Assembly: GCF_900172365.1 (NCBI RefSeq)
Contig: NZ_FWFJ01000004.1
Coordinates: 1-64,000 of the forward strand
Direction: 5' to 3'
Source of the DNA: Roseovarius gaetbuli
GTDB lineage: Bacteria; Pseudomonadota; Alphaproteobacteria; Rhodobacterales; Rhodobacteraceae
DNA length: 64,000 bases
Positions 1-64,000 of the stretch are shown here, piece after piece. The notes beneath the pieces are model-generated. The model made no database searches. It was not told where the DNA came from and saw only the letters and a program-made list of their open reading frames with translations. Made by a program: the position numbers and the translations under genes. The number at the start of each line of letters is the position of its first letter. The first letter of the stretch is position 1.

Positions 1-124
1 ACATGAATTTCCAGAACTGGGGCCGTGTCAGTTTTTTGCGGAATTGTTCCTTCCCCGACAGCAATGCCCCGTGAACCTGGAAAATACTCTTCGCCAGATC
101 TACACCAATCATTGTATCCTTCAT
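1..124 (-). mobile_element. IS110-family transposase, N-terminal part (runs off the window)
   Basis: The minus strand encodes an open start beginning at an ATG at 124 and leaving the window at base 1, so only about 41 residues are visible. They include GVDLAKSIFQVHG, the typical beginning of IS110/IS116/IS902 transposases; Asp9 would be the first acidic residue of the DEDD (RuvC-like) catalytic domain. IS110 elements usually lack terminal inverted repeats, so the element's edge cannot be fixed by eye. It sits next to a kinase gene whose N-terminal half is missing, which suggests that insertion or a linked rearrangement removed it. Recognition of the family is good; whether the transposase is intact cannot be judged. 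Confidence 0.8.
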
Positions 125-240
125 TTTGCCGTCCTCTCCGTTAGATGGTCTACAGACCACCATCTTGGCACATTGCGATGCCGTCAGGGGAGGGCGGCAA
201 CCACCCCATCTTCAGTACCTGGAACAGCACATCGCTGATC

Positions 241-260
241 CTACCGGCGCCAGCCGGTAG
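241..260. repeat. Perfect 7-bp inverted repeat at the IS/kinase boundary
   Basis: CTACCGG (241-247) and CCGGTAG (254-260) form a perfect hairpin with a 6-base loop. It lies exactly where recognisable kinase coding sequence resumes (261 onward), between that remnant and the IS110 transposase start. It could be part of the IS end, the insertion target, or chance. A smaller palindrome, GGTCT-AC-AGACC, lies at 147-158. Confidence 0.5.
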
Positions 261-1690
261 TGGTTCAGCGCCGATGATCCGAGCCCAAAGCTTTTCTTTC
301 ATTCCAATCCCGGCTTCATCCCGCCGCCGCATGATGTGGAGACCGCGTCAAAGGCTGACCTGGGTCAGATATTCTTTGCCGGTGATGTGGCGATGGCCGC
401 CAATGCGGTTGTCACGCCGCAACTTGGTCGCCCCTTTGGCCTTTATGTGGTGACGGAAATGCCGCGCGACGCCCTTTTTGCGGCGGCGAACAAGATGCTG
501 GTTCGGAATGCGGTTGTGGCGTTTGTCCTGATTTTTCTTGCCATCGGTATCGCGGGGATCATCGGCGCGCATCTTTCCGATCCATTGCGCCAACTCGCCG
601 ATGCAGTGCGCAGGCATGTCGACGACGAACCTTTTGATCTTAGGGTTTCGAGCGATGACGAGATCGGGGAACTGACGCTTGCCTTTGCCTCCCTGGGAAA
701 CTAGCTTTTGGGTCAAACCCTGCGCGCCTGCGCGATTTTCGATAGCGCCGGTGACGGTATCATCACACTCAACGAATACGGTCAAATCGAAGAAATGAAC
801 CCTGCGGCAGGGGCGATTTTCGGGTCTAGGGGCGACGAGCTTGCAGGCAAGGATATTTCACTCTTGATGCAGGAAAACGGGACGCCAAGCGGTTCCCCGA
901 TTCCGTGTATGTCGCAAAAGCGCGAGGGTTTGGGGCGGCGCAAGGACGGATCAACCATACCGATTGAAATTTCAATGAGCCGGAACGAGACAGATGGCGG
1001 ATGTCATTTTATCGGCGTCGTCCGCGATGTCAGCGCAAGACATGCTGCGGAACTTTGCCAGCAAGAGCTTTTCGAGGCGCTTGAGAGATCGAATGCGGAA
1101 CTCGATACATTCGCCTATATCGCCTCGCATGACCTCAAGGCGCCGCTTCGGGTGATCGAAAACGCGTCGCGATGGCTTGAAGAGGATCTTGAGGCTCATC
1201 TGACCGATGACATCCGCGAGAGCATGCAGCTTTTGCGCAACCGGGTGTGCCGGATGGAACAGCTTTTGGATGACATGCTTTTGCATTCCCGGATCGGTCG
1301 TGTGGAAGAGCGGGCGGTGCTGGTAAATGGCGCCGACCTGATTGCGGAGATCGAGGGGCTTGTGCATCTGCCGTTGGGGATGACGCTTGTGGTGGATCCC
1401 GGATTTTCCAAGATAAACCTGCCCAATATGCCGATCACCACGGTGCTTTTGAACCTGATCTGCAATGCGGTGAAACATCATGATCGTGACAAGGGTCGCA
1501 TTGAGGTGGGCGTTGTCGCGAAGGAGCCTGGGTTTGGGTTTACCATAAAGGATGACGGCCCCGGCATTCCTGAAGAATACCAATCCAGGATTTTCGAAAT
1601 GTTCCAGACCTTGAAGCCGCGCGATCAGGTCGATGGAAGTGGCATGGGCCTCGCCATTGTCAAAAAACATGTCCAGCTTGCGGGCGGGCC
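261..1690 (+). pseudogene. Remnant of a membrane sensor histidine kinase (Cache end, TM, HAMP, PAS, HisKA, HATPase)
   Basis: One frame carries the end of an extracellular sensor domain (about 261-470), a membrane helix (VVAFVLIFLAIGIAGII), a HAMP domain, then a PAS domain, a HisKA domain with the H-box IASHDLKAP (His codon 1128-1130), an N-box (LLNLICNAVKHH), G1 (DDGPGIPEE) and G2 (GSGMGLAIV). Three lesions disable it. The N-terminus is missing beside an IS110 element. An in-frame TAG at 702-704 separates HAMP from PAS. The C-terminus stops just after G2, where the sequence switches frame into a receiver domain near 1680-1690. The part after the TAG (708-1730, TTG start) could still make a soluble PAS-kinase with an abnormal tail, but expression as a working sensor is unlikely. 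Confidence 0.8.
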
Positions 1691-2071
1691 CTGGCGCGCG
1701 CAAAAATCGCCAACCCGGTTATTCGCGTGATTGACGGGGTCGAGGCGCTTGGGCTGTTGCGCGGCGAGACCGGATCGCCGCCGGATTCCTACATTCTTTT
1801 GATTGATCTCAACAGGCCGCGGATGAATGGAATCGAGTTGTTGGAGGAAATCCGGAAAGACCCTCTGCTCAAGGAGGCGGTAGCGTTTCTGCTGACCACA
1901 TCAAGCGATGAACGCGACAGGGCGGCGGCCTATGCGCATAATGTGGCGGGCTATATTCAAAAGCAGAACGCGGGCAGCGATTTTGTTGATTTGATCGGCA
2001 CGCTTGATCACTTCTGGCGGATTGTCGAACTGCCGGACATGAGATTGGATAGAGTTGGATGGTTGGTATGA
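1685..2071 (+). pseudogene. Rcp1-type response regulator receiver, N-terminally deleted
   Basis: In the frame of 1727, residues match the single-domain receivers that pair with PAS/phytochrome-like kinases: RALARAKIANPV, IDGVEALGLLRG, the phosphoacceptor strand YILLIDLNRPRMNG, then TTS and a C-terminal YIQK lysine region. Homology can be traced back to about 1685, upstream of any start in this frame, so the first strand with the acidic pocket (normally a DDD-like motif) is missing. A GTG at 1727 could start a shortened product. The stop TGA overlaps the ATG of the next gene (ATGA at 2068), consistent with an ancestral kinase-receiver-hybrid operon. Without the acidic pocket it should not be phosphorylated normally. 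Confidence 0.75.
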
Positions 2072-3159
2072 GTTTAATTGATGTTTTGGTGATTGATGAT
2101 GATCTTGGCGATCTCAAGCTGATCCGGCGCTTGCTGGCGGGGCGCCCGGAGGGGGCCAATGTCTATGAGGCCAAGAGTTACGAAGAGGCGCTGTCGTTTT
2201 CCGACATGGTGCCGGATGTTGTCCTGCTTGATTATCTGATGCCGGATCTCACCGGGCTTGAGATGCTCAAGCGGCTCAAGGAAAAGTGGCCGGGTGCGGC
2301 CTATATCCTGATGACTGGGCATGGCGATGAAGAGATTGCCAAATCGGCGATTCAGCTTGGCGCATCGGATTATATTTCCAAGCGGTCGCTCAATCAGAAC
2401 GCGCTGTTCCGGATGCTGGATACCGGGATTGCCCTGACGCAGATGCAGGCCAAGATTGATCTGCAACGTCAGGAGCTTGAGACTTTTGCGCATATGCTTG
2501 TGCATGATTTCAAGGCGCCGATCCGGGGAGTCAGCTTTCTGGCCGAACAGATAAAAGAGGGTCTTGAGAACGGGGATATGGCGGATGTGCAGGTCAGTCT
2601 TGGCTTGTTGAACCGCTCCACCCGGCAGATGTCAGAGTTGATCGAGAGTCTTGCCATGTTGACCAGGGTCGATTCCGATGAGCCGTTTTGCGAGGCCTAT
2701 CTTGGGGAGCTTGTTGATCGTGCGATCATGGCCAATGAGCGCGACATTTCGTTGAGTGGCGCGCAAGTACGGACCACCGACGTCGGGGCAAGCGCGGTGT
2801 GTTCCGCCCCGCAGGTGGCGCAGTTGCTTCAGAATCTGATTGCCAATGCGATCAAGTATCGCGGTGAGGAGAAGCCTGACATCGTCGTATCGGCGCAGAG
2901 TGTTGCAAAAGGGCTCCGGGTTACCGTCTCGGACAATGGTCAGGGTATTCCGTCGGAATTCCGCGACCGCATATTCGAGCCGTTTCGTCGGATCAATGGC
3001 CGAAATTCAGCGCAGGGCACGGGGCTTGGGCTTGCGACCTGTCGCAAAATTGCCCTGCGCCATGGCGGCACAATTTGGTGCGAACCCAATGTTCCAAGCG
3101 GCACCTCGTTTCATTTCAGCCTTGACGCGGGCGAGCCGGGCGCGCGCCCGCAGGCCTAG
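2068..3159 (+). CDS. Response regulator-histidine kinase hybrid (receiver + HisKA + HATPase)
   Basis: A 363-residue soluble signalling protein. Residues 1-120 form a receiver with the acidic triad (VIDDD, residues 6-10) and phosphoacceptor Asp55 in VVLLDYLMP. A linker helix leads to a HisKA domain with the H-box HMLVHDFKAP (His146), then the N-box LLQNLIANAIKY, G1 DNGQGIP, F-box FEPF and G2 GTGLGLA. Having the receiver first and no membrane segment suggests that the phosphoryl state or a partner controls kinase activity. The start at 2068 gives an ATGA overlap with the upstream receiver fragment; an in-frame ATG at 2059 is the alternative. It appears intact although its upstream partners are decayed, so it may now be an orphan. 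Confidence 0.85.
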   Translation: MSLIDVLVIDDDLGDLKLIRRLLAGRPEGANVYEAKSYEEALSFSDMVPDVVLLDYLMPDLTGLEMLKRLKEKWPGAAYILMTGHGDEEIAKSAIQLGASDYISKRSLNQNALFRMLDTGIALTQMQAKIDLQRQELETFAHMLVHDFKAPIRGVSFLAEQIKEGLENGDMADVQVSLGLLNRSTRQMSELIESLAMLTRVDSDEPFCEAYLGELVDRAIMANERDISLSGAQVRTTDVGASAVCSAPQVAQLLQNLIANAIKYRGEEKPDIVVSAQSVAKGLRVTVSDNGQGIPSEFRDRIFEPFRRINGRNSAQGTGLGLATCRKIALRHGGTIWCEPNVPSGTSFHFSLDAGEPGARPQA

Positions 3160-3232
3160 GTTTCTGCCATTCTGGCACGAAACCGCGGTAATGATGTCAC
3201 GGGGCATGTTCGTGCCCGCTTGCATTCGCTAG

Positions 3233-3268
3233 TGTCGATGGCGATACGTGCGCCTGCGCGCATCGACA
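3233..3268. promoter_or_regulatory. Inverted repeat upstream of bioM
   Basis: TGTCGATG (3233-3240) and CATCGACA (3261-3268) are perfect 8-bp arms with a 20-bp spacer, ending 19 bp before the bioM start. A shorter hairpin, GGGCA/TGCCC, lies at 3202-3217 and may belong to the 3' end of the kinase transcript. The site could be an operator or an RNA hairpin. It does not resemble the BioR box (TTATnnATAA type) known from alphaproteobacteria. Confidence 0.35.
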
Positions 3269-3287
3269 ACGACTCTGAGGGACCAGA

Positions 3288-4046
3288 ATGCAAGGCGAGG
3301 CTGTCATTTCAAGATCCGGCGATCCGTCTGTGACGTTTGAAATGGCCGGGGTATCCTTTTCCCGCGAGGGCCGAGCGCTTTTGACGGGCCTTGACCTTTG
3401 CGTGCCGGAACGGCGTGTCGGGATCGTCGGGCGAAACGGGTCGGGCAAGACCACTTTGGCGCGGGTTCTGTCCGGGCTGGTGGCCCCTGACCAAGGCGAG
3501 GTTCGGGTGTGCGGTGTCGATATTGCCAAGGATCGCAGGGCAGCGATCGAAACCGTGGGCATCCTGTTTCAAAACCCCGATCATCAGATCATTTTCCCGA
3601 CCGTGGAAGAAGAGCTGGCCTTTGGGCTGCTTCAGGCCGGCGCGTCAAAGCCCGAGGCGGAACGACAAGTCGCCGATATCCTTGCGCGGTTTGACAAATC
3701 CCATTGGGCATCGGCGGCGACGCATCAGCTCTCGCAGGGGCAAAAGCAACTGGTCTGTTTGATGGCAATCATCGCGATGGCACCCAAGGTGGTTATTCTC
3801 GACGAGCCGTTTTCAGGGCTTGATATTCCGATCCGCGCCCAGTTGACGCGGTATTTTGAGCGTATTGATGCGGCGCTGATCCACATCACCCATGACCCGC
3901 AGGCCTTGCGCGGCTATGAAAGGGTGATCTGGCTTGAAGAGGGGCGGATCAAACAGGATGGTGAGGCCGGGCCGACGCTTGCGGCCTTTGGTAAACATAT
4001 GACCGATCTTGGGGGGCATGATGATATCTCTGACCTCGCCGGTTGA
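3288..4046 (+). CDS. bioM: Biotin ECF transporter ATPase BioM
   Basis: A 252-residue ABC ATPase of the energy-coupling-factor type. Walker A is GRNGSGKTT (residues 48-56), a Q-loop follows at FQNPDHQIIFPTVEEELAFG (the PDxQ and EE signature of ECF ATPases), the ABC signature is LSQGQKQ (about 148-154), Walker B is VVILDEP, and the switch His is in HITHD. It powers biotin uptake with BioN and BioY, which follow directly. The ATG at 3288 has GAGGGA just upstream. The C-terminus overlaps bioN by 29 bp, indicating translational coupling. Confidence 0.93.
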   Translation: MQGEAVISRSGDPSVTFEMAGVSFSREGRALLTGLDLCVPERRVGIVGRNGSGKTTLARVLSGLVAPDQGEVRVCGVDIAKDRRAAIETVGILFQNPDHQIIFPTVEEELAFGLLQAGASKPEAERQVADILARFDKSHWASAATHQLSQGQKQLVCLMAIIAMAPKVVILDEPFSGLDIPIRAQLTRYFERIDAALIHITHDPQALRGYERVIWLEEGRIKQDGEAGPTLAAFGKHMTDLGGHDDISDLAG

Positions 4047-4623
4047 AACGCGCGCCCATCGCTGGCCGGCGGGCGTAAAGCTTGCGGCGCTTTGCGGCGC
4101 GACGGTTGTGTTGTTTTCGCAAGAGGGGCTTGGCTTTCATGCGGTGGTATTCGCCGCTTGCCTGCTTGTCTATCGCCTGCCGGGGCGGCGGTTTTTCCGC
4201 GCCGGGGTGAAGGGGCTTGTTGCGCTCTGGCCGTTCATCGCGGTGGTGCTGGTCTGGCATATCGTGATTGGCGCGCCGGTTGAGGGGTTGGTGGTCGTGC
4301 TGCGGCTGTTATCGGCGGTGGCGCTTGCCAATCTGGTGACGATGACGACCCGGCTTTCGGCGATGATCGAGGTGGTTCGCTGGCTGGCGGCGCCGCTCAG
4401 ACGGGTGGGGGTGAACACCCGCGCGCTTGAAATCGGGATTGCCCTTGTCGTGCGCTTCACCCCGACGCTGGCCGACAAGGGCGCGCAGCTGGCACAGTCG
4501 TGGTCGGCCAGATCGCCCAAAAAACCCAGTTGGAGGATCGTCATGCCGTTCACCGTGCTGGCGATCGACGACGCAGAACATGTGGCCGAAGCGCTCAAGG
4601 CGCGCGGCGGCCTGACCCGTTAA
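4018..4623 (+). CDS. bioN: Biotin ECF transporter transmembrane subunit BioN (EcfT)
   Basis: About 201 residues, with several hydrophobic segments and a cytoplasmic coupling region that includes an Ala-Arg-Ser motif (SARSPKKP), which EcfT proteins use to contact the ATPases. It joins BioM and the substrate-binding BioY in the inner membrane. I chose the ATG at 4018 inside the end of bioM; a TTG at 4009 and an ATG at 4021 are alternatives. Length and position between bioM and bioY fit BioN of Rhodobacter-type BioMNY systems. Confidence 0.9.
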   Translation: MMISLTSPVETRAHRWPAGVKLAALCGATVVLFSQEGLGFHAVVFAACLLVYRLPGRRFFRAGVKGLVALWPFIAVVLVWHIVIGAPVEGLVVVLRLLSAVALANLVTMTTRLSAMIEVVRWLAAPLRRVGVNTRALEIGIALVVRFTPTLADKGAQLAQSWSARSPKKPSWRIVMPFTVLAIDDAEHVAEALKARGGLTR

Positions 4624-4637
4624 AAGGAACTCGACTC

Positions 4638-5183
4638 ATGGAACGTAACCTTGCCCTCGTGGCGCTTTTTGCCGCCCTCATCGCGGCGCTCGGGCTTATC
4701 CCGAAATTCACCCTCGGGTTTGGCGTGCCGATCACGGCGCAAAGCCTTGGGATCATGCTCTGCGGGACGGTGCTTGGATCGCGGCGCGGGGCGATGGCGG
4801 TGTTGCTGTTCTTGCTGCTGCTTGCGCTTGGCCTGCCGCTTTTGGCGGGGGGGCGCGGCGGGCTTGGCCTTTTCGTGTCGCCTTCGGCGGGCTTCCTCAT
4901 TGGCTGGCCGGTCGCGGCTTTTGTTACCGGCCTTGTGGTCGAGAAGTGGCGCGGGGCGTCGCTTGCGGTCGTGGCCGGGATTGCCTCGGTGATCGGCGGC
5001 ATTCTCGTGCTCTATGTTTTCGGCGTTGCGGGCCTCGCCGTGACCTTGAAGAAATCCGGTTATGAAGCCGCCTTGCTGGTGGTTGCCTTTGTGCCCGGCG
5101 ATATCGTCAAAGCGGTGCTTGCGGGTGTGATCACCGCAGCCCTTGCCAAGGCCCGCCCGCAAAGTGTTCTATCGCGCGCATGA
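4638..5183 (+). CDS. bioY: Biotin transporter S-component BioY
   Basis: A 181-residue membrane protein with six predicted helices. The N-terminal ALIAALGLIP, the following GVPITAQSLGIMLCG, and the glycine-rich AGGRGGLGLFVSPSAGFLIG loop are characteristic of BioY substrate-binding subunits. It binds biotin with high affinity and docks on BioMN. The start ATG at 4638 lies 14 bp after bioN behind AAAGGAA. The stop overlaps the nitroreductase ATG (ATGA). Confidence 0.95.
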   Translation: MERNLALVALFAALIAALGLIPKFTLGFGVPITAQSLGIMLCGTVLGSRRGAMAVLLFLLLLALGLPLLAGGRGGLGLFVSPSAGFLIGWPVAAFVTGLVVEKWRGASLAVVAGIASVIGGILVLYVFGVAGLAVTLKKSGYEAALLVVAFVPGDIVKAVLAGVITAALAKARPQSVLSRA

Positions 5184-5863
5184 GCATTTCGCCTCTTGAG
5201 CAGCTTTTGGCGTCGCGGCGCTCGGTGCGCAAATATCACGCGACGCCGGTGCCAAGGGCCGATGTTGCCCGCATTCTGACGGCGGCGCGCCGCGCACCAA
5301 GTGGCGCCAACCTTCAGCCGGGGCGCTTTCACGTGCTCTGTGGTGCGCCGCTGGAGGGGTTGAAATCCGCGCTGCTTGACGCGGTGGCGGTGGCGCGCCC
5401 GCAGGTGTCGCAATTCTCGTATTTCCCCGATCCGATGCCGCCGGGACTAAAGGCCAAGCAACGCGCGGCGGGCTATGCGCTTTATTCCGCGCTTGGGATC
5501 GAGCGACGGGATTTGGCAGGGCGCAAGGCACAGTTTGATCAGAACTATCGGTTCTTTGACGCGCCGGTCGGGATTGTCGTCACGATCCGGGCGGACATGG
5601 GCAAGGGCTGTTTCATGGATCTTGGCATGACCCTCATGGCGCTGTTTCTGGCGGCCGAGGATATGGGCTATGGCACAAGTGGGATCGGTGCTTTGGGCAA
5701 TTACGGTGATCTTGTGCACGAGATCTTGGACCTGCCCGAGGATGAGCTTGTGGTGTGCGGCATTGCTCTTGGGCGCCCGGATAGATCGGCGCCGGTGAAT
5801 AGCGTCAGGACAGAGCGCGACGCGCTTGAGGAGTTCGCGCGATTCAAAGGGTTTGACGGTTAG
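5180..5863 (+). CDS. Nitroreductase-family flavoprotein
   Basis: A 227-residue FMN-dependent nitroreductase-like oxidoreductase. The N-terminal SRRSVRKY and RRAPSGANLQP segments are the family's FMN-phosphate binding motifs, and the C-terminal GIALGRPD is also typical. It is translationally coupled to bioY (4-bp overlap), so it may act on a biotin-related or acyl substrate, but that is inference; family members reduce quinones, nitroaromatics or enones with NAD(P)H. It ends in a 4-bp convergent overlap with the thiolase gene. Confidence 0.85.
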   Translation: MSISPLEQLLASRRSVRKYHATPVPRADVARILTAARRAPSGANLQPGRFHVLCGAPLEGLKSALLDAVAVARPQVSQFSYFPDPMPPGLKAKQRAAGYALYSALGIERRDLAGRKAQFDQNYRFFDAPVGIVVTIRADMGKGCFMDLGMTLMALFLAAEDMGYGTSGIGALGNYGDLVHEILDLPEDELVVCGIALGRPDRSAPVNSVRTERDALEEFARFKGFDG

Positions 5864-6966
5864 GCGCGCAGCAAGAGCGCTGTGCCGATCCCCCCGGCGG
5901 CGGCAATCGCCGCGATCCCGATGCCGCCCCGCGCGACCAATTCATGATAGAGCCGCACGGCATTGATCGCGCCGGATGCGCCGATGGGGTGTCCGCGCGC
6001 AAGCGAGCCACCGCCGGGGTTGACGATCTCGGGGTTGAGGCCGCTTTCGGTGACGCAGGCGATGGCCTGCGCGGCGTAGGCCTCCATTATCTCGGCCACG
6101 GTAAGGTGATCGGGGGTGATATTGGCCCTGTCGAGCAGGGCTTTGATCGCCGCGACAGGCGCAAGACCGGGAAGGTCCGGGCAACCGCCCAGGGTACAGC
6201 CGCCGATAATCCTGACCGCTGGCGCGTCAAGACAGCGCGCGATCCGCTCCGAGACCACAACACAGAACGCCGCGCCATCGGCCGCGACCGATGTATTGGC
6301 GGGCGTGATGGTGCCGACCATCGCGCGGCTTCGCGCACAAAGGCCGGGCGACAGGGCGCGGGTGAAGGGGTCTTTTGTGATGCCCCCAATTGTGACCAGT
6401 TCGCGCGCCAGCCGGGCGCGCGCCTTGAGCGCGCGATCATGGCTTTGTACGGCCCAGGCATCCTGCGCAGCGCGGGTGATGCCATGCTCTGTGGCAAGGG
6501 CATCGGCAGCGACATGCATGTCGGGATCGCGATCTGGCCATGGGGTAAACCGGGCCTGGGCATAGGGCAGGGCAGGGCGGCCATCGGCAAAGGTACGGGC
6601 GCGCTCGGGGCGGCGCGAATAGCTCTCGGCGCCGCCGACCACGACGATCTCGGCCTGACCGGAGCGGATCATCGCATCGGCGAGGTTAAGCGCGTCCAGC
6701 CCGCTGGCGCATTGGCGGTCAATCGAAAGCCCCGCCACTTGCTCGGGCAGGCCCGCCGCCAGGGCACAGAGCCGCGCAGGATTGCCGCCCGCGCCAAGGG
6801 CGTTGCCGACAATCACTTCGCCAACCTTCTCGGGGGCGAGGCCACAGCCGACAAGACAGGCGCGGATCACCGGGGCGGCGATATCAAGAAACTCCAGATG
6901 CGCAAAAGCGCCGTTCAGGGGCACGACGGCGGATCGTTTGGCGGCGACAATATAGCTATGCGTCAT
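5860..6966 (-). CDS. Thiolase-family protein with altered catalytic residues (YhfS-like)
   Basis: A 368-residue thiolase-superfamily protein. The nucleophile loop DRQCASGL (Cys86) and the GHPIGASG histidine motif are intact. Two other conserved positions are not: the NEAF-type motif reads IMEAYAAQ (Asn replaced by Met), and the C-terminal CxGGGxG reads AAAGGIG (acid/base Cys replaced by Ala at about 355). That is unusual for a true acetyl-CoA acetyltransferase and points to a condensing or otherwise modified reaction. The ATG at 6966 overlaps the ligase stop (ATGA). The neighbouring ligase, SDR and BioY recall the yhfU-yhfT-yhfS group in Bacillus, where YhfS is a thiolase homologue of the biotin regulon. 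Confidence 0.8.
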   Translation of the reverse strand: MTHSYIVAAKRSAVVPLNGAFAHLEFLDIAAPVIRACLVGCGLAPEKVGEVIVGNALGAGGNPARLCALAAGLPEQVAGLSIDRQCASGLDALNLADAMIRSGQAEIVVVGGAESYSRRPERARTFADGRPALPYAQARFTPWPDRDPDMHVAADALATEHGITRAAQDAWAVQSHDRALKARARLARELVTIGGITKDPFTRALSPGLCARSRAMVGTITPANTSVAADGAAFCVVVSERIARCLDAPAVRIIGGCTLGGCPDLPGLAPVAAIKALLDRANITPDHLTVAEIMEAYAAQAIACVTESGLNPEIVNPGGGSLARGHPIGASGAINAVRLYHELVARGGIGIAAIAAAGGIGTALLLRA

Positions 6967-8132
6967 GCGGTGGCCTCGACCCATTGGGTAAGTGTGCAAT
7001 AGTCGGGTTTGCCTGCCGCCAGCATCGGCAAGGCGGCGACAAAATGCACCCGGCGCGGGGCGCGCAGCGGGCCAAGGGTTTGTCGGCAAAGCACCAGCAG
7101 GTCATGCTCGCTCATCGTGGCATCGGCCCCGGCGACGACCGCGATAAGGCGATGACCGCGCTTTTCATCGGGCAGGGGGAGTACCGCGACACTGCCGGTG
7201 CCAAGGGTTGCGGCCAGAAAACCTTCGATCTCTTCGGGAAAGACATTGATGTCAGAGATTGTCACCATTCGGCTTTTGCGCCCAACGACAAAGAGGTTGC
7301 CCGCCGCATCCAGCCGCCCCAGCTCGCCAATCGAAAGATACACGCCATCCCAGCGGGTATCGGCGCTTTGACCGCCGGCGTAGCCGTCAAAGAGATAGGG
7401 GCTCTTGACCCAGATTTCGCCGATCTGATCGGTTTCATGACCCGCCGCATCGCGGATCGAAATCGAGACACCGGGATAGGCGGCCCCGACCGAACCGAGC
7501 GGCGTGGTGTCGTTTGCCCAGCTGACAAAGCTGGTCTCGGCCGCGCCATAGAAATGGATCAGCCGGGCATTGGGAAAGGTCCTTGCGGCGTCGGTCGCGA
7601 TCCTGTCGCTAAGCTGGCCACCGCCGACCAGAATATGGCGCGTCGATTGAATCGCGGGGGCGTCTTGTGCGCACAGCAGGCCAAGCTGCGTCGGGGTGAT
7701 ATAAAGGACCGTCGCCTGCTCTTGTTCAAGCGCGGCAAGCTGTCGGTCGGGGCGCAGGCCATGCAGGCCAAGAATGCGCGCACCGTGATGGGCGGCCTCT
7801 AACGTGCCATAAAGCGCCAGCGAATGCGCCAGCGTTCCGAACACCGCGGCGCAATCGCGCGATGACAGGCCAAGCACCCGCCCGTTGACCGCGAAACTGT
7901 CTATCCAGGAGGATTGCGTGCGCCGGATAATCTTGGGCTCTCCGCCAGAGCCCGAGGTCGCGCAGTGAAGATAGCGCGCCGGGTCAGACGAGGGGCTGTC
8001 GAGCGGCGCAACGCCCGAGGCGGAAACCGCAATCGAGGCGCGCGCGCGCACCAGTGCGCAGAGGTGCGACATCGCGACGTCCGATCCAAGCACCGTCGCG
8101 GAGTCCCGCCATTCAAAGGAGTTCTGGTTCAA
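6963..8132 (-). CDS. Short acyl-CoA ligase / AMP-forming synthetase (YhfT-like)
   Basis: A 389-residue ANL-superfamily adenylating enzyme, shorter than the usual 500-550 residues because the N-terminal region is reduced. It keeps a P-loop-like TSGSGGEPK, the A5-like FYGAAET, the A8 hinge region with FVVGRKSRMVTISDINVFPEEIE split around the hinge, and the A10 lysine in AAGKPDY. The likely reaction is activation of a carboxylate (fatty acid or dicarboxylate) to its CoA thioester via the acyl-AMP. A TAG at 8136-8138 just upstream leaves TTG 8132 as the only nearby start, with GGGG about 9 nt ahead. It overlaps the thiolase by 4 bp. Confidence 0.8.
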   Translation of the reverse strand: MNQNSFEWRDSATVLGSDVAMSHLCALVRARASIAVSASGVAPLDSPSSDPARYLHCATSGSGGEPKIIRRTQSSWIDSFAVNGRVLGLSSRDCAAVFGTLAHSLALYGTLEAAHHGARILGLHGLRPDRQLAALEQEQATVLYITPTQLGLLCAQDAPAIQSTRHILVGGGQLSDRIATDAARTFPNARLIHFYGAAETSFVSWANDTTPLGSVGAAYPGVSISIRDAAGHETDQIGEIWVKSPYLFDGYAGGQSADTRWDGVYLSIGELGRLDAAGNLFVVGRKSRMVTISDINVFPEEIEGFLAATLGTGSVAVLPLPDEKRGHRLIAVVAGADATMSEHDLLVLCRQTLGPLRAPRRVHFVAALPMLAAGKPDYCTLTQWVEATA

Positions 8133-8159
8133 ACGCTAAGCCCCGATCTGCGTTCTAGT

Positions 8160-8921
8160 CTAATAATGCGATACATACCCGCCATCAACCGCGAGCACTT
8201 GCCCGGTGACATAGGACGCCGCCGGAGATGCCAGAAACAGCACGGCCGGGTTAGCCCAACGACCAAGCGAGGTGTTTCGCGCCAACATGTCGGCGATCTT
8301 GGGGTCCGCCGCCGCCTGTCGGTTCGGTTCTGTCTTGAAAAAGCCCGGCGCGACGGCATTGACATTAATGCCCTTGGGGCCAAGTTCGGCGGCGAGCGCC
8401 CGAGTCAGACCGATAAGCCCGGATTTGGCCGTTGTATATGCCGCATCGCCGGATTGCGCGATGAGCCCGGCAATCGACGAGATGTTCACAATCCGCCCTT
8501 TAGATTTCTTTGCAGTCATCATTTTGGCGGCATGTTGCGCCAACAAAAATGGCGCCACGAGATCGACATCCAGCAAGCGGCGCAGATCTGCGCCGGTGAA
8601 GTCCTCAAAGGCGCGGCGATCTCTGAGGCCAACATTGTTGACCAGGATATCAAGCCCGCCCCCGGCGTTTTCGATCGTATCGAACGCCTGTGCAACCGCA
8701 TCCTCATCCGCCACATCAAAGACCAGAGCCCGCGCCTCGCCACCGTCGCTGGCAATCTCGTCAACGGCTTTTTGCACAGTCTCGCCCCGGCGCCCATTAA
8801 CCCAGACAATGGCCCCAGCCGCGGCCAGAAGGCGCGCGATTTCAAAGCCCAACCCACTGCTGCTGCCGGTGACCAGGGCCTGCTGGCCGGTGAGGGAAAA
8901 CGGTCCAAAATTCTGCAACAC
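8160..8921 (-). CDS. Short-chain dehydrogenase/reductase
   Basis: A classical SDR of about 253 residues: cofactor motif TGSSSGLG, NNVG, the catalytic Ser in NISSIAG, and YTTAK (Tyr/Lys). The Arg in NGRRGE after the second strand suggests NADP(H). The N-terminal FSLTGQQALVTG resembles gluconate 5-dehydrogenase and 3-oxoacyl reductase relatives. I chose the GTG at 8921, with GGGAG at a normal distance; an upstream extension to 9038 has no domain similarity. It is the first gene of the SDR-ligase-thiolase set, and reducing a 3-keto product of the thiolase is a plausible role. Confidence 0.85.
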   Translation of the reverse strand: MLQNFGPFSLTGQQALVTGSSSGLGFEIARLLAAAGAIVWVNGRRGETVQKAVDEIASDGGEARALVFDVADEDAVAQAFDTIENAGGGLDILVNNVGLRDRRAFEDFTGADLRRLLDVDLVAPFLLAQHAAKMMTAKKSKGRIVNISSIAGLIAQSGDAAYTTAKSGLIGLTRALAAELGPKGINVNAVAPGFFKTEPNRQAAADPKIADMLARNTSLGRWANPAVLFLASPAASYVTGQVLAVDGGYVSHY

Positions 8922-9216
8922 GCATCTCCCGTTGAAACCTTTGCGATGGGGTGCTTTGGTGTGTAACGCGCAGGAGGGGCTAACCATAGCGCTTTGTTTG
9001 CCCGGGTCCGCATGCGAGTATTCTAACGTGCGGGCCAACTAAATGCGCATAAACATAGTTATGTTAACAAAGGTGGCGTGCCCCGAGAAAGTTGATCTTA
9101 CGTAACCAGAGACGTCGGATGCTTGCCGTTGTTAGGTCAAACGCCTTGCATAATCATGTCGATAGCTATCGCGATTTTAAAAACCACCTCAAGCCTTCGC
9201 AAGGCAGGACACCCGA
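8922..9216. other. Intergenic region upstream of the SDR operon
   Basis: No convincing gene. It holds the leader and promoter of the SDR-ligase-thiolase operon and the 3' end of the preceding aminotransferase operon. A small palindrome, AACATA-GT-TATGTT (9052-9065), lies about 130 bp upstream of the SDR start in an AT-rich stretch and could be an operator. It does not match the alphaproteobacterial BioR consensus. Confidence 0.35.
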
Positions 9217-10542
9217 TCAGGCCCGTAGGGCCGTTTCGATGGCACCCGAGAGCTTTTGCACCAACTCGTCGATCTGATCGTCGTTTATGATAAAGGGTGG
9301 CGCGAGAAGAACGTGATCGCCGGTTTTTCCGTCAATCGTGCCGCTCATCGGGTAACAGATCAGGCCGGCCTCGAACGCCGCCGTCTTGATTCGCCCTGCA
9401 ATCTTTCGCGCGGGATCAAACGGCGCTTTGGTGTCGCGATCCGCCACAAGCTCGACCCCCTGAAACAGGCCCCTGCCCCGAATATCGCCGACATTTGGAT
9501 GCTGGCCAAATTCGGCCTCAAGCGCCGCCATCAATTTTGCGCCTTGGGTTTGCACCTGCGGGATCAGGTTACGCCCGATCAAGGCGCTGACCACGGCAAC
9601 ACCTGCGGCGGCGGCGGTGGGGTGGCCAAGATAGGTATGCCCGTGCTGGAAAAACCCGCTGCCGTTTTCGATGGTCTCATAGATTTTCCGGCTACAGAGC
9701 ATCGCACCAATCGGCTGATAGCCCGCGCCTAACCCCTTGGCGATACAAAGGATATCGGGGGTGACGCCGTCTTGCTCACAGGCAAAGAGGCTTCCGGTGC
9801 GGCCCATGCCGCACATCACCTCGTCAAGGATCAAGAGAATCCCGTATTGATCGCAAATCTCGCGGATGCGTTTGAAATAGCCCGGCGCGGCGGTCAAAGC
9901 GCCGACGGTGGCGCCGACAACCGGCTCGGCAGCAAAGGCCATGACGTTTTCCGGCCCGACCCGCAGCAATTCTTCTTCCAGAAGGTTGGCGGCGCGAAGA
10001 CCGTACTCCTCAAGGCTCTCGTCATCGCGCTTGAGACGGTATTCATAGCACGGGTCAATATGGCTCATGTCGATGAGAAGCGGGGCGAACTGCGCGCGGC
10101 GCCATTCATTGCCCCCCGCCGAGAGCGCGCCCATGGTGTTGCCATGATAGCTTTGCTTGCGGGCAATCAGGCGGCCGCGCTTGGGCTCGCCCTTCTCGAC
10201 AAAATACTGGCGCGCCAGCTTAAGCGCAGCTTCCATCGCCTCGGAGCCGCCCGAGACAAGATAGACCCGATCTAGATCGCCCGGCGCATGGGCGATCAGA
10301 AGATCGGCCAGCGTCTCGGCCGGTTCAGAGGTGAAAAACCCGGTATGGGCATAGGCCAGTTTATCTAGCTGGGCCTTGACGGCCTCAATGATCGTCTTGT
10401 CGCCATGGCCAAGACAGGACACCGCCGCCCCGCCCGAGGCGTCAAGATATTGCTTGCCGCTGGTGTCATAGAGATAACACCCCTCACCGCGCGCGGCGAC
10501 CGGGGGCAGTTGCTTGGTATGGCGTGGGAAAATATGTGACAT
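9217..10542 (-). CDS. Class III PLP aminotransferase (omega-amino acid type)
   Basis: A 441-residue fold-type I aminotransferase. Visible hallmarks are GGAAVSCLGHGD, VSGGSEAMEAALKLAR (PLP phosphate), SYHGNT, LILDEVMCGMGRTG (the PLP-ring Asp) and the Schiff-base Lys269 in IAKGLGAGYQP. The family moves amino groups from terminal amines of polyamines, beta-amino acids or taurine to pyruvate or 2-oxoglutarate. It is the last gene of the 12-kb operon from 21125, 9 bp after the C45 gene. Substrate unknown; an amine released by the upstream decarboxylase or amidase is a reasonable guess. Confidence 0.88.
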   Translation of the reverse strand: MSHIFPRHTKQLPPVAARGEGCYLYDTSGKQYLDASGGAAVSCLGHGDKTIIEAVKAQLDKLAYAHTGFFTSEPAETLADLLIAHAPGDLDRVYLVSGGSEAMEAALKLARQYFVEKGEPKRGRLIARKQSYHGNTMGALSAGGNEWRRAQFAPLLIDMSHIDPCYEYRLKRDDESLEEYGLRAANLLEEELLRVGPENVMAFAAEPVVGATVGALTAAPGYFKRIREICDQYGILLILDEVMCGMGRTGSLFACEQDGVTPDILCIAKGLGAGYQPIGAMLCSRKIYETIENGSGFFQHGHTYLGHPTAAAAGVAVVSALIGRNLIPQVQTQGAKLMAALEAEFGQHPNVGDIRGRGLFQGVELVADRDTKAPFDPARKIAGRIKTAAFEAGLICYPMSGTIDGKTGDHVLLAPPFIINDDQIDELVQKLSGAIETALRA

Positions 10543-10551
10543 CAGTCTCTC

Positions 10552-11523
10552 CTATGCGGCGCCCGGTATTTGTACATGGCGCCCGCCCTCTTGAAAATGA
10601 TCCATCGTTTGCGACCAGACGGTGCCCGGCCAACGGACCTCCATCTGTTGCAGGCGTGGGCGATAAACGGCGGTGTAAAGCGTGCCAAACCCGGCGGAAA
10701 ACGCTGTAGAATAGAGCGGCGGGCGCAGGAAGGCGTTGATGAACTTATCCTCTGGATCGCGGTGCAGGGTCAGGCGTTGCAGCAGATACCGCTCGCGCTC
10801 GACCGTGGCGGTAAAGCGCGCATGGCTGACCCATTCGACGTTTTCCTGATGGTTGGTGGCCACGGCGGCATGGGTGATCACCGCCGGGCGATCCGGCGCC
10901 ATCATCGCGGTCAGGTACTTGCGCTTGGCATCAAGCACGGTGACGTTATAGCTCATATGCGTCGGCAGGCGGGCCAGGGCCGCGCCGGCCTCTTTCGCCG
11001 TTTCGCAGGTTTGCAGCACATAGCGCAGGATCAGCGGCACGCCGAACCCCTCGCCGACCACCCGCCGCCCGCCAAAGGTAAGCGAGATCGCCAAACCTGC
11101 ATCGTTCATCCCGTCAACAAGCCCCCAGAGCCCGTCAGAGGTGCCGATAACGCGCCGCCCCTGCCAGCCGGTTTTCAGGATCAGACTGTCAAAGGCGTTG
11201 GGGTTATAGTCGTAATTGCGCACAAGAACCGGTTCTTCACCGGTCCAGATCGCCTGGCTACAGCCCGAAAGATAAGGCGGCGGGCAATAAAAGCTAAGAA
11301 AGCGCGCGGCCTGATCGCCCCCGCCGACCAGTTCGCACAGGGTGTCGTAAAGCGGTACGATCTCGGGCATGTGCTGCTCAAGGGCGCGTCGGCTTTCAAG
11401 GTATTTCGGCCGCGCCGCGTCGCCCTCTTTGAGCCACCAGCGTTTGTAGTCGGGCCAATATTCGGCGAAAAGCCCGGCCCATTTCGGGCCGGGCAGGTCT
11501 TCGCTTAATGCGCGCCAGAGCAT
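10552..11523 (-). CDS. C45-type Ntn acyltransferase/hydrolase
   Basis: A 323-residue protein of the linear amide C-N hydrolase group (isopenicillin-N acyltransferase-like, peptidase family C45). The SGCSQAIW motif places a candidate nucleophile Cys at a Gly-Cys autocleavage site about 100 residues in, followed by LVRNYDYNP and later DGMNDAGLAISLTFGG, all typical of this fold. Members self-cleave to expose the Cys and then hydrolyse or transfer acyl groups of amides. The ATG at 11523 has AGGAAG upstream and lies 10 bp after the ATP-grasp gene. With a ligase beside it, it could trim or transfer an acyl group on an amide intermediate; that is inference. Confidence 0.75.
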   Translation of the reverse strand: MLWRALSEDLPGPKWAGLFAEYWPDYKRWWLKEGDAARPKYLESRRALEQHMPEIVPLYDTLCELVGGGDQAARFLSFYCPPPYLSGCSQAIWTGEEPVLVRNYDYNPNAFDSLILKTGWQGRRVIGTSDGLWGLVDGMNDAGLAISLTFGGRRVVGEGFGVPLILRYVLQTCETAKEAGAALARLPTHMSYNVTVLDAKRKYLTAMMAPDRPAVITHAAVATNHQENVEWVSHARFTATVERERYLLQRLTLHRDPEDKFINAFLRPPLYSTAFSAGFGTLYTAVYRPRLQQMEVRWPGTVWSQTMDHFQEGGRHVQIPGAA

Positions 11524-11533
11524 CGCAACTTCC

Positions 11534-12991
11534 TTACATGATCTTGAACGCCGGATCCGCCAGGGCAGGCCCCGCATTGGCAACCGGCAGCGGTTTGCCC
11601 GCGACGGTCTGCTTGATGCCGTGGATCCACTTTTTCGCGCGCTCGTTGAGCTGAAAGCTTTTCGTCATCGAGCGGCCCCGCGTCACGAGAATGCCGATAT
11701 CGGCGCCCTCGTAGCGATAATCGCCCGGCTGAAGGATGCGCAGGAAGAACGCCTCGTTTTCCGATTCAACCGCACGGCGGTGATAATCGAAGCGGTCAAA
11801 GACCACGCGGCCATCCTCGAGCATCTTGTAGATGCCGGTTTCGGGTGCGTCGGTGCAGATATCAACGCTGTCCTCGGTGTGCTTGATCACCATCTGCGAC
11901 CAGCTGTCGATCATGTCGGGGTTGGCCCAACGATTGTTCAGCTCGGTCGTATCAAGGGTGAATTTTTTCTTCGAGAATTCAAGCAAGTGGAACAGGAACA
12001 AGGGCGCATCCGCATGGGCAAAGGCGGCGTGATTGGTCATCGACGACGCCCCGGTGATGCGCGGGTTCAACTCGCCCAGCCAAAGATCGCCGGTCTTCTT
12101 GTCGATCAGGAAATCAAGTTCGAAGTAACCGCGATAGCCCTCTTTGCGCAACTGCTCGCCGAACTTGAAGGTCAGTTCGCGCGCCTGTTGGCGGACTTTG
12201 GGCGGAAAGGCGGTGGACAGGATTTCATTGCCACACCAACCGCCGCGATAGGGCGTGAGATCCTTGAAACCGACAAGCTCGGTCATCAGCGGGCCAACGA
12301 TGGTGCCCTCTTTGGTGGCGCAGGCCTCGATTGCGGAACCCCGGCAATCAATCCGCTTCATGATCTTAATCTCGCCCTCGCCGATGATCTCGTGCTCGTG
12401 ACGGCGGAAATCGGCCTCGGACTTGATAAAGAACGTGGTATGGCCGCTATCGCCAAAGGCCGATTGCAGCACCAGATCATGACCGATCCCGGCCTTTTCA
12501 CAGGTCTTTTGCAGATCCTCGTAGGATTTCACCTCGGCCAGAACATTGGGCACCGAGGGCACGCCGGCCTTGTTGCCGATGCGCACGGTTTCGATCTTGT
12601 TGTCCATCGAAGTGCGCAGCTTGGCCTTGGGGAACCAGACTTCGGCGCCAAGCTCCTTGGACAGACGCTCGGTTTCCTCGTCAAACATCAGGAAGACGAA
12701 TTTCGGCTTGCCGCCCCGGCGCTTGATGAAATCAATCACCTCTTTGTGCTGCAAGAGATAGTTGTTGATATCCTCGATCGACTGAAACTCGGCATGGGGT
12801 TGTTCCGAGGGGCAGAACACGTTCGGATGCTTGCCGCCGTAACAGTCGATATAGCAGATATATTTGAAGTTCTTCACCCACTCATCAAGACCCAGAAGGT
12901 TAAAGTTGGTGGCCGAAATAAAGTAGATCGGGTCTTCGTTGCGGTGAAAGAACCGGCGGATTTCCGAGATATTCTTGAGCACAGTTGCCAT
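11534..12991 (-). CDS. ATP-grasp carboxylate-amine ligase-like protein
   Basis: A 485-residue protein with a central ATP-grasp domain (roughly residues 130-340). The glycine-rich ATP loop is SAFGDSGHTTFFI, the lysine strand is EIKIMKRI, and the metal-binding end is FELDFLIDKKTGDLWLGELN followed after a break by PRITGAS (acidic residues plus Asn). Homologues are often labelled biotin carboxylase, but I see no other acetyl-CoA carboxylase parts, and the neighbours point to peptide- or amide-bond formation. ATP-grasp enzymes join a carboxylate to an amine via an acyl phosphate. It sits 15 bp after the large decarboxylase and 10 bp before the C45 gene. The partner amine and acid are unknown. Confidence 0.75.
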   Translation of the reverse strand: MATVLKNISEIRRFFHRNEDPIYFISATNFNLLGLDEWVKNFKYICYIDCYGGKHPNVFCPSEQPHAEFQSIEDINNYLLQHKEVIDFIKRRGGKPKFVFLMFDEETERLSKELGAEVWFPKAKLRTSMDNKIETVRIGNKAGVPSVPNVLAEVKSYEDLQKTCEKAGIGHDLVLQSAFGDSGHTTFFIKSEADFRRHEHEIIGEGEIKIMKRIDCRGSAIEACATKEGTIVGPLMTELVGFKDLTPYRGGWCGNEILSTAFPPKVRQQARELTFKFGEQLRKEGYRGYFELDFLIDKKTGDLWLGELNPRITGASSMTNHAAFAHADAPLFLFHLLEFSKKKFTLDTTELNNRWANPDMIDSWSQMVIKHTEDSVDICTDAPETGIYKMLEDGRVVFDRFDYHRRAVESENEAFFLRILQPGDYRYEGADIGILVTRGRSMTKSFQLNERAKKWIHGIKQTVAGKPLPVANAGPALADPAFKIM

Positions 12992-13006
12992 TATAGTTTC
13001 CCTTCC

Positions 13007-15748
13007 TTATTCGGCTGCAGTCTTGATGTTCTTGGCCTTGGGCAAGGCGGCCAGGGCCTCTGGTGTGAAGACGCGCAACCCAAGATCCGCGCGGTAGCCG
13101 TGGATTTCATTGACGTCGAGCGCGCGCATGAAGGCAAGGATTTCCTTGCTGATCACCTGCCCCGGCACCAGGATCGGAAAGCCCGGCGGATAGGGGATGA
13201 TAAAGCTGGCGGAAACCACCTCTTTCCCGGCCTCAAGCGCGTCCTTCAGCGATCCATCCAGTTCAAGATAATCGCAGTTGTTGAGGTCATAGCTCAGGTA
13301 ATAGGCGGTCCTGATATCGCCCTCAGGCGTCAGGTTGTCGGGCCGGAACGCATCGTGAAAGCGGCTGAAATCCGGCAGCGGCGGGTAATTCTCGGTCAGG
13401 TTCTTGACCCGGCGATCAAACGACATCCGCTCCATGTTCGAGGCATCGTCAAGCAGATCGTCAAGATCCTTGGCAATTTCGACCAACACTTCGATAAGAT
13501 AGGCGACCGACGACCGGGTGGTGCCGATATTGGTCATGAACAAGACGGTGTTGCGCGAGGTCTTGTTGATCTGAATGCCGTACTTGTCCATCAGGATATC
13601 GGTCTTGAAGGTATCGCCATCCCAACCGGTGCCGCCAACGGCAAGGGTCACGCGGGTGGCATCAAGCACGAAATCATCCTGCTCCCAGCAATCCCACATA
13701 TCGGTCCAGCCCTGATCGTTGTCAAAATAGCTGGTGACGCCGCTTTGGCGGTGATGTTCGGGAATCATGTCGCCGGCGGTCAGAACCTTGAAGTACTTTT
13801 GCAACAAGGGATGGGTGCTGATGGCCTTGCGCATCGACATGGCCGCTTCGATCTGGCGTTGAACGAATTCAAACCCTTCCAGCTCGACCTGACGGCGGCC
13901 GACATCAAGCGAGGCGATGATCTGATAGTTGGGCGAGGTAGACGTGTGGGTCATATAGGCTTCGTGGAACGATTGCTCGACCTCGCCTTTGAAATCCTGA
14001 TCGTTGACATGGATCATCGAGCCCTGCCGCAGAGACGTCAGCGTTTTATGCGTCGATTGGGTGGCATAGACCCTTATTCGCGCATCGGGTGGCGCGACAA
14101 GGCGGGTGTCTAGCCATTCTTCATCTGTGGCATCGGCAAGGGCCTCTTGCTGGGCCTCATAGGTGCGGCGATGCGCATCGGTGCGCAGGCGGCGGCGCAG
14201 GTTGTTGGCGGTCCGCATGCCGGTGCGCTGACGATAGGTCGGGCTGAAGCGGGCAAAGGCAAACCAGGCCTCATCCCAGAGGAACACGAGATCACGCTTG
14301 ATCGCCAGACATTCCTCCATCACGCGCTCGACGTTATAGACCAGCCCGTCAAAGGTACAGTTGGTGAGCAAGAGCATGCGCACCCGGTCAAGCTTGCCGG
14401 CGGCCTTCAGGGCCAGAAGCTGATGCTTGATTTCGCGCAGCGGCACCGCGCCATACATCGAGTATTCATTCAGAGGGTAGCTATCGAGATAGACCACCTC
14501 GGCGCCGGCAAGAACCATGCCGTAATGGTGCGATTTATGGCAATCACGGTCGACAAGCACGATGTCACCGGGGCGCACAAGCGCCTGCACCACGATCTTG
14601 TTGCAGGTCGAGGTGCCGTTGGTGGCAAAGAAGGTCTGTTTTGATCCGAACGCCCGGCTGGCAAGTTCCTGCGCCTCTTTGATGGGCCCATGCGGTTCCA
14701 GAAGGCTATCAAGCCCGCCCGATGTGGCAGAGGTCTCGGCCAGAAAGATGTTGGGGCCGTAAAACGCGCCCATATCCTGAATCCAATGGCTGCGGCTGAT
14801 GGATTTGCCGCGGCTGATCGGCATCGCGTGAAACACGCCGGTGGGCTGTTTGGAATAGTTCACAAGCGCGGTAAAGAACGGCGTCTTGTTGCGGGCCTCG
14901 ACCCCGCGCAGGATATTGAGGTGCAGCTCCATAAAGTCTTCTTGGTTGTAGAAAACCCGCCGACAGATACCAAGATCAAGGCCCGCGATATCCTCGACCG
15001 AACGTTCGGTGACAAGATAGGCGTCAAGTTCGGGGCGGACCCGGTCGATCAGGCGGCACAACTCCGGGCCGTAATTCTCGGGCAACAGCGCCTCAAGCTC
15101 ATCGGCGCCGCTGGCATTGCTCAGGTATTTGCTGAGAATTTCATTTTCGTTCTTGGACTTCAGAACAAGACCGGGGCGCACGACAATCGCCTGAATGTTA
15201 TGGTTGAACAGCACCGCGATAAGCGCGTCCTCAAGGCTTGGCACAACAACCGCCTCATAGTGAAACGGATCTTCGGCGCGGCGCATCCGGGTGACGTTGG
15301 ACTTGAGCCAGCGTTCTTGCTGCTCGCTGACATTGTCAACGATCAGAACCTCGAAATAGGGCCGCGCCATGGCGCGCGCCTCGGGCGACAGCATTGCCTC
15401 GTCGTTATGCTCTTCGTCATCCATGCTGTCGCGATCAAGCGGGATCGTGCGGCGCCGATAGGCCCCGGTGGTCAACGCGCGGGTGACCCGGTGCACGCCA
15501 AACGACAGATCGTCGAAATTGCCATGCTCGAACTGGCGGCGCATGTGATCAAAGGCGGCCATGCCGGGAAAGGCCCAATAGGGTTCGATCACGGCGAGGG
15601 CCTCAAAAAGCTCATTGACCCGCAATTTGAGGGTCGCAATCTTTTTGGCGTCCCGCTCGCGGCATATAGAGGTTGTTGCCTCGCGCAACGCGCTCCACCG
15701 GTCAGAGCGGAGCTGCGTTGCGGAATAATAGTCGCTTACAGAATCCAT
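13007..15748 (-). CDS. Very large Orn/Lys/Arg-type PLP decarboxylase
   Basis: A 913-residue fold-type I decarboxylase of the bacterial ornithine/lysine/arginine family, longer than the usual 710-760. The wing domain (about 130-220, FEVLIVDNVSEQQ) comes after an extra N-terminal stretch of about 130 residues. The PLP core shows FFATNGTSTCNKIV, DRDCHKSHHYG, FLWDEAWFAF and the Schiff-base Lys568 in TQSTHKTL; the C-terminal domain has PYPPGFPILVPG. An Arg/Glu-rich insertion of some 35 residues lies between WDEAW and the lysine. The ATG at 15748 has GGAGA 7 nt upstream; the TTG at 15751 is less likely. Whether it uses Lys, Orn, Arg or a derivative cannot be read from sequence. It is central to the eight-gene operon. 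Confidence 0.88.
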   Translation of the reverse strand: MDSVSDYYSATQLRSDRWSALREATTSICRERDAKKIATLKLRVNELFEALAVIEPYWAFPGMAAFDHMRRQFEHGNFDDLSFGVHRVTRALTTGAYRRRTIPLDRDSMDDEEHNDEAMLSPEARAMARPYFEVLIVDNVSEQQERWLKSNVTRMRRAEDPFHYEAVVVPSLEDALIAVLFNHNIQAIVVRPGLVLKSKNENEILSKYLSNASGADELEALLPENYGPELCRLIDRVRPELDAYLVTERSVEDIAGLDLGICRRVFYNQEDFMELHLNILRGVEARNKTPFFTALVNYSKQPTGVFHAMPISRGKSISRSHWIQDMGAFYGPNIFLAETSATSGGLDSLLEPHGPIKEAQELASRAFGSKQTFFATNGTSTCNKIVVQALVRPGDIVLVDRDCHKSHHYGMVLAGAEVVYLDSYPLNEYSMYGAVPLREIKHQLLALKAAGKLDRVRMLLLTNCTFDGLVYNVERVMEECLAIKRDLVFLWDEAWFAFARFSPTYRQRTGMRTANNLRRRLRTDAHRRTYEAQQEALADATDEEWLDTRLVAPPDARIRVYATQSTHKTLTSLRQGSMIHVNDQDFKGEVEQSFHEAYMTHTSTSPNYQIIASLDVGRRQVELEGFEFVQRQIEAAMSMRKAISTHPLLQKYFKVLTAGDMIPEHHRQSGVTSYFDNDQGWTDMWDCWEQDDFVLDATRVTLAVGGTGWDGDTFKTDILMDKYGIQINKTSRNTVLFMTNIGTTRSSVAYLIEVLVEIAKDLDDLLDDASNMERMSFDRRVKNLTENYPPLPDFSRFHDAFRPDNLTPEGDIRTAYYLSYDLNNCDYLELDGSLKDALEAGKEVVSASFIIPYPPGFPILVPGQVISKEILAFMRALDVNEIHGYRADLGLRVFTPEALAALPKAKNIKTAAE

Positions 15749-15822
15749 CAATCATTCTCCCGCTTATTGGGCCGGAACGCGATCAACGGATCAGGGGCAC
15801 AGGGCCCCTGCGGTCCTGCGTT

Positions 15823-16797
15823 CTAGCCGACTGTTGTTCTGCCCTCGAAAGGGGTGGTTCCATACCCAAGAGCGCGCTTGTGATTGCGCTCTTCGGCTTC
15901 GGCATCGGCGGGCACGTCCACATGCAATCCTGCACGTGATCCCTGTTGCGGGATTTCAAGCGGCCCAAGTGTTTTCAGATAGTCGTTGGTTGTGCTGGTG
16001 CGATCGTAAACCGAGAAATCAACCGAGCGGTCACGGAAGCTCTTGAGCACCTGGCCCAAGCCCTTCATTCCGGTTTCGCGTTGACGGCGCACCATCGAAA
16101 GATCGACCTCGATCGGGAACATGTCCTCTTGTCCGGCGGACTGGTGCAACACCAGAGATGTCGGATCGACCACCAGCGATTTGCCGACGCCGCCGGCGCC
16201 AAGGCCGTTCACGTCAAACACATAACACTGAAACTGCGCGGCCGTGGCGCGCGCGATGGCAAGTTCTGCGTCGCGGTCGGTGGTGCCGGTCAGAACCGGG
16301 TGAAGCAGCACTTCAACGCCTTGGCTGGTCAATTCGCGCGTGGTTTCCGGGAACCACATATCGTAACAGATCGACAGGCCAAAGCGGCCCACATCCGGCA
16401 CGTCAAAGACGCAAAACTCGGTGCCCGCCGCGATCCCCGCCTCGTAGGGCAGGAAGGGGAACATCTTGGCATAGCGCCGGATCACCTCGCCATCGGGGTT
16501 GATCACCAGAGCGGTGTTGTAAATCCGCCCATCAATCGGCGAGGTCAGGAACATCGAGCCGGGGATCAGCCAGACCTTATAGCGCCGCGCCGCCTCGCAG
16601 AATTGGTCGATCACGTCGTTTTCATGCGGCAGGGCATATTTGTCGAGCGGGCCAAACGGCGACAGTTCGCTGAACATCACCATCTGCGTCCAGGGAAACC
16701 GCGCCATAAGCACGTCAAGACGATGCAGCATGCCCTCGACATTGGGTTGCAGGGCGTTGACGTACATTTGTACGCCGGCAATTGCGAAAGGGGTCAT
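15823..16797 (-). CDS. Carbon-nitrogen hydrolase (nitrilase superfamily amidase)
   Basis: A 324-residue nitrilase-superfamily enzyme with the full catalytic set: Glu in MFSELSPFG, Lys in RRYAKMFPF and Cys in LSICYDMWFPE. Such enzymes hydrolyse amides or N-carbamoyl compounds (N-carbamoylputrescine, aliphatic amides) or act as amide synthases. The C-terminal 60 residues (from about FSVYDRTS) extend beyond the core. I chose the ATG at 16797, with GGAGAG 8 nt upstream. Sitting between an importer/UspA module and the decarboxylase, it may open an imported amide before decarboxylation. Substrate unknown. Confidence 0.85.
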   Translation of the reverse strand: MTPFAIAGVQMYVNALQPNVEGMLHRLDVLMARFPWTQMVMFSELSPFGPLDKYALPHENDVIDQFCEAARRYKVWLIPGSMFLTSPIDGRIYNTALVINPDGEVIRRYAKMFPFLPYEAGIAAGTEFCVFDVPDVGRFGLSICYDMWFPETTRELTSQGVEVLLHPVLTGTTDRDAELAIARATAAQFQCYVFDVNGLGAGGVGKSLVVDPTSLVLHQSAGQEDMFPIEVDLSMVRRQRETGMKGLGQVLKSFRDRSVDFSVYDRTSTTNDYLKTLGPLEIPQQGSRAGLHVDVPADAEAEERNHKRALGYGTTPFEGRTTVG

Positions 16798-16865
16798 AAT
16801 GTCAGCTCTCCGTGCTGGCAGAGCGGCCCGGATCGGGCACAAGGATTCTCTGCTTTGACCACCTA

Positions 16866-17297
16866 TTACGCCCTTACCACCAGAACGGAAACAGGTGATC
16901 TGCGCACGATTCTATCAGCATTGGAGCCGACAAGAAACTCCCTTACCCGGTCGGGTTTGGGCGAGGCCATGATCACGAGATCACAGTTGATTTCATCAAT
17001 GACCTTGAGAACTTTCTTGTGAATCTTACCAAAAGCCAAGTGTTGCTTTACGTCCACATCATCGGGAACTTCGGCGGAAACCAGCGTATTCAGGGCCTCG
17101 CTTGCGGCGGCGACGGCCCTCACCTCGAAATCCTCGGGGAAGAACCCTTCGACAAGCGGCGTGCCCATATCGGGGACCACCGACATGATATGCAACTTGC
17201 CCTTTGAGGCACGCACAAGCTCTATCGCCTGGGGCAGGGCCAATTTCCACGAGGCCGGCGCGTTAAGATCAATCGTGAGCAGGACTGTTTTGAACAT
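16866..17297 (-). CDS. UspA-family protein, TRAP-associated
   Basis: A 143-residue single-domain universal stress protein. It begins FKTVLLTIDLN, with the acidic residue of the nucleotide site, and ends VGSNADRIVRRSPVSVLVV, a Usp ATP-binding loop in which the first glycines of GxxGxG are not conserved. It follows the TRAP permease by 11 bp. A comparable arrangement is TeaD with the ectoine TRAP transporter TeaABC, where the Usp binds ATP and tunes transport; a regulatory role on this importer is therefore likely, though inferred. Confidence 0.85.
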   Translation of the reverse strand: MFKTVLLTIDLNAPASWKLALPQAIELVRASKGKLHIMSVVPDMGTPLVEGFFPEDFEVRAVAAASEALNTLVSAEVPDDVDVKQHLAFGKIHKKVLKVIDEINCDLVIMASPKPDRVREFLVGSNADRIVRRSPVSVLVVRA

Positions 17298-17308
17298 TCT
17301 CTATCTCC

Positions 17309-20059
17309 TCAGGCGGCGGCGGATTTGCGCGGCGCGCGCGCGTTGCGGCCCCGCTGAAGGAACACGACCAAGCCCAAGAGCAAGAGCGCGGGAATGAACA
17401 TCAGGTATTTGCTTGGCTGACCCACCGGGCGCAGCACGCGCAACACTTCCTGATCCCAGTCAAGGCCTGCCGTTGCCCCGGCGCTTCCAAAGGCGACGTC
17501 GTCAATCAACAGGGTCTCGCCTTCGTTGCGGAACGCCAGACCGGCGTTTTGCAGCCGCTCTTCGCCGGTCGCCCCCTCCTTGATCGGCAGGACGGCGACA
17601 AACTCGATCGGATCGCCAAGATCATTCACCCCTGCCACCCGAAGCCGCAGGTCTTCGCCCACCGGTGTCGCCATGGCCGCGGCGGCAATCTCGGTCGGGT
17701 TTTCCTCGCTATAGGGCGGCGCGACCATATCCATCCAGAAGCCCGGACGGAACAGCGTGAAAGCAATCAGCAAGAGCGCCAGGGTTTCGTAGATACGGTT
17801 TCTGGCAATGAACCAGCCTTGGGTTGCCGCCGCAAACAAAAGCATGGCAACCGTCGCGACAATAAAGACAAAGACCCCCTGCACCCAGGTCACATCAATC
17901 AACAACAATTCGGTGTTGAAGATGAACAGGAACGGCAGGGCGGCGGTGCGCAGCGAATAAAAGAACGCCACGACCCCGGTCTTGATCGGATCACCGCCCG
18001 AGACGGCGGCGGCGGCAAAGCTTGCAAGGCCGACGGGCGGCGTCACATCGGCCATGATGCCAAAGTAGAACACGAAAAGATGCACGGCGATCAGCGGCAC
18101 TATAAGGCCGTTCTGCTGACCAAGGGTGACGATGACGGGGGCCAAAAGCGCCGACACAACGATATAGTTCGCCGTGGTCGGCAGGCCCATGCCAAGGATC
18201 AGCGACAGGATCGCGGTCAGGAACAGAATGGCAAGGATATTGCCGCCCGAGAGAACCTCGACCACATCGGCAAGCGCCGAGCCGACGCCAGTCTGGCTTA
18301 CGGCGCCGACGATGATACCGGCGGTCGCGGTGGCGATGCCGATGCCGATCATGTTGCGCGCACCGGTTTCAAGGCCGTCGATCAGATCGGTCAGACCTTC
18401 TTTAAGAGCGCTACCAAGCTTGCCCTCGCCGCGCATGATCGCGGTCAGCGGGCGTTGGGTCAGCAGGATGAACACCATATAGGCCGTCGCCCAGAAGGCC
18501 GAGAGACCCGGCGACAGGCGATCCACCATCAGCGCCCAGACCAGAACCACAACCGGCAGGATGAAATGAAGCCCCGAACGAACCGTCGGCCCCGGCAGCG
18601 GAAGCGCGGTCACCGGCACATTGGGATCATCAAGCTCAAGTGGCTCTTCTTTGGAGGCGACATAAAGCAGGGCGATATAGACCAGCGAGATGAAGGCAAA
18701 GATGATGTAACCCGCCGCATTCGGAAACGCCGGGCGAATCCAGCCCATGCCATAATAAACCGCAAAGGAAATTGCGCAGATCGCGGCGATGGTAAAGGCG
18801 ATGCCGATCAGGCGCTGCACGATGGGTTTGGGCGTATAGGCGCGCGGAAGACCTTCCATGCCGGCCTTGAGCGCCTCAAGATGCACGATATAGACCAGAG
18901 CGATATAGCTGATCACGGCGGGCAAAAAGGCGTGTTTGACCACGTCGAAATAGGGAATGCCGACATATTCCACCATAAGGAACGCCGCGGCGCCCATCAC
19001 CGGCGGCATGATCTGGCCGTTGACCGAACTGGCCACCTCGACCGCGCCGGCCTTTTCAGAGCTGAAGCCGACCTTTTTCATCAGCGGGATGGTAAAGGTG
19101 CCGGTGGTCACCACGTTGGCAATCGACGAGCCCGAGATAAGCCCGGTCATCGCCGAAGACACCACCGCCGCCTTGGCGGGGCCGCCCTTCATGTGACCCA
19201 TCAGGCTAAAGGCGACCTGAATGAAATAGTTGCCCGCCCCTGCCCGGTCGAGCAGCGAGCCGAACAGCACGAACAGAAAGACAAAGGATGTCGAGACACC
19301 CAAGGCGATGCCGAACACGCCCTCGGTGGTGATCCACTGGTGGTTCACGATTTCCGACAGGCTGTTGCCCTTGTGGGCGATGATGCCGGGCATATAGGGG
19401 CCAAGCACGGTATAGACGAGAAAGACCGAAGCGACGATCATCAAGGCCGGCCCAAGCGCGCGGCGCGTGGCCTCTAGCAAGAGCATGAGGCCGATCACGG
19501 CAACGACGAAGTCCTGAAGGATCGGCGCGCCGACGCGACCGGAAATATCACGGTAATAGACGTAGAGATAAAGCGCGGCCATGGCGCCAAAAACCGCCAT
19601 TGCCCATTCCCAGACCGGCACCTTGTCCTTTGGCGAGCCAAGCAGGATCGCCGCGACAAGAGCTATCGCGATCAGCGGAATCCACCATGTCGAGGTGCCG
19701 TCCTTGGCACCGACCATGAACAGAAACGCCAGAACCACCGGTACAACAACGCCAAGCCCAAGCTGAAACTTGGTGCGCGCCGCCGGAAAGGCCGCGAAGG
19801 CAAGGAAGATGGCAAAGGCCAGATGAATCGACCGGCTCTCGGTGTCGTTGAACACGCCCCAGCCGACGATAAACGGGATCGGCGAGGCAATCCAAAGCTG
19901 AAACAGCGACCATGCAAGCGCAACGCAGGTCAGGAAAATGCCGACTGTACCCGTCGTGCCGCGCCCGCCTGTATCAGAGGAGGCAACCAGCGCGTCGAGT
20001 TCTTCCTGCGATAGCCCGCCACGATCTTTGGTTTGCTGTTGGTTTGGATTGTCCGACAT
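17309..20059 (-). CDS. TRAP transporter fused permease, TAXI type (DctQ-DctM fusion)
   Basis: A 916-residue membrane protein that fuses the small DctQ-like part (N-terminal helices after a hydrophilic lead of about 35 residues) to the large DctM-like part with around 18-20 predicted helices. Typical stretches are GSLLDRAGAGNYFIQ, SGSSIANVVTTGTFTIPLMK, GQIMPPVMGAAAF and GLPTTANYIVVS. The last 150 residues hold a soluble region before a final helix, like the DUF3394 end of these permeases. With the TAXI binding protein upstream it forms a sodium-driven importer, probably for an organic acid or amino-acid-like solute. It starts 109 bp after the binding-protein gene, across a strong hairpin. Confidence 0.92.
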   Translation of the reverse strand: MSDNPNQQQTKDRGGLSQEELDALVASSDTGGRGTTGTVGIFLTCVALAWSLFQLWIASPIPFIVGWGVFNDTESRSIHLAFAIFLAFAAFPAARTKFQLGLGVVVPVVLAFLFMVGAKDGTSTWWIPLIAIALVAAILLGSPKDKVPVWEWAMAVFGAMAALYLYVYYRDISGRVGAPILQDFVVAVIGLMLLLEATRRALGPALMIVASVFLVYTVLGPYMPGIIAHKGNSLSEIVNHQWITTEGVFGIALGVSTSFVFLFVLFGSLLDRAGAGNYFIQVAFSLMGHMKGGPAKAAVVSSAMTGLISGSSIANVVTTGTFTIPLMKKVGFSSEKAGAVEVASSVNGQIMPPVMGAAAFLMVEYVGIPYFDVVKHAFLPAVISYIALVYIVHLEALKAGMEGLPRAYTPKPIVQRLIGIAFTIAAICAISFAVYYGMGWIRPAFPNAAGYIIFAFISLVYIALLYVASKEEPLELDDPNVPVTALPLPGPTVRSGLHFILPVVVLVWALMVDRLSPGLSAFWATAYMVFILLTQRPLTAIMRGEGKLGSALKEGLTDLIDGLETGARNMIGIGIATATAGIIVGAVSQTGVGSALADVVEVLSGGNILAILFLTAILSLILGMGLPTTANYIVVSALLAPVIVTLGQQNGLIVPLIAVHLFVFYFGIMADVTPPVGLASFAAAAVSGGDPIKTGVVAFFYSLRTAALPFLFIFNTELLLIDVTWVQGVFVFIVATVAMLLFAAATQGWFIARNRIYETLALLLIAFTLFRPGFWMDMVAPPYSEENPTEIAAAAMATPVGEDLRLRVAGVNDLGDPIEFVAVLPIKEGATGEERLQNAGLAFRNEGETLLIDDVAFGSAGATAGLDWDQEVLRVLRPVGQPSKYLMFIPALLLLGLVVFLQRGRNARAPRKSAAA

Positions 20060-20110
20060 GTCAGTCCCCCGCGGCCCGCTTTGCAGGCGCTTGATTGCTG
20101 TGTCTCAAGG

Positions 20111-20140
20111 TCGGTGCGGCAAACCCTCTTGCCGCACCGA
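20111..20140 (-). terminator. Intercistronic hairpin between TAXI binding protein and permease
   Basis: Perfect 12-bp arms (20111-20122 and 20129-20140, core GGTGCGGCAA / TTGCCGCACC) enclose a 6-nt loop, 28 nt after the binding-protein stop and 51 nt before the permease start. There is no following T-run on the transcribed strand, so it is more likely an mRNA-stabilising or attenuating structure than a full terminator. Such hairpins often keep binding-protein mRNA in excess over permease mRNA. Confidence 0.8.
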
Positions 20141-20168
20141 TGTGTCAGGTGTCGAAAGGCGAGGTGCC

Positions 20169-21125
20169 TTACTTCCAGCCACGCTCTTTGTAATAGCGGA
20201 CCGCACCGTCATGCAGAGGCGCCGAGAGACCGGCACTGATCATGTCTTCTTCTTTCAGGTTCTCGAACGCCGGGTGCAGGCGCTTGAAGCGGTCGAAGTT
20301 ATCGAAAACCGCCTTCACAACCTCGTAGACAACATCGTCATCCACCGTGGCCGAGGTCACGAATGTCGCCTTCACACCAAAGGTATGTGTCTCATCGGGC
20401 GAGCCGTCATACATGCCGCCTGGCACCGTGGCCGCCGCATAGAACGGATTGTCCGCGATCAACTTGTCGATCTCGGGGCCGGTCACAGGAACAAGAACCG
20501 CATCGACGGTCGAAACCGCTTCTTGGATCGAGCCATTGGGATGGCCAACCGTATAGATGATCGCATCGACCTTGTTGTCGCCAAGTGCGGCGGCCTGTTC
20601 TGCGGGCTTGAGTTCCGAGGCGAGGGCGAAATCGTCCATTGTCCAGCCAAGCGCGTTCATCACGACCTGCATGGTGGCATACTGACCCGAGCCGGGGTTG
20701 CCGATGTTCACGCGCTTGTCCTTGAGATCGGCAAAGGTTTTGATCCCGGAATCCGCACGCGCAATAACCGTGAAAGGTTCGCCATGCACCGAGAACACCG
20801 CGCGTTCGTCGGTAAAGGCCTTGCCCTCGAATTCGGAGGTGCCGTTATAGGCGTGATACTGCCAGTCGGACTGGGCCACGCCCATGTCCATGTCACCCGC
20901 CTGAATGGCGTTGATATTGGCGATTGAGCCACCGGTCGACGGCGCGGTGCATTTAAGCCCGTGATCCGCCGAACCGCGATTCACCAGACGGCAAATCGAC
21001 TGGCCAACCACAAAGTAAACGCCGGTCTGGCCGCCGGTTCCGATGGTGATGAATTTTTCTTGTGCGAAGCTTGCTGTACCGGCCAACATGGCGCTGGCAA
21101 AGGCAAGAGATTTGAAAATCTTCAT
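20169..21125 (-). CDS. TAXI-family TRAP solute-binding protein
   Basis: A 318-residue periplasmic binding protein. The signal peptide MKIFKSLAFASAMLAG... ends around ASFA-QE. The mature part shows TAXI hallmarks: FITIGTGGQTGVYF near the start, CTAPSTGGSIANINAIQAGDMDMGVAQSDW split over the ligand site, and RVNIGNPGSGQYATM. The ATG at 21125 has GGGAG upstream. It captures the imported substrate for the fused permease. First gene of the eight-gene operon; a palindrome at 21207-21222 lies in its presumed promoter. TAXI ligands include glutamate and other carboxylates; none can be assigned here. Confidence 0.92.
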   Translation of the reverse strand: MKIFKSLAFASAMLAGTASFAQEKFITIGTGGQTGVYFVVGQSICRLVNRGSADHGLKCTAPSTGGSIANINAIQAGDMDMGVAQSDWQYHAYNGTSEFEGKAFTDERAVFSVHGEPFTVIARADSGIKTFADLKDKRVNIGNPGSGQYATMQVVMNALGWTMDDFALASELKPAEQAAALGDNKVDAIIYTVGHPNGSIQEAVSTVDAVLVPVTGPEIDKLIADNPFYAAATVPGGMYDGSPDETHTFGVKATFVTSATVDDDVVYEVVKAVFDNFDRFKRLHPAFENLKEEDMISAGLSAPLHDGAVRYYKERGWK

Positions 21126-21523
21126 AGTGTTCTCCCGATTATCTTGGTTAGGATTGCCACCCTTCAAGGATGGTCTCGTTCATTTTCGTATTAGATCGGA
21201 ACTTGGGTGCGATATGTCGCACGTCACAGGCTCGCGAGCGTAAAATTGCGTTTGGACAGGGAGCCCGTTCATGCGGTCTTTCCGCGTCTCATTCCTGTCC
21301 GACATAACCAGTCTGCATTGTTTTCGCTTCTTATCAAGAGGCTAGTAGTGTTTAATATTTTGATCAAGTTATATATGCTGGAAAAACCAAGACGGCGTCG
21401 CCGACAGGTAACAACTGCTCGTTAAAGTGGCACAAAGCCATGATCAGGGAATGCGATGACAGATCGCAGAATTACCCGTCTCAACAGGCCGCAAGATGGC
21501 ACGCACCAACAAGGAAACTCATC
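21126..21523. other. Divergent intergenic region between TAXI operon and mgtE
   Basis: No gene seen in about 400 bp. The TAXI side contains the palindrome GTGCGA-TATG-TCGCAC (21207-21222), 82-97 bp before the binding-protein start, a candidate operator. The mgtE side contains an AT-rich island (about 21345-21385, with TTGATC and TATATA) that may be promoter DNA, and a small GCGAT/ATCGC hairpin at 21453-21467 in the mgtE leader. I saw no recognisable magnesium riboswitch, but that needs a covariance-model scan. Confidence 0.4.
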
Positions 21524-22906
21524 ATGGATGCCCCCCTGATTGACAACGAAATAATTGAAAATATTGATATTTCCGATGATGTTAGGGCCGCCTTTGATGC
21601 CGCTGACGGTGACCGGCTTGACGCGCTTCTTGACAGCGTAACCATTAGCGAAGCCCTGCGCGAAGTGTTGACGTTTTCGCACACGGAACGGGACGCGCTG
21701 ATCGCTTTGCTCTCGCCTGAAATGGCCTCGCAGTTGATTGACGAAGCCCCTCTTGAACTTGCCGGCGAGCTGATCGAAGGCCAGGAAACGGCCAGGGCGG
21801 TTGAAATTTTCGACGAACTTGATTCGGACGTTCAGGCCGATGTTCTGGCCGAGCTTGACCAGGAAGATGCCGATGCGATTTTGGCCGGGCTTGACCCGGA
21901 AGACGCCGCCGGGGTGCGCCGCCTGGCCGAATATGACGCCGGAACCGCGGGTGGACTGATGCTGGCGGATGCCTTTCAGTTCCGCCCGAACCAGACGGTC
22001 GGCGCGGTTTTGCGCAGCCTCGCCAGTGACGACGAAGACCTTGAACGCTATCACGGGCAGCACCCCTATATCGTCGATGAGATGGGTCATCCGGTCGGCG
22101 TTGTGTCCCTGCGCGGGCTTTTGACGGCCAAGCGCAGCGCCAAACTTGAAGACATCATGGTGACGCCGCTCACGGTGGATGCGCAGGCCTCGCTTGATAC
22201 ACTTCAGGACCTGTTCAACGACTATGACTTCCTTGGGTTCCCGGTTGTGGACGAGGCCAAGACCCTGGTCGGTGTGATCTCTCGCACCGCTGTCGATGCC
22301 GCCATTCTTGCGCGCGCCGAGGGTGATAACCTGCGCCTGCAAGGCATCGTCGGGGACGAGCTTCGCACCATGCCGCTGGCGATACGCTCGCGGCGGCGCC
22401 TTGCCTGGCTGTCGGCCAATATCGTGCTCAACATTATCGCGGCCAGCGTGATTTCGGCCTATGAAGAGACCCTCGCCGCCGTCATCGCCATCGCGGTTTT
22501 CCTGCCGATGGTGTCGGACATGAGCGGCTGTTCCGGCAATCAGGCGGTCGGCGTGACGATGCGCGAGCTATCGCTTGGTCTTGTGCGCCCCAAGGATGCG
22601 ATGCGGGTCTGGCTCAAAGAAGCCTCTGTCGGGGTGATCAACGGAATCGTGCTTGGTATTCTCATCGGACTTGTCTGTTGGGCCTGGAAAGGAAACCCCT
22701 ACCTTGGCCTCGTCATCGGCCTTGCGCTTGCTCTCAACACCCTGATCGCGGTGTCGATTGGCGGTGTCGTGCCCCTGCTTTTAAAGCGCGTCGGCCAGGA
22801 CCCGGCAGTCGCCAGCGGCCCGCTTTTGACAACCATTACCGATATGGCCGGATTCTTTTTGGTTCTGAGCCTCGCATCGCTCATGATGCCCTTACTGTTG
22901 CAGTAA
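21524..22906 (+). CDS. mgtE: Magnesium transporter MgtE
   Basis: A 460-residue MgtE: acidic N-domain superhelix (about 30-130), two CBS domains (about 150-270, with LEDIMVTPLTVD and GFPVVDEAKTLVGVISR), a connecting helix, and five transmembrane helices. The pore signature is present in FLPMVSDMSGCSGNQAVGV and in ALNTLIAVSIGGVVPLLLKR. It is a Mg2+-gated Mg2+ channel in the inner membrane; the N and CBS domains close it at high cytosolic Mg2+. The ATG at 21524 follows AAGGAAAC. An in-frame ATG at 21440 is less likely. Single gene facing away from the TAXI operon. Confidence 0.95.
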   Translation: MDAPLIDNEIIENIDISDDVRAAFDAADGDRLDALLDSVTISEALREVLTFSHTERDALIALLSPEMASQLIDEAPLELAGELIEGQETARAVEIFDELDSDVQADVLAELDQEDADAILAGLDPEDAAGVRRLAEYDAGTAGGLMLADAFQFRPNQTVGAVLRSLASDDEDLERYHGQHPYIVDEMGHPVGVVSLRGLLTAKRSAKLEDIMVTPLTVDAQASLDTLQDLFNDYDFLGFPVVDEAKTLVGVISRTAVDAAILARAEGDNLRLQGIVGDELRTMPLAIRSRRRLAWLSANIVLNIIAASVISAYEETLAAVIAIAVFLPMVSDMSGCSGNQAVGVTMRELSLGLVRPKDAMRVWLKEASVGVINGIVLGILIGLVCWAWKGNPYLGLVIGLALALNTLIAVSIGGVVPLLLKRVGQDPAVASGPLLTTITDMAGFFLVLSLASLMMPLLLQ

Positions 22907-22962
22907 GGCAAAAATTTAGACTTGCCGTCGTATAGATACCCAGAAGTTGAAAGGACGACCAT

Positions 22963-24576
22963 ATGCCAAAGATGAATGAAATGGGGCGCTTCGCGGCTTT
23001 TGCGCTATCGGGGCTTTTGGCGTTTGTGTCTCTCATTGGCCTGTTTTGGTCGGTCTGGATGCTGATCCCGCTGGTGTTTTTTGCGGGGCTGACGGTGCTT
23101 GGCATCCTTGATGTGACACAGAACAGCCATTCGATCCTGCGCAATTATCCGGTCATCGGCCATATGCGGTTTCTGTTTGAGGGTATTCGCCCGGAAATTC
23201 GCCAATACCTGATTGAAAGCGATCAGGACGAAGAACCCTTTAGCCGCGATGCGCGCTCGCTTGTCTATCAGCGCGCCAAGGGGATGGAGGACAAGCGCCC
23301 CTTTGGCACGCGCATGCGGGTTTACGATGCGGGTTATTCCTGGGTCACGCATTCGGTGATGCCGAAACACCTTGAGGATACCGATTTTCGCGTGCGCATC
23401 GGCAGTGATGACTGCACCCAACCCTATAATGCCTCGATCTACAACATTTCCGCCATGAGCTTTGGCGCGCTGTCGGCCAATGCCATTCTGGCGCTCAATA
23501 CCGGCGCAAAGATCGGCGGCTTTGCCCATGACACCGGCGAGGGCGGGGTAAGCCGCTATCACCGCGAGGGTGGCGGCGATCTGATTTACGAGGTCGGCTC
23601 GGGCTATTTTGGCTGTCGCAACGAGGATGGCACCTTTAACGCCGACCGCTTTGCCGAACAGGCCGCAAGCCCGCAAATCAAGATGATCGAGGTCAAGCTA
23701 AGCCAGGGTGCCAAGCCCGGTCATGGCGGGATGTTGCCCGCCTCGAAAATCAGCCCCGAGATCGCCGAGGCACGCGGCGTGCCGATGGGGCAGGATTGCG
23801 TCTCGCCCGCTTCGCATTCCGCCTTTTCCACGCCCATCGAGATGATGCAGTTCCTTGCGCTGTTGCGCGAACGGTCCTGCGGCAAGCCGGTCGGCTTCAA
23901 GCTTTGCATCGGTCACCGTCGCGAATTTATGTGCATGGTCAAGGCGATGATCGAAACCAGGTTCACCCCTGATTTCATCGTGGTCGACGGCACAGAGGGC
24001 GGCACCGGCGCCGCGCCGCTGGAATTCGCCAATCACATCGGCATGCCGATGGTCGAGGGGCTGACCTTTGTGCACAACACCCTGCGCGGCGCGGGGCTGC
24101 GTGATCAGCTCAAGATTGGGGCGGCAGGCAAGATCGTCTCGGCCTTTGATATCGCGCGCGCCCTCGCGCTCGGGGCCGATTGGTGCAATTCGGCGCGCGG
24201 CTATATGTTTGCCATCGGCTGTATCCAGGCGCAGGCCTGTCACACCAACCATTGCCCCGTCGGGGTCGCCACCCAAGACCTGCTGCGCCAACGCGCGCTT
24301 GATCCGGTCGGCAAGAGTAAGCGCGTCGCCAATTTTCACCGCAATACGCTGGCGGCTTTGGGCGAAATGACCGGCGCGGCCGGCCTGTCCAATCCGGGCG
24401 AGTTTTTGCCGCGTCACCTTATGATCCGGCAGAGCGATGCGCAGATGGTCACCGGTGACGAGGCCTATTCGATCCTGCCGGTCGGCTTTTTGCTGAAGGA
24501 CGGCAAGGAAGACCCGGGTGGCTATCGCACAAGATGGGCCCGCGCCAAAGCGGATCAGTTTGCGCCGGTCGACTGA
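22963..24576 (+). CDS. FMN-binding glutamate synthase-family membrane protein
   Basis: A 537-residue protein. An N-terminal pair of membrane helices (about 10-50) precedes a glutamate synthase FMN/Fe-S-type barrel: MSFGALSANAI, TGEGGVSRYH, KPGHGGMLPASKI, VDGTEGGTGAAP, and a cysteine cluster (IGCIQAQACHTNHCPVG) placed like the 3Fe-4S site of GltB. The glutaminase domain is absent, so this is the stand-alone type found in many Proteobacteria, whose substrate is uncertain; ammonia-dependent glutamate synthesis or another FMN oxidoreduction are options. It lies 56 bp after mgtE and ends before a bidirectional terminator. Confidence 0.88.
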   Translation: MPKMNEMGRFAAFALSGLLAFVSLIGLFWSVWMLIPLVFFAGLTVLGILDVTQNSHSILRNYPVIGHMRFLFEGIRPEIRQYLIESDQDEEPFSRDARSLVYQRAKGMEDKRPFGTRMRVYDAGYSWVTHSVMPKHLEDTDFRVRIGSDDCTQPYNASIYNISAMSFGALSANAILALNTGAKIGGFAHDTGEGGVSRYHREGGGDLIYEVGSGYFGCRNEDGTFNADRFAEQAASPQIKMIEVKLSQGAKPGHGGMLPASKISPEIAEARGVPMGQDCVSPASHSAFSTPIEMMQFLALLRERSCGKPVGFKLCIGHRREFMCMVKAMIETRFTPDFIVVDGTEGGTGAAPLEFANHIGMPMVEGLTFVHNTLRGAGLRDQLKIGAAGKIVSAFDIARALALGADWCNSARGYMFAIGCIQAQACHTNHCPVGVATQDLLRQRALDPVGKSKRVANFHRNTLAALGEMTGAAGLSNPGEFLPRHLMIRQSDAQMVTGDEAYSILPVGFLLKDGKEDPGGYRTRWARAKADQFAPVD

Positions 24577-24600
24577 TCCCAAGCCCGCGCTTAGACACAA

Positions 24601-24630
24601 AAAAGGGGCAGGCAACCGCCCGCCCCTTTT
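24601..24630. terminator. Bidirectional terminator between convergent genes
   Basis: AAAAGGGGC and GCCCCTTTT make a 9-bp stem, extended by an inner GGC/GCC past one mismatch, with A- and T-runs on the two flanks. It lies between the convergent FMN-synthase and gabT genes, so it can act as an intrinsic terminator on both strands. Confidence 0.85.
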
Positions 24631-24647
24631 CGCAATTCTGGTATCGC

Positions 24648-26033
24648 TTAGCCGTGCAGTTCGGCCATCGCGTCAACCAATGCCGCATCGAAGATGGCCA
24701 AACCTTCTTCGATGATCGCATCCGACGCGGTCAGCGGCACCATGATGCGAACCGCGTTGCCATGCATGCCACAGGACAGCAGGATCAGACCGCGCTTGAG
24801 CGCATGCGCGACAACCGCCTTGGTCAGCGCGGCATCGGGCGCGGCACTGTCAAAGTCGGTGACGAACTCAACTGCCAGCATGGCGCCAAGGCCGCGAATA
24901 TCCCACATCCGGAACGGCGCCACGCGCGCGCCAATCTCGGCAAAGCGGGCGCGGAAATGCTCGCCAAGTGCGGTCGAGCGCGCTAAAAGCCCCTCTTCCT
25001 CGATCGCCTCGATTGCGGCAAGTGCCGCGGCGCAGGCCACAGGGTTGCCTCCGTAAGTGCCGCCCAGACCACCGGGAATCATCGCATCCATCACCTCGGC
25101 GCGACCAATCACACCGGCAAGAGGATAGCCGCCGGCCATGGATTTGGCGACGGTGATCAGATCCGGCACAACGCCCGAATGCTCAACCGCGAACCATGTA
25201 CCTGTACGCCCAAAACCGGCCTGAATTTCATCAGCGATGAGCATGATGCCATGGGTGTCACAGATGTCGCGCAGCGCCTGCATCATCTCAAACGGCACCG
25301 GCGTGTAACCACCTTCGCCAAGCACCGGCTCGATGATGATCGCGGCAACCCGCTCGGGCTGTGCGTCGGTGAGGAACAGGTTCTGAAGCCCGGTCAGCGC
25401 GTCCTGCACGGTGATGCCGTCACGCACACTCGGGAAGGGCGCGCGGAAGATATCCGACGGGAACGGGCCGACATCCTTTTTATAGGGAGAGATCTTGCCG
25501 GTCATGCCAAGCGTCAACAACGTGCGGCCGTGGTAGCCGCCGGTAAAGGCGATAATGCCCGGACGGCCGGTGGCGGCACGGGCAATCTTGACCGCGTTTT
25601 CAACCGCTTCGGCGCCAGTGGTGACCAAAAGCGATTTCTTGGCGTGATCGCCGGGGGCCAGATCGTTCAGCTTCTCGGCCAGGGCAATATAGGGCTCATA
25701 GGGCACAACCTGAAAGCTGGTATGCGTGTAATGATCTTCCTGTGCCTTGGCGGCAGCGACCACTTTGGGGTGGCGATGCCCGGTGTTCAGCACGGCAATC
25801 CCGCCAACGAAGTCGATATAGCGGTTGCCTTCGACATCCCAGAGCTCAGCGTTTTCGGCATGGCTTGCAAAGACCGGGGCCGCAGAGGCCACACCGCGCG
25901 CCACAGCCGCCTCGCGCCGCGCAAGCAGTGCGGCGTTGGTTTGCACTTCGACCCCAACATCCGGCACAACCGAGATGTTGGCTTTGGGCTTGGGCGCCGC
26001 CTTGCGGGGCTTTTTCTTCACGCTATTGGACAT
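24648..26033 (-). CDS. gabT: 4-aminobutyrate aminotransferase
   Basis: A 461-residue class III aminotransferase. Signature segments are [63 protein letters not shown] and Schiff-base Lys297 in [11 protein letters not shown]. These match GabT, which moves the amino group of GABA to 2-oxoglutarate to give succinate semialdehyde. An unusual lysine/proline/alanine-rich N-terminal extension of about 25-30 residues precedes the catalytic domain. It is divergent from an XRE-cupin regulator of the PuuR type, supporting a role in GABA/putrescine breakdown. Confidence 0.88.
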
Positions 26034-26080
26034 TTCAATGTTTCCTTGTTCAGACGAACACCGGTCCCATCCTGGGCTGT

Positions 26081-26186
26081 GTTTAAAATTCTCATAATAC
26101 GTTTAATTTACCTGTCAATCCCGTTTCCGCCAAGCCATTATCGCTGAGCGACAGGTACGAGCAATGCGTCGGATTTAATTTTAAAC
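26081..26186. promoter_or_regulatory. Nested dyad-symmetric operator region between gabT and its regulator
   Basis: Two exact inverted repeats share one centre. GTTTAAAATT at 26081-26090 is mirrored at 26177-26186, and TACCTGTC at 26109-26116 is mirrored at 26150-26157. Both axes fall at about 26133, midway between the divergent starts (26033 and 26263). This fits paired operators for the XRE-cupin repressor controlling both genes, possibly by looping. Confidence 0.55.
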
Positions 26187-26262
26187 TGGGTTCCGGTGCG
26201 GGGTTGCGTGTACTACATTGTTCTCGCAAAAGATTATCCCAAAAGCGCAGAAGGAATGAGAC

Positions 26263-26817
26263 GTGGACATTGGCAACAGGCTCCAGGAAATCCGCAAGGC
26301 GCACGGCCTGTCTCAGCGGGAACTTGCCGCACGGGCGGGCCTTACCAATGGAACGATCTCGCTTATCGAGCAGAATAAGACCAGCCCTTCGGTGGCCTCG
26401 CTCAAAAGTCTTCTGGATGCGATTCCCATGAGTATCGCGGAATTCTTTGCCACCATCGAGGAAAATCGCGACATCAAGTATTTCTATCGCGCGGATGAGT
26501 TTACCGAGATCGCGCCGCAATCGGATCAAACGGCGGTGTCCCTGCGCCAGCTTGGAAATGCCAGCAATCATGCCCTGCAAATTCTGGATGAGACCTATCC
26601 GCCCAATGCCGATACCGGGCCGGAACTGATTAGCCACATTGGCGAAGAGGCGGGCATCGTGATCGCGGGCATGATCGAAATCACCGTCGAGGACCAGGTC
26701 AGAGTGCTACACCCCGGCGACGGATACCTGTTTGATAGCCGCCTGCCTCACCGGTTTCGCAATCCCGGCAAGGAAGTCTGCAAGATCATCAGCGCCTGCA
26801 CGCCGCCGTCATTCTGA
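26263..26817 (+). CDS. XRE-family regulator with cupin domain (PuuR-like)
   Basis: 184 residues. The N-terminal helix-turn-helix (residues 1-65: IRKAHGLSQRELAARAGLTNGTIS...) binds DNA; the C-terminal part (about 105-180) is a cupin with GIVIAGMIEITV, PGDGYLFDSRLPHRF and a final metal/ligand-site-like barrel. This architecture is that of PuuR, which represses putrescine/GABA genes and releases on ligand binding. The GTG at 26263 follows AAGGAATGAGAC. Divergent from gabT with a symmetric operator region between, and convergent with the next gene (9-bp overlap). Confidence 0.88.
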   Translation: MDIGNRLQEIRKAHGLSQRELAARAGLTNGTISLIEQNKTSPSVASLKSLLDAIPMSIAEFFATIEENRDIKYFYRADEFTEIAPQSDQTAVSLRQLGNASNHALQILDETYPPNADTGPELISHIGEEAGIVIAGMIEITVEDQVRVLHPGDGYLFDSRLPHRFRNPGKEVCKIISACTPPSF

Positions 26818-27555
26818 TCCGGCCTCAAGGGTCATCTCAACAGCCCCGAGCCCGGCAATCTCGCCCTTGGCAAAAAGACCCGGTTTGACCCAGGGCAACC
26901 CGTTGAGCGATCCGGTGATCACCAGCTGACCGGGCTGCAAGCCGCCACAATGGGTGCCGATCGCAAGGGCAAGCTTGCATAGGGTCGCAAAGGCATCGCC
27001 GCCGGGCACCTGCGCCGCGCCACTCAGATGCACCGCCTCGCCAATTGTCAGGTGCGCCGTGGCCTGCGTGACATCAATGTCCTGCCAGTCACGGATCGGC
27101 GCGCCAAAGACAACCGCGCCGTTCAACTGATTGTCGAGCATCTTCAACAGACCGCTGGCGCCTTTGGGGTCGTCAAGGCGGCTGCGCACCAGTTCGAACA
27201 CCGGCAGCAATTCAACGCAAGTGCGCAATTGAGCGGCAAAGTCAGGCACGTCGCGATCCGGCAGAGGCGCGATCAGGCGAAAGGCATATTCAAGCTCGAC
27301 CCCGACCTCTTCATCGGCAGGCAATTCAAGGCTGGCGGGGCTGGCGTGAATATCGCTGGCATAGATCGGTGCGATGATGATGGGCGCGTCGGGTGGACAG
27401 GCCACCTTGAAACCGCCAACCGGGCCAAGCGTGGCGGCAAGCGCCTCTTGCACGGCAAAGACACGCGCGCGGGTCAGCCCCTCACCCGCATTTTCAGGCA
27501 GTCTCGCGCCACCGTCGCGCGCGGCCTGCAACAGCTGGATCAAGGGATCATTCAT
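26809..27555 (-). CDS. 2-keto-4-pentenoate hydratase-like protein
   Basis: A 248-residue member of the hydratase/decarboxylase branch of the fumarylacetoacetate hydrolase superfamily (MhpD-like). It shows VGGFKVACPPDAP, the metal-ligand stretch EEVGVELEYAF, and VTGSLNGLPWVKPG near the end. Relatives add water to 2-hydroxypenta-2,4-dienoate or decarboxylate oxalocrotonate. It is the last gene of the TRAP/CoA-transferase operon, starting within 4 bp of the CoA-transferase stop (ATGA). The substrate in this operon is unknown; an unsaturated 2-keto acid is the natural guess. Confidence 0.8.
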   Translation of the reverse strand: MNDPLIQLLQAARDGGARLPENAGEGLTRARVFAVQEALAATLGPVGGFKVACPPDAPIIIAPIYASDIHASPASLELPADEEVGVELEYAFRLIAPLPDRDVPDFAAQLRTCVELLPVFELVRSRLDDPKGASGLLKMLDNQLNGAVVFGAPIRDWQDIDVTQATAHLTIGEAVHLSGAAQVPGGDAFATLCKLALAIGTHCGGLQPGQLVITGSLNGLPWVKPGLFAKGEIAGLGAVEMTLEAGSE

Positions 27556-28772
27556 GCGGCAATCACCGCGCCGGTGGCGATCATCGCGTCAATCGCGGCG
27601 CTGTCATAGCCCGCTTCGCCCAAAACCTCGCGGCTATGCTGGCCCAGAACCGGCGCTGCGCTGCGGATGCTCGCGGGGGTCTCGCTAAACTTGATCGGGT
27701 GGCCGAGGGTCTCAACGCTGCCCGCCTTGGGGTGCGCCACCTCGACGATCATGTCGCGGGCAAGGGTTTGCGGATCACGGTGCATTTCAAGGATATCAAG
27801 CACCGGCCCTGCGGGCAGGCCCGCCGCCTCCATCCGGTCAAGCCAGACCTGCGTTGTTTCATGGCCAAGTTTCTCGTTCAGGATGCCTTCGAGGGCATGC
27901 AGGTTCTGCATCCGGTCCTGATTGCTGGCAAAGCGCAGATCATGACCAAGCTCGGGCGCGTCGATCACTTCGAGAAACCGTTCCCAGTTGCGTTGATTGG
28001 CCGCCCCCACGTTGATCCATCCGTCAGAGGTGCGAAACGACTGGTAAGGCGCATTCAGCGGATGCGCCGAGCCAAGCGGGCCGGGCGCCGTGCCGGTGGC
28101 AAAGGCGATGGCCGATTGCCAATAGGTTTGGGTGATCGCCGCCTCGAACAGCGAGGTATCGACCTTTTGCCCTTCGCCGGTTTGCAACATCCGCGCATAG
28201 GCCGCCGAAACGCCCATGGCGGCGATGATCCCCGCAGTGATGTCCGAAATCGGCGCACCGGGTTTGACCGGCGGGCGACCGTGCCCTTCGCCGGTGATCG
28301 ACATCAGGCCAGACATGCCTTGGGCGATAAGGTCAAAACCGCCGCGCTCTGCATACGGTCCCGTACGGCCAAAGCCGGAAATCTCGCAATAGATCAGTCG
28401 CGGATTGATCGCGCGCAGATCATCATAGCCAAGGCCCAACCGCTCCATCGTGCCCATGCGATAGTTTTCTATCACCACGTCGGCCTCTTCGAGCAACTTG
28501 TGCAGTGCCGCCACCGCATCCGGTTGCTTGAGGTTAAGCGCGAGCCCCCGCTTGTTGCGGTTCATCATCATATAGGCGGCGGATTCGCCCTCGATCGCGG
28601 GGGGCACAAAGCGGCGGCTGTCATCGCCATCGGGCTTTTCAACCTTGATTACATCCGCGCCCATATCGGCCAGCATCAGGCCACAGACCGGCCCGGCCAT
28701 GATATGCGCAAGCTCGATCACCTTCATGCCCGCCAGCGGGCCGGTGGCTTGGGGGGCTATTTTCCGCTCCAT
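27552..28772 (-). CDS. Family III (CaiB/BaiF) CoA-transferase
   Basis: A 406-residue formyl-CoA-transferase-type enzyme. Characteristic stretches are GMKVIELAHIMAGP, MLADMGADVIKVEKP, NRNKRGLALNLK, and the catalytic Asp in GGFDLIAQGMSG. It would exchange CoA between an acyl-CoA donor and a carboxylic acid, activating the imported substrate. I chose the ATG at 28772, inside the end of the enoyl-CoA hydratase gene; an extension to 28835 has no family match. CoA-transferase plus hydratase plus TRAP importer implies a CoA-dependent pathway for an organic acid. Confidence 0.88.
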   Translation of the reverse strand: MERKIAPQATGPLAGMKVIELAHIMAGPVCGLMLADMGADVIKVEKPDGDDSRRFVPPAIEGESAAYMMMNRNKRGLALNLKQPDAVAALHKLLEEADVVIENYRMGTMERLGLGYDDLRAINPRLIYCEISGFGRTGPYAERGGFDLIAQGMSGLMSITGEGHGRPPVKPGAPISDITAGIIAAMGVSAAYARMLQTGEGQKVDTSLFEAAITQTYWQSAIAFATGTAPGPLGSAHPLNAPYQSFRTSDGWINVGAANQRNWERFLEVIDAPELGHDLRFASNQDRMQNLHALEGILNEKLGHETTQVWLDRMEAAGLPAGPVLDILEMHRDPQTLARDMIVEVAHPKAGSVETLGHPIKFSETPASIRSAAPVLGQHSREVLGEAGYDSAAIDAMIATGAVIAA

Positions 28773-29530
28773 TTCGGGGCCTCCTTGGCAAGGAAGGCTT
28801 CCATCCCGTGGCGGAAATCCTCGCTCATGTAACACATCTCGATCAGGTCTGCGTCATCAACGGCGGCGGCGGCGCCAACGCGACGCATCGCCTCTTTGGT
28901 GGCGCGCAGGGTCAGGGGGGCCATCTCGCCAAGTGTCTTTGCAAGGGCTTCGGCGCGCGCCATAAGAGCGGCCTCATCCTCAAGCACCTCGGAAATCAAC
29001 CCACAGCGCTGCGCCTCATCCGCCCCCAAAAGCCGCGCGGTAAAGATCATCTCGCGCACGCGCCCCGCCCCCATCAAGGCCGAAAGCCGCGCCAGGTTGG
29101 CCGCCGCAAGGCAATTGCCAAGGGTGCGCGCAATCGGAAAGCCGAACTTGAGGCTGGCACTTGCAATGCGGATATCGCAGGCCGCCGCAATCGCCGCCCC
29201 GCCTCCGGTACAGGCCCCGTTGAGCGCCGCGACCGTCGGCAGTGGACAGCGTTCAACCGCATCAAGCACGGCGCCGATCTTGGCCTCGTAATCAAGCGCA
29301 TCCTGCGCCGTCTCGAACGCCCGAAACTGGGTCATGTCGGTGCCCGCCGCAAAGGCCCGCCCGCCGGCGCCGGACAGAACCACGGCGCGCAGGCTTCCGT
29401 CCGTCGGCACGCCGCGACAGAGATTCGCAAGCCCCTCGTACATTTCAAAGGTCAGCGCATTGCGCGCCTGCGGCCGGTTGAAGGTGATCCACAGCGTCGC
29501 GTCGCGGATGTCATGGGTAAGTTTGCTCAT
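28757..29530 (-). CDS. Enoyl-CoA hydratase/isomerase-family protein
   Basis: A 257-residue crotonase-fold enzyme: NRPQARNAL near the start, the oxyanion-hole segment GRAFAAGTDMTQF, and the second loop ALNGACTGGGAAIAAACDIRIAS. The second catalytic glutamate of true hydratases is not clear (the corresponding loop reads PIARTLGNCLAA), so isomerase, dehalogenase or lyase chemistry is possible. It lies between the TRAP permease and the CoA-transferase, so a CoA thioester from the latter is the likely substrate. Confidence 0.85.
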   Translation of the reverse strand: MSKLTHDIRDATLWITFNRPQARNALTFEMYEGLANLCRGVPTDGSLRAVVLSGAGGRAFAAGTDMTQFRAFETAQDALDYEAKIGAVLDAVERCPLPTVAALNGACTGGGAAIAAACDIRIASASLKFGFPIARTLGNCLAAANLARLSALMGAGRVREMIFTARLLGADEAQRCGLISEVLEDEAALMARAEALAKTLGEMAPLTLRATKEAMRRVGAAAAVDDADLIEMCYMSEDFRHGMEAFLAKEAPKWSGK

Positions 29531-29539
29531 CTTGCCGCC

Positions 29540-30820
29540 TTATCTGTAGAAATATTCGACCAGGAACAATGGCACCGACGGCACATAAGTGCAAAGCATC
29601 AGCACCGCCAAGAGCACCATCACGAACCAGACGTTGACCTTGGACACCTCCCAGATATTGGCCCGCGCTACCGCACATGACGTGATCAGAACCGAGGCCA
29701 CCGGCGGGGTCTGTTGACCGATGGCAAGGTTAAGCGTGACCACAAGGCCGAAATGCACCGGGTCGATGCCAGCCGCCGTGATCAGCGGGATGACAATCGG
29801 CACCACAAGGATGATCGCCGCCGCCGAGTGCAGGAAAAAGCCGATGATCAGGAAGAAGAAGTTGAGGATCAGAAGGATCGCCCACTGCTTGTCGGTGATC
29901 GACAGGATGCCATTCGCAAGCTCCTGCGGGATCTGCGCACGGGTCAGGAACCCGCCCATAAGGACCGAGGCCGCGACCAAAAGCATGACAACGGCGGTCT
30001 GCATGCCACCGTCAAGCATGGCGCGGCGCAGGTGGCCAAGGTCAAGGTTGCGATACCAGGCCGAAACCGCAAGCGCGGCAATCACCGCAAGGCCCGCGCC
30101 TTCGGTCGCGGTGACAAAGCCGCCAAAGATGCCGCCAAGGATGATCACCGGAAGGGTAAAGGCCGGCAGAGCATCGACAAAGGTCTCGCGCAGGCGCGGC
30201 ATGTTGAACGCCTCTTCGGTCGGCAGGTTGTAGCGGCGCGCAAAGATATAGGCGACCAGCATAAGCCCCGCCGCGCCCAAAAGGCCCGGCACAACGCCGG
30301 CGACGAAAAGCTGTTCCACGGATGTATTGGCCGAGGCCGCGTAAAGGATCATCGGGATCGACGGCGGGATGATAATCGCCAGCGAGGCCGAGGATGACGT
30401 GACCGCCGCAGAGAGTTCCTTGGAATAGCCGCGCTTCTTCATCTGCGGGATCAGGATTGAGCCCATCGCCGCCACATCCGCCACCGCAGAGCCCGAGATT
30501 TCTGCAAAGAACAACGAGACTCCGATGTTCACCATCGCCAGCCCGCCGCGCACAAAGCCGACAATCGCCGAGACGAAATTGATAAGCCGGTCGGTGATGC
30601 CACCGGCATTCATGATCGCCCCGGCCAGCACGAACATCGGGATCGCGATCAGCGAAAACTTGGTCGACCCGTCGTACATATCAAGCGCGATGGTCACGAG
30701 GCTGTCGGGCCCCTCGGTGACCAAAAGGCCCAGAACACCCGACATCGCCAGGGCAACGGCAATCGGCACGTTGATGCAGATCATCGCCACGAGGGCTATA
30801 AAAATGGCCAGCATAAGCAT
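29540..30820 (-). CDS. TRAP transporter large permease (DctM)
   Basis: A 426-residue permease with about 12 helices. Typical DctM features: FSLIAIPMFVLAGAIMNAGG, SGSAVADVAAMGSILIPQM, AAVTSSSASLAIIIPPSIPM and GQQTPPVASVL. It forms the sodium-coupled channel of a DctPQM importer with the genes upstream. Its ATG overlaps the DctQ stop (TGATG). It is followed after 9 bp by the enoyl-CoA hydratase gene. Confidence 0.93.
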   Translation of the reverse strand: MLMLAIFIALVAMICINVPIAVALAMSGVLGLLVTEGPDSLVTIALDMYDGSTKFSLIAIPMFVLAGAIMNAGGITDRLINFVSAIVGFVRGGLAMVNIGVSLFFAEISGSAVADVAAMGSILIPQMKKRGYSKELSAAVTSSSASLAIIIPPSIPMILYAASANTSVEQLFVAGVVPGLLGAAGLMLVAYIFARRYNLPTEEAFNMPRLRETFVDALPAFTLPVIILGGIFGGFVTATEGAGLAVIAALAVSAWYRNLDLGHLRRAMLDGGMQTAVVMLLVAASVLMGGFLTRAQIPQELANGILSITDKQWAILLILNFFFLIIGFFLHSAAAIILVVPIVIPLITAAGIDPVHFGLVVTLNLAIGQQTPPVASVLITSCAVARANIWEVSKVNVWFVMVLLAVLMLCTYVPSVPLFLVEYFYR

Positions 30821-31371
30821 CAGACGCGATCCTTGTTCTTCTGAAGTTCGGTCTCGACCTCTTCTTCGATTTCGGCGTGTTCAAGCGATATGCCCTGCAT
30901 GGTCTTTGACCAGTACTCCGGCAGGCTCAGCAATTGGCAGACCACGAAAAGAGTGGCGCCAATCGGGATCACGGATTGGGTGAATTGAATGGGTACCCAT
31001 GTCAGCGACACGAGCATGTCGCCCTCAAGCACCTCAAGCACCTGAAGACCCGCGCGGGCCATCAGAACGAAGAACAACAGCACAAGCCCCTCGGCAAGCA
31101 AAAGCGCGACAAGCCGCGCATGGGGCGGCAGGGCCAGCAACACCGTATCAAACCCGATATGGCGGCGATGCAGCGCCGCAAGCGCCGAGCCGTAATAGGT
31201 GATCCAGGCCAGCATGATCGCGGCCACCTCGTCGTACCACGAAAAGCTCTGCCCCATGAGACGGGCCAGAACGGCGATGATCACGATCGCGGTCAGACCG
31301 ACCATCAACAGGATCGTAAGACTTTCCAGAATACGGCTCAGGATGTGGTTGGCGCGCGACAGAATAGTCAT
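30820..31371 (-). CDS. TRAP transporter small permease (DctQ)
   Basis: About 183 residues with four predicted helices and the family stretch VLARLMGQSFSWYDEVAAIML; ends in a charged cytoplasmic tail (EIEEEVETELQKNKDRV). It pairs with DctM. I prefer the ATG at 31371, with GAAGG 6 nt upstream, over the ATG at 31389. Confidence 0.88.
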   Translation of the reverse strand: MTILSRANHILSRILESLTILLMVGLTAIVIIAVLARLMGQSFSWYDEVAAIMLAWITYYGSALAALHRRHIGFDTVLLALPPHARLVALLLAEGLVLLFFVLMARAGLQVLEVLEGDMLVSLTWVPIQFTQSVIPIGATLFVVCQLLSLPEYWSKTMQGISLEHAEIEEEVETELQKNKDRV

Positions 31372-31464
31372 GAGGGCCTTCTTTTGCATGCATCCGAACG
31401 CCCCTGCCCGATTGGAGGTAACAGGATAATCCGGGGGGTGTCTGATCTTTGAAAAACGGGGGTC

Positions 31465-31487
31465 GGCGGCCCCTTGACGGGACCGCC
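31465..31487 (-). terminator. Intercistronic hairpin after dctP
   Basis: GGCGG/CCGCC arms plus an inner CCC/GGG (one bulged A) form a GC-rich hairpin 12 nt downstream of the DctP stop and before dctQ. No T-run follows. It probably stabilises the binding-protein message or partly attenuates read-through to the permease genes. Confidence 0.6.
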
Positions 31488-31499
31488 GGATAGTGCAGT

Positions 31500-32474
31500 T
31501 TAGCTCGACTGAGCGAGGCCCATGACCGTGTCGATCAGCTCCTGACCGCCGTCGACCTCAGCGGCAAAGCCTTCATAGATCGGCTTGGAGGCTTCGATGA
31601 ATGCGGCCTTGTCGGCCTCGTTCACCTCGACACCGGCATCCTTGATCACCGTCAAAAGATCGGTTTCAAGCTGGGCCGCCTTTTCATAGGTAAAGGTCTG
31701 GGTGTCGTTTGCGCAGTCGGTCAGCATCGCCTGAACATCCGCCGATTGCTTGGCAAAGGTCTTGGACGAGGTCAGAATATACGCAGGCGTATATACATGG
31801 CCGGTGATCGAGAGGTACTTTTGCACCTCTTGAAACTTGGCCGAGGCGATCTGTGCATAGGGGTTTTCCTGGCCGTCGATCACACCGGTCTGAAGCGCGG
31901 TAAAGACGTCGGAAAAGGACATCGGCGTGGGGTTGGCGCCGTATTGCTGGAACATCTTCACACGCCACGCACCGTTCGGCGTGCGCAGCTTGATCCCCTC
32001 AAGATCCTCGGGCTTGTTGATCGGACGGGTGTTGTTGGTGATGTGGCGAAAGCCGTTCTCGGCCAGCCCGACAATGTGATAGCCATTGTCGTTGGCCGCA
32101 CCCTGGAACTTGTCCATCATCGCGCCTTGCACGCGGCGCATGTGGTCGCGGTCCTTGATGATATAGGGCATCTCGAAGACGCCGAACACGTCACTGACCG
32201 AGGACATCACCGAAGACGGCAGAGCAAAATCGACCTGCCCCAGCTTGAGCTTTTGCAAAAGCTCCTTGTCCTTGCCAAGCTGCGACGAGCCAAAGGTCTG
32301 AACCTCGATCTTGCCGCCGGATTTGTCACCAACGCAAGCGGCGAAGTTGTTGACCGTCGCCTCGAACAGCGAGCCGGGCGCGCCGACATGGCCGAATTTC
32401 ATTGTGACGTCGGCGGCCATTGCCGGCATGGCAAGCATCGAGGCCACAGCGGTTGCAATAAGTGTCTTTTTCAT
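31500..32474 (-). CDS. TRAP solute-binding protein (DctP family)
   Basis: A 324-residue periplasmic protein: signal peptide MKKTLIATAVASMLAMPAMA-AD, then VTMKFGHVGAPGSLFEA, FGSSQLGKDKELLQKL, the conserved Arg region KLRTPNGAWRVKMFQQYGA, and LQTGVIDGQENPYAQIAS, all DctP/SiaP landmarks. The Arg in KLRTP usually binds a ligand carboxylate. The ATG at 32474 follows GGGAGGA. The carboxylate ligand is not identifiable by eye. Confidence 0.92.
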   Translation of the reverse strand: MKKTLIATAVASMLAMPAMAADVTMKFGHVGAPGSLFEATVNNFAACVGDKSGGKIEVQTFGSSQLGKDKELLQKLKLGQVDFALPSSVMSSVSDVFGVFEMPYIIKDRDHMRRVQGAMMDKFQGAANDNGYHIVGLAENGFRHITNNTRPINKPEDLEGIKLRTPNGAWRVKMFQQYGANPTPMSFSDVFTALQTGVIDGQENPYAQIASAKFQEVQKYLSITGHVYTPAYILTSSKTFAKQSADVQAMLTDCANDTQTFTYEKAAQLETDLLTVIKDAGVEVNEADKAAFIEASKPIYEGFAAEVDGGQELIDTVMGLAQSS

Positions 32475-32634
32475 CTTGATCCTCCCTGGATATCTGAATG
32501 ATGCGTCGGCGTTTCGGGTGGGCGTTCCGCCTTTTTTCCGGTCGTGCCGCGCGATGGTGATCTTGGGTCTCGTCAGGTTCCTCAGTGTCCGGTCAGGGCG
32601 GGCTCCTCCGTCCGCCGCGATCGGTTTTTCCGGG

Positions 32635-33819
32635 TCAGGCGGCGGCGCGCGCCGCATCGAATTTCTGGCCCAGCACCTCAAGCGCGGCCTGAACGCCCCC
32701 GGCGCGATAGGGAATGCCCGCATCGCGAAGCCCCATTTCAACGCCCGACAGGGTGCCGCAGAGCATGAGATCGTTGAAATCCCCCAGATGCCCGATCCGG
32801 AACACCCGGTCGGCGACCTTGGACAAGCCGTTGCCAAGCGACATATCGTAATTGCGCAGGGTGACAGCGCGGAAATTATCCGCCGAATGCCCCTCTGGCA
32901 CCATCACCGCCGTCAGAACCGGCGAGCGATGTTCGGGCACCTGGCACAGCACCTCAAGGCCCCATGCCTTGACCGCGGCGCGGGTGGCGGCGGCGTGACG
33001 CTGATGGCGGGCAAAGACGTTATCAAGCCCCTCTTCATGCAGCATATCAATCGCCTCGTTGAGGCCATAAAGCAGGTTGGTCGCGGGCGTGTAGGGGAAA
33101 TACCCGGTGTCATTCGGCCCCGCCATGTCCGCCCAACTCCAATAGGCGCGCTTGAGGCCTGCGGCCTCGGAGACCTTCATCGCCTTGTCGCTGATCGCGT
33201 TGAACGACAGGCCCGGCGGCAGCATCAGGCCCTTTTGCGAGCCCGACACCGTGACATCGACACCCCAGTCATCATGCTTGAACTCGACCGAGGCCAGCGA
33301 GGAAATCGTATCGGCCATAAGCAGCGCCGGGTGACCCGCCGCATCCATCGCGCGGCGCACGTCGGCCACCGGCGTGACCGAGCCGGTGGAGGTTTCATTA
33401 TGCACCACACAGACCGCCTTGATCTCGTGGCCCTTGTCGGCGCGCAGCCGCTCTTCAATCGCCGCCGGGTCGGCGCCGGCACGCCAGTCGCTTTCGATAA
33501 AGACCGGGTTAAGGTCAAGTTTCTGCGCCAGCGATTTCCAGAGCGTCGCGAAATGGCCGGTCTCGTACATCAAAACCGTGTCGCCGGGCGACAGGGTATT
33601 GACCAGCGCCGCTTCCCACGCGCCGGTGCCCGACGAGGGGTAGATCACCACCCGGCTTTCGGTTTTGAAGATTGATTTCATCCCCTCAAGCGCCTTGCGG
33701 CCAACATCGGCAAAGGCCGGGCCGCGATGGTCCATTGTCGGGTAATCCATCGCGCGCAAAATACGATCCGGCACGTTGGAAGGCCCGGGAATTTGCAAAA
33801 AGTGGCGTCCGGCAGTCAT
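32635..33819 (-). CDS. Class V aminotransferase, serine-glyoxylate / aspartate-glyoxylate type
   Basis: A 394-residue PLP enzyme of the alanine/serine-glyoxylate family: FLQIPGPSNVP at the start, MDHRGPAFA, YPSSGTGAWEAAL, MADTISSLASV with the PLP Asp, and the Schiff-base Lys in VSGSQKGLMLPPGLSF. It would make glycine from glyoxylate using serine, alanine or aspartate. BhcA of the beta-hydroxyaspartate cycle belongs here too, but no bhcB, bhcC or bhcD gene is nearby. I chose ATG 33819, 16 residues into the longest frame. First gene of the TRAP operon, divergent from the FAD/Fe-S dehydrogenase. Confidence 0.88.
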   Translation of the reverse strand: MTAGRHFLQIPGPSNVPDRILRAMDYPTMDHRGPAFADVGRKALEGMKSIFKTESRVVIYPSSGTGAWEAALVNTLSPGDTVLMYETGHFATLWKSLAQKLDLNPVFIESDWRAGADPAAIEERLRADKGHEIKAVCVVHNETSTGSVTPVADVRRAMDAAGHPALLMADTISSLASVEFKHDDWGVDVTVSGSQKGLMLPPGLSFNAISDKAMKVSEAAGLKRAYWSWADMAGPNDTGYFPYTPATNLLYGLNEAIDMLHEEGLDNVFARHQRHAAATRAAVKAWGLEVLCQVPEHRSPVLTAVMVPEGHSADNFRAVTLRNYDMSLGNGLSKVADRVFRIGHLGDFNDLMLCGTLSGVEMGLRDAGIPYRAGGVQAALEVLGQKFDAARAAA

Positions 33820-33878
33820 GGTGATCCTCTCCCCGATACGATAGCCCTCGGCGGCAAGACGCAAGGGAATTTTGTTGA

Positions 33879-33897
33879 ATTGAATTCTGAATTCAAT
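33879..33897. promoter_or_regulatory. Palindromic operator between divergent operons
   Basis: ATTGAATT-CTG-AATTCAAT is a perfect inverted repeat with 8-bp arms and a 3-bp centre, in the AT-rich 123-bp gap between the aminotransferase (33819) and the FAD/Fe-S dehydrogenase (33943). The GntR regulator encoded at 36866 is the obvious candidate ligand. Placement would let one protein control both directions. Confidence 0.65.
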
Positions 33898-33942
33898 ATT
33901 CTGTCAAGAAATATCGCAAAGTTTTTTAGGGGATCGGGCCGC

Positions 33943-36873
33943 ATGCTGGATGAAACGATACGCTCACGGCTGGCGCGTGACATCGAGGGTGAAACCCGCT
34001 TTGATGCCTTCACCGCCGGGCGCTATGCGACCGATGCCTCGATCTATCAGATCATGCCCGCCGGGGTGGTGATCGCCAAAAGCGCCGCCGATATTGCCGC
34101 AGCGCTCGACGCCGCGCGCGAGGCCGATGTTCCGCTTACCATGCGCGGCGGCGGAACATCGCAATGCGGGCAAACGGTGAATTCCGGGCTGATCGTGGAT
34201 TGCTCGAAATACCTCAACCGGATCATTGAGCTTGACGTGCCGGGTCGTCGCGCGGTGGTCGAACCGGGGATCGTGCTTGATGATCTCAATCGCGCGCTCA
34301 AGCCGCATGGCCTGTGGTTTCCAGTCGATGTTTCGACCGCCTCGCGCGCCACGATTGGCGGCATGGTGGGCAATAATTCCTGCGGCTCGCGGTCGCTTCG
34401 CTATGGCACCACGCGCGATAACGTCGCCCGAATCGAGGGGCTCTTGGCCGATGGCACAGCGTTTGATTTCGGCCCCGGGTCTGGCAATCGCGTGCCTGAA
34501 CCCTTGCTGCGGCAGATGCTTGATCTCGGCGCCCGTGAGGTGGGTGAAATCACCGCGCGTTTCCCCAAGGTTCAGCGCCGCGTTGGTGGCTATAATATCG
34601 ACGCGCTTGTGCCCGGTGATGGGCCGATCAACCTTGCGCATCTTCTGATTGGCTCCGAGGGCACGCTGGCGATTTCGACCGCGATCGAGATCAAGCTCTC
34701 GCCCCTGCCCTCGAAAACCCGCGTGATGGGGGTATGCCATTTTCCGACCTTCCGCGCCGCGATGGAGGCCGCAAAACCGCTTGTCGCGCTTGGGCCGACA
34801 TCTGTGGAACTGGTCGATTCGACGATGATCGACCTTGCGCGTTCGATCCCGATCTATGCCAAGACGCTAGAGGGGTTCGTGCGCGGCACCCCCGCCGCGA
34901 TGCTCTTTGTCGAATTCGCCGATAGCCCCGATGAGAACGCGGAAAACATGCGCCATCTTGCCGATACCATGGCCGATCTCGGCTTTGGGTTCGGCAAGGG
35001 CGGCGATCACGAAGGTGGCGTTGTCGAGGTCTGGGATATGGGTCTTGCCGCCGATATCGGCGAGCTGCGCAAGGCCGGTCTCAATATCATGATGTCGATG
35101 AAAGAGGCGGGCAAACCTGTGTCATTTGTCGAGGATTGCGCCGTGCCGCTGGATCATCTGGCCGATTATACCGACCGGCTCACCGAAGTGTTTCATAAAC
35201 ATGACACCACCGGCACATGGTATGCGCATGCCTCTGAGGGCTGCCTTCATGTGCGCCCGATCCTAAACCTCAAGCTTGAAAAAGACGTGCGCGCCATGCG
35301 TGAAATCGCCGAGGCCGCGTTCGAGATGGTGCGCGAGTACAAGGGTTCGCATTCCGGCGAGCATGGCGACGGCATCGTGCGATCCGAATTTCACGGGGCG
35401 ATGTTCGGCCAACGCATCCTGAGCGCCTTTGAAGAGGTGAAAGCAGCGTTCGATCCCGGTGCGCGCCTTAACCCCGGCAAGATCGTGCATGCGCCGAAAA
35501 TGGATGACCGGAGCCTGATGCGCTATCCGCCGGATTACGCGTTTGACGACCTCAAGACCGGGCATGACTGGTCCGACTGGACCGGCGCGGGCGGTGGATT
35601 TCAGGGCGCGGTCGAGATGTGCAACAACAACGGCGCCTGTCGCAAACTGGCCGGGGGTGCCATGTGCCCGAGCTATCGCGTGACCCGTGACGAACGCGAC
35701 GTGACCCGCGGGCGCGCCAACACCCTGCGCCTTGCTTTGTCTGGGCGCTTGGGCAAAGACGCCCTGTTTTCGCAAGATATGGCCGAAACGTTAAAGCTTT
35801 GCGTCGGCTGCAAGGCCTGCAAGCGCGAATGCCCCACCGGGGTGGACATGGCCAAGATGAAAACCGAGGTTCTTTATCAGCGCGGTCAGAAACTGGGGTA
35901 TGGCACGCGCGAGCGGCTGATCGCGGAAATGCCCCGCTATGCCCGCCTTGCGGTGGCGCTGCGTGGGGTGATCGCGCTGCGCAACCGGGTGCCGGTTCTG
36001 GCGCGTCTGGGAGAAAAACTTCTCGGGCTGGCGGCGGCGCGCAGCCTGCCCTTGTTTCGCGGTGATTTCTTTCGCGACAGCGAGGTCAACCAGGCCAAGG
36101 CGGGCGGCACGGCGGGCAAGGTGATCCTGTTCACCGATACGTTCAACCGCTGGATGGAACCCGAAATTCCGCGCGCCGCGCTGCGGGTTCTGACCCGCGC
36201 GGGATATGAGGTGATCACCGCCATGGCCCCCGGTCGCCCGCTCTGTTGTGGGCGCACGTATCTGGCGGCGGGCATGATTGACCGTGCCCGCGCCGAGGCC
36301 GAGCGCACGCTTGACGCCCTGATGCCGCATGTGCGCGCAGGCACGCCGATTGTGGGCCTGGAACCCTCCTGCCTTTTGACGCTGCGGGATGAGTTTCTCA
36401 CGCTGCTACCTGGCGAAGATGCGCGCGCGCTTGCCCAAAACGCGTTTCTCTTTGAGGAATTCATCGCGCGCGAGGCCAAGGCCGGGCGCTTTGATCTTGC
36501 GATGCATGACATCGGCCAGGGCGCGCATGTGCATGGTCATTGCCACCAAAAAGCCGCCGGGATCATGAGCGATATGGGCGCGGCGCTTGACCTTTTGCCG
36601 GGGCTTGCGGCGCAGAACATCGAAAGCAGTTGTTGCGGCATGGCCGGCGCCTTTGGCTATGGCGCAGAGACCCATGACATCTCGATCCGCATGGGCGAGC
36701 TGTCGCTTTTGCAGGCCGTGCGCGCCGCCGCGCCCGATGATCTTGTGATCGCCAATGGCACCTCTTGCCGCCATCAGATCGCCGACGGAACCGGCCGCCG
36801 GGCCTTGCATATCGCGGAAGTTTTCGACAGAGCCTCGTCAGAGACAGAAGGAAAGGGCCCAGAGCATGTATAG
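33943..36873 (+). CDS. FAD/Fe-S 2-hydroxyacid dehydrogenase (YdiJ-like)
   Basis: A 976-residue fusion. The N-terminal half is an FAD-binding type 4 domain (PLTMRGGGTSQCGQTVN; GGMVGNNSCGSRSLRYG; LLIGSEGTLAI) and FAD-oxidase C-terminal domain (SGEHGDGIVR). The second half is an iron-sulfur and CCG module: CNNNGAC with a distal MCP (about residue 560), CVGCKACKRECPTG (about 620), PLCCGRTYLAAG, GHCHQKA and SSCCGMAGAFGYG. This layout matches YdiJ-type D-2-hydroxyglutarate/D-lactate dehydrogenases, which pass electrons to the respiratory chain. The start ATG 33943 follows TAGGGGAT; a longer frame from 33727 would cross the operator. The gntR gene follows with an 8-bp overlap. Confidence 0.88.
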   Translation: MLDETIRSRLARDIEGETRFDAFTAGRYATDASIYQIMPAGVVIAKSAADIAAALDAAREADVPLTMRGGGTSQCGQTVNSGLIVDCSKYLNRIIELDVPGRRAVVEPGIVLDDLNRALKPHGLWFPVDVSTASRATIGGMVGNNSCGSRSLRYGTTRDNVARIEGLLADGTAFDFGPGSGNRVPEPLLRQMLDLGAREVGEITARFPKVQRRVGGYNIDALVPGDGPINLAHLLIGSEGTLAISTAIEIKLSPLPSKTRVMGVCHFPTFRAAMEAAKPLVALGPTSVELVDSTMIDLARSIPIYAKTLEGFVRGTPAAMLFVEFADSPDENAENMRHLADTMADLGFGFGKGGDHEGGVVEVWDMGLAADIGELRKAGLNIMMSMKEAGKPVSFVEDCAVPLDHLADYTDRLTEVFHKHDTTGTWYAHASEGCLHVRPILNLKLEKDVRAMREIAEAAFEMVREYKGSHSGEHGDGIVRSEFHGAMFGQRILSAFEEVKAAFDPGARLNPGKIVHAPKMDDRSLMRYPPDYAFDDLKTGHDWSDWTGAGGGFQGAVEMCNNNGACRKLAGGAMCPSYRVTRDERDVTRGRANTLRLALSGRLGKDALFSQDMAETLKLCVGCKACKRECPTGVDMAKMKTEVLYQRGQKLGYGTRERLIAEMPRYARLAVALRGVIALRNRVPVLARLGEKLLGLAAARSLPLFRGDFFRDSEVNQAKAGGTAGKVILFTDTFNRWMEPEIPRAALRVLTRAGYEVITAMAPGRPLCCGRTYLAAGMIDRARAEAERTLDALMPHVRAGTPIVGLEPSCLLTLRDEFLTLLPGEDARALAQNAFLFEEFIAREAKAGRFDLAMHDIGQGAHVHGHCHQKAAGIMSDMGAALDLLPGLAAQNIESSCCGMAGAFGYGAETHDISIRMGELSLLQAVRAAAPDDLVIANGTSCRHQIADGTGRRALHIAEVFDRASSETEGKGPEHV

Positions 36874-37555
36874 TGACCCCGAAAAGGCGCCCGCCATGTC
36901 CGAGTTGAAACCAGAGCCGATTGGGCGCACCGCCCTTGCCGTCGAGATCACCAACCGGCTGCGCCAGATGATCCTTGAAGGTCAGCTTGAGCCCGGTGGA
37001 AAGATCAACGAAAAGCTTTTGACCGAACAGTTCGGCGTGTCACGCACGCCCCTGCGCGAGGCGCTCAAGGTGCTGGCCTCCGAGGGATTGCTTGACCTCA
37101 TTCCACATCGCGGCGCGGTCATCACCCGCCAGAGCGAAGCCGAGTTGGCCGAGGTGTTTCGCGTCCTCGCCGCGCTTGAGGGGCTGGCCGGAGAGCTTGC
37201 GGCCGTGGCGGCCAGCGACGGCGATCTCAAAGCGATCGAAGCCATGACGCAAGAGCTGCGCCGCTCTTATGAAGAGACCGACAGGCCGACCTATTTCCGC
37301 ATCAATCAGGCCATTCACAAGTCGATCCTCGCGGCGGCGGATAACGAGACCCTGCTGCGCTCGCACGAGCTTTTGGCCTATCGCGTGCAGCGCGCGCGCT
37401 ATCAGGCGAACCTCACGCCGGACCGCTGGCGCGCGGCGGTTGAAGAACACGAGGCGATTGCCGAGGCGCTTTGCGCGCGTGAGGCCGCCAAGACGGCAGA
37501 GCGGATGAAAGACCACCTTTTGAAAAAGCTCGCCTCGATTTCGGCCAAAGCCTAA
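36866..37555 (+). CDS. GntR-family regulator, FadR/FCD type
   Basis: About 229 residues: winged HTH (NRLRQMILEGQLEPGGKINEK cut at that point, then FGVSRTPLREALKVLASEGL) and an all-helical FCD ligand domain with FRVLAALEGLAGELA and metal-site histidines (INQAIHKSI, VEEHEAI). FCD regulators respond to organic acids. Overlap with the dehydrogenase gene and the palindrome at 33879-33897 suggest that it controls both the dehydrogenase and the divergent TRAP operon. The ATG at 36866 has GGAAAGGG upstream; 36896 is an alternative. Confidence 0.88.
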   Translation: MYSDPEKAPAMSELKPEPIGRTALAVEITNRLRQMILEGQLEPGGKINEKLLTEQFGVSRTPLREALKVLASEGLLDLIPHRGAVITRQSEAELAEVFRVLAALEGLAGELAAVAASDGDLKAIEAMTQELRRSYEETDRPTYFRINQAIHKSILAAADNETLLRSHELLAYRVQRARYQANLTPDRWRAAVEEHEAIAEALCAREAAKTAERMKDHLLKKLASISAKA

Positions 37556-37562
37556 CCCGCCC

Positions 37563-38666
37563 TCACGTTGCAAACCGCTCTGGCGAGAGCGCCACGATGA
37601 CCTCTGGCGCAAGCTCGGGGGTGTGCCCCAGAACAAGCGCCGCCGTCAGCCGCGACAAGGCCGGGGCGGTTTGCACGCCATAGCCCCCCTGCCCCGCCAA
37701 CCAGAAAAATCCGGGCTTACCGGGCGCAAAGCCGGCCACCGGCGTGCGGTCGGCGACAAAGCTGCGCAGGCCAGCCCAGCTATGTTCGACCCGGGTCACC
37801 GGCACCGTCACCGCCTGTTCAAACCGGTGCAATCCTTCGGCCAGAACCATATCATCCGCCCAGGCATCATGCGGATCAACCGGGTCTTCATCGGCAGGCG
37901 AGATCATAAGCTTGCCGGCCTCGGGCTTGGCGTACCAGGTCTCGGCGATAGAGCCGAACACAGGCCAATCTGCGCAATCATACCCCTCGGGCTCAGGGAT
38001 GATCGCGGCCGAACGACGTAGCGGCTGCAGGCCGACCCGCGCCACGCCCGCGCGCCCTGCCACCTCATCGGCCCAGGCCCCGGCGGCGTTGACGACGATC
38101 GGCGCGGTGAAGGTGTCCAGCGGCGTTTCAACCTGCCAAAGCGCGCCATCATGGCGGATCTCGCCCACCGGCGCGCCGGTGATGATCTGGCCGCCATGGC
38201 CGCGTAAAAACCGGGCATAGCCCTGCAACATCCGGTCGACATCAATGCCCTGTGCGCCATGTTCGATCATCGCCCCGGCAATCCGCTCGGGGCGCAGGAT
38301 CGGCACGATCTCGGCGGCCTCGGCCCCGCTTAGCCGTTCGATCCCGGTCGAGCCGTCAAGATAGGCCTCAAGCTCCGGCATTTCATCCTCGCTCGCGATC
38401 AGCAATTCGCCGCGCGGGCTAAGCAGCGGGCCGTCGCAAATGTCACCGGGGGCCTCGAAAATCGGCTCTGCGGCGGCATTGAGCGCACGCAGGGTGGCAT
38501 TGCCGTAGTTGCGGATAAAGATCGCCGCCGAGCGCCCGGTCGAGTGATAGCCAAGCTGCGGCTCGCCCTCTAAGAGGACAACCTCAGCCCCGCCGCGCGC
38601 AAGCTCTGCAGCGGCACTGACCCCGGCGATCCCGCCGCCGATCACGATGATGTCGGCGCGGCTCAT
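37563..38666 (-). CDS. FAD-dependent amine/D-amino acid oxidase family (DAO)
   Basis: A 367-residue DAO-fold oxidoreductase: IIVIGGGIAGVSAAAELA with the acidic strand end VVLLEGE, YHSTGRSAAIF, VNAAGAWADEVA, and a C-terminal FFWLAGQGGYGVQTAPA. It likely oxidises a secondary or primary amine, such as an amino acid or polyamine derivative, with FAD. Last gene of the ten-gene polyamine operon, overlapping the deacetylase by 4 bp. Substrate inferred only from context. Confidence 0.85.
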   Translation of the reverse strand: MSRADIIVIGGGIAGVSAAAELARGGAEVVLLEGEPQLGYHSTGRSAAIFIRNYGNATLRALNAAAEPIFEAPGDICDGPLLSPRGELLIASEDEMPELEAYLDGSTGIERLSGAEAAEIVPILRPERIAGAMIEHGAQGIDVDRMLQGYARFLRGHGGQIITGAPVGEIRHDGALWQVETPLDTFTAPIVVNAAGAWADEVAGRAGVARVGLQPLRRSAAIIPEPEGYDCADWPVFGSIAETWYAKPEAGKLMISPADEDPVDPHDAWADDMVLAEGLHRFEQAVTVPVTRVEHSWAGLRSFVADRTPVAGFAPGKPGFFWLAGQGGYGVQTAPALSRLTAALVLGHTPELAPEVIVALSPERFAT

Positions 38667-39685
38667 GCGCCTTCGAACCCGGTCAAGGCGGCGGTCAGGT
38701 TCTCGCCAAGCTCGTCACAAAGATAGCCGCCTTCCTGCACGAAAAGCGTCGGCAAGCCGAGGCCCGCAATCGCCGCCCCGATCCGGCCAAACCCCGGCGT
38801 CGTGATCGCCAAGCCCTTGAACGGATCGCCGACGTAAGCATCAAGCCCAAGCGCCACCACCACCACATCGGCGCCAAAGGCGGCCACCCGCTCAAGCGCC
38901 GTGTCGAGCACCTTGAGATAGGCGTCATCGCCAGTGCCGCGCGCCAGCGGCAGGTTGAGGTTATAGCCAATTCCGCGCCCCGCGCCGCGCTCGTTGCCGT
39001 GCCCCCAGAAGAACGGATAAAATCGCGCCGGATCGGCATGGATCGACACGGTCAGCACATCGTCGCGGTCATAGAAAATGCCCTGCGTGCCGTTGCCGTG
39101 ATGCACATCGACATCCAGAATGGCGGCCCGCAGGCCGCTAGCGCGCAACCGCTCGGCGGCAATCCCGGCATTGTTGAGAAAGCAAAACCCCCCCGCCAGA
39201 TCGCCGTAAGCGTGATGCCCCGGCGGGCGGCACAGCGCATAACCCGCGCGCGCTCCATCCGCCAAAAGATCGGCGCCGGTCACCGCCGATTGCGCCGACC
39301 AATAGGCGGCCTCCCAGGTGCCCTTCCCGATGGGACAGGCGGTATCGGCCTGATGAAACCCCGCCTGCCCGACGGCGGATTTCGGGTAATTGTCGGATCG
39401 GTTAGCGGGGTGAATATTGGGGATCACCTCTTCGCCCGCGCCCTCGATCCGCTGCCAGCGGGTGTAGATATTCTTGAGAAACGTCACATATTCCGGCGAA
39501 TGCAGCGCCGCAATCGGGCCAAGCCCGGCATCCTTCGGCGCGATGAAATCACAGCCCGCCGCCTCGGCCCCGTGGCGTAGGCGGGTGATGCGCTCTGGCT
39601 GTTCCGGGCTTGGCAGGACCTTGCCGTTGGCCATGAAATGTTTGGGATCATGGTGCCACTGGCGGTCGTCAAAAATGGCCTTCAT
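38663..39685 (-). CDS. Acetylpolyamine amidohydrolase (histone deacetylase family)
   Basis: A 340-residue class II deacetylase-fold enzyme. The Zn/active-site landmarks are CRPPGHHAY, FCFLNNAGIAAE, LDVDVHHGNGTQ, and LGLDAYVGDP for the second Asp ligand. Bacterial relatives release acetate from acetylated putrescine, cadaverine or spermidine. Its presence in an operon with a polyamine-type ABC importer, a GNAT acetyltransferase and aminotransferase makes that role likely. ATGA overlap with the GNAT gene. Confidence 0.9.
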   Translation of the reverse strand: MKAIFDDRQWHHDPKHFMANGKVLPSPEQPERITRLRHGAEAAGCDFIAPKDAGLGPIAALHSPEYVTFLKNIYTRWQRIEGAGEEVIPNIHPANRSDNYPKSAVGQAGFHQADTACPIGKGTWEAAYWSAQSAVTGADLLADGARAGYALCRPPGHHAYGDLAGGFCFLNNAGIAAERLRASGLRAAILDVDVHHGNGTQGIFYDRDDVLTVSIHADPARFYPFFWGHGNERGAGRGIGYNLNLPLARGTGDDAYLKVLDTALERVAAFGADVVVVALGLDAYVGDPFKGLAITTPGFGRIGAAIAGLGLPTLFVQEGGYLCDELGENLTAALTGFEGA

Positions 39686-40173
39686 TGCGCATTCCTTATC
39701 AGTCGTTGCATCGCATCCTGTGACAGGCGCATGGTCGTCGCATTGCTTTGCGGCTCGAACCCGAGGCGCGTGTAAAACCGGCGCGAGGCGGTGCTATGGG
39801 CATAGACCGCCAATGTCATCCACTTGCTCCCCCAGAGCAGATCCGCGCGTTTGGCGACCTCTGCCAGCACGCCCGCCCCAAGCTTTTGACCGCGCGCCGC
39901 CTCTGCGATCCAGAGGTCAGAGACATAAACCCCCGCCGCGCCGCGCGCGGTGGAAAACACCGGGCTGAACAGCGCCGCGCCCATCAACGCGCCCTCGCAG
40001 AGCGCCAAGAGGCCATAGGCGGCGGGCACCGGCCCGAACAGCCCCGCGCGCAACACCGCCTTGTCGGCCAGATGCACATCGCCCAACTCGACGCTAAGCG
40101 CGCGCAGGGCTTGGTCCAACAGGTCCAGGTCATCGGCGCTTTGCACCGGGTGAAACTCGATATCCCTCATCAT
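39682..40173 (-). CDS. GNAT acetyltransferase, diamine N-acetyltransferase-like
   Basis: A 163-residue GNAT protein. Strand 4 and the acetyl-CoA loop appear as VYVSDLWIAEAARGQKLGAG (R/Q-x-x-G-x-G/A pattern) and the C-terminal YAHSTASRRFYTRLGFEP is also typical. Given neighbours, the acceptor may be a polyamine, giving with the deacetylase an acetylation/deacetylation pair. The start directly abuts the BKACE stop (TGAATG). Confidence 0.8.
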   Translation of the reverse strand: MMRDIEFHPVQSADDLDLLDQALRALSVELGDVHLADKAVLRAGLFGPVPAAYGLLALCEGALMGAALFSPVFSTARGAAGVYVSDLWIAEAARGQKLGAGVLAEVAKRADLLWGSKWMTLAVYAHSTASRRFYTRLGFEPQSNATTMRLSQDAMQRLIRNAQ

Positions 40174-41100
40174 TCAGATCGCCGTCTTATCCGCGCCCTT
40201 GAGGCCCAGAATTGCGCGCGCCTGATCGGGGGTGGCGACGGTGCGCCCCAAAGCCTCGACAACTTCGCGGATCTTGGAAACCTGCTCGGCGTTGGACCGC
40301 GCAAGCGTGCCGCGCGCGATGGTAAGGCTATCCTCAAGCCCGACGCGCACATGCCCGCCCATGGCCGCCGACATGGTGATCAGTGGCATCTGATGCCGCC
40401 CCGCCGCCAGAACAGAGAACATGTAATCCTCGCCAAATAGCTTGTCGGCGATGCGCACCATATGGGTCAGGTTCTCGGGGTCCGGCCCCATGCCGCCTAA
40501 GACGCCGAACACGAACTGAATGAAAAATGGCGCCTTGATCAGCCCGCGATCGGCAAAATGGCGCAGCATGTAAAGGTGGCTCAGGTCATAGCATTCGAAT
40601 TCAAAGCGCGCGCCGCGATCCTGGCCAAGCTCGGTCAGGATACGGGCGATATCGCGCGGGGTGTTCTTGAAGACAAGGTCATCCGAGCCCTCGAGAAAGG
40701 GCTTTTCCCAATCGTGTTGCCAGTCTGAAATCCGCGCGGCCATCGGGTAAAGCGCGAAATTCATCGTGCCCATGTTGAGCGAGGCCATTTCCGGCTCGGC
40801 CTGCTTGGGCGCGGCCAGCCTCTGATCAAGGCTCATCACCGCGCTACCGCCGGTCGAGATATTGAGCACCGCATCGCTCGCCTGTTTCAGGCGGGGCAGG
40901 AAACCCATGAAATGCGCGGGCTCTGACGAGGGCTTGCCGGTCTCGGGATCGCGCGCATGCAGGTGCAGGATCGCCGCCCCCGCCTCGGCCGCGCCAAGAC
41001 CCGCCGCCGTGATCTCATCCGCCGTGACAGGAAGATGCGGCGACATGCTCGGCGTGTGGATCGAGCCGGTCAAGGCACAGGTGATGATGATCTCGCGCAT
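40174..41100 (-). CDS. BKACE (beta-keto acid cleavage enzyme, DUF849)
   Basis: A 308-residue Zn-dependent TIM barrel: IIITCALTGSIHTPSMSPHLP at the N-terminus broken into ITCALTGSI and HTPSMSPHLP, metal ligands in ILHLHARDPETG, and GGHVRVGLEDSL near the end. BKACE enzymes condense a beta-keto acid with acetyl-CoA and split it to acetoacetate and a CoA ester; the founding member acts on 3-keto-5-aminohexanoate of lysine fermentation. In a polyamine operon, an amino- or acetamido-beta-keto acid is a plausible substrate. Confidence 0.9.
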   Translation of the reverse strand: MREIIITCALTGSIHTPSMSPHLPVTADEITAAGLGAAEAGAAILHLHARDPETGKPSSEPAHFMGFLPRLKQASDAVLNISTGGSAVMSLDQRLAAPKQAEPEMASLNMGTMNFALYPMAARISDWQHDWEKPFLEGSDDLVFKNTPRDIARILTELGQDRGARFEFECYDLSHLYMLRHFADRGLIKAPFFIQFVFGVLGGMGPDPENLTHMVRIADKLFGEDYMFSVLAAGRHQMPLITMSAAMGGHVRVGLEDSLTIARGTLARSNAEQVSKIREVVEALGRTVATPDQARAILGLKGADKTAI

Positions 41101-41109
41101 CCCCGCCCC

Positions 41110-42462
41110 TTACGCGATCTTGTCGAGGCTGGGGCGGATTTCGGCGGTGAATTGCGCAAGTGCTGCATCCAGCATTTCGGTGATCTCGTCCAGATGGGTT
41201 TCATTCACGATCATCGGCGGGCAGACAAGGACATGATCGCCCTCAACGCCATCACGGGTGCGGCGCGAATAGACGATAAGGCCCTTGACATAGGCGATCT
41301 GCACAAAGCGGTCAAAGGCGCGCAATTCTTTCGGCAGGGGCGCCTTGGTGGCCCGGTCCGACATGAATTCGAACGCCGTCAAAAGACCCATGCCGCGCAC
41401 ATCGCCGATGATCGCATGGCGGTCCATCAGCTCGCGCAAACGGGTCAACAATTTCTCTCCCATCAGGGCCGCATTCCTGACCAGGCCAAGACGCTCGATC
41501 TCGTCGATCACGGCAAGGCCGGCGGCGCAGGCAAGCGGATTGCCGGCATAGGTGAACCCGTGCAAAAACCCGCCCGCGTCAAGCACCGGCTCGACAAGGC
41601 GCTCATGCGCGGCCATCCCGCCAAGCGGCATGTAGCCGGCGGCAAAGCCCTTGGACATGACCATGATATCGGGCTCAAGATTCCAGTGTTCCGAGGCCAG
41701 AAATTTACCCGTGCGCCCGGCGCCGGTCATCACCTCGTCAAGGATGAAAAGTACGCCATATTGGCGGCAAATCTCCTGCACGCGCTCCATATATCCGCGC
41801 GGCGGCACAAGCGCCCCGGTCGAGGCGCCGCCGACCGGCTCGACGATAAAGGCCAGCACCGACTCAGGCCCTTCGGCCAAAATCTGCGCCTCAAGCATAT
41901 GGGCATAATGATGCCCGGTCGCGATGTCATCAGGGTCAAGCCCGTCAAGATAGGCGCGCGGCGCGGGCACTTTCGGCATCATCTGCATCATCGGCTCGAA
42001 CGGCTTGGTCAGCGGCGCATAACCGGTGATCGCAAGCGCGCCCAAGGTGCAGCCATGATAGCTCGGGCTGCGCGAAATCACCTTCCAGCGGCTGCCCTGC
42101 CCCACGGCAAGCGCATATTGCCGGGCCAGCTTGATCGCACTTTCCACCGCCTCGGACCCGCCCGAGACAAAGAATACCCGGTTCAACCCCTCGGGCGTCA
42201 GGGCGGCGGTTTTCGAGGCCAGCTTTTCCGAGGCCTCGGTCTCAAAGTGAAGCCGATAGCCAAAGGTCGATTTCTCCATCTGGCGGCGCATCGCCTCTAG
42301 CACATTCTCGTTGGAATGGCCGATGTTACAGACCATCGCGCCAGACGAGCCGTCAAGATAGCGCTTGCCATCGACATCCCACATGTAAACGCCGCGCGCC
42401 TGATCCAGCACCGGTTTGCGCTCTCTGCCCTGATAGAAAAGGTGGCTTGGTTTTGCACTCAT
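41110..42462 (-). CDS. Class III aminotransferase of the polyamine operon
   Basis: A 450-residue PLP enzyme: GSSGAMVCNIGHSN, VSGGSEAVESAIKLAR, PSYHGCT, FILDEVMTGAGRTG, Schiff-base Lys271 in MSKGFAAGYMPL, and GFLHGFTYAGNPLAC. It probably transaminates the terminal amine of an imported polyamine or its acetyl derivative. I chose ATG 42462, 4 bp after the ATPase gene, over a longer frame. Distinct from, but similar in layout to, the aminotransferase at 9217. Confidence 0.88.
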   Translation of the reverse strand: MSAKPSHLFYQGRERKPVLDQARGVYMWDVDGKRYLDGSSGAMVCNIGHSNENVLEAMRRQMEKSTFGYRLHFETEASEKLASKTAALTPEGLNRVFFVSGGSEAVESAIKLARQYALAVGQGSRWKVISRSPSYHGCTLGALAITGYAPLTKPFEPMMQMMPKVPAPRAYLDGLDPDDIATGHHYAHMLEAQILAEGPESVLAFIVEPVGGASTGALVPPRGYMERVQEICRQYGVLFILDEVMTGAGRTGKFLASEHWNLEPDIMVMSKGFAAGYMPLGGMAAHERLVEPVLDAGGFLHGFTYAGNPLACAAGLAVIDEIERLGLVRNAALMGEKLLTRLRELMDRHAIIGDVRGMGLLTAFEFMSDRATKAPLPKELRAFDRFVQIAYVKGLIVYSRRTRDGVEGDHVLVCPPMIVNETHLDEITEMLDAALAQFTAEIRPSLDKIA

Positions 42463-42466
42463 GGTC

Positions 42467-43540
42467 TTATCCCGGAAGCGCCGCGCAATCCTGCGGGCGA
42501 AGGTGGAGGTTGACCTCGTCGCCCACGGCAAAGGGGCGCCCGTCGATCATGTTGATGGCCTGTAACTGGGTCTCGCCCGCGCGCACGAAATAGCGCACGG
42601 CCTGACCTTGGTAATCGACGGTTTCGACCTTTGCAGGCACTGAAATCACGCCCTTTGCGGCGCTCGATTTCGACAAGACCAGCTTTTCGGCGCGCACCAC
42701 AAGCTTGGCCGAGCCCTTGGATTTGAGGTTGGGCGCCTTCTCGGCCGGGATATCCATGCCGCCGAACACCGGCGCTTCGATCCCCACGAGGGGCCCGCCA
42801 TAGCTGGTGCATGTCGCATCAAAGATGTTCGACGCGCCAAGGAAATTGGCGACAAATTCAGAGGCCGGCGTGTTGTAGACCTCTTCGGGTTTGCCGACCT
42901 GTTCAACGCGGCCCTCGGACATGACGACGATAAAGTCCGACATCGCAAGCGCCTCGGATTGGTCATGGGTCACAAAGACTGTGGTCACGCCGATGCGCTC
43001 CTGAATGCGCTTGAGTTCGACGCGCATATCCTCGCGCAGGTTGGCATCAAGCGCCGATAGCGGTTCATCAAGCAGCAAAACATCCGGCTCGATCACGATG
43101 GCGCGGGCAAGCGCGATGCGCTGTTGCTGGCCACCCGACAATTCCTTGGGATAGCGATGCCCGACATCGGGAAGCTGCACCAATTCAAGCGCCGCCTTGA
43201 CCTTGGCCGGGATATCGGCGCTTGGCACGTCGCGGTACTTGAGGCCAAAGGCGACATTCTCGGCCACGGTTTTATGCGGGAAAAGCGCGTAATTCTGAAA
43301 CACCAGCCCGAGGTTGCGCTCGTGGATCGGCACATCGTTGACCCGCTTGTCGCCAATCAGGATTTCGCCTTCGCTCGGGTCCAGAAGCCCCGCGATCATC
43401 CGCAGATTGGTGGTCTTGCCACAGCCCGACGGCCCCAAAAGCGTCACGAACGCGCCTTCGGGTATCTCAAGCGAGGTCTGGTGAACGGCGGTAAAGCCGC
43501 CAAACCGTTTGACGATGTTCTTGAGGGTGACGGCGCTCAT
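42467..43540 (-). CDS. ABC transporter ATPase, spermidine/putrescine type (PotA-like)
   Basis: A 357-residue ABC ATPase: Walker A GPSGCGKTT, signature LSGGQQQR, Walker B VLLLDEPLSALD, switch VTHDQSEAL, and a C-terminal TOBE domain from about residue 280. It energises the two permeases encoded upstream. Located 75 bp after the binding-protein gene, across a GC-rich hairpin (43554-43580). Confidence 0.92.
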   Translation of the reverse strand: MSAVTLKNIVKRFGGFTAVHQTSLEIPEGAFVTLLGPSGCGKTTNLRMIAGLLDPSEGEILIGDKRVNDVPIHERNLGLVFQNYALFPHKTVAENVAFGLKYRDVPSADIPAKVKAALELVQLPDVGHRYPKELSGGQQQRIALARAIVIEPDVLLLDEPLSALDANLREDMRVELKRIQERIGVTTVFVTHDQSEALAMSDFIVVMSEGRVEQVGKPEEVYNTPASEFVANFLGASNIFDATCTSYGGPLVGIEAPVFGGMDIPAEKAPNLKSKGSAKLVVRAEKLVLSKSSAAKGVISVPAKVETVDYQGQAVRYFVRAGETQLQAINMIDGRPFAVGDEVNLHLRPQDCAALPG

Positions 43541-43553
43541 TGGCGGCCTCCTT

Positions 43554-43580
43554 GGGCGGGCGGAAAGTGGTGGCCCGCCC
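43554..43580 (-). terminator. Intercistronic hairpin after the polyamine binding-protein gene
   Basis: GGGCGGGC (43554-43561) and GCCCGCCC (43573-43580) are perfect arms with an 11-nt loop, 35 nt beyond the binding-protein stop. No T-run. Likely mRNA stabiliser/attenuator separating the abundant binding protein from downstream enzymes. Confidence 0.7.
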
Positions 43581-43615
43581 CGGCAATGGCCGGGACAGGC
43601 AAGGATCGAACGGGC

Positions 43616-44770
43616 TTAGTAACCCTTTTGGACGCGACCAAAGGTCTTGGTCCATTCCTGTTCGTTCTCGTTCCAATAGGCCGGATCGGCAAAGGTCAGG
43701 TTCGCCAAGGTGCCGGTCGGATCAAAGGCCGGCAACGTCGGAATCTTGGCGCCAAGATCAACCTTGGTCGGGTCAAGCGCGGGCGGATAATTCTGGCCTT
43801 CCGCGACCGCGATCGAGGTCGCCGGATCGAGCATGAAGTTCAGCAGCTCTTCGCAGGCCTCCATCGGGCTGCCCTTGATCACGAAGAGGCATTCCTGCCA
43901 GCCATAGCCGTTGGGCGGGTCCATATAACCGATGTCATGGCCCTGTTCCTGAAGCGCGAAAATCCGGCCGGACCAGCCTTCGGTCACGTGAATTTCCTCT
44001 TCGGCAAGCAGGCTCATCAATTCGGCGCCCGAGCCCCAGTACTTCAAGCTAAGGTCACGATGCGTGCGGATCGCGTCCCAGACAGCCTCCATGTCGGTGG
44101 CGCCGTTCGGGTCCTGCCCGGTTTGCAGCGAGGCAAACCAGATCCGCGTGCGCCAGTCGCCCCAGCCGGCAATCTTGCCCTTGTGACCTTCGTCGATCAG
44201 GATCTTGGCGCCTTTTTCCTTCATCTCGTCGTCCGAGATATACTTGCGGTTATAGGCAAGACCGGTGGTGCCATAATCATAGGGCACACAGGACAGCTTG
44301 CCATCGGTCACCTTGCGGAACACATCGACCAACTTGGGGATGACGTATTTCAGGTTCGGGATGTTGTCCTCGTTCAGCTCGCTGGAAAAGCCAAGGTTGT
44401 GATAGCGCGCATAATCGAACACCCCGGACAGGTGGGCGATGTTGTATTCGCCTTCCTGGCCTGCCTTGATGCGGCTGATGTATTCGTCGGGGCCGCCAAA
44501 GGTGCCATCGACCACGTTGATGCCCGTCGCGGCGGTATAGGGGTCAAAGGCGTGCTTGCGGAACGCCTCGGACACAACGCCGCCCCAGCCGTCAAAGCGC
44601 ACCTGCGATACGGTCTGGGCATTGGCGTATTTGGCGAATGGCGTCTGCACGCCATAAGCAAGGCCCGCCGCACCGATCAGCCCGAGAAAGCTGCGCCGGT
44701 CCAGATCGCCGTTCATATACCGTTCGCGCATCCGCTCGAGCCGGGTGGTGTTGTCCATTTTATCGGTCAT
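43616..44770 (-). CDS. Periplasmic polyamine-type solute-binding protein (PotD/PotF-like)
   Basis: About 384 residues. The N-terminus has a Tat-like signal (DRRSFLGLIGAAGLAYGV) ending near YANAQT. The mature part shows VRFDGWGGVVSEAFRKH, GTFGGPDEYISRI, VPYDYGTTGLAYNRKY and the late FMLDPATSIAVAEGQNY, in line with PotD/PotF-type proteins. I chose ATG 44770, with AAGGAG 8 nt upstream. It delivers the ligand to the two permeases transcribed before it. Spermidine, putrescine or another cation is inferred from family and operon. Confidence 0.88.
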   Translation of the reverse strand: MTDKMDNTTRLERMRERYMNGDLDRRSFLGLIGAAGLAYGVQTPFAKYANAQTVSQVRFDGWGGVVSEAFRKHAFDPYTAATGINVVDGTFGGPDEYISRIKAGQEGEYNIAHLSGVFDYARYHNLGFSSELNEDNIPNLKYVIPKLVDVFRKVTDGKLSCVPYDYGTTGLAYNRKYISDDEMKEKGAKILIDEGHKGKIAGWGDWRTRIWFASLQTGQDPNGATDMEAVWDAIRTHRDLSLKYWGSGAELMSLLAEEEIHVTEGWSGRIFALQEQGHDIGYMDPPNGYGWQECLFVIKGSPMEACEELLNFMLDPATSIAVAEGQNYPPALDPTKVDLGAKIPTLPAFDPTGTLANLTFADPAYWNENEQEWTKTFGRVQKGY

Positions 44771-44815
44771 TTTCATCTCCTTGTTGACTGGGGTCTTCAT
44801 CTGTTCGGACGGTTC

Positions 44816-45619
44816 TCAGGTGCCGCCCTTGCTTGCCACCTTGCGCGCAATCGCCAGCCCGAGCAGCGGCAGGCCCACGGTCATGAAAATCATGACCGTG
44901 CCCAAGGCGTTGATCTCGGGGCTGATCGAATTGCGCAGCATGGCGAAAATCTGTGTCGGCACGGTTTCCACCCCGCCGGGCTTCCAAAACAGCGTGCCGG
45001 TGATGTCATCAAAGCTTATCGTGAAGGCGAAAAGCCCCCCGGCCAGCACCGCAGGCATCATCAACGGTAGGGTAATCTCGAAAAACGTCTGGCGCGGGCT
45101 TGCGCCAAGGCTAAGCGCGGCCTCTTCGATATCGCGCTTGATGCTGACAAGGCGCGCCTGCACCACCAGTATCACGAACGGCAGCGTAAAGATCACATGC
45201 CCGGCCAGCAAAAGGGGAAAGCTTTTCGGCAGGCCGAGAAAGTTGAGAAACAACAGCAAGGCCACCGCAAGCACCACCTCGGGCACCAGGATCGGCGCGA
45301 TCAGCATGGTGGTGATCATGTTGCGCCCCGGCACGTTGTAACGCACCAAGGCCAGCGAGGCCAAAACCCCCAAAGTCGTGGAAAACACCGCCGTCAGCGC
45401 CCCAAGAATGATCGAGGTGCGAAAGGCGCGCAGGATCGCCTCGTTCTGGGCCAGTTCCGCGAACCAGCGAAACGAAAAGCCGGTCATCGGAAAGCTGCCG
45501 AACTGGCTTGCGTTGAAACTCAGCAAGACCACGACCGCCACCGGCAGGAACATGAAGATGTAAACCGCGATCGCCCATCCGCGAATAAGGTGCCAGCCGA
45601 GGTTGGTTTTATCCGCCAT
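44816..45619 (-). CDS. ABC transporter permease (PotC-like)
   Basis: A 267-residue permease with six helices and the EAA loop EEAALSLGASPRQTFFEITLPLM broken into EEAALSLGASPRQ and FFEITLPLM, which docks on the ATPase. The start overlaps the PotB-like stop (ATGA). Forms the membrane channel with its partner. Confidence 0.92.
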   Translation of the reverse strand: MADKTNLGWHLIRGWAIAVYIFMFLPVAVVVLLSFNASQFGSFPMTGFSFRWFAELAQNEAILRAFRTSIILGALTAVFSTTLGVLASLALVRYNVPGRNMITTMLIAPILVPEVVLAVALLLFLNFLGLPKSFPLLLAGHVIFTLPFVILVVQARLVSIKRDIEEAALSLGASPRQTFFEITLPLMMPAVLAGGLFAFTISFDDITGTLFWKPGGVETVPTQIFAMLRNSISPEINALGTVMIFMTVGLPLLGLAIARKVASKGGT

Positions 45620-46485
45620 CAGCCAAGCCCCTTCATCAACTGCGCCATGCCAAGATAGCGGTTGTAGATCAGGACAAGCGCCCCAAGCACCGCCAAGAGC
45701 ATCAGGCTAAGCGCGCTGCCAAGCGGCCAGTTGAGCTGGGTGATGATCGCCTCGAACACCAGATTGGCAAACATCGCATCCCTTGGCCCGCCAAGCACGA
45801 GCGGCGTGATATAGGTGCCCGCGCCAAGCACGAAACACAGCAACCCGCCCGCCGCCAGCCCCGGAAGCGAGAGCGGCAAGGTGACCTGCATGAACGCCTG
45901 CCACCGGGTGGCGCCAAGCGAATTCGCGGCATCCTCAAGATTGGTGTCGATGCCATCAAGGCTAACAAAGACATTCAGCACCATGAAGGGCAGCAGGAAA
46001 TGCACCAGACCGAGGATAACGGTGGTCTGGTTGTACAGCATCTGAATCGGCTCATCTATGATCCCGATCCAGAGCATGAAGGTGTTGAACGCCCCCGAAA
46101 CCCCCAGAATATTGATCCAGCTCATCGTGCGGATGATATAGCTGATCCAGAATGGCAGCATCAAAAGCAAAAGCAAAATCGCCTTGTTGCCGCTTGACCG
46201 GGCAATGAAATAGGCCGCCGGATAGCCCATCAAGGCACAGACAACCGTGGTGATCGCGGCGATCTTGAGGGTGCCCAAAAGGATGTCGCGGTAGAAGGCG
46301 TCGCTCAGAACCTCTTGCCAGTTATCGAGGAAAAACCCGACCTGATCCGCCCCCGTCGACGTCCTAAGCCAGAACGAATAGACCACGATGAACATCAGCG
46401 GCACAAACAGCAAAAGCACCACCGCGCCAAGCGCCGGTGACAGCAAAATCCAAGGTTGTCTTGCCTCTCTGGCTTCGACTGACAT
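45619..46485 (-). CDS. ABC transporter permease (PotB-like)
   Basis: A 288-residue permease with six helices; EAA loop LEDAANSLGATRWQAF. First gene of the ten-gene operon running to 37563, facing away from the LysR gene. The 108-bp gap to lysR holds the control region. Confidence 0.92.
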   Translation of the reverse strand: MSVEAREARQPWILLSPALGAVVLLLFVPLMFIVVYSFWLRTSTGADQVGFFLDNWQEVLSDAFYRDILLGTLKIAAITTVVCALMGYPAAYFIARSSGNKAILLLLLMLPFWISYIIRTMSWINILGVSGAFNTFMLWIGIIDEPIQMLYNQTTVILGLVHFLLPFMVLNVFVSLDGIDTNLEDAANSLGATRWQAFMQVTLPLSLPGLAAGGLLCFVLGAGTYITPLVLGGPRDAMFANLVFEAIITQLNWPLGSALSLMLLAVLGALVLIYNRYLGMAQLMKGLG

Positions 46486-46557
46486 GCGGTTCCCTAGTGT
46501 TTTGACGCCGCGGATGCGGGGTTGCGATCAGGATGCAAACCGGGCAAGCATAAATCC

Positions 46558-46588
46558 AATAGATAATCACAATTCTCATAATAGATAA
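46558..46588. promoter_or_regulatory. Direct repeats between potB-like gene and lysR
   Basis: AATAGATAA occurs at 46558-46566 and 46580-46588, 22 bp apart (two helical turns), in an AT-rich block just before the lysR start at 46594. Repeated half sites on one DNA face are typical of LysR-type recognition and activation sites, or the promoter of one gene. Confidence 0.5.
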
Positions 46589-46593
46589 AATCA

Positions 46594-47553
46594 ATGGATG
46601 ATCAAAATAGCCCCGAACGCATCATGCGCGAGATGGATTGGAACCTGTTGCGCACCTTCGTGGTGCTGGCGCAGGCGCGCTCTGTCACCGATGCCGCGAC
46701 CCGGCTTCGCCTGACCCAACCCTCGGTTTCTACCGCCTTGAAAAGGTTGGAAAACAGGGTTGGTAAAAAGCTCATTGATCGCAGTCCGGGGCACTTTCAA
46801 CTGACCGATGCGGGTCAGGTTCTCTATCGTGAGGCGGTGGACATTCAGGGCTCTATCCTGCGGCTGTCGACCCTGATGCGCAACATGACTGACGAGGTAA
46901 CCGGCCATGTGCGCCTGTCTCTGGCCAGCCACGTCATCTGCCCGCTTTTTAATCAGGTGCTGGCGGAATTTCACGCCGAGAACCCCCGCGCGACGCTGTC
47001 GATTGATGTTTTCACCTCGGCCCTGGCGGTCGAAACGGTCACCGCGCGCTCGGCCTCGTTTGCGATCTGCCTTGTGCATCAGCGCAATTCCAAGCTTGAA
47101 TACAAGCGCCTGTTCCGGGAATATTTCGGCCTGTTCTGCGGCCCGCCGCACCCCTTGTTCAGGCGCAAGAACCTCACGCGCGCCGATCTTGCCGGGCATT
47201 CGGCCGTCAGCTTTGGCACCGACCGGCTTCAGGACGCGCTCAAACCCGTGACCCTGATGCGCGCCCAGGCCGAGCTTGGCGATAAGATCATCGCCACCTC
47301 AAGCCACCTCGAAGAGGTGCGCCGCCTGATCATCGCCGGGCTTGGCGTCGGGCCGCTGCCGCTTCATGTGGCAGCGCGCGATGTGCGCGATGGCCAACTC
47401 TGGCAACTGCCGCCCTATGATCAGACCGCGCCGATTGACGTGCACGTGGTCTGGAACCCGCGCGCGGTCTTGAACCGAGCGGAAAAATGGCTGTTGGATC
47501 GCCTGTTGCAACGCATCGAAGAGACCCCGATGGATCAGCGCACCTATCGCTAG
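46594..47553 (+). CDS. LysR-family regulator of the polyamine operon
   Basis: A 319-residue LTTR: N-terminal HTH (LLRTFVVLAQARSVTDAA, TQPSVSTALKRLE) and a periplasmic-binding-like effector domain (about 100-305). An internal ATG (MDWNLLRTF, 46627) is an alternative start at the usual position for LTTRs. Divergent from the ABC operon, so it most likely activates it in response to the imported amine. Ends in a 4-bp convergent overlap with the HAD gene. Confidence 0.9.
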   Translation: MDDQNSPERIMREMDWNLLRTFVVLAQARSVTDAATRLRLTQPSVSTALKRLENRVGKKLIDRSPGHFQLTDAGQVLYREAVDIQGSILRLSTLMRNMTDEVTGHVRLSLASHVICPLFNQVLAEFHAENPRATLSIDVFTSALAVETVTARSASFAICLVHQRNSKLEYKRLFREYFGLFCGPPHPLFRRKNLTRADLAGHSAVSFGTDRLQDALKPVTLMRAQAELGDKIIATSSHLEEVRRLIIAGLGVGPLPLHVAARDVRDGQLWQLPPYDQTAPIDVHVVWNPRAVLNRAEKWLLDRLLQRIEETPMDQRTYR

Positions 47554-48434
47554 ATGCGCGCGACCTGCCAGTCGGGGTAAAGGCCGCATTCGTCGATGAA
47601 CGGGGCAACATCATGCCCGGCAAAAAGCCCATCCTGCGTGACCAGAACCGTGCGCCAGCCCGCCGCCGCGCCACCAAGAATATCAGTGTGAAGCGTATCG
47701 CCCACCATCGCAATCCGGGTCTTGTCGATCCCGGCAAGGGTTGCGCTCGCCATGGCATGCACATCGGCGAACGGCTTGCCAAAGAACATCACTTCGGCCG
47801 CCGTCAAATCGGCAAGCTGATGACCATAAAACCCCGGTTCGATTGAAAACCCGTGATCGCGCGGCGCAACCAGATCGGCATTGGCGATGATCACACGCCG
47901 CGGATGATCAAGCAATGACACCTCAAGCAACCGCTGGCGCGCATCGCTCCAATTGGCGCTGGAGAGAAACAAAAAACCCTCGGCCCGATCATAATCCGCC
48001 GGGTTATCACCCAGCCGGATCACCGGCATTTCCAAGTCGCTCAAGCTATCTTCCGGCGCGGCGATAACGCCCCAAAGCCGGTTATCAAGCACACAAAGGG
48101 CGGCGTCGCGGCTGGTGATGATTTCATCAGGTTCAAGCAGAACACCGAGCCTCTCGAACTTGGCCACAGCGCCCGCGCGATCATAGCTTGCCGCATTGGT
48201 GAGAACCCTGATCTGACAGCCACGCGCGCGCAGGGCGGCCACCCGGCTGGCCGCGCCGGGGATCGGCGTTTCGCCGACGTTGAGCACACCAAAGGCATCG
48301 AACACAAAGGCATCGACCTGATCGGCGATTTCGCCAAGGTCAGCGACGCTCTGCGGCTGCGGCTGAACAACTGCGACCGGCAGGCGCGGGCGGATCGCCT
48401 CGTATCTGTCGAAAATGCCGCGCAGGCCATTCAT
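47550..48434 (-). CDS. HAD-superfamily class IIA hydrolase
   Basis: A 294-residue HAD phosphatase of the TIGR01459/NagD-like group. Motif I is FVFDAFGVLNVGE (nucleophile Asp and acid Asp/Ala pattern altered: DAF rather than DxD), the class II cap follows, and motif IV is AMVGDTLHTDILGG. Likely hydrolyses a small phosphorylated metabolite. It stands alone between the LysR gene and the DeoR operon; no pathway link is visible. Confidence 0.85.
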   Translation of the reverse strand: MNGLRGIFDRYEAIRPRLPVAVVQPQPQSVADLGEIADQVDAFVFDAFGVLNVGETPIPGAASRVAALRARGCQIRVLTNAASYDRAGAVAKFERLGVLLEPDEIITSRDAALCVLDNRLWGVIAAPEDSLSDLEMPVIRLGDNPADYDRAEGFLFLSSANWSDARQRLLEVSLLDHPRRVIIANADLVAPRDHGFSIEPGFYGHQLADLTAAEVMFFGKPFADVHAMASATLAGIDKTRIAMVGDTLHTDILGGAAAGWRTVLVTQDGLFAGHDVAPFIDECGLYPDWQVARI

Positions 48435-48517
48435 GCGTGATCCTTCCCCTGGTGGCCGACACTGATTCGACCAGCGCGAGCCTATCCGGCGGCGGCCTTT
48501 CTAAAAAGCGCGAATGA

Positions 48518-48548
48518 TCAAAATTGACCGCCTATCGTCAAAATGGAC
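48518..48548. promoter_or_regulatory. Direct repeats upstream of the DeoR operon
   Basis: TCAAAATTGAC (48518-48528) recurs as TCAAAATGGAC (48538-48548), 20 bp apart with one mismatch and a partly shared flank (GCCT). A GATCGTTTCGCTCA-like stretch lies close to the start (48660-48674). These are candidate binding sites for the DeoR-type regulator. The remainder of 48435-48704 shows no gene. Confidence 0.4.
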
Positions 48549-48704
48549 GCCTGAAATTTATGGTTTCTTCCTGAAAGTATTCAAATAACTGTCACAAAAC
48601 CAGCGTATCAGCGCCGCAAGCCCCGTCTGCGTGGGATCTTAGAAAAATGTTGCTTTAATGATCGTTTCGCTCATTCTGTGGTCAGAAATGGAGATATGCC
48701 CATA

Positions 48705-49484
48705 ATGTCATCCAAAAAGCGAAAACGCAGGGACGAGATACTGGACCTCATGCAGACTCAAAAAAGCGTCTCGGTGGATGAGCTTGTCACCACCTTTGGC
48801 GTCTCTGCCCAAACCGTGCGCCGCGATATCAACCACCTGTGCCAGGAGAACCTGCTGCGGCGGCGCCATGGTGGGGCCGACCTTTTTGAAAAACAGCTCA
48901 ACCAACCCTACCAACAGCGCAAGACCACCAATCCGCAAGCGAAAGAGGCCATCGCCCACGCCGCCGCCGCGCTTATACCCGATGATGTGACGGTGTTCTT
49001 TTCCATCGGCACCACACCGGCCTTTGTGGCCGAGGCGCTGCGCGAGCGCAAACGGCTGACGGTGGTGACCAACAACCTCAATGTGGTGATGGCCCTGTCG
49101 AGCGAGCCGACCAACCGCATCATCGTGCCGGGGGGCGAAGTGCGCCTGCCCGACCTTGATATTCTAGGCGACGAGGTGCCGCGCTTTTTTGAAGGTTACC
49201 GCGCCGAGTTTGGCATTTGCGGCGTTGCCGGCGTTGCCGAAGATGGCGCGCTTTTGGATTTCCACGCCTCAGAGGTGCGCGTGCGCGAACAGATCCGCAT
49301 GGCCTGTGAAACCTCGATCCTCGTGCTTGACCATACCAAGTTTGGCCGCGTCGCCCCGGTGGTGGGCGGCCATCTGGGCGAGGTTGACCGCATCATCATG
49401 GATCGCGCGCCCGACGCCCGGTTTGCCCCGGTGCTTGAGCGGGTTGGCGACCGCCTGACCATCGTCCAAGGAGGCAGCTCATGA
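48705..49484 (+). CDS. DeoR/GlpR-family regulator
   Basis: A 259-residue repressor: HTH with RRDEILDLMQTQKSVSVDEL and VSAQTVRRDINHL, the RRRHGGA linker, and a DeoR sensor domain (FFSIGTTPAFVAEAL; VTNNLNVVMALS; LDILGDEV). Such proteins sense phosphorylated sugars or glycerol 3-phosphate. I chose ATG 48705, with GGAGA 10 nt ahead. The stop overlaps the ATPase start (ATGA), placing it first in the transport operon, so it is probably autoregulated. Confidence 0.9.
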   Translation: MSSKKRKRRDEILDLMQTQKSVSVDELVTTFGVSAQTVRRDINHLCQENLLRRRHGGADLFEKQLNQPYQQRKTTNPQAKEAIAHAAAALIPDDVTVFFSIGTTPAFVAEALRERKRLTVVTNNLNVVMALSSEPTNRIIVPGGEVRLPDLDILGDEVPRFFEGYRAEFGICGVAGVAEDGALLDFHASEVRVREQIRMACETSILVLDHTKFGRVAPVVGGHLGEVDRIIMDRAPDARFAPVLERVGDRLTIVQGGSS

Positions 49485-50506
49485 CCACGCAACCATTTGT
49501 TTCGCTCAAAGGCATCGGCAAACGCTGGAACGGCAAGCTTGGGGTCGAGGATGTCAGCCTCGATATCCCCGAAGGCGCCTTTGTTGCGCTGCTTGGACCA
49601 TCGGGTTGTGGCAAGTCGACCACGCTGCGGCTTTTGGCCGGGCTTGAGATCCCGGACGAGGGCAAGATCGTGATCGACGGGCGAGATGTCACCACAAGTG
49701 CGGCCTCGGATCGCAATCTGTCGATGGTGTTTCAATCCTACGCGCTTTTCCCGCATCTCTCGGTCGCCGAGAATGTCATGTTCGGCCTCAAGGTACGCCG
49801 CGTGCCGCGCGCCGAGCGACTGGAAAAGCTGAAGCGCGCGCTTGAAATCACCGGCCTCACCGGGCTTGAGGATCGCAAACCCGGCGAATTGTCCGGCGGT
49901 CAGCGCCAGCGCGTCGCCCTCGCCCGCGCCATTGTCGCCGGTCAGCGGTTGTGCCTGATGGATGAACCGCTCTCGAACCTCGATGCCAAGCTGCGCAATG
50001 CGGTGCGCAAGGACATCAAGAAGCTGCAACGGGATCTGGGCATCACGGTGGTTTACGTCACCCACGATCAAACCGAAGCGATGAGCATGGCCGATATCGT
50101 GGTCCTGATGAAGGACGGGCGCATTCAGCAGATAGGCTCGCCGCAAGAACTTTATAGCGCGCCGGTCAATACCTTCGTGGCCGAGTTCGTCGGCGCGCCG
50201 CCGATGGCCTTGATCAAGGGGCATGCGCTTACCGGGTTTGACGACGACACAACCATCGGGCTGCGCGCCGAAAATATCCGCCTTGAAAAGCCCGGCAAGG
50301 GACGGCTGGTTTGCACCGTCACCGAATGCGAATTTCTGGGCGCCGAAACCTTTATCGGCCTCGCACATGACCATGCCACCGGCCTCACGCTCAAGGCGCC
50401 GGGCATGGCGCTTCACCCAAGCGGGCACACCGTCGAGATCAGCTTTGCCGATGGTGACCTGCATGTTTTCGATTCCGGGGGCAAACGGGTGGCGCGCGCC
50501 ACCTGA
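49481..50506 (+). CDS. ABC transporter ATPase (UgpC/MsmK-like)
   Basis: A 341-residue ATPase: Walker A GPSGCGKST, signature LSGGQRQR, Walker B LCLMDEPLSNLD, VTHDQTEAM, then a TOBE/OB regulatory domain (from about 240). It serves the CUT1-type permeases encoded downstream and starts within the regulator's stop codon. Confidence 0.92.
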   Translation: MTTQPFVSLKGIGKRWNGKLGVEDVSLDIPEGAFVALLGPSGCGKSTTLRLLAGLEIPDEGKIVIDGRDVTTSAASDRNLSMVFQSYALFPHLSVAENVMFGLKVRRVPRAERLEKLKRALEITGLTGLEDRKPGELSGGQRQRVALARAIVAGQRLCLMDEPLSNLDAKLRNAVRKDIKKLQRDLGITVVYVTHDQTEAMSMADIVVLMKDGRIQQIGSPQELYSAPVNTFVAEFVGAPPMALIKGHALTGFDDDTTIGLRAENIRLEKPGKGRLVCTVTECEFLGAETFIGLAHDHATGLTLKAPGMALHPSGHTVEISFADGDLHVFDSGGKRVARAT

Positions 50507-50588
50507 CCCCACCCGCCAAACGCCACGATCACGCATAACAAGTGGCGCAACACCCAAGACTGACACCGATAAATCTCAGGAGGATACA

Positions 50589-51857
50589 ATGTATTTCACC
50601 AAGCATCTCGGGCTCGCGCTTTCCGGCGCCATGGCCCTTTCGCTGGCGTCACAGGCGCAGGCCGAAACCGAACTTACCATGTATTACCCGATTGCCGTGG
50701 GCGGCGCCCTGACCGAGGTGGTCGATGGCATCGTCGCCGATTTTCAGGCCGAAAACCCCGACATCAAGGTCAATGCGATCTATTCGGGCAACTATGACGA
50801 CACCCGCGTGCGCGCCCTCTCTGCGCTCAATTCCGGCGAACCGGCGCAATTGGCGGTGATGTTCTCGATCGACGCCTATGACCTGATCGAACAGGATCTG
50901 ATCCTGCCGTTTGACGATGTGCTGAAGAGCGATGCAGATCGCGCCTGGCTTGACGGGTTTTACCCGGCGCTGATGGCCAATGGCCAAATCGAAGGCAAGA
51001 CATGGGGCATCCCGTTCCAGCGTTCGACCATCGTGGCCTATTACAACAAGGACATGTTCCGCGCCGCCGGTCTTGACCCCGAAAAGGCCCCCACAACCTG
51101 GGACGAGATGATCAGCATGGGCAAGGCCCTCACCAAGGATGATACCTATGGCGTGATGATCCCCTCGACGGGTTATCCCTATTGGATGTTCCAGGCGCTC
51201 GCGATCCAGAACGGCAAGGAATTGATGGCCGGCGACGGGCTTACGACCTATTTCGACGATCCCGACGTCATCGAGACGCTGGAATTCTGGAAATCGCTTT
51301 CGGCCGAGCATGGCATCATGCCCACCGGAACGGTTGAGTGGGGCACCCTGCGTCAGGCGTTTCTTGAGGGCCAGACCGCGATGATGTGGCATTCCACCGG
51401 CAACCTGACTGCGGTCAAGAAGGCGGCGGAATTTGACTTTGGCGTCGCGATGCTTCCGGGCAACAAGCGGCTTGGCTCGCCCACCGGCGGCGGTAACTTT
51501 TACCTCTTCAAAGACACCACAGACGAAGAGCGCGAAGCGGCCATGAAGCTTATCCAGTTCATGACCTCACCCGATCAGGCCGCAGCCTGGTCGATCGCCA
51601 CCGGCTATATGGGTGTCTCGCCCGCCGCCTATGAGACCGAGGCGCTTAAATCCTATACTGCCGAATTCCCGCCCGCGCTTGTGGCGCGCAATCAGCTTGA
51701 ACATGCGGTCGCCGAGTTTTCGACGTTCGAGACCGCGCGTGTGCGTGACGGGCTTAACAACGCGATCCAATCGGCACTGACCGGGGCCAAAACCCCGGCC
51801 GATGCTCTGGCCGAGGCACAGGCCGGCGCCAAGCGTCTTTTGGCCGGCTACCAGTAA
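50589..51857 (+). CDS. Extracellular solute-binding protein (UgpB-like)
   Basis: A 422-residue family 1 binding protein. Signal peptide MYFTKHLGLALSGAM...ASQAQA-ET; the mature start ELTMYYPIAVGGALTEVVDG resembles UgpB, and MMWHSTGN plus FYLFKDTTDEEREAAMKLI are typical of the family. The ATG at 50589 follows AGGAGG. Ligand inferred from context: glycerol 3-phosphate or a glycerophosphodiester. Confidence 0.88.
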   Translation: MYFTKHLGLALSGAMALSLASQAQAETELTMYYPIAVGGALTEVVDGIVADFQAENPDIKVNAIYSGNYDDTRVRALSALNSGEPAQLAVMFSIDAYDLIEQDLILPFDDVLKSDADRAWLDGFYPALMANGQIEGKTWGIPFQRSTIVAYYNKDMFRAAGLDPEKAPTTWDEMISMGKALTKDDTYGVMIPSTGYPYWMFQALAIQNGKELMAGDGLTTYFDDPDVIETLEFWKSLSAEHGIMPTGTVEWGTLRQAFLEGQTAMMWHSTGNLTAVKKAAEFDFGVAMLPGNKRLGSPTGGGNFYLFKDTTDEEREAAMKLIQFMTSPDQAAAWSIATGYMGVSPAAYETEALKSYTAEFPPALVARNQLEHAVAEFSTFETARVRDGLNNAIQSALTGAKTPADALAEAQAGAKRLLAGYQ

Positions 51858-51867
51858 GCACACCACC

Positions 51868-51894
51868 GACACCGGCCTGCCTCGGGCTGGTGTC
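51868..51894 (+). terminator. Intercistronic hairpin after the UgpB-like gene
   Basis: GACACCGGCC (51868-51877) pairs with GGCTGGTGTC (51885-51894) with one G-T wobble and a 7-nt loop, 10 nt beyond the binding-protein stop and just before the permease gene. It is followed by a short pyrimidine run but not a clear T-tract, so attenuation or mRNA protection is likelier than full termination. Confidence 0.6.
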
Positions 51895-51919
51895 CCTTCC
51901 CCAACAAAAGGGCCGCGCA

Positions 51920-52816
51920 ATGTCAAACCCACATGCCAATCTGGAACGGCGCAGACAGGCGATTTACGGCTGGCTTTTGCTAAGCCCGGCAGCCTTGCTC
52001 TTGTCGGTCTTTGCCTTTTACCCGTCCCTTGCAACGCTCTGGTCAAGCACGTTCTCGCGCGGCAATCGCCGCAACCCGTCGGAATATATCGGCCTTGAAA
52101 ACTACGCTGACCTGTTTGCCGATCCGACGTTTTGGCTGGTGGTACGCAACAACCTGTTTTACGCCGGCGTCACCATTCCGGTGTCGATCTTCATCGCGCT
52201 TTCAATGGCGCTTTGGGCCAATTCCAAGATCCCCGCACGCGGCTTTGTGCGCACGGCGTATTTCACGCCAACTGTGTTGCCAATGATCGCCGCCGCCAAT
52301 CTGTGGCTGTTTTTCTACACCCCCGGCCTTGGCGTTCTTGATCAGATAGGTGCGCTGTTTGGCCTGCCTTCGGTCAACTGGCTGGGCCAGCCGGAAACCG
52401 CGCTTTGGGCGATCATAATCGTGACAATCTGGAAAGAGGCGGGGTTTTTCATGATCTTCTATCTCGCCGCGCTTCAGACCATCCCCGAAGACCTCAAAGA
52501 GGCCGCCGATATCGAGGGTGCAAGCCGCTGGACCTATACCCGCCGGATCGTTTTACCACTGTTGATGCCGACCACGCTTTTCATCATGGTCAATGCGATG
52601 ATCAACTCGGTCAAATTGATCGACCACCTGTTTATTCTGACCAAAGGCGGGCCGTCGGATGCCTCAAAACTCATCCTCTATTATATTTGGGAAATGGCCT
52701 TTGCCTTCTTTGATGCGCCCCATGCCGCCGCAATGACGATGCTGGTGCTTCTGGTGCTCGGGATCGTCGCCGCCATCCAGTTCTTCTTTATCGACCGCAG
52801 GACGCACTACCAATGA
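51920..52816 (+). CDS. ABC transporter permease (UgpA-like)
   Basis: A 298-residue CUT1-type permease with six helices; EAA loop KEAADIEGASRWTYTRRIVLP broken as KEAADIEGASRW / RRIVLPLL. ATG 51920 follows AAAAGGGCC. Its stop overlaps the next permease (ATGA). Confidence 0.92.
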   Translation: MSNPHANLERRRQAIYGWLLLSPAALLLSVFAFYPSLATLWSSTFSRGNRRNPSEYIGLENYADLFADPTFWLVVRNNLFYAGVTIPVSIFIALSMALWANSKIPARGFVRTAYFTPTVLPMIAAANLWLFFYTPGLGVLDQIGALFGLPSVNWLGQPETALWAIIIVTIWKEAGFFMIFYLAALQTIPEDLKEAADIEGASRWTYTRRIVLPLLMPTTLFIMVNAMINSVKLIDHLFILTKGGPSDASKLILYYIWEMAFAFFDAPHAAAMTMLVLLVLGIVAAIQFFFIDRRTHYQ

Positions 52817-53622
52817 ATCGCCTCATGCCCTCCCTCGACGCCGCCGGTGCCATTCTGCTGGCCGTAATCTGGATTTCGCCGTTGCTCTTTGCCTTTTGGG
52901 CGGCGTTTCATTCCACCTCGGATGCGGTGAATTTCAACATCGCCGCGCCCTGGACGCTTGATAATTTCCGCACCGCCTGGGATGGCGCGCCCTGGATGCG
53001 CTATTTCCTCAACACCTTCCTGTTGGTCACCGTGGTTCTGATCGGACAGTTCATCCTGACCACACTGGCCGGGTTCGCCTTTGCGCAGGTTCAATTCCCC
53101 GGCAAGGATTTCGTGTTCATCCTGGTATTGTTACAGTTGTTCATCCTGCCAGAGGTTCTGATCGTGGAAAACTATGCCATGGTCTCGCGGCTTGGGCTTT
53201 TCGATACGATCCTCGGGATCGGCATGCCCTATATGGCAAGCGCCTTTGGCATTTTCCTGATGCGCCAAGCGTTCAAATCGGTGCCTATTGAATTGCACGA
53301 GGCGGCACGCATTGAGGGCTGTAGCTGGTTCGGAATCCTGATCCGGGTCTATGTGCCGCTCGCCAAGCCGACCTATCTGGCCTATGCCCTTGTGTCGGTG
53401 TCGACCCATTGGAACAACTTTTTGTGGCCCCTGATCGTCACCAACTCGCCCGACACGCGGCCCTTGACGGTGGGCCTGTCGATCTTTGGCGCGCCGGAGA
53501 ACGGCGTGGATATCTCGGTGATCTCGGCGGCGACACTGATGTCGATTGCGCCGCTGTTGATTGCCTTTCTGGTGTTCCAGCGTCAGTTCGTTCAGGCGTT
53601 TTTGCGCGCAGGCATCAAATGA
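52813..53622 (+). CDS. ABC transporter permease (UgpE-like)
   Basis: A 269-residue CUT1-type permease with six helices; EAA loop HEAARIEGCSWFGI. Partner of the upstream permease. Its stop overlaps the phosphodiesterase ATG. Confidence 0.92.
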   Translation: MNRLMPSLDAAGAILLAVIWISPLLFAFWAAFHSTSDAVNFNIAAPWTLDNFRTAWDGAPWMRYFLNTFLLVTVVLIGQFILTTLAGFAFAQVQFPGKDFVFILVLLQLFILPEVLIVENYAMVSRLGLFDTILGIGMPYMASAFGIFLMRQAFKSVPIELHEAARIEGCSWFGILIRVYVPLAKPTYLAYALVSVSTHWNNFLWPLIVTNSPDTRPLTVGLSIFGAPENGVDISVISAATLMSIAPLLIAFLVFQRQFVQAFLRAGIK

Positions 53623-54416
53623 CCCGCATCCTGCAACTGAGCGATACCCATGTCACGGTGCCGCCGCACCGCGTCTCGGGAGAGCTTGAAACATTCGCTC
53701 TTTTGGGTTCGGCAATCACCCGGATACTGGCCGATCTGGACGGATTGGGGCCGATTGATGCGGTGGTCGTGACCGGCGATCTGACCGATCTTGGCGACGC
53801 CGAAAGCTATCACCTCCTGCGCCGTCAGGTCGAGCGGCTTGGCCTGCCGTGGTTTGCCATTCCCGGCAATCACGACCTGCGTGCGCCGATGCGCGCGGCG
53901 CTTGCCGACCTTGATTATCTACCCGCCGAGGGGCGGCTGAACTGGATCCGCGACTTTGACGATCTGCGCCTGATCGGGCTTGATACGCTGATCGAAGGGC
54001 AAGGCGGCGGTACGCTTGACGGCGACACGCTGGCGTTTCTGGACAACGCCTTGCAGGGGCGCGCCGATGTGCCCGCCCTTGTGGCGCTGCATCATCCGCC
54101 CTTTGCTTCTGGCATCGCCTTCATGGACAGGATCGCGCTTGATGCAACCGCGCCCTTGGCCGAAATTCTTGGCCGTGCCCGATCCGAGGTGCGCCTGATC
54201 GCGGGCCATGTGCATAATACCTTTATCGGTCAGGTCGGCCCTTGCATCGCCCTGACCAGTGCGGCAATCTCCAGCAGCTTTCCCGTCGACTTTCGCGCGA
54301 ACGCTCCGGTTGGTTTTACGACTGCGCCGGGCGGGTATATGTTGCACGACTGGCGGGACGGATTTCAAAGCACCTGCGTGTCGCTGGCATCCGGCAGCGG
54401 GCCGCATCCTTTCTAA
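53619..54416 (+). CDS. Class III cyclic-nucleotide/glycerophospho-diesterase (calcineurin fold)
   Basis: A 265-residue metallophosphoesterase with all metal motifs: LSDTHV, VVTGDLTDLG, IPGNHDLR, ALHHPPF and AGHVHNT. The family includes CpdA (3',5'-cAMP phosphodiesterase) and GpdQ (glycerophosphodiesterase). Because it is translationally coupled to a Ugp-like importer and followed by a phosphate transporter, hydrolysis of an imported phosphodiester is the better reading. It lacks a signal peptide and so is cytoplasmic. Confidence 0.88.
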   Translation: MTRILQLSDTHVTVPPHRVSGELETFALLGSAITRILADLDGLGPIDAVVVTGDLTDLGDAESYHLLRRQVERLGLPWFAIPGNHDLRAPMRAALADLDYLPAEGRLNWIRDFDDLRLIGLDTLIEGQGGGTLDGDTLAFLDNALQGRADVPALVALHHPPFASGIAFMDRIALDATAPLAEILGRARSEVRLIAGHVHNTFIGQVGPCIALTSAAISSSFPVDFRANAPVGFTTAPGGYMLHDWRDGFQSTCVSLASGSGPHPF

Positions 54417-54434
54417 AGACCTGGACCACCCACC

Positions 54435-56096
54435 TTGGAAACACCCAACCTGACCTTGTTTTTCCTGCATATCGCAGGCGCCGCTGCCCTGTTGATCTGG
54501 GCCGTGCGCCTTGTGCGCACCGGGGTCGAGCGCGCCTTTTCCACGCAATTGCGGCTTTGGCTGCGGCGCTCGGGCAAAAGCCGGATCTGGGCGGCTCTGA
54601 CCGGCACCGCATCGGCGATGGCCTTGCAAAGCTCGACCGCAGTGGCGATCCTTGCGGCCAATTTTGTCGCCGCCGGCGGCATTGCCGTGGCGGCGGGGCT
54701 GGCGATCCTGCTTGGGGCCGATCTTGGTTCGGCTCTGGTGGCGAAACTTCTTCTCGTGCGCCAGACATGGCTTGTGCCGATCCTTCTGCTTGTCGGGGTC
54801 GCCATGTTCCTGCGCGGCAATCAGAAACGGGTGCGCCAAGGCGGGCGCATCCTGATCGGGCTGGCGCTTATCTTTGTGTCTCTCGACATGCTGCGCGCGG
54901 CCACGGCGCCGCTGACCGATAGCACCGGCGCGATCATGGCGATGCAATACCTCGGGCGCGATACGCTGACGGCCTTTGTCATCGGCGCGCTCTTTGCCTG
55001 GGTGGTGCATTCCAGCGTGGCGGCGGTTCTGCTGTTCGTGACGCTGGTCATGCAGGGCGTGCTGCCCTTGGCGGCGGCGGTGGCGCTTATCCTCGGGGCC
55101 AACCTTGGCGGCGCGTTCATCGCCTTCGTGCTGACCCTCGCCGCCCCGATCGAAGCGCGCCGGATGATCATCGCCAATCTGGTGCTGCGCGGTGGGGGCG
55201 CGGCGCTGACGCTGGTGGCGTTCCGCATGTTTGAGCCGCCGCTTGACTGGCTTGGGGCCACCCCTGCGGCACAGGCGATACACCTGCATATCGTCTTTAA
55301 CTTTGCGCTCCTGATCGTAACGCTGCCCTTTACCGGGCTCGCCGCGCGCATGGCCGCGACAATGCTGGCCGAGCCCGTCGGCCCCGCCGCGCATGATCAT
55401 TTCACCGCCCTTGATCCGGCCGCGCTAAGTGATCCCGACCGTGCGCTATCGTGTGCCGCGCGCGAAGTGATGCGCATTGGCGAGACGGTCGAGGCGATGC
55501 TGCGCACGATACCGACGCTTTACACCAGCTGGGATGACGCGAGCGCCGAGGCTATTGCCACCAATGAAAAGACCCTGCGCAAACGCCATTTCGATACCAA
55601 GCTCTATCTTGCGCAACTCCACCGGAGTGGGCTTGACGAAGACAACAGCCGCCGCTCGATGGACCTTGCGACGATTGCCGCCAATCTTGAGGCCGCAGGC
55701 GACATGATCGCGCGCAAGATGCTGACACTGGCGCGGCGGTTGCACACCGAAGGCGTGAATTTTTCGCAATCCGGCTGGGATGAAATCTGTGACTTTCACG
55801 ACCGGGTGCTGGCCAATGCACAACTGGCGCTGAGCGTGATGATGACGCAAAACCCCGATGACGCGCGCGAACTTGTCGCCGAAAAGGACAGCATTCGCGC
55901 ACTCGAACAAAAACTTCAGCGCCTGCACTTGGGGCGCCTGCGCGAGGGGCTGACCGAAAGCATCGAGACCAGCAATATCCATCAAGAGACGTTGCGCGCG
56001 CTGAAACAGGTCAATACCTCGTTTTCGATGGTCGCCTATCCGATCCTGACGGAATCCGGTGATCTGCTCTCAAGCCGGATGTCTGACCGAAGCTAG
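54435..56096 (+). CDS. Na/phosphate cotransporter-family protein with PhoU-like C-terminus
   Basis: 553 residues. Two repeats of the Na/Pi-cotransporter membrane domain occupy about 1-310, the first with the ALQSSTAV motif (residues 63-70). The second repeat reads VVHSSVAAV, with His in place of the usual Gln of QSS. The C-terminal part (about 350-550) is helical and PhoU-like. TTG at 54435 is the likely start, 18 bp after the phosphodiesterase. In this operon it may export or take up phosphate released from phosphodiesters. Confidence 0.85.
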   Translation: METPNLTLFFLHIAGAAALLIWAVRLVRTGVERAFSTQLRLWLRRSGKSRIWAALTGTASAMALQSSTAVAILAANFVAAGGIAVAAGLAILLGADLGSALVAKLLLVRQTWLVPILLLVGVAMFLRGNQKRVRQGGRILIGLALIFVSLDMLRAATAPLTDSTGAIMAMQYLGRDTLTAFVIGALFAWVVHSSVAAVLLFVTLVMQGVLPLAAAVALILGANLGGAFIAFVLTLAAPIEARRMIIANLVLRGGGAALTLVAFRMFEPPLDWLGATPAAQAIHLHIVFNFALLIVTLPFTGLAARMAATMLAEPVGPAAHDHFTALDPAALSDPDRALSCAAREVMRIGETVEAMLRTIPTLYTSWDDASAEAIATNEKTLRKRHFDTKLYLAQLHRSGLDEDNSRRSMDLATIAANLEAAGDMIARKMLTLARRLHTEGVNFSQSGWDEICDFHDRVLANAQLALSVMMTQNPDDARELVAEKDSIRALEQKLQRLHLGRLREGLTESIETSNIHQETLRALKQVNTSFSMVAYPILTESGDLLSSRMSDRS

Positions 56097-56185
56097 GCCG
56101 CGGCTTGTCAGGTCAGCGAATTATCACTAGGGATCAAGGCGCAAAAGGCCTTGGTTCCCCGTTTGGCCGCAAAAGGATTTTCCCG

Positions 56186-58381
56186 ATGGTCAGGGTTCAG
56201 CCCACACCCCAGACAGGCCCCGCTCAATCCGCCCTTGTCGGCGCTATCCTGGGCATTGATGCCGCCGGTCATTGCCTTGCCCTGGCAACGGTGTTCTTTG
56301 TCGGTGGGCTTGCGGCGGGGCTTGGGCTGGCGACGGCGATCTTCTTGTTCTCGACCGCACTTATCACGCTTGTGCTGTTTCGCTTTGGCGGGTTTCGCAT
56401 CGCCCTTGGCATACCACAGGACACCACCGTTGCCATTCTCGCCCCCGCCGTGGCCCTTGTCGCCGCCGCCGCAAGCGGGCCGCCCGAGGCACAGGTTGCG
56501 ACCGCCATCGCCGCCATCGGCGCGTCTGCTGTCTTGTCGGGGCTGGCCTTCTGGCTGGTCGGGCGACTTGGCTTGGGGCGGATGTTGCGGATGTTTCCCT
56601 ATCCGGTGACGGCAGGGTTTCTGGCCTCTTCGGGGGTGCTGCTTGTCATGGCGGCCCTGTCGATCCTGACCGGCGCGCAGGGCTATGGTGCCATCGCCGC
56701 AAGCCTTGCCACACCCGAGGGTCTGTGGGGTGTCGTGCCGGCCATTGCCATGGCCCTTGCCTTGATCGGCGCGCTGCGTATCTGGCAGGGATCGACACCG
56801 GTTCTGGTGATCATCCTGCTGTTTCTGGCCGGATTTTACGCGGCCTTGTCCTGGCTCGGACTAAGCCGTGCCGAGGCGACCGCGCTTGGCCTTTTGCCGC
56901 ATCTCGGCGAAGGCGGCGGGCTTGGCCCCGGATTATGGATGATCCGGCTTGTCGACTGGCCACTCTTGTTGACCATAGCGCCGACGTTCGCTGCCGTGAT
57001 CCTGCTCAACCTGATTGGCGTGTTGCTCAATACCTCCGGGGTGGAACTGGCCACGCGACAGGATACCGATGAGAACCGCGAATTACGGGTTACCGGCCTT
57101 GGCAATATCGTGATCGGCGCCATGGGCGGGATAACAAGCTATCTTCAGGGCGGGGCGTCAATCATTGCCGCGCGGCTTGGCGTACATGGTGGCGGCCTCG
57201 TGTTCGGGCATGTGGCGGTCCTTCTGATCGCCTGTGTTTTCGCCGAACGGATCGTGGCCGCCGTGCCGACCTTTGTTGCGGCGGGCCTGTTGATGTTCAT
57301 TGGCTTTGCGATGATCGAGGATTGGCTGATCGCAGCGCGCCACCGGCTTGTGACGATGGATTGGCTGATTGTTGTGGGGATCGTCGCGGTTACCATCGGC
57401 TTTGGCATCCTGCCTGCTGTCGCGGTTGGCCTCGGGCTTGCGGTGCTTGGCTTTACCTTTGGTTATATGCGCCTGCCAGTGATCCGCCAAAGCTTTGACG
57501 CGCGCAGCCACCGCAGCACTCTGGACCGCAATGCCGCCGCAAACGTCTATCTGGCCGAAAACGGTGCCGCAGTCCGCGTGTTACAATTGCAGGGCGCCTT
57601 GTTTTTCGGCTCGGTAGAGCAACTTATCGACACCCTGCGCCACACCCCCGTTGCACACCAGAGTCCGCGCGCGGTGATCCTTGATTTCAGCGCCGTGAAC
57701 ACCTTTGACAGTTCGGCCTGCGCCGCGCTTGAAAAGCTCGGGAACCTGATGCAGACCCAGAACATCGCCACCCATCTGACCGGCATGTCGCCCGCCTTGC
57801 TGGCGGTCTTTACCCGCTGGGGCCTGCCGATTTCCGAGACCGCAGAGGATGTGACGCCCGGCGGGTTTCGGCTCTGGCCGTCGCTTGACGCGGCGCTTGA
57901 GGCTTGTGAAACCGCGCTTCTGGCGGCGCTCGACGCCCCCGGCGAGACTTCCGATTTCGCAGAGCTTCTACGCCAGATGGGCCGTGATCATCCCCGGCTG
58001 TCCGATCTGATGGATCAGATGACGGCGCTTGATCTCTCCCCCGACGACACCCTGATTGCCGCCAACGACAGCCAGGCGGATATCTATTTTCTGGCCTCGG
58101 GCCGATTGGCCGTTTTGCTGCCACAGCGCGACGGCCCGGCGATCCGGGTGCGCTCGATGGGCCCCGGCGCGGTTGTGGGGGAGTTGGCAAGCCTGCTTGA
58201 CACCCCGCGCAATGCAAATGTGATCTGCGAGGCCACGGCGCGCGTTTACCAGCTATCGGCCGATACGATCGCGCGGCTTGAACGCGAAGACCGCGATCTT
58301 GCCGCGCTTTTATGGCGGATTCTGGCGCGCTCGGTTGCGCTTAAAGTCATGCAGACAAACGCGTTGCTGACGCGCGGCTAG
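56186..58381 (+). CDS. SulP-family anion transporter with STAS and cNMP-binding domains
   Basis: 731 residues in three parts. A SulP/SLC26-like membrane domain (about 10-430, with 10-14 helices and ALGIPQDTTVAIL, GGITSYLQGGASII). A STAS domain (about 455-580; VRVLQLQGALFFGSVEQL and VILDFSAVNTFDSSAC). A cyclic-nucleotide-binding domain (about 610-725) with YFLASGRLAVLL and GPGAVVGELASLLDTPRNA. It likely carries an inorganic anion or carboxylate, gated by a nucleotide. ATG 56186 is preferred, with AAAAGGA upstream. Confidence 0.9.
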   Translation: MVRVQPTPQTGPAQSALVGAILGIDAAGHCLALATVFFVGGLAAGLGLATAIFLFSTALITLVLFRFGGFRIALGIPQDTTVAILAPAVALVAAAASGPPEAQVATAIAAIGASAVLSGLAFWLVGRLGLGRMLRMFPYPVTAGFLASSGVLLVMAALSILTGAQGYGAIAASLATPEGLWGVVPAIAMALALIGALRIWQGSTPVLVIILLFLAGFYAALSWLGLSRAEATALGLLPHLGEGGGLGPGLWMIRLVDWPLLLTIAPTFAAVILLNLIGVLLNTSGVELATRQDTDENRELRVTGLGNIVIGAMGGITSYLQGGASIIAARLGVHGGGLVFGHVAVLLIACVFAERIVAAVPTFVAAGLLMFIGFAMIEDWLIAARHRLVTMDWLIVVGIVAVTIGFGILPAVAVGLGLAVLGFTFGYMRLPVIRQSFDARSHRSTLDRNAAANVYLAENGAAVRVLQLQGALFFGSVEQLIDTLRHTPVAHQSPRAVILDFSAVNTFDSSACAALEKLGNLMQTQNIATHLTGMSPALLAVFTRWGLPISETAEDVTPGGFRLWPSLDAALEACETALLAALDAPGETSDFAELLRQMGRDHPRLSDLMDQMTALDLSPDDTLIAANDSQADIYFLASGRLAVLLPQRDGPAIRVRSMGPGAVVGELASLLDTPRNANVICEATARVYQLSADTIARLEREDRDLAALLWRILARSVALKVMQTNALLTRG

Positions 58382-58409
58382 TCACGCAAAACCTTTCAGT
58401 TATTTGCTG

Positions 58410-58430
58410 ATCACAGCCCGAGGCTGTGAT
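58410..58430. promoter_or_regulatory. Perfect palindrome between SulP gene and the flavoprotein gene
   Basis: ATCACAGCC-CGA-GGCTGTGAT is a 9-bp perfect inverted repeat, 28 bp after the SulP stop and about 115 bp before the flavoprotein start. With no T-run it is either a weak terminator for the long upstream operon or an operator for the next gene. The rest of 58382-58544 is AT-richer and probably contains the flavoprotein promoter. Confidence 0.5.
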
Positions 58431-58544
58431 ATGGTTAACCTGTTCATGGCTCGCGCCATTGGTGTGTTGAGACCTGAAATCTCAATTCGTTTTGTCTCAC
58501 GCGGTTTTAAACAGATATTTGACGACCACTAAAGGAGTTTCATT

Positions 58545-60113
58545 TTGAAAAATTCACCCACAAGCAATCCTGTTTCCCTTAGCGTTTCCATCGACGGCGG
58601 CGCGCAGGTGACCAAAACCTGCGACCTTCTGGTCGTGGCGTGCGAACCGCGCAACCTGATCGGCACCTGCGACTATACCCAGGCCGAGCTGGACCTGTTT
58701 TCAAAGTTCAAGAATTTCACCTTCCACACCACTTTGGTGAAAGTAAAAGTACCCGCCGTCAAACCGGAATTCGGCATCATCCTGTCGCCGCAGGAAATTT
58801 CGAACATGGCCGGCAATGTCAGCGGATACCGCAATGAAACGGCCAAGCAATTCTCGCTGGAAACCGCCAATGGCATGACCGAGAACCTTGTCACCGTCTA
58901 TCAGCTAGAGGGCCCCGAAACCACGCCGATGACCGAGCAACAGTTTCTGGACAACCTGAATGCCACGCTGCCAACACTGTCTTGGTGGCCCTATCCCGAG
59001 TACGAGATCGTTACAGATCCAGCCAGCCTGCCGGTTGATCTGCGTACGCCCTATTTCGATCACTTCGACAATGCCGGTCTGCTTGCGGGCGGGCCATGGG
59101 ATTACCTGGATCTTCAAGGCAAGAACAACACGATCTACGTCCATGGCTCGACCTGTTTTGAATCGGTTCTGCAATGCTGGCAATATGGCGGCATGCTGAT
59201 TGAAAATCAGGGTCGGCTTGGCTGGTCTCTGCCCGAAGACAAGGACGCCTCGATCATCGTGCTTGGGGCGGGACCGTCCGGCATGATGTTTGCGCACCGC
59301 CTGAAAGAGCTGTGCTATACGAATGTTGAAATCCTCGAGTGCACGGACCGCTTTGGCGGCAAGACGCATACCGTCACCTATGACACACCCTCGCCGAACG
59401 GCGATCCGACCGCCTGCGAACTGGGCACCTGTTACCTTTCGCCAGCCTATGATGCCATGGCCAAGCATTTTGCCGCCTGCGACTTCATGCAGGGCAACAT
59501 CCGCGAGGGCATGTTCCTGACCCCCTGCCATGATGACCCCAAAGGCAAAACCATCCGCGGCATGACCACCGCCGGTCAGTTTGACGGCGTTCCGATGACC
59601 AAGCCGATGATCGAATATACCGAATATACGCTGTTCAAGGGCTATTACGAGGCAAACCAACCCTTTGCCGAGCCAACCAAATGGCTGGATGGGTTTGATC
59701 CGGAAAAACTCACGCGTGATATGCTGCTCAAGCTTTTGGAATATGATGCCCTTTTGGCGCTTTATCGCGGGCTGACCCTGCCGATGCCGCTCAGCCCGCC
59801 GACCGAGTTGCTGCAATACGAAAGCTTCTACGATTTCCTTGAGAAAAACGACCTTCTGTTGCTGACCGGCATGCTTGAATATGCCTATTCCGTTCAGGGC
59901 TATGGGCCGTTGAAACAGATTCCGGCCTATTATGGATTGATCTGGATCTCGCTGCCGCTCACAGTTGGCATGATCTTTAGTGACAAACCGGCAGTCACGG
60001 TTCTGTCAAAGGGCTGGCTTGATATCTGGACACAGATGGCGCCGACGCTAGATATCACCCTGAATGCTCATGTTACGGGGATTGATCGGGGAGCGGTTGG
60101 CCAGGTGACATAA
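58545..60113 (+). CDS. FAD amine-oxidase-like flavoprotein with circularly permuted domain order
   Basis: 522 residues. The Rossmann FAD-binding start (SIIVLGAGPSGMMFAHRL, then LECTDRFGGKTHT) is not at the N-terminus but at about residue 235. Before it comes what normally follows: a VxVxxDGG strand, CDLLVVACEPRNL (usual mid-late strand) and YVHGSTCFESVLQCW (the late FAD motif with a glycine-rich helix). The C-terminus ends on LSKGWLDIWTQMAP and AHVTGIDRG, which in ordinary amine oxidases lead straight into the piece found here at residues 10-35. TTG 58545 has an excellent AAAGGAG 7 nt upstream. Substrate unknown. I infer permutation from motif order; a composite of two genes is the alternative. 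Confidence 0.7.
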   Translation: MKNSPTSNPVSLSVSIDGGAQVTKTCDLLVVACEPRNLIGTCDYTQAELDLFSKFKNFTFHTTLVKVKVPAVKPEFGIILSPQEISNMAGNVSGYRNETAKQFSLETANGMTENLVTVYQLEGPETTPMTEQQFLDNLNATLPTLSWWPYPEYEIVTDPASLPVDLRTPYFDHFDNAGLLAGGPWDYLDLQGKNNTIYVHGSTCFESVLQCWQYGGMLIENQGRLGWSLPEDKDASIIVLGAGPSGMMFAHRLKELCYTNVEILECTDRFGGKTHTVTYDTPSPNGDPTACELGTCYLSPAYDAMAKHFAACDFMQGNIREGMFLTPCHDDPKGKTIRGMTTAGQFDGVPMTKPMIEYTEYTLFKGYYEANQPFAEPTKWLDGFDPEKLTRDMLLKLLEYDALLALYRGLTLPMPLSPPTELLQYESFYDFLEKNDLLLLTGMLEYAYSVQGYGPLKQIPAYYGLIWISLPLTVGMIFSDKPAVTVLSKGWLDIWTQMAPTLDITLNAHVTGIDRGAVGQVT

Positions 60114-60121
60114 AGATACCC

Positions 60122-60145
60122 GCCCGCAGTTGGGGGGTCGCGGGC
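60122..60145 (+). terminator. Weak hairpin after the flavoprotein gene
   Basis: GCCCGC (60122-60127) and GCGGGC (60140-60145) pair around a G-rich loop, 8 nt after the flavoprotein stop. There is no T-run. Possibly a partial terminator before the cyclase gene. Confidence 0.35.
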
Positions 60146-60181
60146 AGAGCATGCCAGCATGAACAGGCAAGGGAGAACCCT

Positions 60182-61960
60182 GTGAAGACGATGGAACGAA
60201 AAGCAACCACAATTGTTGCCGCTGACGTGGTGGGGTTCTCGCGTCTGGTTGCTCATGCCGAAGAAGAGGTTTTCTCGCGCCTGCATGATCTGCGCCACAC
60301 TGTCATCGATCCCGCCGTGACCGCCGAGGGCGGGCGCGTGGTCAAGACCATGGGCGATGGCCTTTTGGTCGAGTTTCCCCAACCCGGCGCCGCCATTCGC
60401 GCCTCGACCGCCGTGCAACGCGCCGTGGCCGCGCATGAGGCCGACCGCCCTGAAGAGACCCGCATCCGATTTCGCGTCGGCATCAACCACGGCAGCGTTC
60501 TGGTTGATGGCGACGATGTGCTGGGCGATGTCGTCAACATTGCCGCGCGCCTTGAAACCCTGTCGCCGCCGGGCGGCATCTGCGTGTCGCGCAGCGTGCG
60601 GGATATGCTGATCAATGACGAGACCCTCACCATCACCGGGCAGGGCATGCAATACGTGCGCAACATCCCCACCCCGGTCGAGGTCTGGCAGGTCAGCACC
60701 GGCGTCGAGGGCGACAGCCCCGGCCAGGAACAACGCCGTAGCGACCGCCCGTCGGTGATCGTGCTGCCGTTTGACAATATGTCACCCTCGATCGAGGACG
60801 GGTTTCTGGCCGATGGCATTGCCGAAGACGTGATCAACGCCCTGTCGCGCTTTCGCTCGCTCTTCGTGATCGCCCGCGGGTCAAGCTTTGTCTACAAGGA
60901 CCGCGCCAATGACGTGCGCCAGATCGCCCAGGACACCGGCGCACGCTATGTGGTCAAGGGCGCGGTGCGTCGCGCCGGGCAACGCCTGCGGGTCTCGGCG
61001 CAACTGATCGAGGCCGCCACCGGCCAGCAGATCTGGTCGGATAAATACGACCGCGACATCGAAGATATCTTTGAATTGCAGGATGACATCACCCGCTGTC
61101 TTGTGACCGGCCTAACGCCCGAAATCGGCGTGCACGAACGCAACATTTCCCGCAGCAAACCCACCGATAGCCTGTCGGCCTGGGAGCTGTGCCAAAAGGG
61201 TCTGACCGAGATCGACATGCGCACTGTCGGCAGCTTTCGCAACGCCTATGGCCTGTTCAAGGCCGCCGCCGAGGCCGATGTCACCTATGCGCTTCCACAT
61301 GCCCTGTTGGGGCGGGTGCATGCCGTGCGGATATATTCCGGCCGAAGCACCGATCCCCAGAAGGACGTGGCAGAGGGCATGAAACACGCCACCCTCGCGG
61401 TGCAACTTGACGACCGCCTTGAACTTGGCCACGCCACCCTGGCCCAGCTCATGACCATTCAGGGCCGCGAGGCGGATGCCCGAGCGGCACTTGCCCGCGC
61501 CAAGGCGCTCAACGACAATGACGCCCTCGTCTATAGCGTCCAGACCTTTATCAACCTCTTTCAGCCAGAGCCCGACACCTACGAAATGGAAACCGCCGGG
61601 CTTGAGGCGGTGCGTCTTAGCCCGCAGGATCCGCTGGGCTGGTCGTTTCACTGGATGCTGGTGATGTCGATCTGGCTGCGCGATATGGAACTGGGCGAGA
61701 ACGTGCGCCACTATCTTGATCCCGCCGCGCGCCTGCCGGGCGCGGAAACCTTTGTCCATATCGCCGTCGCAGTGACCGCTCTCAAGCGCGGCGATGAGGC
61801 GACGGCGCGCCTCGCGCTTGATGATGCCCTGAAGGTGCGGCCAAACCTTACGCTGCATACCATTCGGCACGCGTTTCACTTTCCCAAATGGCCCGCACTC
61901 GTGGCCGGTGTCGCCCCGCAGCTTGAAACCCTCGTTGAGATGGGATTGCCCAGCGAGTAA
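60182..61960 (+). CDS. Class III adenylate/guanylate cyclase with TolB-like domain and TPRs
   Basis: 592 residues. Cyclase domain at about 1-170: AADVVGFSRL, KTMGDGLLVEF, and INHGSVLVDGDDVLGDVVNIAAR broken at the end of the substrate loop. A TolB/FlgO-like N-terminal domain (about 195-310: VIVLPFDNMSP, DGIAEDVINALSRF) follows, then a TPR-like helical region to the end. This arrangement is common in alphaproteobacteria. The product is probably cAMP, made in the cytoplasm. GTG 60182 has GGGAG 7 nt upstream; ATG 60191 is the alternative. The downstream protein has a cNMP-binding domain, a possible effector. Confidence 0.88.
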   Translation: MKTMERKATTIVAADVVGFSRLVAHAEEEVFSRLHDLRHTVIDPAVTAEGGRVVKTMGDGLLVEFPQPGAAIRASTAVQRAVAAHEADRPEETRIRFRVGINHGSVLVDGDDVLGDVVNIAARLETLSPPGGICVSRSVRDMLINDETLTITGQGMQYVRNIPTPVEVWQVSTGVEGDSPGQEQRRSDRPSVIVLPFDNMSPSIEDGFLADGIAEDVINALSRFRSLFVIARGSSFVYKDRANDVRQIAQDTGARYVVKGAVRRAGQRLRVSAQLIEAATGQQIWSDKYDRDIEDIFELQDDITRCLVTGLTPEIGVHERNISRSKPTDSLSAWELCQKGLTEIDMRTVGSFRNAYGLFKAAAEADVTYALPHALLGRVHAVRIYSGRSTDPQKDVAEGMKHATLAVQLDDRLELGHATLAQLMTIQGREADARAALARAKALNDNDALVYSVQTFINLFQPEPDTYEMETAGLEAVRLSPQDPLGWSFHWMLVMSIWLRDMELGENVRHYLDPAARLPGAETFVHIAVAVTALKRGDEATARLALDDALKVRPNLTLHTIRHAFHFPKWPALVAGVAPQLETLVEMGLPSE

Positions 61961-61975
61961 AGGATTTTTCCCAAG

Positions 61976-62698
61976 ATGTTTTCCACGTTGCCGCCTTGGG
62001 TCTTCGACTGGTCCGGTCATCTGGGGGTGGCGCTTTATCTGGGGTCTTACGCGGCGCTTCAGGCCAGGCTGATCCGCGGCAGCAGCTATATCTACGCGCT
62101 CTTGAACCTTCTTGCGGCCACTTTTGTTCTGATAAGCCTGAGCTCGGCCTTCAACCTGTCTTCGGCCCTGATACAGGTGTTCTGGATCGCGATTAGTCTC
62201 GGCGGGCTTGCCCGGCTGATCTGGCTCAATAGCGGCCTGCGGTTTTCATCCGAAGACAAGGCTCTGATCGCACAGATCTTTGGCGTAATGCCCAAACCTC
62301 TGGCGCGTCAGTTTCTTGACAATGGCTAATGGCTGGATGGCGAGGCGGGCCTGGCCCTCACCACCCAGGGCGAACCGGTGAGCGCGCTTACCTTCATCCT
62401 GCGCGGTGAAGCCGAAGTGACAAGCGATGCGCGCCCGATCGGACGACTTGGGCAGGGCCTTGTCGGGGAAATGAACGTGCTTGACGGCGGGCCCGCCAGT
62501 GCCAGCGTCACCCTGACACGGCCCGCGCGCCTGTTCACCATCACCGGCGGCGCACTGAACCGCCTTATCCGGCGCGACAGCGATCTGCGCCTGCTGGTGG
62601 AAAACGCCATGTCGCGCGATACCCGCGCCAAGCTTGTCGCCGCCAATCAACGCCTTTCCACTGCGCAAAAAGGGGGCCACGATGATCACGAACCCTGA
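61976..62698 (+). pseudogene. Membrane protein + cyclic-nucleotide-binding domain, split by an in-frame TAA
   Basis: Residues 1-117 (61976-62329) have three hydrophobic segments in the style of small CBU_0592-like membrane proteins and end RQFLDNG. The TAA at 62327-62329 is followed without frame change by WLDGEAGLAL and then a cNMP-binding domain (FILRGEAEV; LGQGLVGEMNVLDGGPASASV). Reading through one codon would give one protein of about 240 residues. A GTG at 62378 could start the cNMP part separately but has only a weak SD. So it is a nonsense-mutated gene, two reinitiated proteins, or a sequencing error. It lies 15 bp after the adenylate cyclase, whose cAMP it could sense. Confidence 0.65.
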
Positions 62699-63074
62699 GA
62701 TGATCGCTGTTCTGGTGCTTTTTCAGATCAAGCATTTCATCGGTGATTACCTCTGGCAAACCGATTGGATGCTGGCCAACAAGGGGCGTTATGGCCACCC
62801 CGGCGGGCTTGTGCATGCGGGGGTGCATGGCGCGCTTTCGGCACCGATCCTGATCTGGGCCGGGGTGCCGATTGGGCTGGCAGTCATGCTCGCGCTCGCC
62901 GAGGCCGCCGTGCATTACCACATTGACTGGGCCAAGGCCCGCGCGGTCAGACGGCGCGACCTCGATGCAGGCCAAACCGCCTCTTGGCGCTATCTGGGGG
63001 TGGATCAGGGGGTGGATCAGGGCGCGCATCAAGTGACCTATGTCGCGCTTTTCGCCGCCGCGCTTTACCTGTGA
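62682..63074 (+). CDS. DUF3307 membrane protein
   Basis: A 130-residue protein with several hydrophobic segments. KHFIGDYLWQTDWM near the start and the later VHYHIDWAKA are hallmarks of the DUF3307 family, of unknown function. The C-terminal GVDQGVDQ comes from a 12-bp tandem duplication. The ATG at 62682 overlaps the end of the cNMP-domain frame by 17 bp, with AAAAAGGGGG upstream. Confidence 0.8.
   Translation: MITNPEMIAVLVLFQIKHFIGDYLWQTDWMLANKGRYGHPGGLVHAGVHGALSAPILIWAGVPIGLAVMLALAEAAVHYHIDWAKARAVRRRDLDAGQTASWRYLGVDQGVDQGAHQVTYVALFAAALYL
62996..63019 (+). repeat. 12-bp tandem repeat inside the DUF3307 gene
   Basis: GGGGGTGGATCA is present twice in a row, encoding the repeat GVDQ-GVDQ. 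Being a multiple of three, it does not shift the frame. It looks like a recent slippage duplication. Confidence 0.85.
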
Positions 63075-63116
63075 ACCGGCCTTTCCTTTTGCCACGGCGC
63101 GCGCAATCATCGCGCG

Positions 63117-64000
63117 ATGGCCAGAATCAACATCGAACAGCTTCGCACCTTTCTTGCCACGGTCCGCCTTGGCAGCGTCCGCAAGGCCGCGCTTGGCCTG
63201 AACATCACCCAACCCGCCGTCACCGCGCGGATCAAGAATCTTGAACACTCGCTGGCCGCCGACCTGTTTGATCGCACCGCAAGCGGTCTGCGCCTGACCA
63301 AACGCGGCGAGCGGCTGGTGAGTTATGCCGAACAGTTCGAGCACCTGTCGCAATTGGTCGAGGCCAATATCACCGACCCAGAGGGCATTGATTTCATCCT
63401 GCGCCTTGGCGTGTCGGAAACCATCGCGCAATGCTGGCTGCCCGAATTTGTCTCGGCACTGCACCGCGAATTTCCCAAAGTCGAGATCGAGATCAACGTC
63501 GATATCTCAACCAATCTGCGCGACGGGCTGCTGAACCGCGAGATTGATCTTGCCATTCTTCTGGGGCCGGTCTCGGAATATTCGGTCAATAATATCGAGC
63601 TGCCGGGCTTTGATCTTGCCTGGTACGCCGCCGCCGATATGCGGGGTGTGGGCGGCGACGACGCCACGCTTTTGGCCAGCAAGCCGATCATCACCTACGC
63701 CCGCAACACCCGCCCCTACCGCGAGCTGAAAACCGTTTTGTTTGAACGGGTCGGCCCCGGTGTGTCGCTGTTTCCCTCGTCGTCCCTGTCGGCCTGTTTT
63801 CGCCTCGTCGAGGCCGGGCTTGGCGTTGCCGCCCTGCCCCGCGCCCTTGGTGCGCCCTATCTCAAAGGCGGCACCCTGCGCGAGTTTGATCCCGGCTGGA
63901 CCCCGGGACCGCTGCGCTTTTCGCTCTCTTATCTCGGTGATCCCAAAAGCCACGTGGTTGAATCCGCCGCCAAGATCGCGCTTGGCGTGGCGCGGGCCTC
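63117..64000 (+). CDS. LysR-family regulator (3' end beyond the window)
   Basis: At least 294 residues, with no stop before the window ends. The N-terminal HTH (IEQLRTFLATVRLGSVRKAA, TQPAVTARIKNLE) is clear, as is the effector domain (LRLGVSETIAQCWLPEF; EIDLAILLGPVSE; RLVEAGLGVAALPRAL). ATG 63117 is the start. No divergent partner is visible upstream, so its target may lie beyond the window. Confidence 0.88.
   Translation, partial: MARINIEQLRTFLATVRLGSVRKAALGLNITQPAVTARIKNLEHSLAADLFDRTASGLRLTKRGERLVSYAEQFEHLSQLVEANITDPEGIDFILRLGVSETIAQCWLPEFVSALHREFPKVEIEINVDISTNLRDGLLNREIDLAILLGPVSEYSVNNIELPGFDLAWYAAADMRGVGGDDATLLASKPIITYARNTRPYRELKTVLFERVGPGVSLFPSSSLSACFRLVEAGLGVAALPRALGAPYLKGGTLREFDPGWTPGPLRFSLSYLGDPKSHVVESAAKIALGVARA

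Follow-up and report, generated by a model that had tools for sequence, protein, structure and literature searches.

A conserved nitrilase, decarboxylase, ATP-grasp ligase and C45 hydrolase cassette in Roseovarius gaetbuli and its relatives, with a possible role in diamino acid breakdown

The Puu pathway of Escherichia coli leads to 4-aminobutyrate (GABA) by a logic of ligation, oxidation and hydrolysis, after which a GABA transaminase acts; its ligase is of the glutamine-synthetase type and its hydrolase of the class-I amidotransferase type. The gene cassette described here may share that logic and likewise finish with GABA and its transaminase, and it has a PuuR-like regulator nearby, but its ligase is of the ATP-grasp type and its hydrolase of the C45 type, and its core also holds a decarboxylase and a nitrilase. 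Pfam and NCBIfam found no member of the PuuA, PuuB, PuuC or PuuD families among the eight operon genes, the only Puu-related features being GabT- and PuuR-like neighbours. The likeness to gamma-glutamylated putrescine breakdown that a sequence-only reading of this DNA had suggested fits, in that a GABA-transaminase gene (20 of 38 loci) and a PuuR-like regulator (17 of 38) are frequent neighbours of the cassette. A second described system, the arginine transaminase/AruI route of P. aeruginosa and S. meliloti (PMC7268258), likewise leads from arginine or ornithine to GABA, and an AruI-type gene lies beside the ligase and C45 genes in Shinella; as outlined in that source, however, the route has no ligase or C45 step, while the window instead encodes a PLP decarboxylase.

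The window, a 64,000-nucleotide stretch of the Roseovarius gaetbuli contig NZ_FWFJ01000004.1, carries eight minus-strand open reading frames that fill positions 9217–21125. In order of coordinates they encode a class-III aminotransferase (AT2; 9217–10542; PRK07483, 761.9 bits against a cut-off of 485), a C45 Ntn-type amide hydrolase/acyltransferase (10552–11523; C45_proenzyme, 178.9 bits against 85), an ATP-grasp ligase (GR; 11534–12991; PRK06524, 754.7 bits against 684), a fold-type-I PLP decarboxylase with a long N-terminal region (DC; 13007–15751; OKR_DC_1, 261.9 bits), a nitrilase-superfamily amidase (NIT; 15823–16797; CN_hydrolase, 94.5 bits), a universal stress protein (USP; 16866–17297; Usp, 81.9 bits), a fused TRAP permease with DUF3394 (17309–20059; TRAP_fused, 657.5 bits against 320.65) and a TAXI binding protein, probably for L-glutamate (20169–21125; TRAP_TAXI, 343.5 bits against 84.35). 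The Pfam families over the operon are Aminotran_3, AAT, OKR_DC_1, CN_hydrolase, Usp, DctM with DUF3394, and NMT1_3. Gaps between the genes are 9, 10, 15, 71, 68, 11 and 109 bp, in agreement with the eight same-strand genes at spacings of 9–109 bp described earlier, and were computed from likely starts, those of C45 (11523), NIT (16797) and TAXI (21125) being read by eye from the translations.

The wider unit reaches position 26817 and adds a gabT-type gene on the minus strand (24648–26033), whose product scores 546.2 bits against the cut-off of 506.65 for the 4-aminobutyrate transaminase model TIGR00700, and, divergent from it on the plus strand, a PuuR-like (XRE-cupin) regulator gene (26263–26817; PRK09943, 148 bits, under the cut-off of 211). 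The SDR, AMP-ligase and thiolase genes at 5860–9038 were dropped as members of the unit, being near the core in none of 38 loci. A common operator in the PuuR/gabT gap and the region upstream of TAXI was also rejected, as no palindrome is present in both; compared without a shuffled control, the two regions share a few near matches of 11–14 bases, among them one exact 11-mer, inverted.

Conservation was examined in 195 genomes of the order. GR (at least 83% identical to the window) and DC (at least 74%) occur in exactly the same 39 genomes, and in all 38 loci from the 38 genomes other than that of the window NIT, DC, GR and C45 are found together, a grouping that is therefore not due to chance. 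A 39th locus (L067) carries a 46% identical GR paralogue and lacks DC. The core of the operon is thus NIT, DC, GR and C45, and its other genes are optional neighbours: TAXI/TRAP lies near the core in 25 of the 38 loci, USP in 17 and AT2 in 13, beside the GABA-transaminase and PuuR-like genes counted above. These neighbour counts were taken over pieces of 19–20 kb rather than whole genomes, with identity thresholds of 50% for NIT, 60% for DC, 80% for GR, 60% for C45, TAXI/TRAP and AT2, 35% for USP, 45% for GabT and 40% for PuuR. A further set of named loci, the best 80 of 570 confirmed GR relatives, overlaps with the genome set and so stands outside the 38-locus counts. What co-occurrence in relatives revealed was a conserved core, not the lack of conservation that would speak against the sequence-only reading; of the eight-gene set proposed there the four-enzyme core is constant, but the operon's own aminotransferase type is not. 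That bond-making (ATP-grasp) and bond-breaking amide enzymes stand together here in a combination that this analysis matched to no named pathway also held, and the gene set is a conserved one. Among the matches listed in open-licence literature, no title or abstract opening describes this set. The cassette has the look of a genuine, still unassigned pathway.

The catalytic motifs of the core are strongly kept. C45 carries the motif CSQA-W...RNYDY, whose cysteine is invariant in all 32 aligned sequences (31 of 69 eligible loci plus the window, the window protein without its first 7 residues; a companion alignment took 36 of 68 eligible loci besides the window), and together with its C45_proenzyme score this Cys nucleophile motif places it in the hydrolase family, with autoproteolysis predicted. 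NIT is 59% identical to its Shinella homologue. For GR, PRK06524 is the sole NCBIfam model over its cut-off, and a GELNPR motif is invariant in 11 of 11 aligned sequences. Public records label GR relatives 'biotin carboxylase', and GR has weak PDB matches to the biotin-carboxylase fold (best 2.1e-8), but no Pfam family, carboxylase domains included, matched GR at an E-value of 0.001, other NCBIfam carboxylase models score at most 28.7 bits, far under their cut-offs, and the eight operon genes include no carrier or carboxyltransferase. We therefore rejected the annotation as very improbable.

The decarboxylase belongs to the OKR family, with an STHK catalytic-lysine motif in all 26 aligned sequences, which were taken from 149. 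The sequence-only reading had called it a basic-amino-acid-type enzyme, a description that did not survive alignment: at the position of LdcI Glu526, where LdcI and AdiA both have Glu, DC has Asn in 26 of 26 sequences, and 25 of them have an added Arg. Where LdcI and AdiA read Glu-Lys-Thr-Gly, DC reads Asn-Lys-Thr-Ser-Arg-Asn; a regular-expression scan of the 149 sequences, which include redundant loci, found this motif in 140 (139 NKTSRN and one NKTTRN), and the nine others, all in the alignment, have Asn in nine cases and Arg in eight. Since the Glu assigned to substrate binding is absent from all aligned sequences, DC does not appear to be a plain lysine or arginine decarboxylase, with the reservation that the role of Glu526 is itself a proposal resting on docking and earlier literature. 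Asn and the added Arg would be expected if the omega-amine of the substrate were capped by a carboxylate-bearing group, although the pair is not tied to GR, as it is also present in two DC paralogues (L198 and L199) with no GR nearby. The nearest solved relative, Rv2531c (817.8 bits, near full-length homology), shares the Asn but has Ile where DC carries the added Arg; a review describes it, in the portion that bears on this protein, as a probable amino acid decarboxylase of unclarified activity (PMC12910592). S. meliloti SMa0680/0682 was dropped as a characterised DC relative, a judgement made on the literature consulted, which gave no link to GR.

The importer points to glutamate. At 61% identity, the closest solved relative of the TAXI protein is VcGluP, reported as a glutamate-specific TAXI-TRAP importer in the part of that work relevant here (PMC11574862), and of the VcGluP ligand residues Y45, S75, Q93, G156, D157, Y200 and M201 five of seven are the same in the window, with Gln in place of D157 and Thr in place of M201; Thr at the latter place is also found in the Thermus glutamate protein (PMC11574862). 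From this identity and the kept ligand residues, glutamate is the likely cargo, and the earlier suggestion that the operon may take up a Lys, Orn or Arg amide or peptide is not supported. Likeness to the C. sphaeroides rsp_1412/1413 system (PMC12632250) is one of TAXI subfamily as described there, not of compared sequences. In Cupriavidus, glutamate/aspartate-type transporter genes follow C45, with matches under curated cut-offs.

Such importers raise the question whether DC acts on glutamate itself, turning it into GABA that GR and C45 would then conjugate and release. Conjugation and release of this kind are carried out for beta-alanine by the insect proteins Ebony and Tan, and Tan is a C45-type enzyme. 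The GabT-type gene and the non-basic DC site with its Arg would suit such a route, but we know of no OKR-family glutamate decarboxylase, and the ectoine operon, ureohydrolases and urea transporters described below would be left unaccounted for; we regard it as quite unlikely.

Neighbourhoods in other genomes, with their racemase-like, D-amino-acid dehydrogenase, keto-acid decarboxylase, ureohydrolase, ectoine-degradation and urea-transporter genes, point to arginine or diamino acid breakdown. A 25-kb Shinella piece holds GR, C45 and NIT together and contains no DC match; their neighbours are an ornithine-racemase-like protein (393.3 bits, under the cut-off of 480), a D-amino acid dehydrogenase, an aldehyde dehydrogenase, an agmatinase-family ureohydrolase and a 5-guanidino-2-oxopentanoate decarboxylase of the AruI type (737 bits against 500). 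We propose this set as an alternative path by which a diamino acid could become an amino-aldehyde. A relative of the Shinella keto-acid decarboxylase from S. meliloti has, according to the part of the report that deals with it, a sevenfold preference for 5-amino-2-oxopentanoate (PMC7268258). Pieces of the set recur beside full cassettes: in Marivivens (L046) a ureohydrolase 75% identical to that of Shinella immediately follows C45, and in Marivita (L164) a D-amino acid dehydrogenase-like match (41%) comes after C45. Ureohydrolase genes lie near the core in five of seven loci of family f180 and within the examined piece in only one of the 38 order loci; those tested pass the agmatinase cut-off and not that of arginase. 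Urea transporters occur near DC-GR-C45 in L083/L084 and L184, in L079 and L081 the core is embedded in an operon for ectoine degradation, and a GabT-type gene is near the core in the distant genomes L177, L190 (by NCBIfam) and L082 as well.

On the reading that we prefer, though tentatively, the genes would form a catabolic module in which a diamino acid is converted to an omega-amino acid (GABA or beta-alanine) via an amide-capped intermediate. The substrate would most likely be ornithine, perhaps derived from arginine, or 2,4-diaminobutyrate in ectoine degraders. GR with ATP would cap the omega-amine, probably with glutamate, blocking ring closure of the later amino-aldehyde; DC would decarboxylate the capped amino acid; a class-III aminotransferase and an aldehyde dehydrogenase encoded outside the operon would convert the free amine to the acid; C45 would split off the cap by hydrolysis, so that GABA is released and the capping group recovered; and the GabT-type transaminase would pass succinate semialdehyde to the TCA cycle. 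The TAXI-TRAP importer would bring in glutamate. We infer all five steps from linkage, conservation, protein families, catalytic motifs, the similarity to VcGluP and the lost DC Glu. The capping pathway is favoured by the constant core, the identical distribution of GR and DC and the GabT-type genes in the order and beyond, by the Shinella set, its recurring pieces and the S. meliloti decarboxylase preference, and by the f180 ureohydrolases, urea transporters, ectoine operons, glutamate-type transporters and the Asn/Arg pair of DC. It is weakened by NIT, which is conserved like the rest and fits no step, by the rarity of ureohydrolases in the order loci, by the lack of an aldehyde dehydrogenase in this operon, by the patchy occurrence of AT2 and TAXI, by the sub-cut-off PuuR, racemase and Cupriavidus transporter matches, and by the GR-less paralogues and the docking basis of the Glu526 role. 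A more specific claim, which we consider doubtful, is that the cassette represents an unrecognised diamino acid route in which the ATP-grasp enzyme caps the side-chain amine before decarboxylation, C45 uncaps, DC is a new OKR-family specificity and two chain-shortening modules are interchangeable, proposed to be either PLP decarboxylase and aminotransferase or racemase, D-amino acid dehydrogenase and keto-acid decarboxylase.

Agmatinase rather than arginase matches among the ureohydrolases favour decarboxylation before capping, and the steps could accordingly run in a Puu-like order: DC would produce agmatine or putrescine as the free diamine, which GR would cap as a gamma-glutamyl-amine; AT2 and a dehydrogenase would then oxidise it and C45 would free GABA, making the cassette a Puu analogue with unrelated enzymes. 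The PuuR-like and GabT-type neighbours, the agmatinase-family genes near the core, the urea transporters and the OKR membership of DC all agree with this order, but the Asn and Arg at the DC site speak against it and NIT is again left without explanation, so that we rate it as unlikely.

Were the capping pathway correct, it would assign functions to one ATP-grasp family and one C45 family, add an arginine/ornithine nitrogen route in marine bacteria and give a substrate lead for an uncharacterised decarboxylase subfamily that includes Rv2531c. Public labels for the cassette enzymes are generic or doubtful (biotin carboxylase, C45 family peptidase, ornithine decarboxylase), and besides the sampled genomes of the order rhizobial plasmids also have the cassette, in some cases near nifHDK. 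This last association, the presence in L188 of a siderophore-receptor gene lying upstream of GR-NIT-C45 and the high conservation of GR (83–96% identity to the window across genera) would also suit biosynthesis of a small amide, such as an osmolyte, polyamine conjugate or siderophore precursor, to which we give a low probability, as importers, USP, the GabT-type gene and catabolic neighbours are common and the core holds two hydrolase families.

A NifA/sigma-54 promoter upstream of the rhizobial DC genes was rejected as a general feature, since five of seven have no sigma-54-like site and the background was 196 of 2100 random pieces. In L167 a box and site 80 bp apart lie more than 500 bp upstream of the gene, and in L168 a TGT-N10-ACA box has a sigma-54-like site (10 of 11 positions) 104 bp downstream.

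Eight genes occupy positions 9217-21125, all on the minus strand and separated by short gaps; the eight-gene operon proposed in the sequence-only reading is sound. Profile matches assign them, in transcript direction, to a TAXI binding protein, a fused TRAP permease with DUF3394, a universal stress protein (USP), a nitrilase-superfamily amidase (NIT), a 914-aa PLP decarboxylase (DC), an ATP-grasp protein (GR; 11534-12991, PRK06524), a C45 amide hydrolase (C45) and, last, a class-III aminotransferase (AT2). GR passes the cut-off of PRK06524 and of no other NCBIfam model, and a Pfam search at E 0.001 returned no match to it. The public-record label 'biotin carboxylase' attached to its ATP-grasp family looks doubtful. 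Seen from the operon, a regulator gene and a 4-aminobutyrate transaminase (gabT-type) gene lie past MgtE and a glutamate synthase gene, at 24648-26817.

GR is present at an identity to the window of at least 83% in 39 of the 195 Rhodobacterales genomes sampled. The tally at E 0.001 is 130/195, the matches beyond these 39 having 22-29% identity and lying mostly in pyruvate-carboxylase-sized reading frames, plus one 46% paralogue. DC occurs at an identity of at least 74% in the same 39 genomes; a 40th (G155) has only a relative of 49% identity, and G110 and G140 each carry an additional relative (49-50%). We examined 19-20 kb pieces from the 39 carriers minus the window's own genome, and NIT, DC, GR and C45 were present in all 38, in constant gene order except in L065. 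TAXI and TRAP genes were found near these four in 25/38 loci, a gabT-type gene in 20, USP and a PuuR-like regulator in 17 each, AT2 in 13 and a glutamate synthase gene of the FMN type in 11. None of the 38 pieces contained a gene for MgtE, SDR, AMP-ligase or thiolase. These neighbor counts identify NIT, DC, GR and C45 as the core and the importer, regulator and transaminases as attachments. Several relatives (e.g. L031 and L038) have an uninterrupted run of regulator, gabT, TAXI, TRAP, USP, NIT, DC, GR, C45 and AT2. As a unit, the gene set is real and conserved.

Outside the order, the window GR matched 11/398 genomes of a phylum-wide sample (E 1e-20) and 11/385 of a class-wide sample (E 1e-40), its own genome counted in both. 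Five further orders were also sampled, four with a GR other than the window's as query, and yielded 6/115, 4/17, 3/119, 2/48 and 7/43. Among 27 loci fetched from such matches (L078-L084 and L175-L194), 22 had DC, GR and C45 together, and 16 of these 22 also had NIT, often in a different order; NIT is missing from L083, L084, L183 and L184, and the pieces of L176 and L177 are interrupted by contig ends. GR, C45 and NIT occur without DC in L186 and L188, as in L067 of the first sample, GR with NIT only in L185 and L187, and GR with an aminotransferase in L181. The set in L067 (11166-15631; 44-54% identity) is a second one in a genome that also carries the full cassette, and a glutamine-amidotransferase-like gene lies directly upstream of it. 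Upstream of GR-NIT-C45 in L188 is a TonB-dependent siderophore receptor gene (6994-9156).

DC shares with the Orn/Lys/Arg family its OKR domain, the lysine of STHK and the motif DEAW. The Glu-Lys-Thr-Gly motif of the lysine and arginine decarboxylases LdcI and AdiA reads Asn-Lys-Thr-Ser-Arg-Asn in DC. In LdcI the Glu of this motif is residue 526 and is proposed to bind substrate (PMC5607190). Asn replaces this Glu in 26/26 aligned DC sequences and the Arg is added in 25/26, the exception being L168 with Pro. The nearest solved homologue, Rv2531c, whose activity is described as not clarified in a 2026 review (PMC12910592), keeps the Asn and has Ile in place of the Arg. The Asn/Arg pair also occurs in two DC paralogues (L198 and L199) and is unreadable in a third (L200); these three, from three genomes, have 47-48% identity and no GR or C45 match nearby. 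Because of this motif, the label of basic-amino-acid decarboxylase given earlier is unsafe and is not borne out.

The window TAXI protein is closest among solved structures to VcGluP of Vibrio cholerae (8S4J; code linked to VcGluP in PMC12344293), which according to its authors binds L-glutamate with high affinity (PMC11574862). The two are identical at 180/294 positions, and of seven residues that the VcGluP paper names, five are kept (Y45, S75, Q93, G156 and Y200) and two are changed (D157 to Gln, M201 to Thr). A Thermus glutamate-binding protein likewise has Thr at the position of M201 (PMC11574862). Judging from this resemblance, L-glutamate is the most likely ligand, and import of an amide or peptide of Lys, Orn or Arg, as supposed initially, is not supported. 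Cereibacter sphaeroides belongs to the same order as the window's host. A TAXI-TRAP system of this species is required for sodium-dependent growth on L-glutamate (PMC12632250). Nevertheless, TAXI systems for 2-oxoglutarate/2-hydroxyglutarate or for ortho-phthalate are also known (PMC12344293), which counts against the glutamate assignment. After the core, Cupriavidus oxalaticus has genes for a symporter of the DctA/GltP family and for a GltI-like binding protein (each scoring under its curated cut-off), a second, unrelated tie to dicarboxylic amino acids. Direct conversion of imported glutamate to GABA is another, rather unlikely, possibility.

A Shinella cluster comprises genes for an amino acid permease, USP, an agmatinase-family ureohydrolase, 5-guanidino-2-oxopentanoate decarboxylase and aldehyde dehydrogenase, then GR, C45, D-amino acid dehydrogenase, a racemase, RidA and NIT (59% identical to the window NIT). 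At E 1e-30, the racemase matches a single NCBIfam model, ornithine racemase, with 393.3 bits (under the 480 cut-off). A record labelled Roseateles has a closely similar cluster, and neither 25-kb piece contains a DC match. Members of this set also accompany full cassettes. C45 is followed on the same strand by a ureohydrolase 75% identical to that of Shinella in Marivivens (L046 and L122, both from a single genome). In Marivita (L064 and L164, likewise a single genome), a D-amino acid dehydrogenase-like match (41%) comes after C45. Roseovarius sp. A-2 (L131) has an AruI-like match (46%) close to its cassette, on the opposite strand. In family f180 of the window's class, an agmatinase-family gene is near NIT-DC-GR-C45 in 5/7 loci (L178, L179, L191, L193 and L194; NCBIfam check covering L178 and L179) and was not found near it in L190 and L192. 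NIT-GR-C45-DC in L079 and L081 is flanked by doeA-doeB-Lrp on one side and an aldehyde dehydrogenase-aminotransferase pair on the other; EhuR is also present. A protein combining urea transporter and Peptidase_M23 domains is encoded near DC-GR-C45 in L083/L084 (L083:4483-6654) and L184 (14571-16685). L177, L190 and L082 have gabT-type genes close to the core, L082 together with a succinate-semialdehyde dehydrogenase. Combined, these neighborhoods point to conversion of arginine, ornithine or diaminobutyrate to omega-amino acids; in some lineages urea would be a by-product.

Amide capping brings most of this evidence under one scheme and is our leading, though tentative, hypothesis; the protected intermediate of the sequence-only reading is retained, without its importer substrate and decarboxylase class. 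GR would make an amide, DC and an aminotransferase (in Shinella, racemase, D-amino acid dehydrogenase and keto-acid decarboxylase) would shorten the carbon chain, and C45 would then cleave the amide, glutamate being the natural guess for the cap. Capping of a side-chain amine would prevent ring closure of the amino-keto-acid and amino-aldehyde intermediates. It would also explain why, in DC, the acidic residue that contacts a free amine is gone and an Arg has been added. An order like that of gamma-glutamyl-putrescine breakdown, with decarboxylation first and capping second, suits the agmatinase match of the ureohydrolases at least as well as capping first, though overall we give it somewhat lower odds. 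A biosynthetic role has similarly low odds. No named pathway matching the gene set was found, nor, by title or abstract start among the open-licence full-text matches listed, any description of it.

C45 proteins of this type are not limited to the cassette, since a relative (45% identity) on a Sulfitobacter pontiacus plasmid (L201) stands in a 17-kb piece with no annotated ATP-grasp or decarboxylase gene. Rhizobial plasmids carry DC, GR and C45 with no NIT match (L167, L169, L170, L173, L174 and L202); in L167 GR is followed by only a C45 fragment, and L167, L169 and L174 have annotated DC genes that are truncated or split. On one plasmid, R. leguminosarum OyaliB carries GR at two places. DC-GR-C45 adjoins nifHDK in L174 and L202. 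No sigma-54-like site was found upstream of DC in 5/7 rhizobial loci. In S. meliloti SM11 (L168), DC is preceded by a TGT-N10-ACA box and, 104 bp from it, a sigma-54-like site (10/11), which may form a NifA-type promoter; a comparable pair in L167 is spaced 80 bp apart and sits farther upstream. Radical-SAM RiPP maturation genes are near the cassette in L169, L170 and L173, with Nif11-type precursors beside them in L169 and L173.
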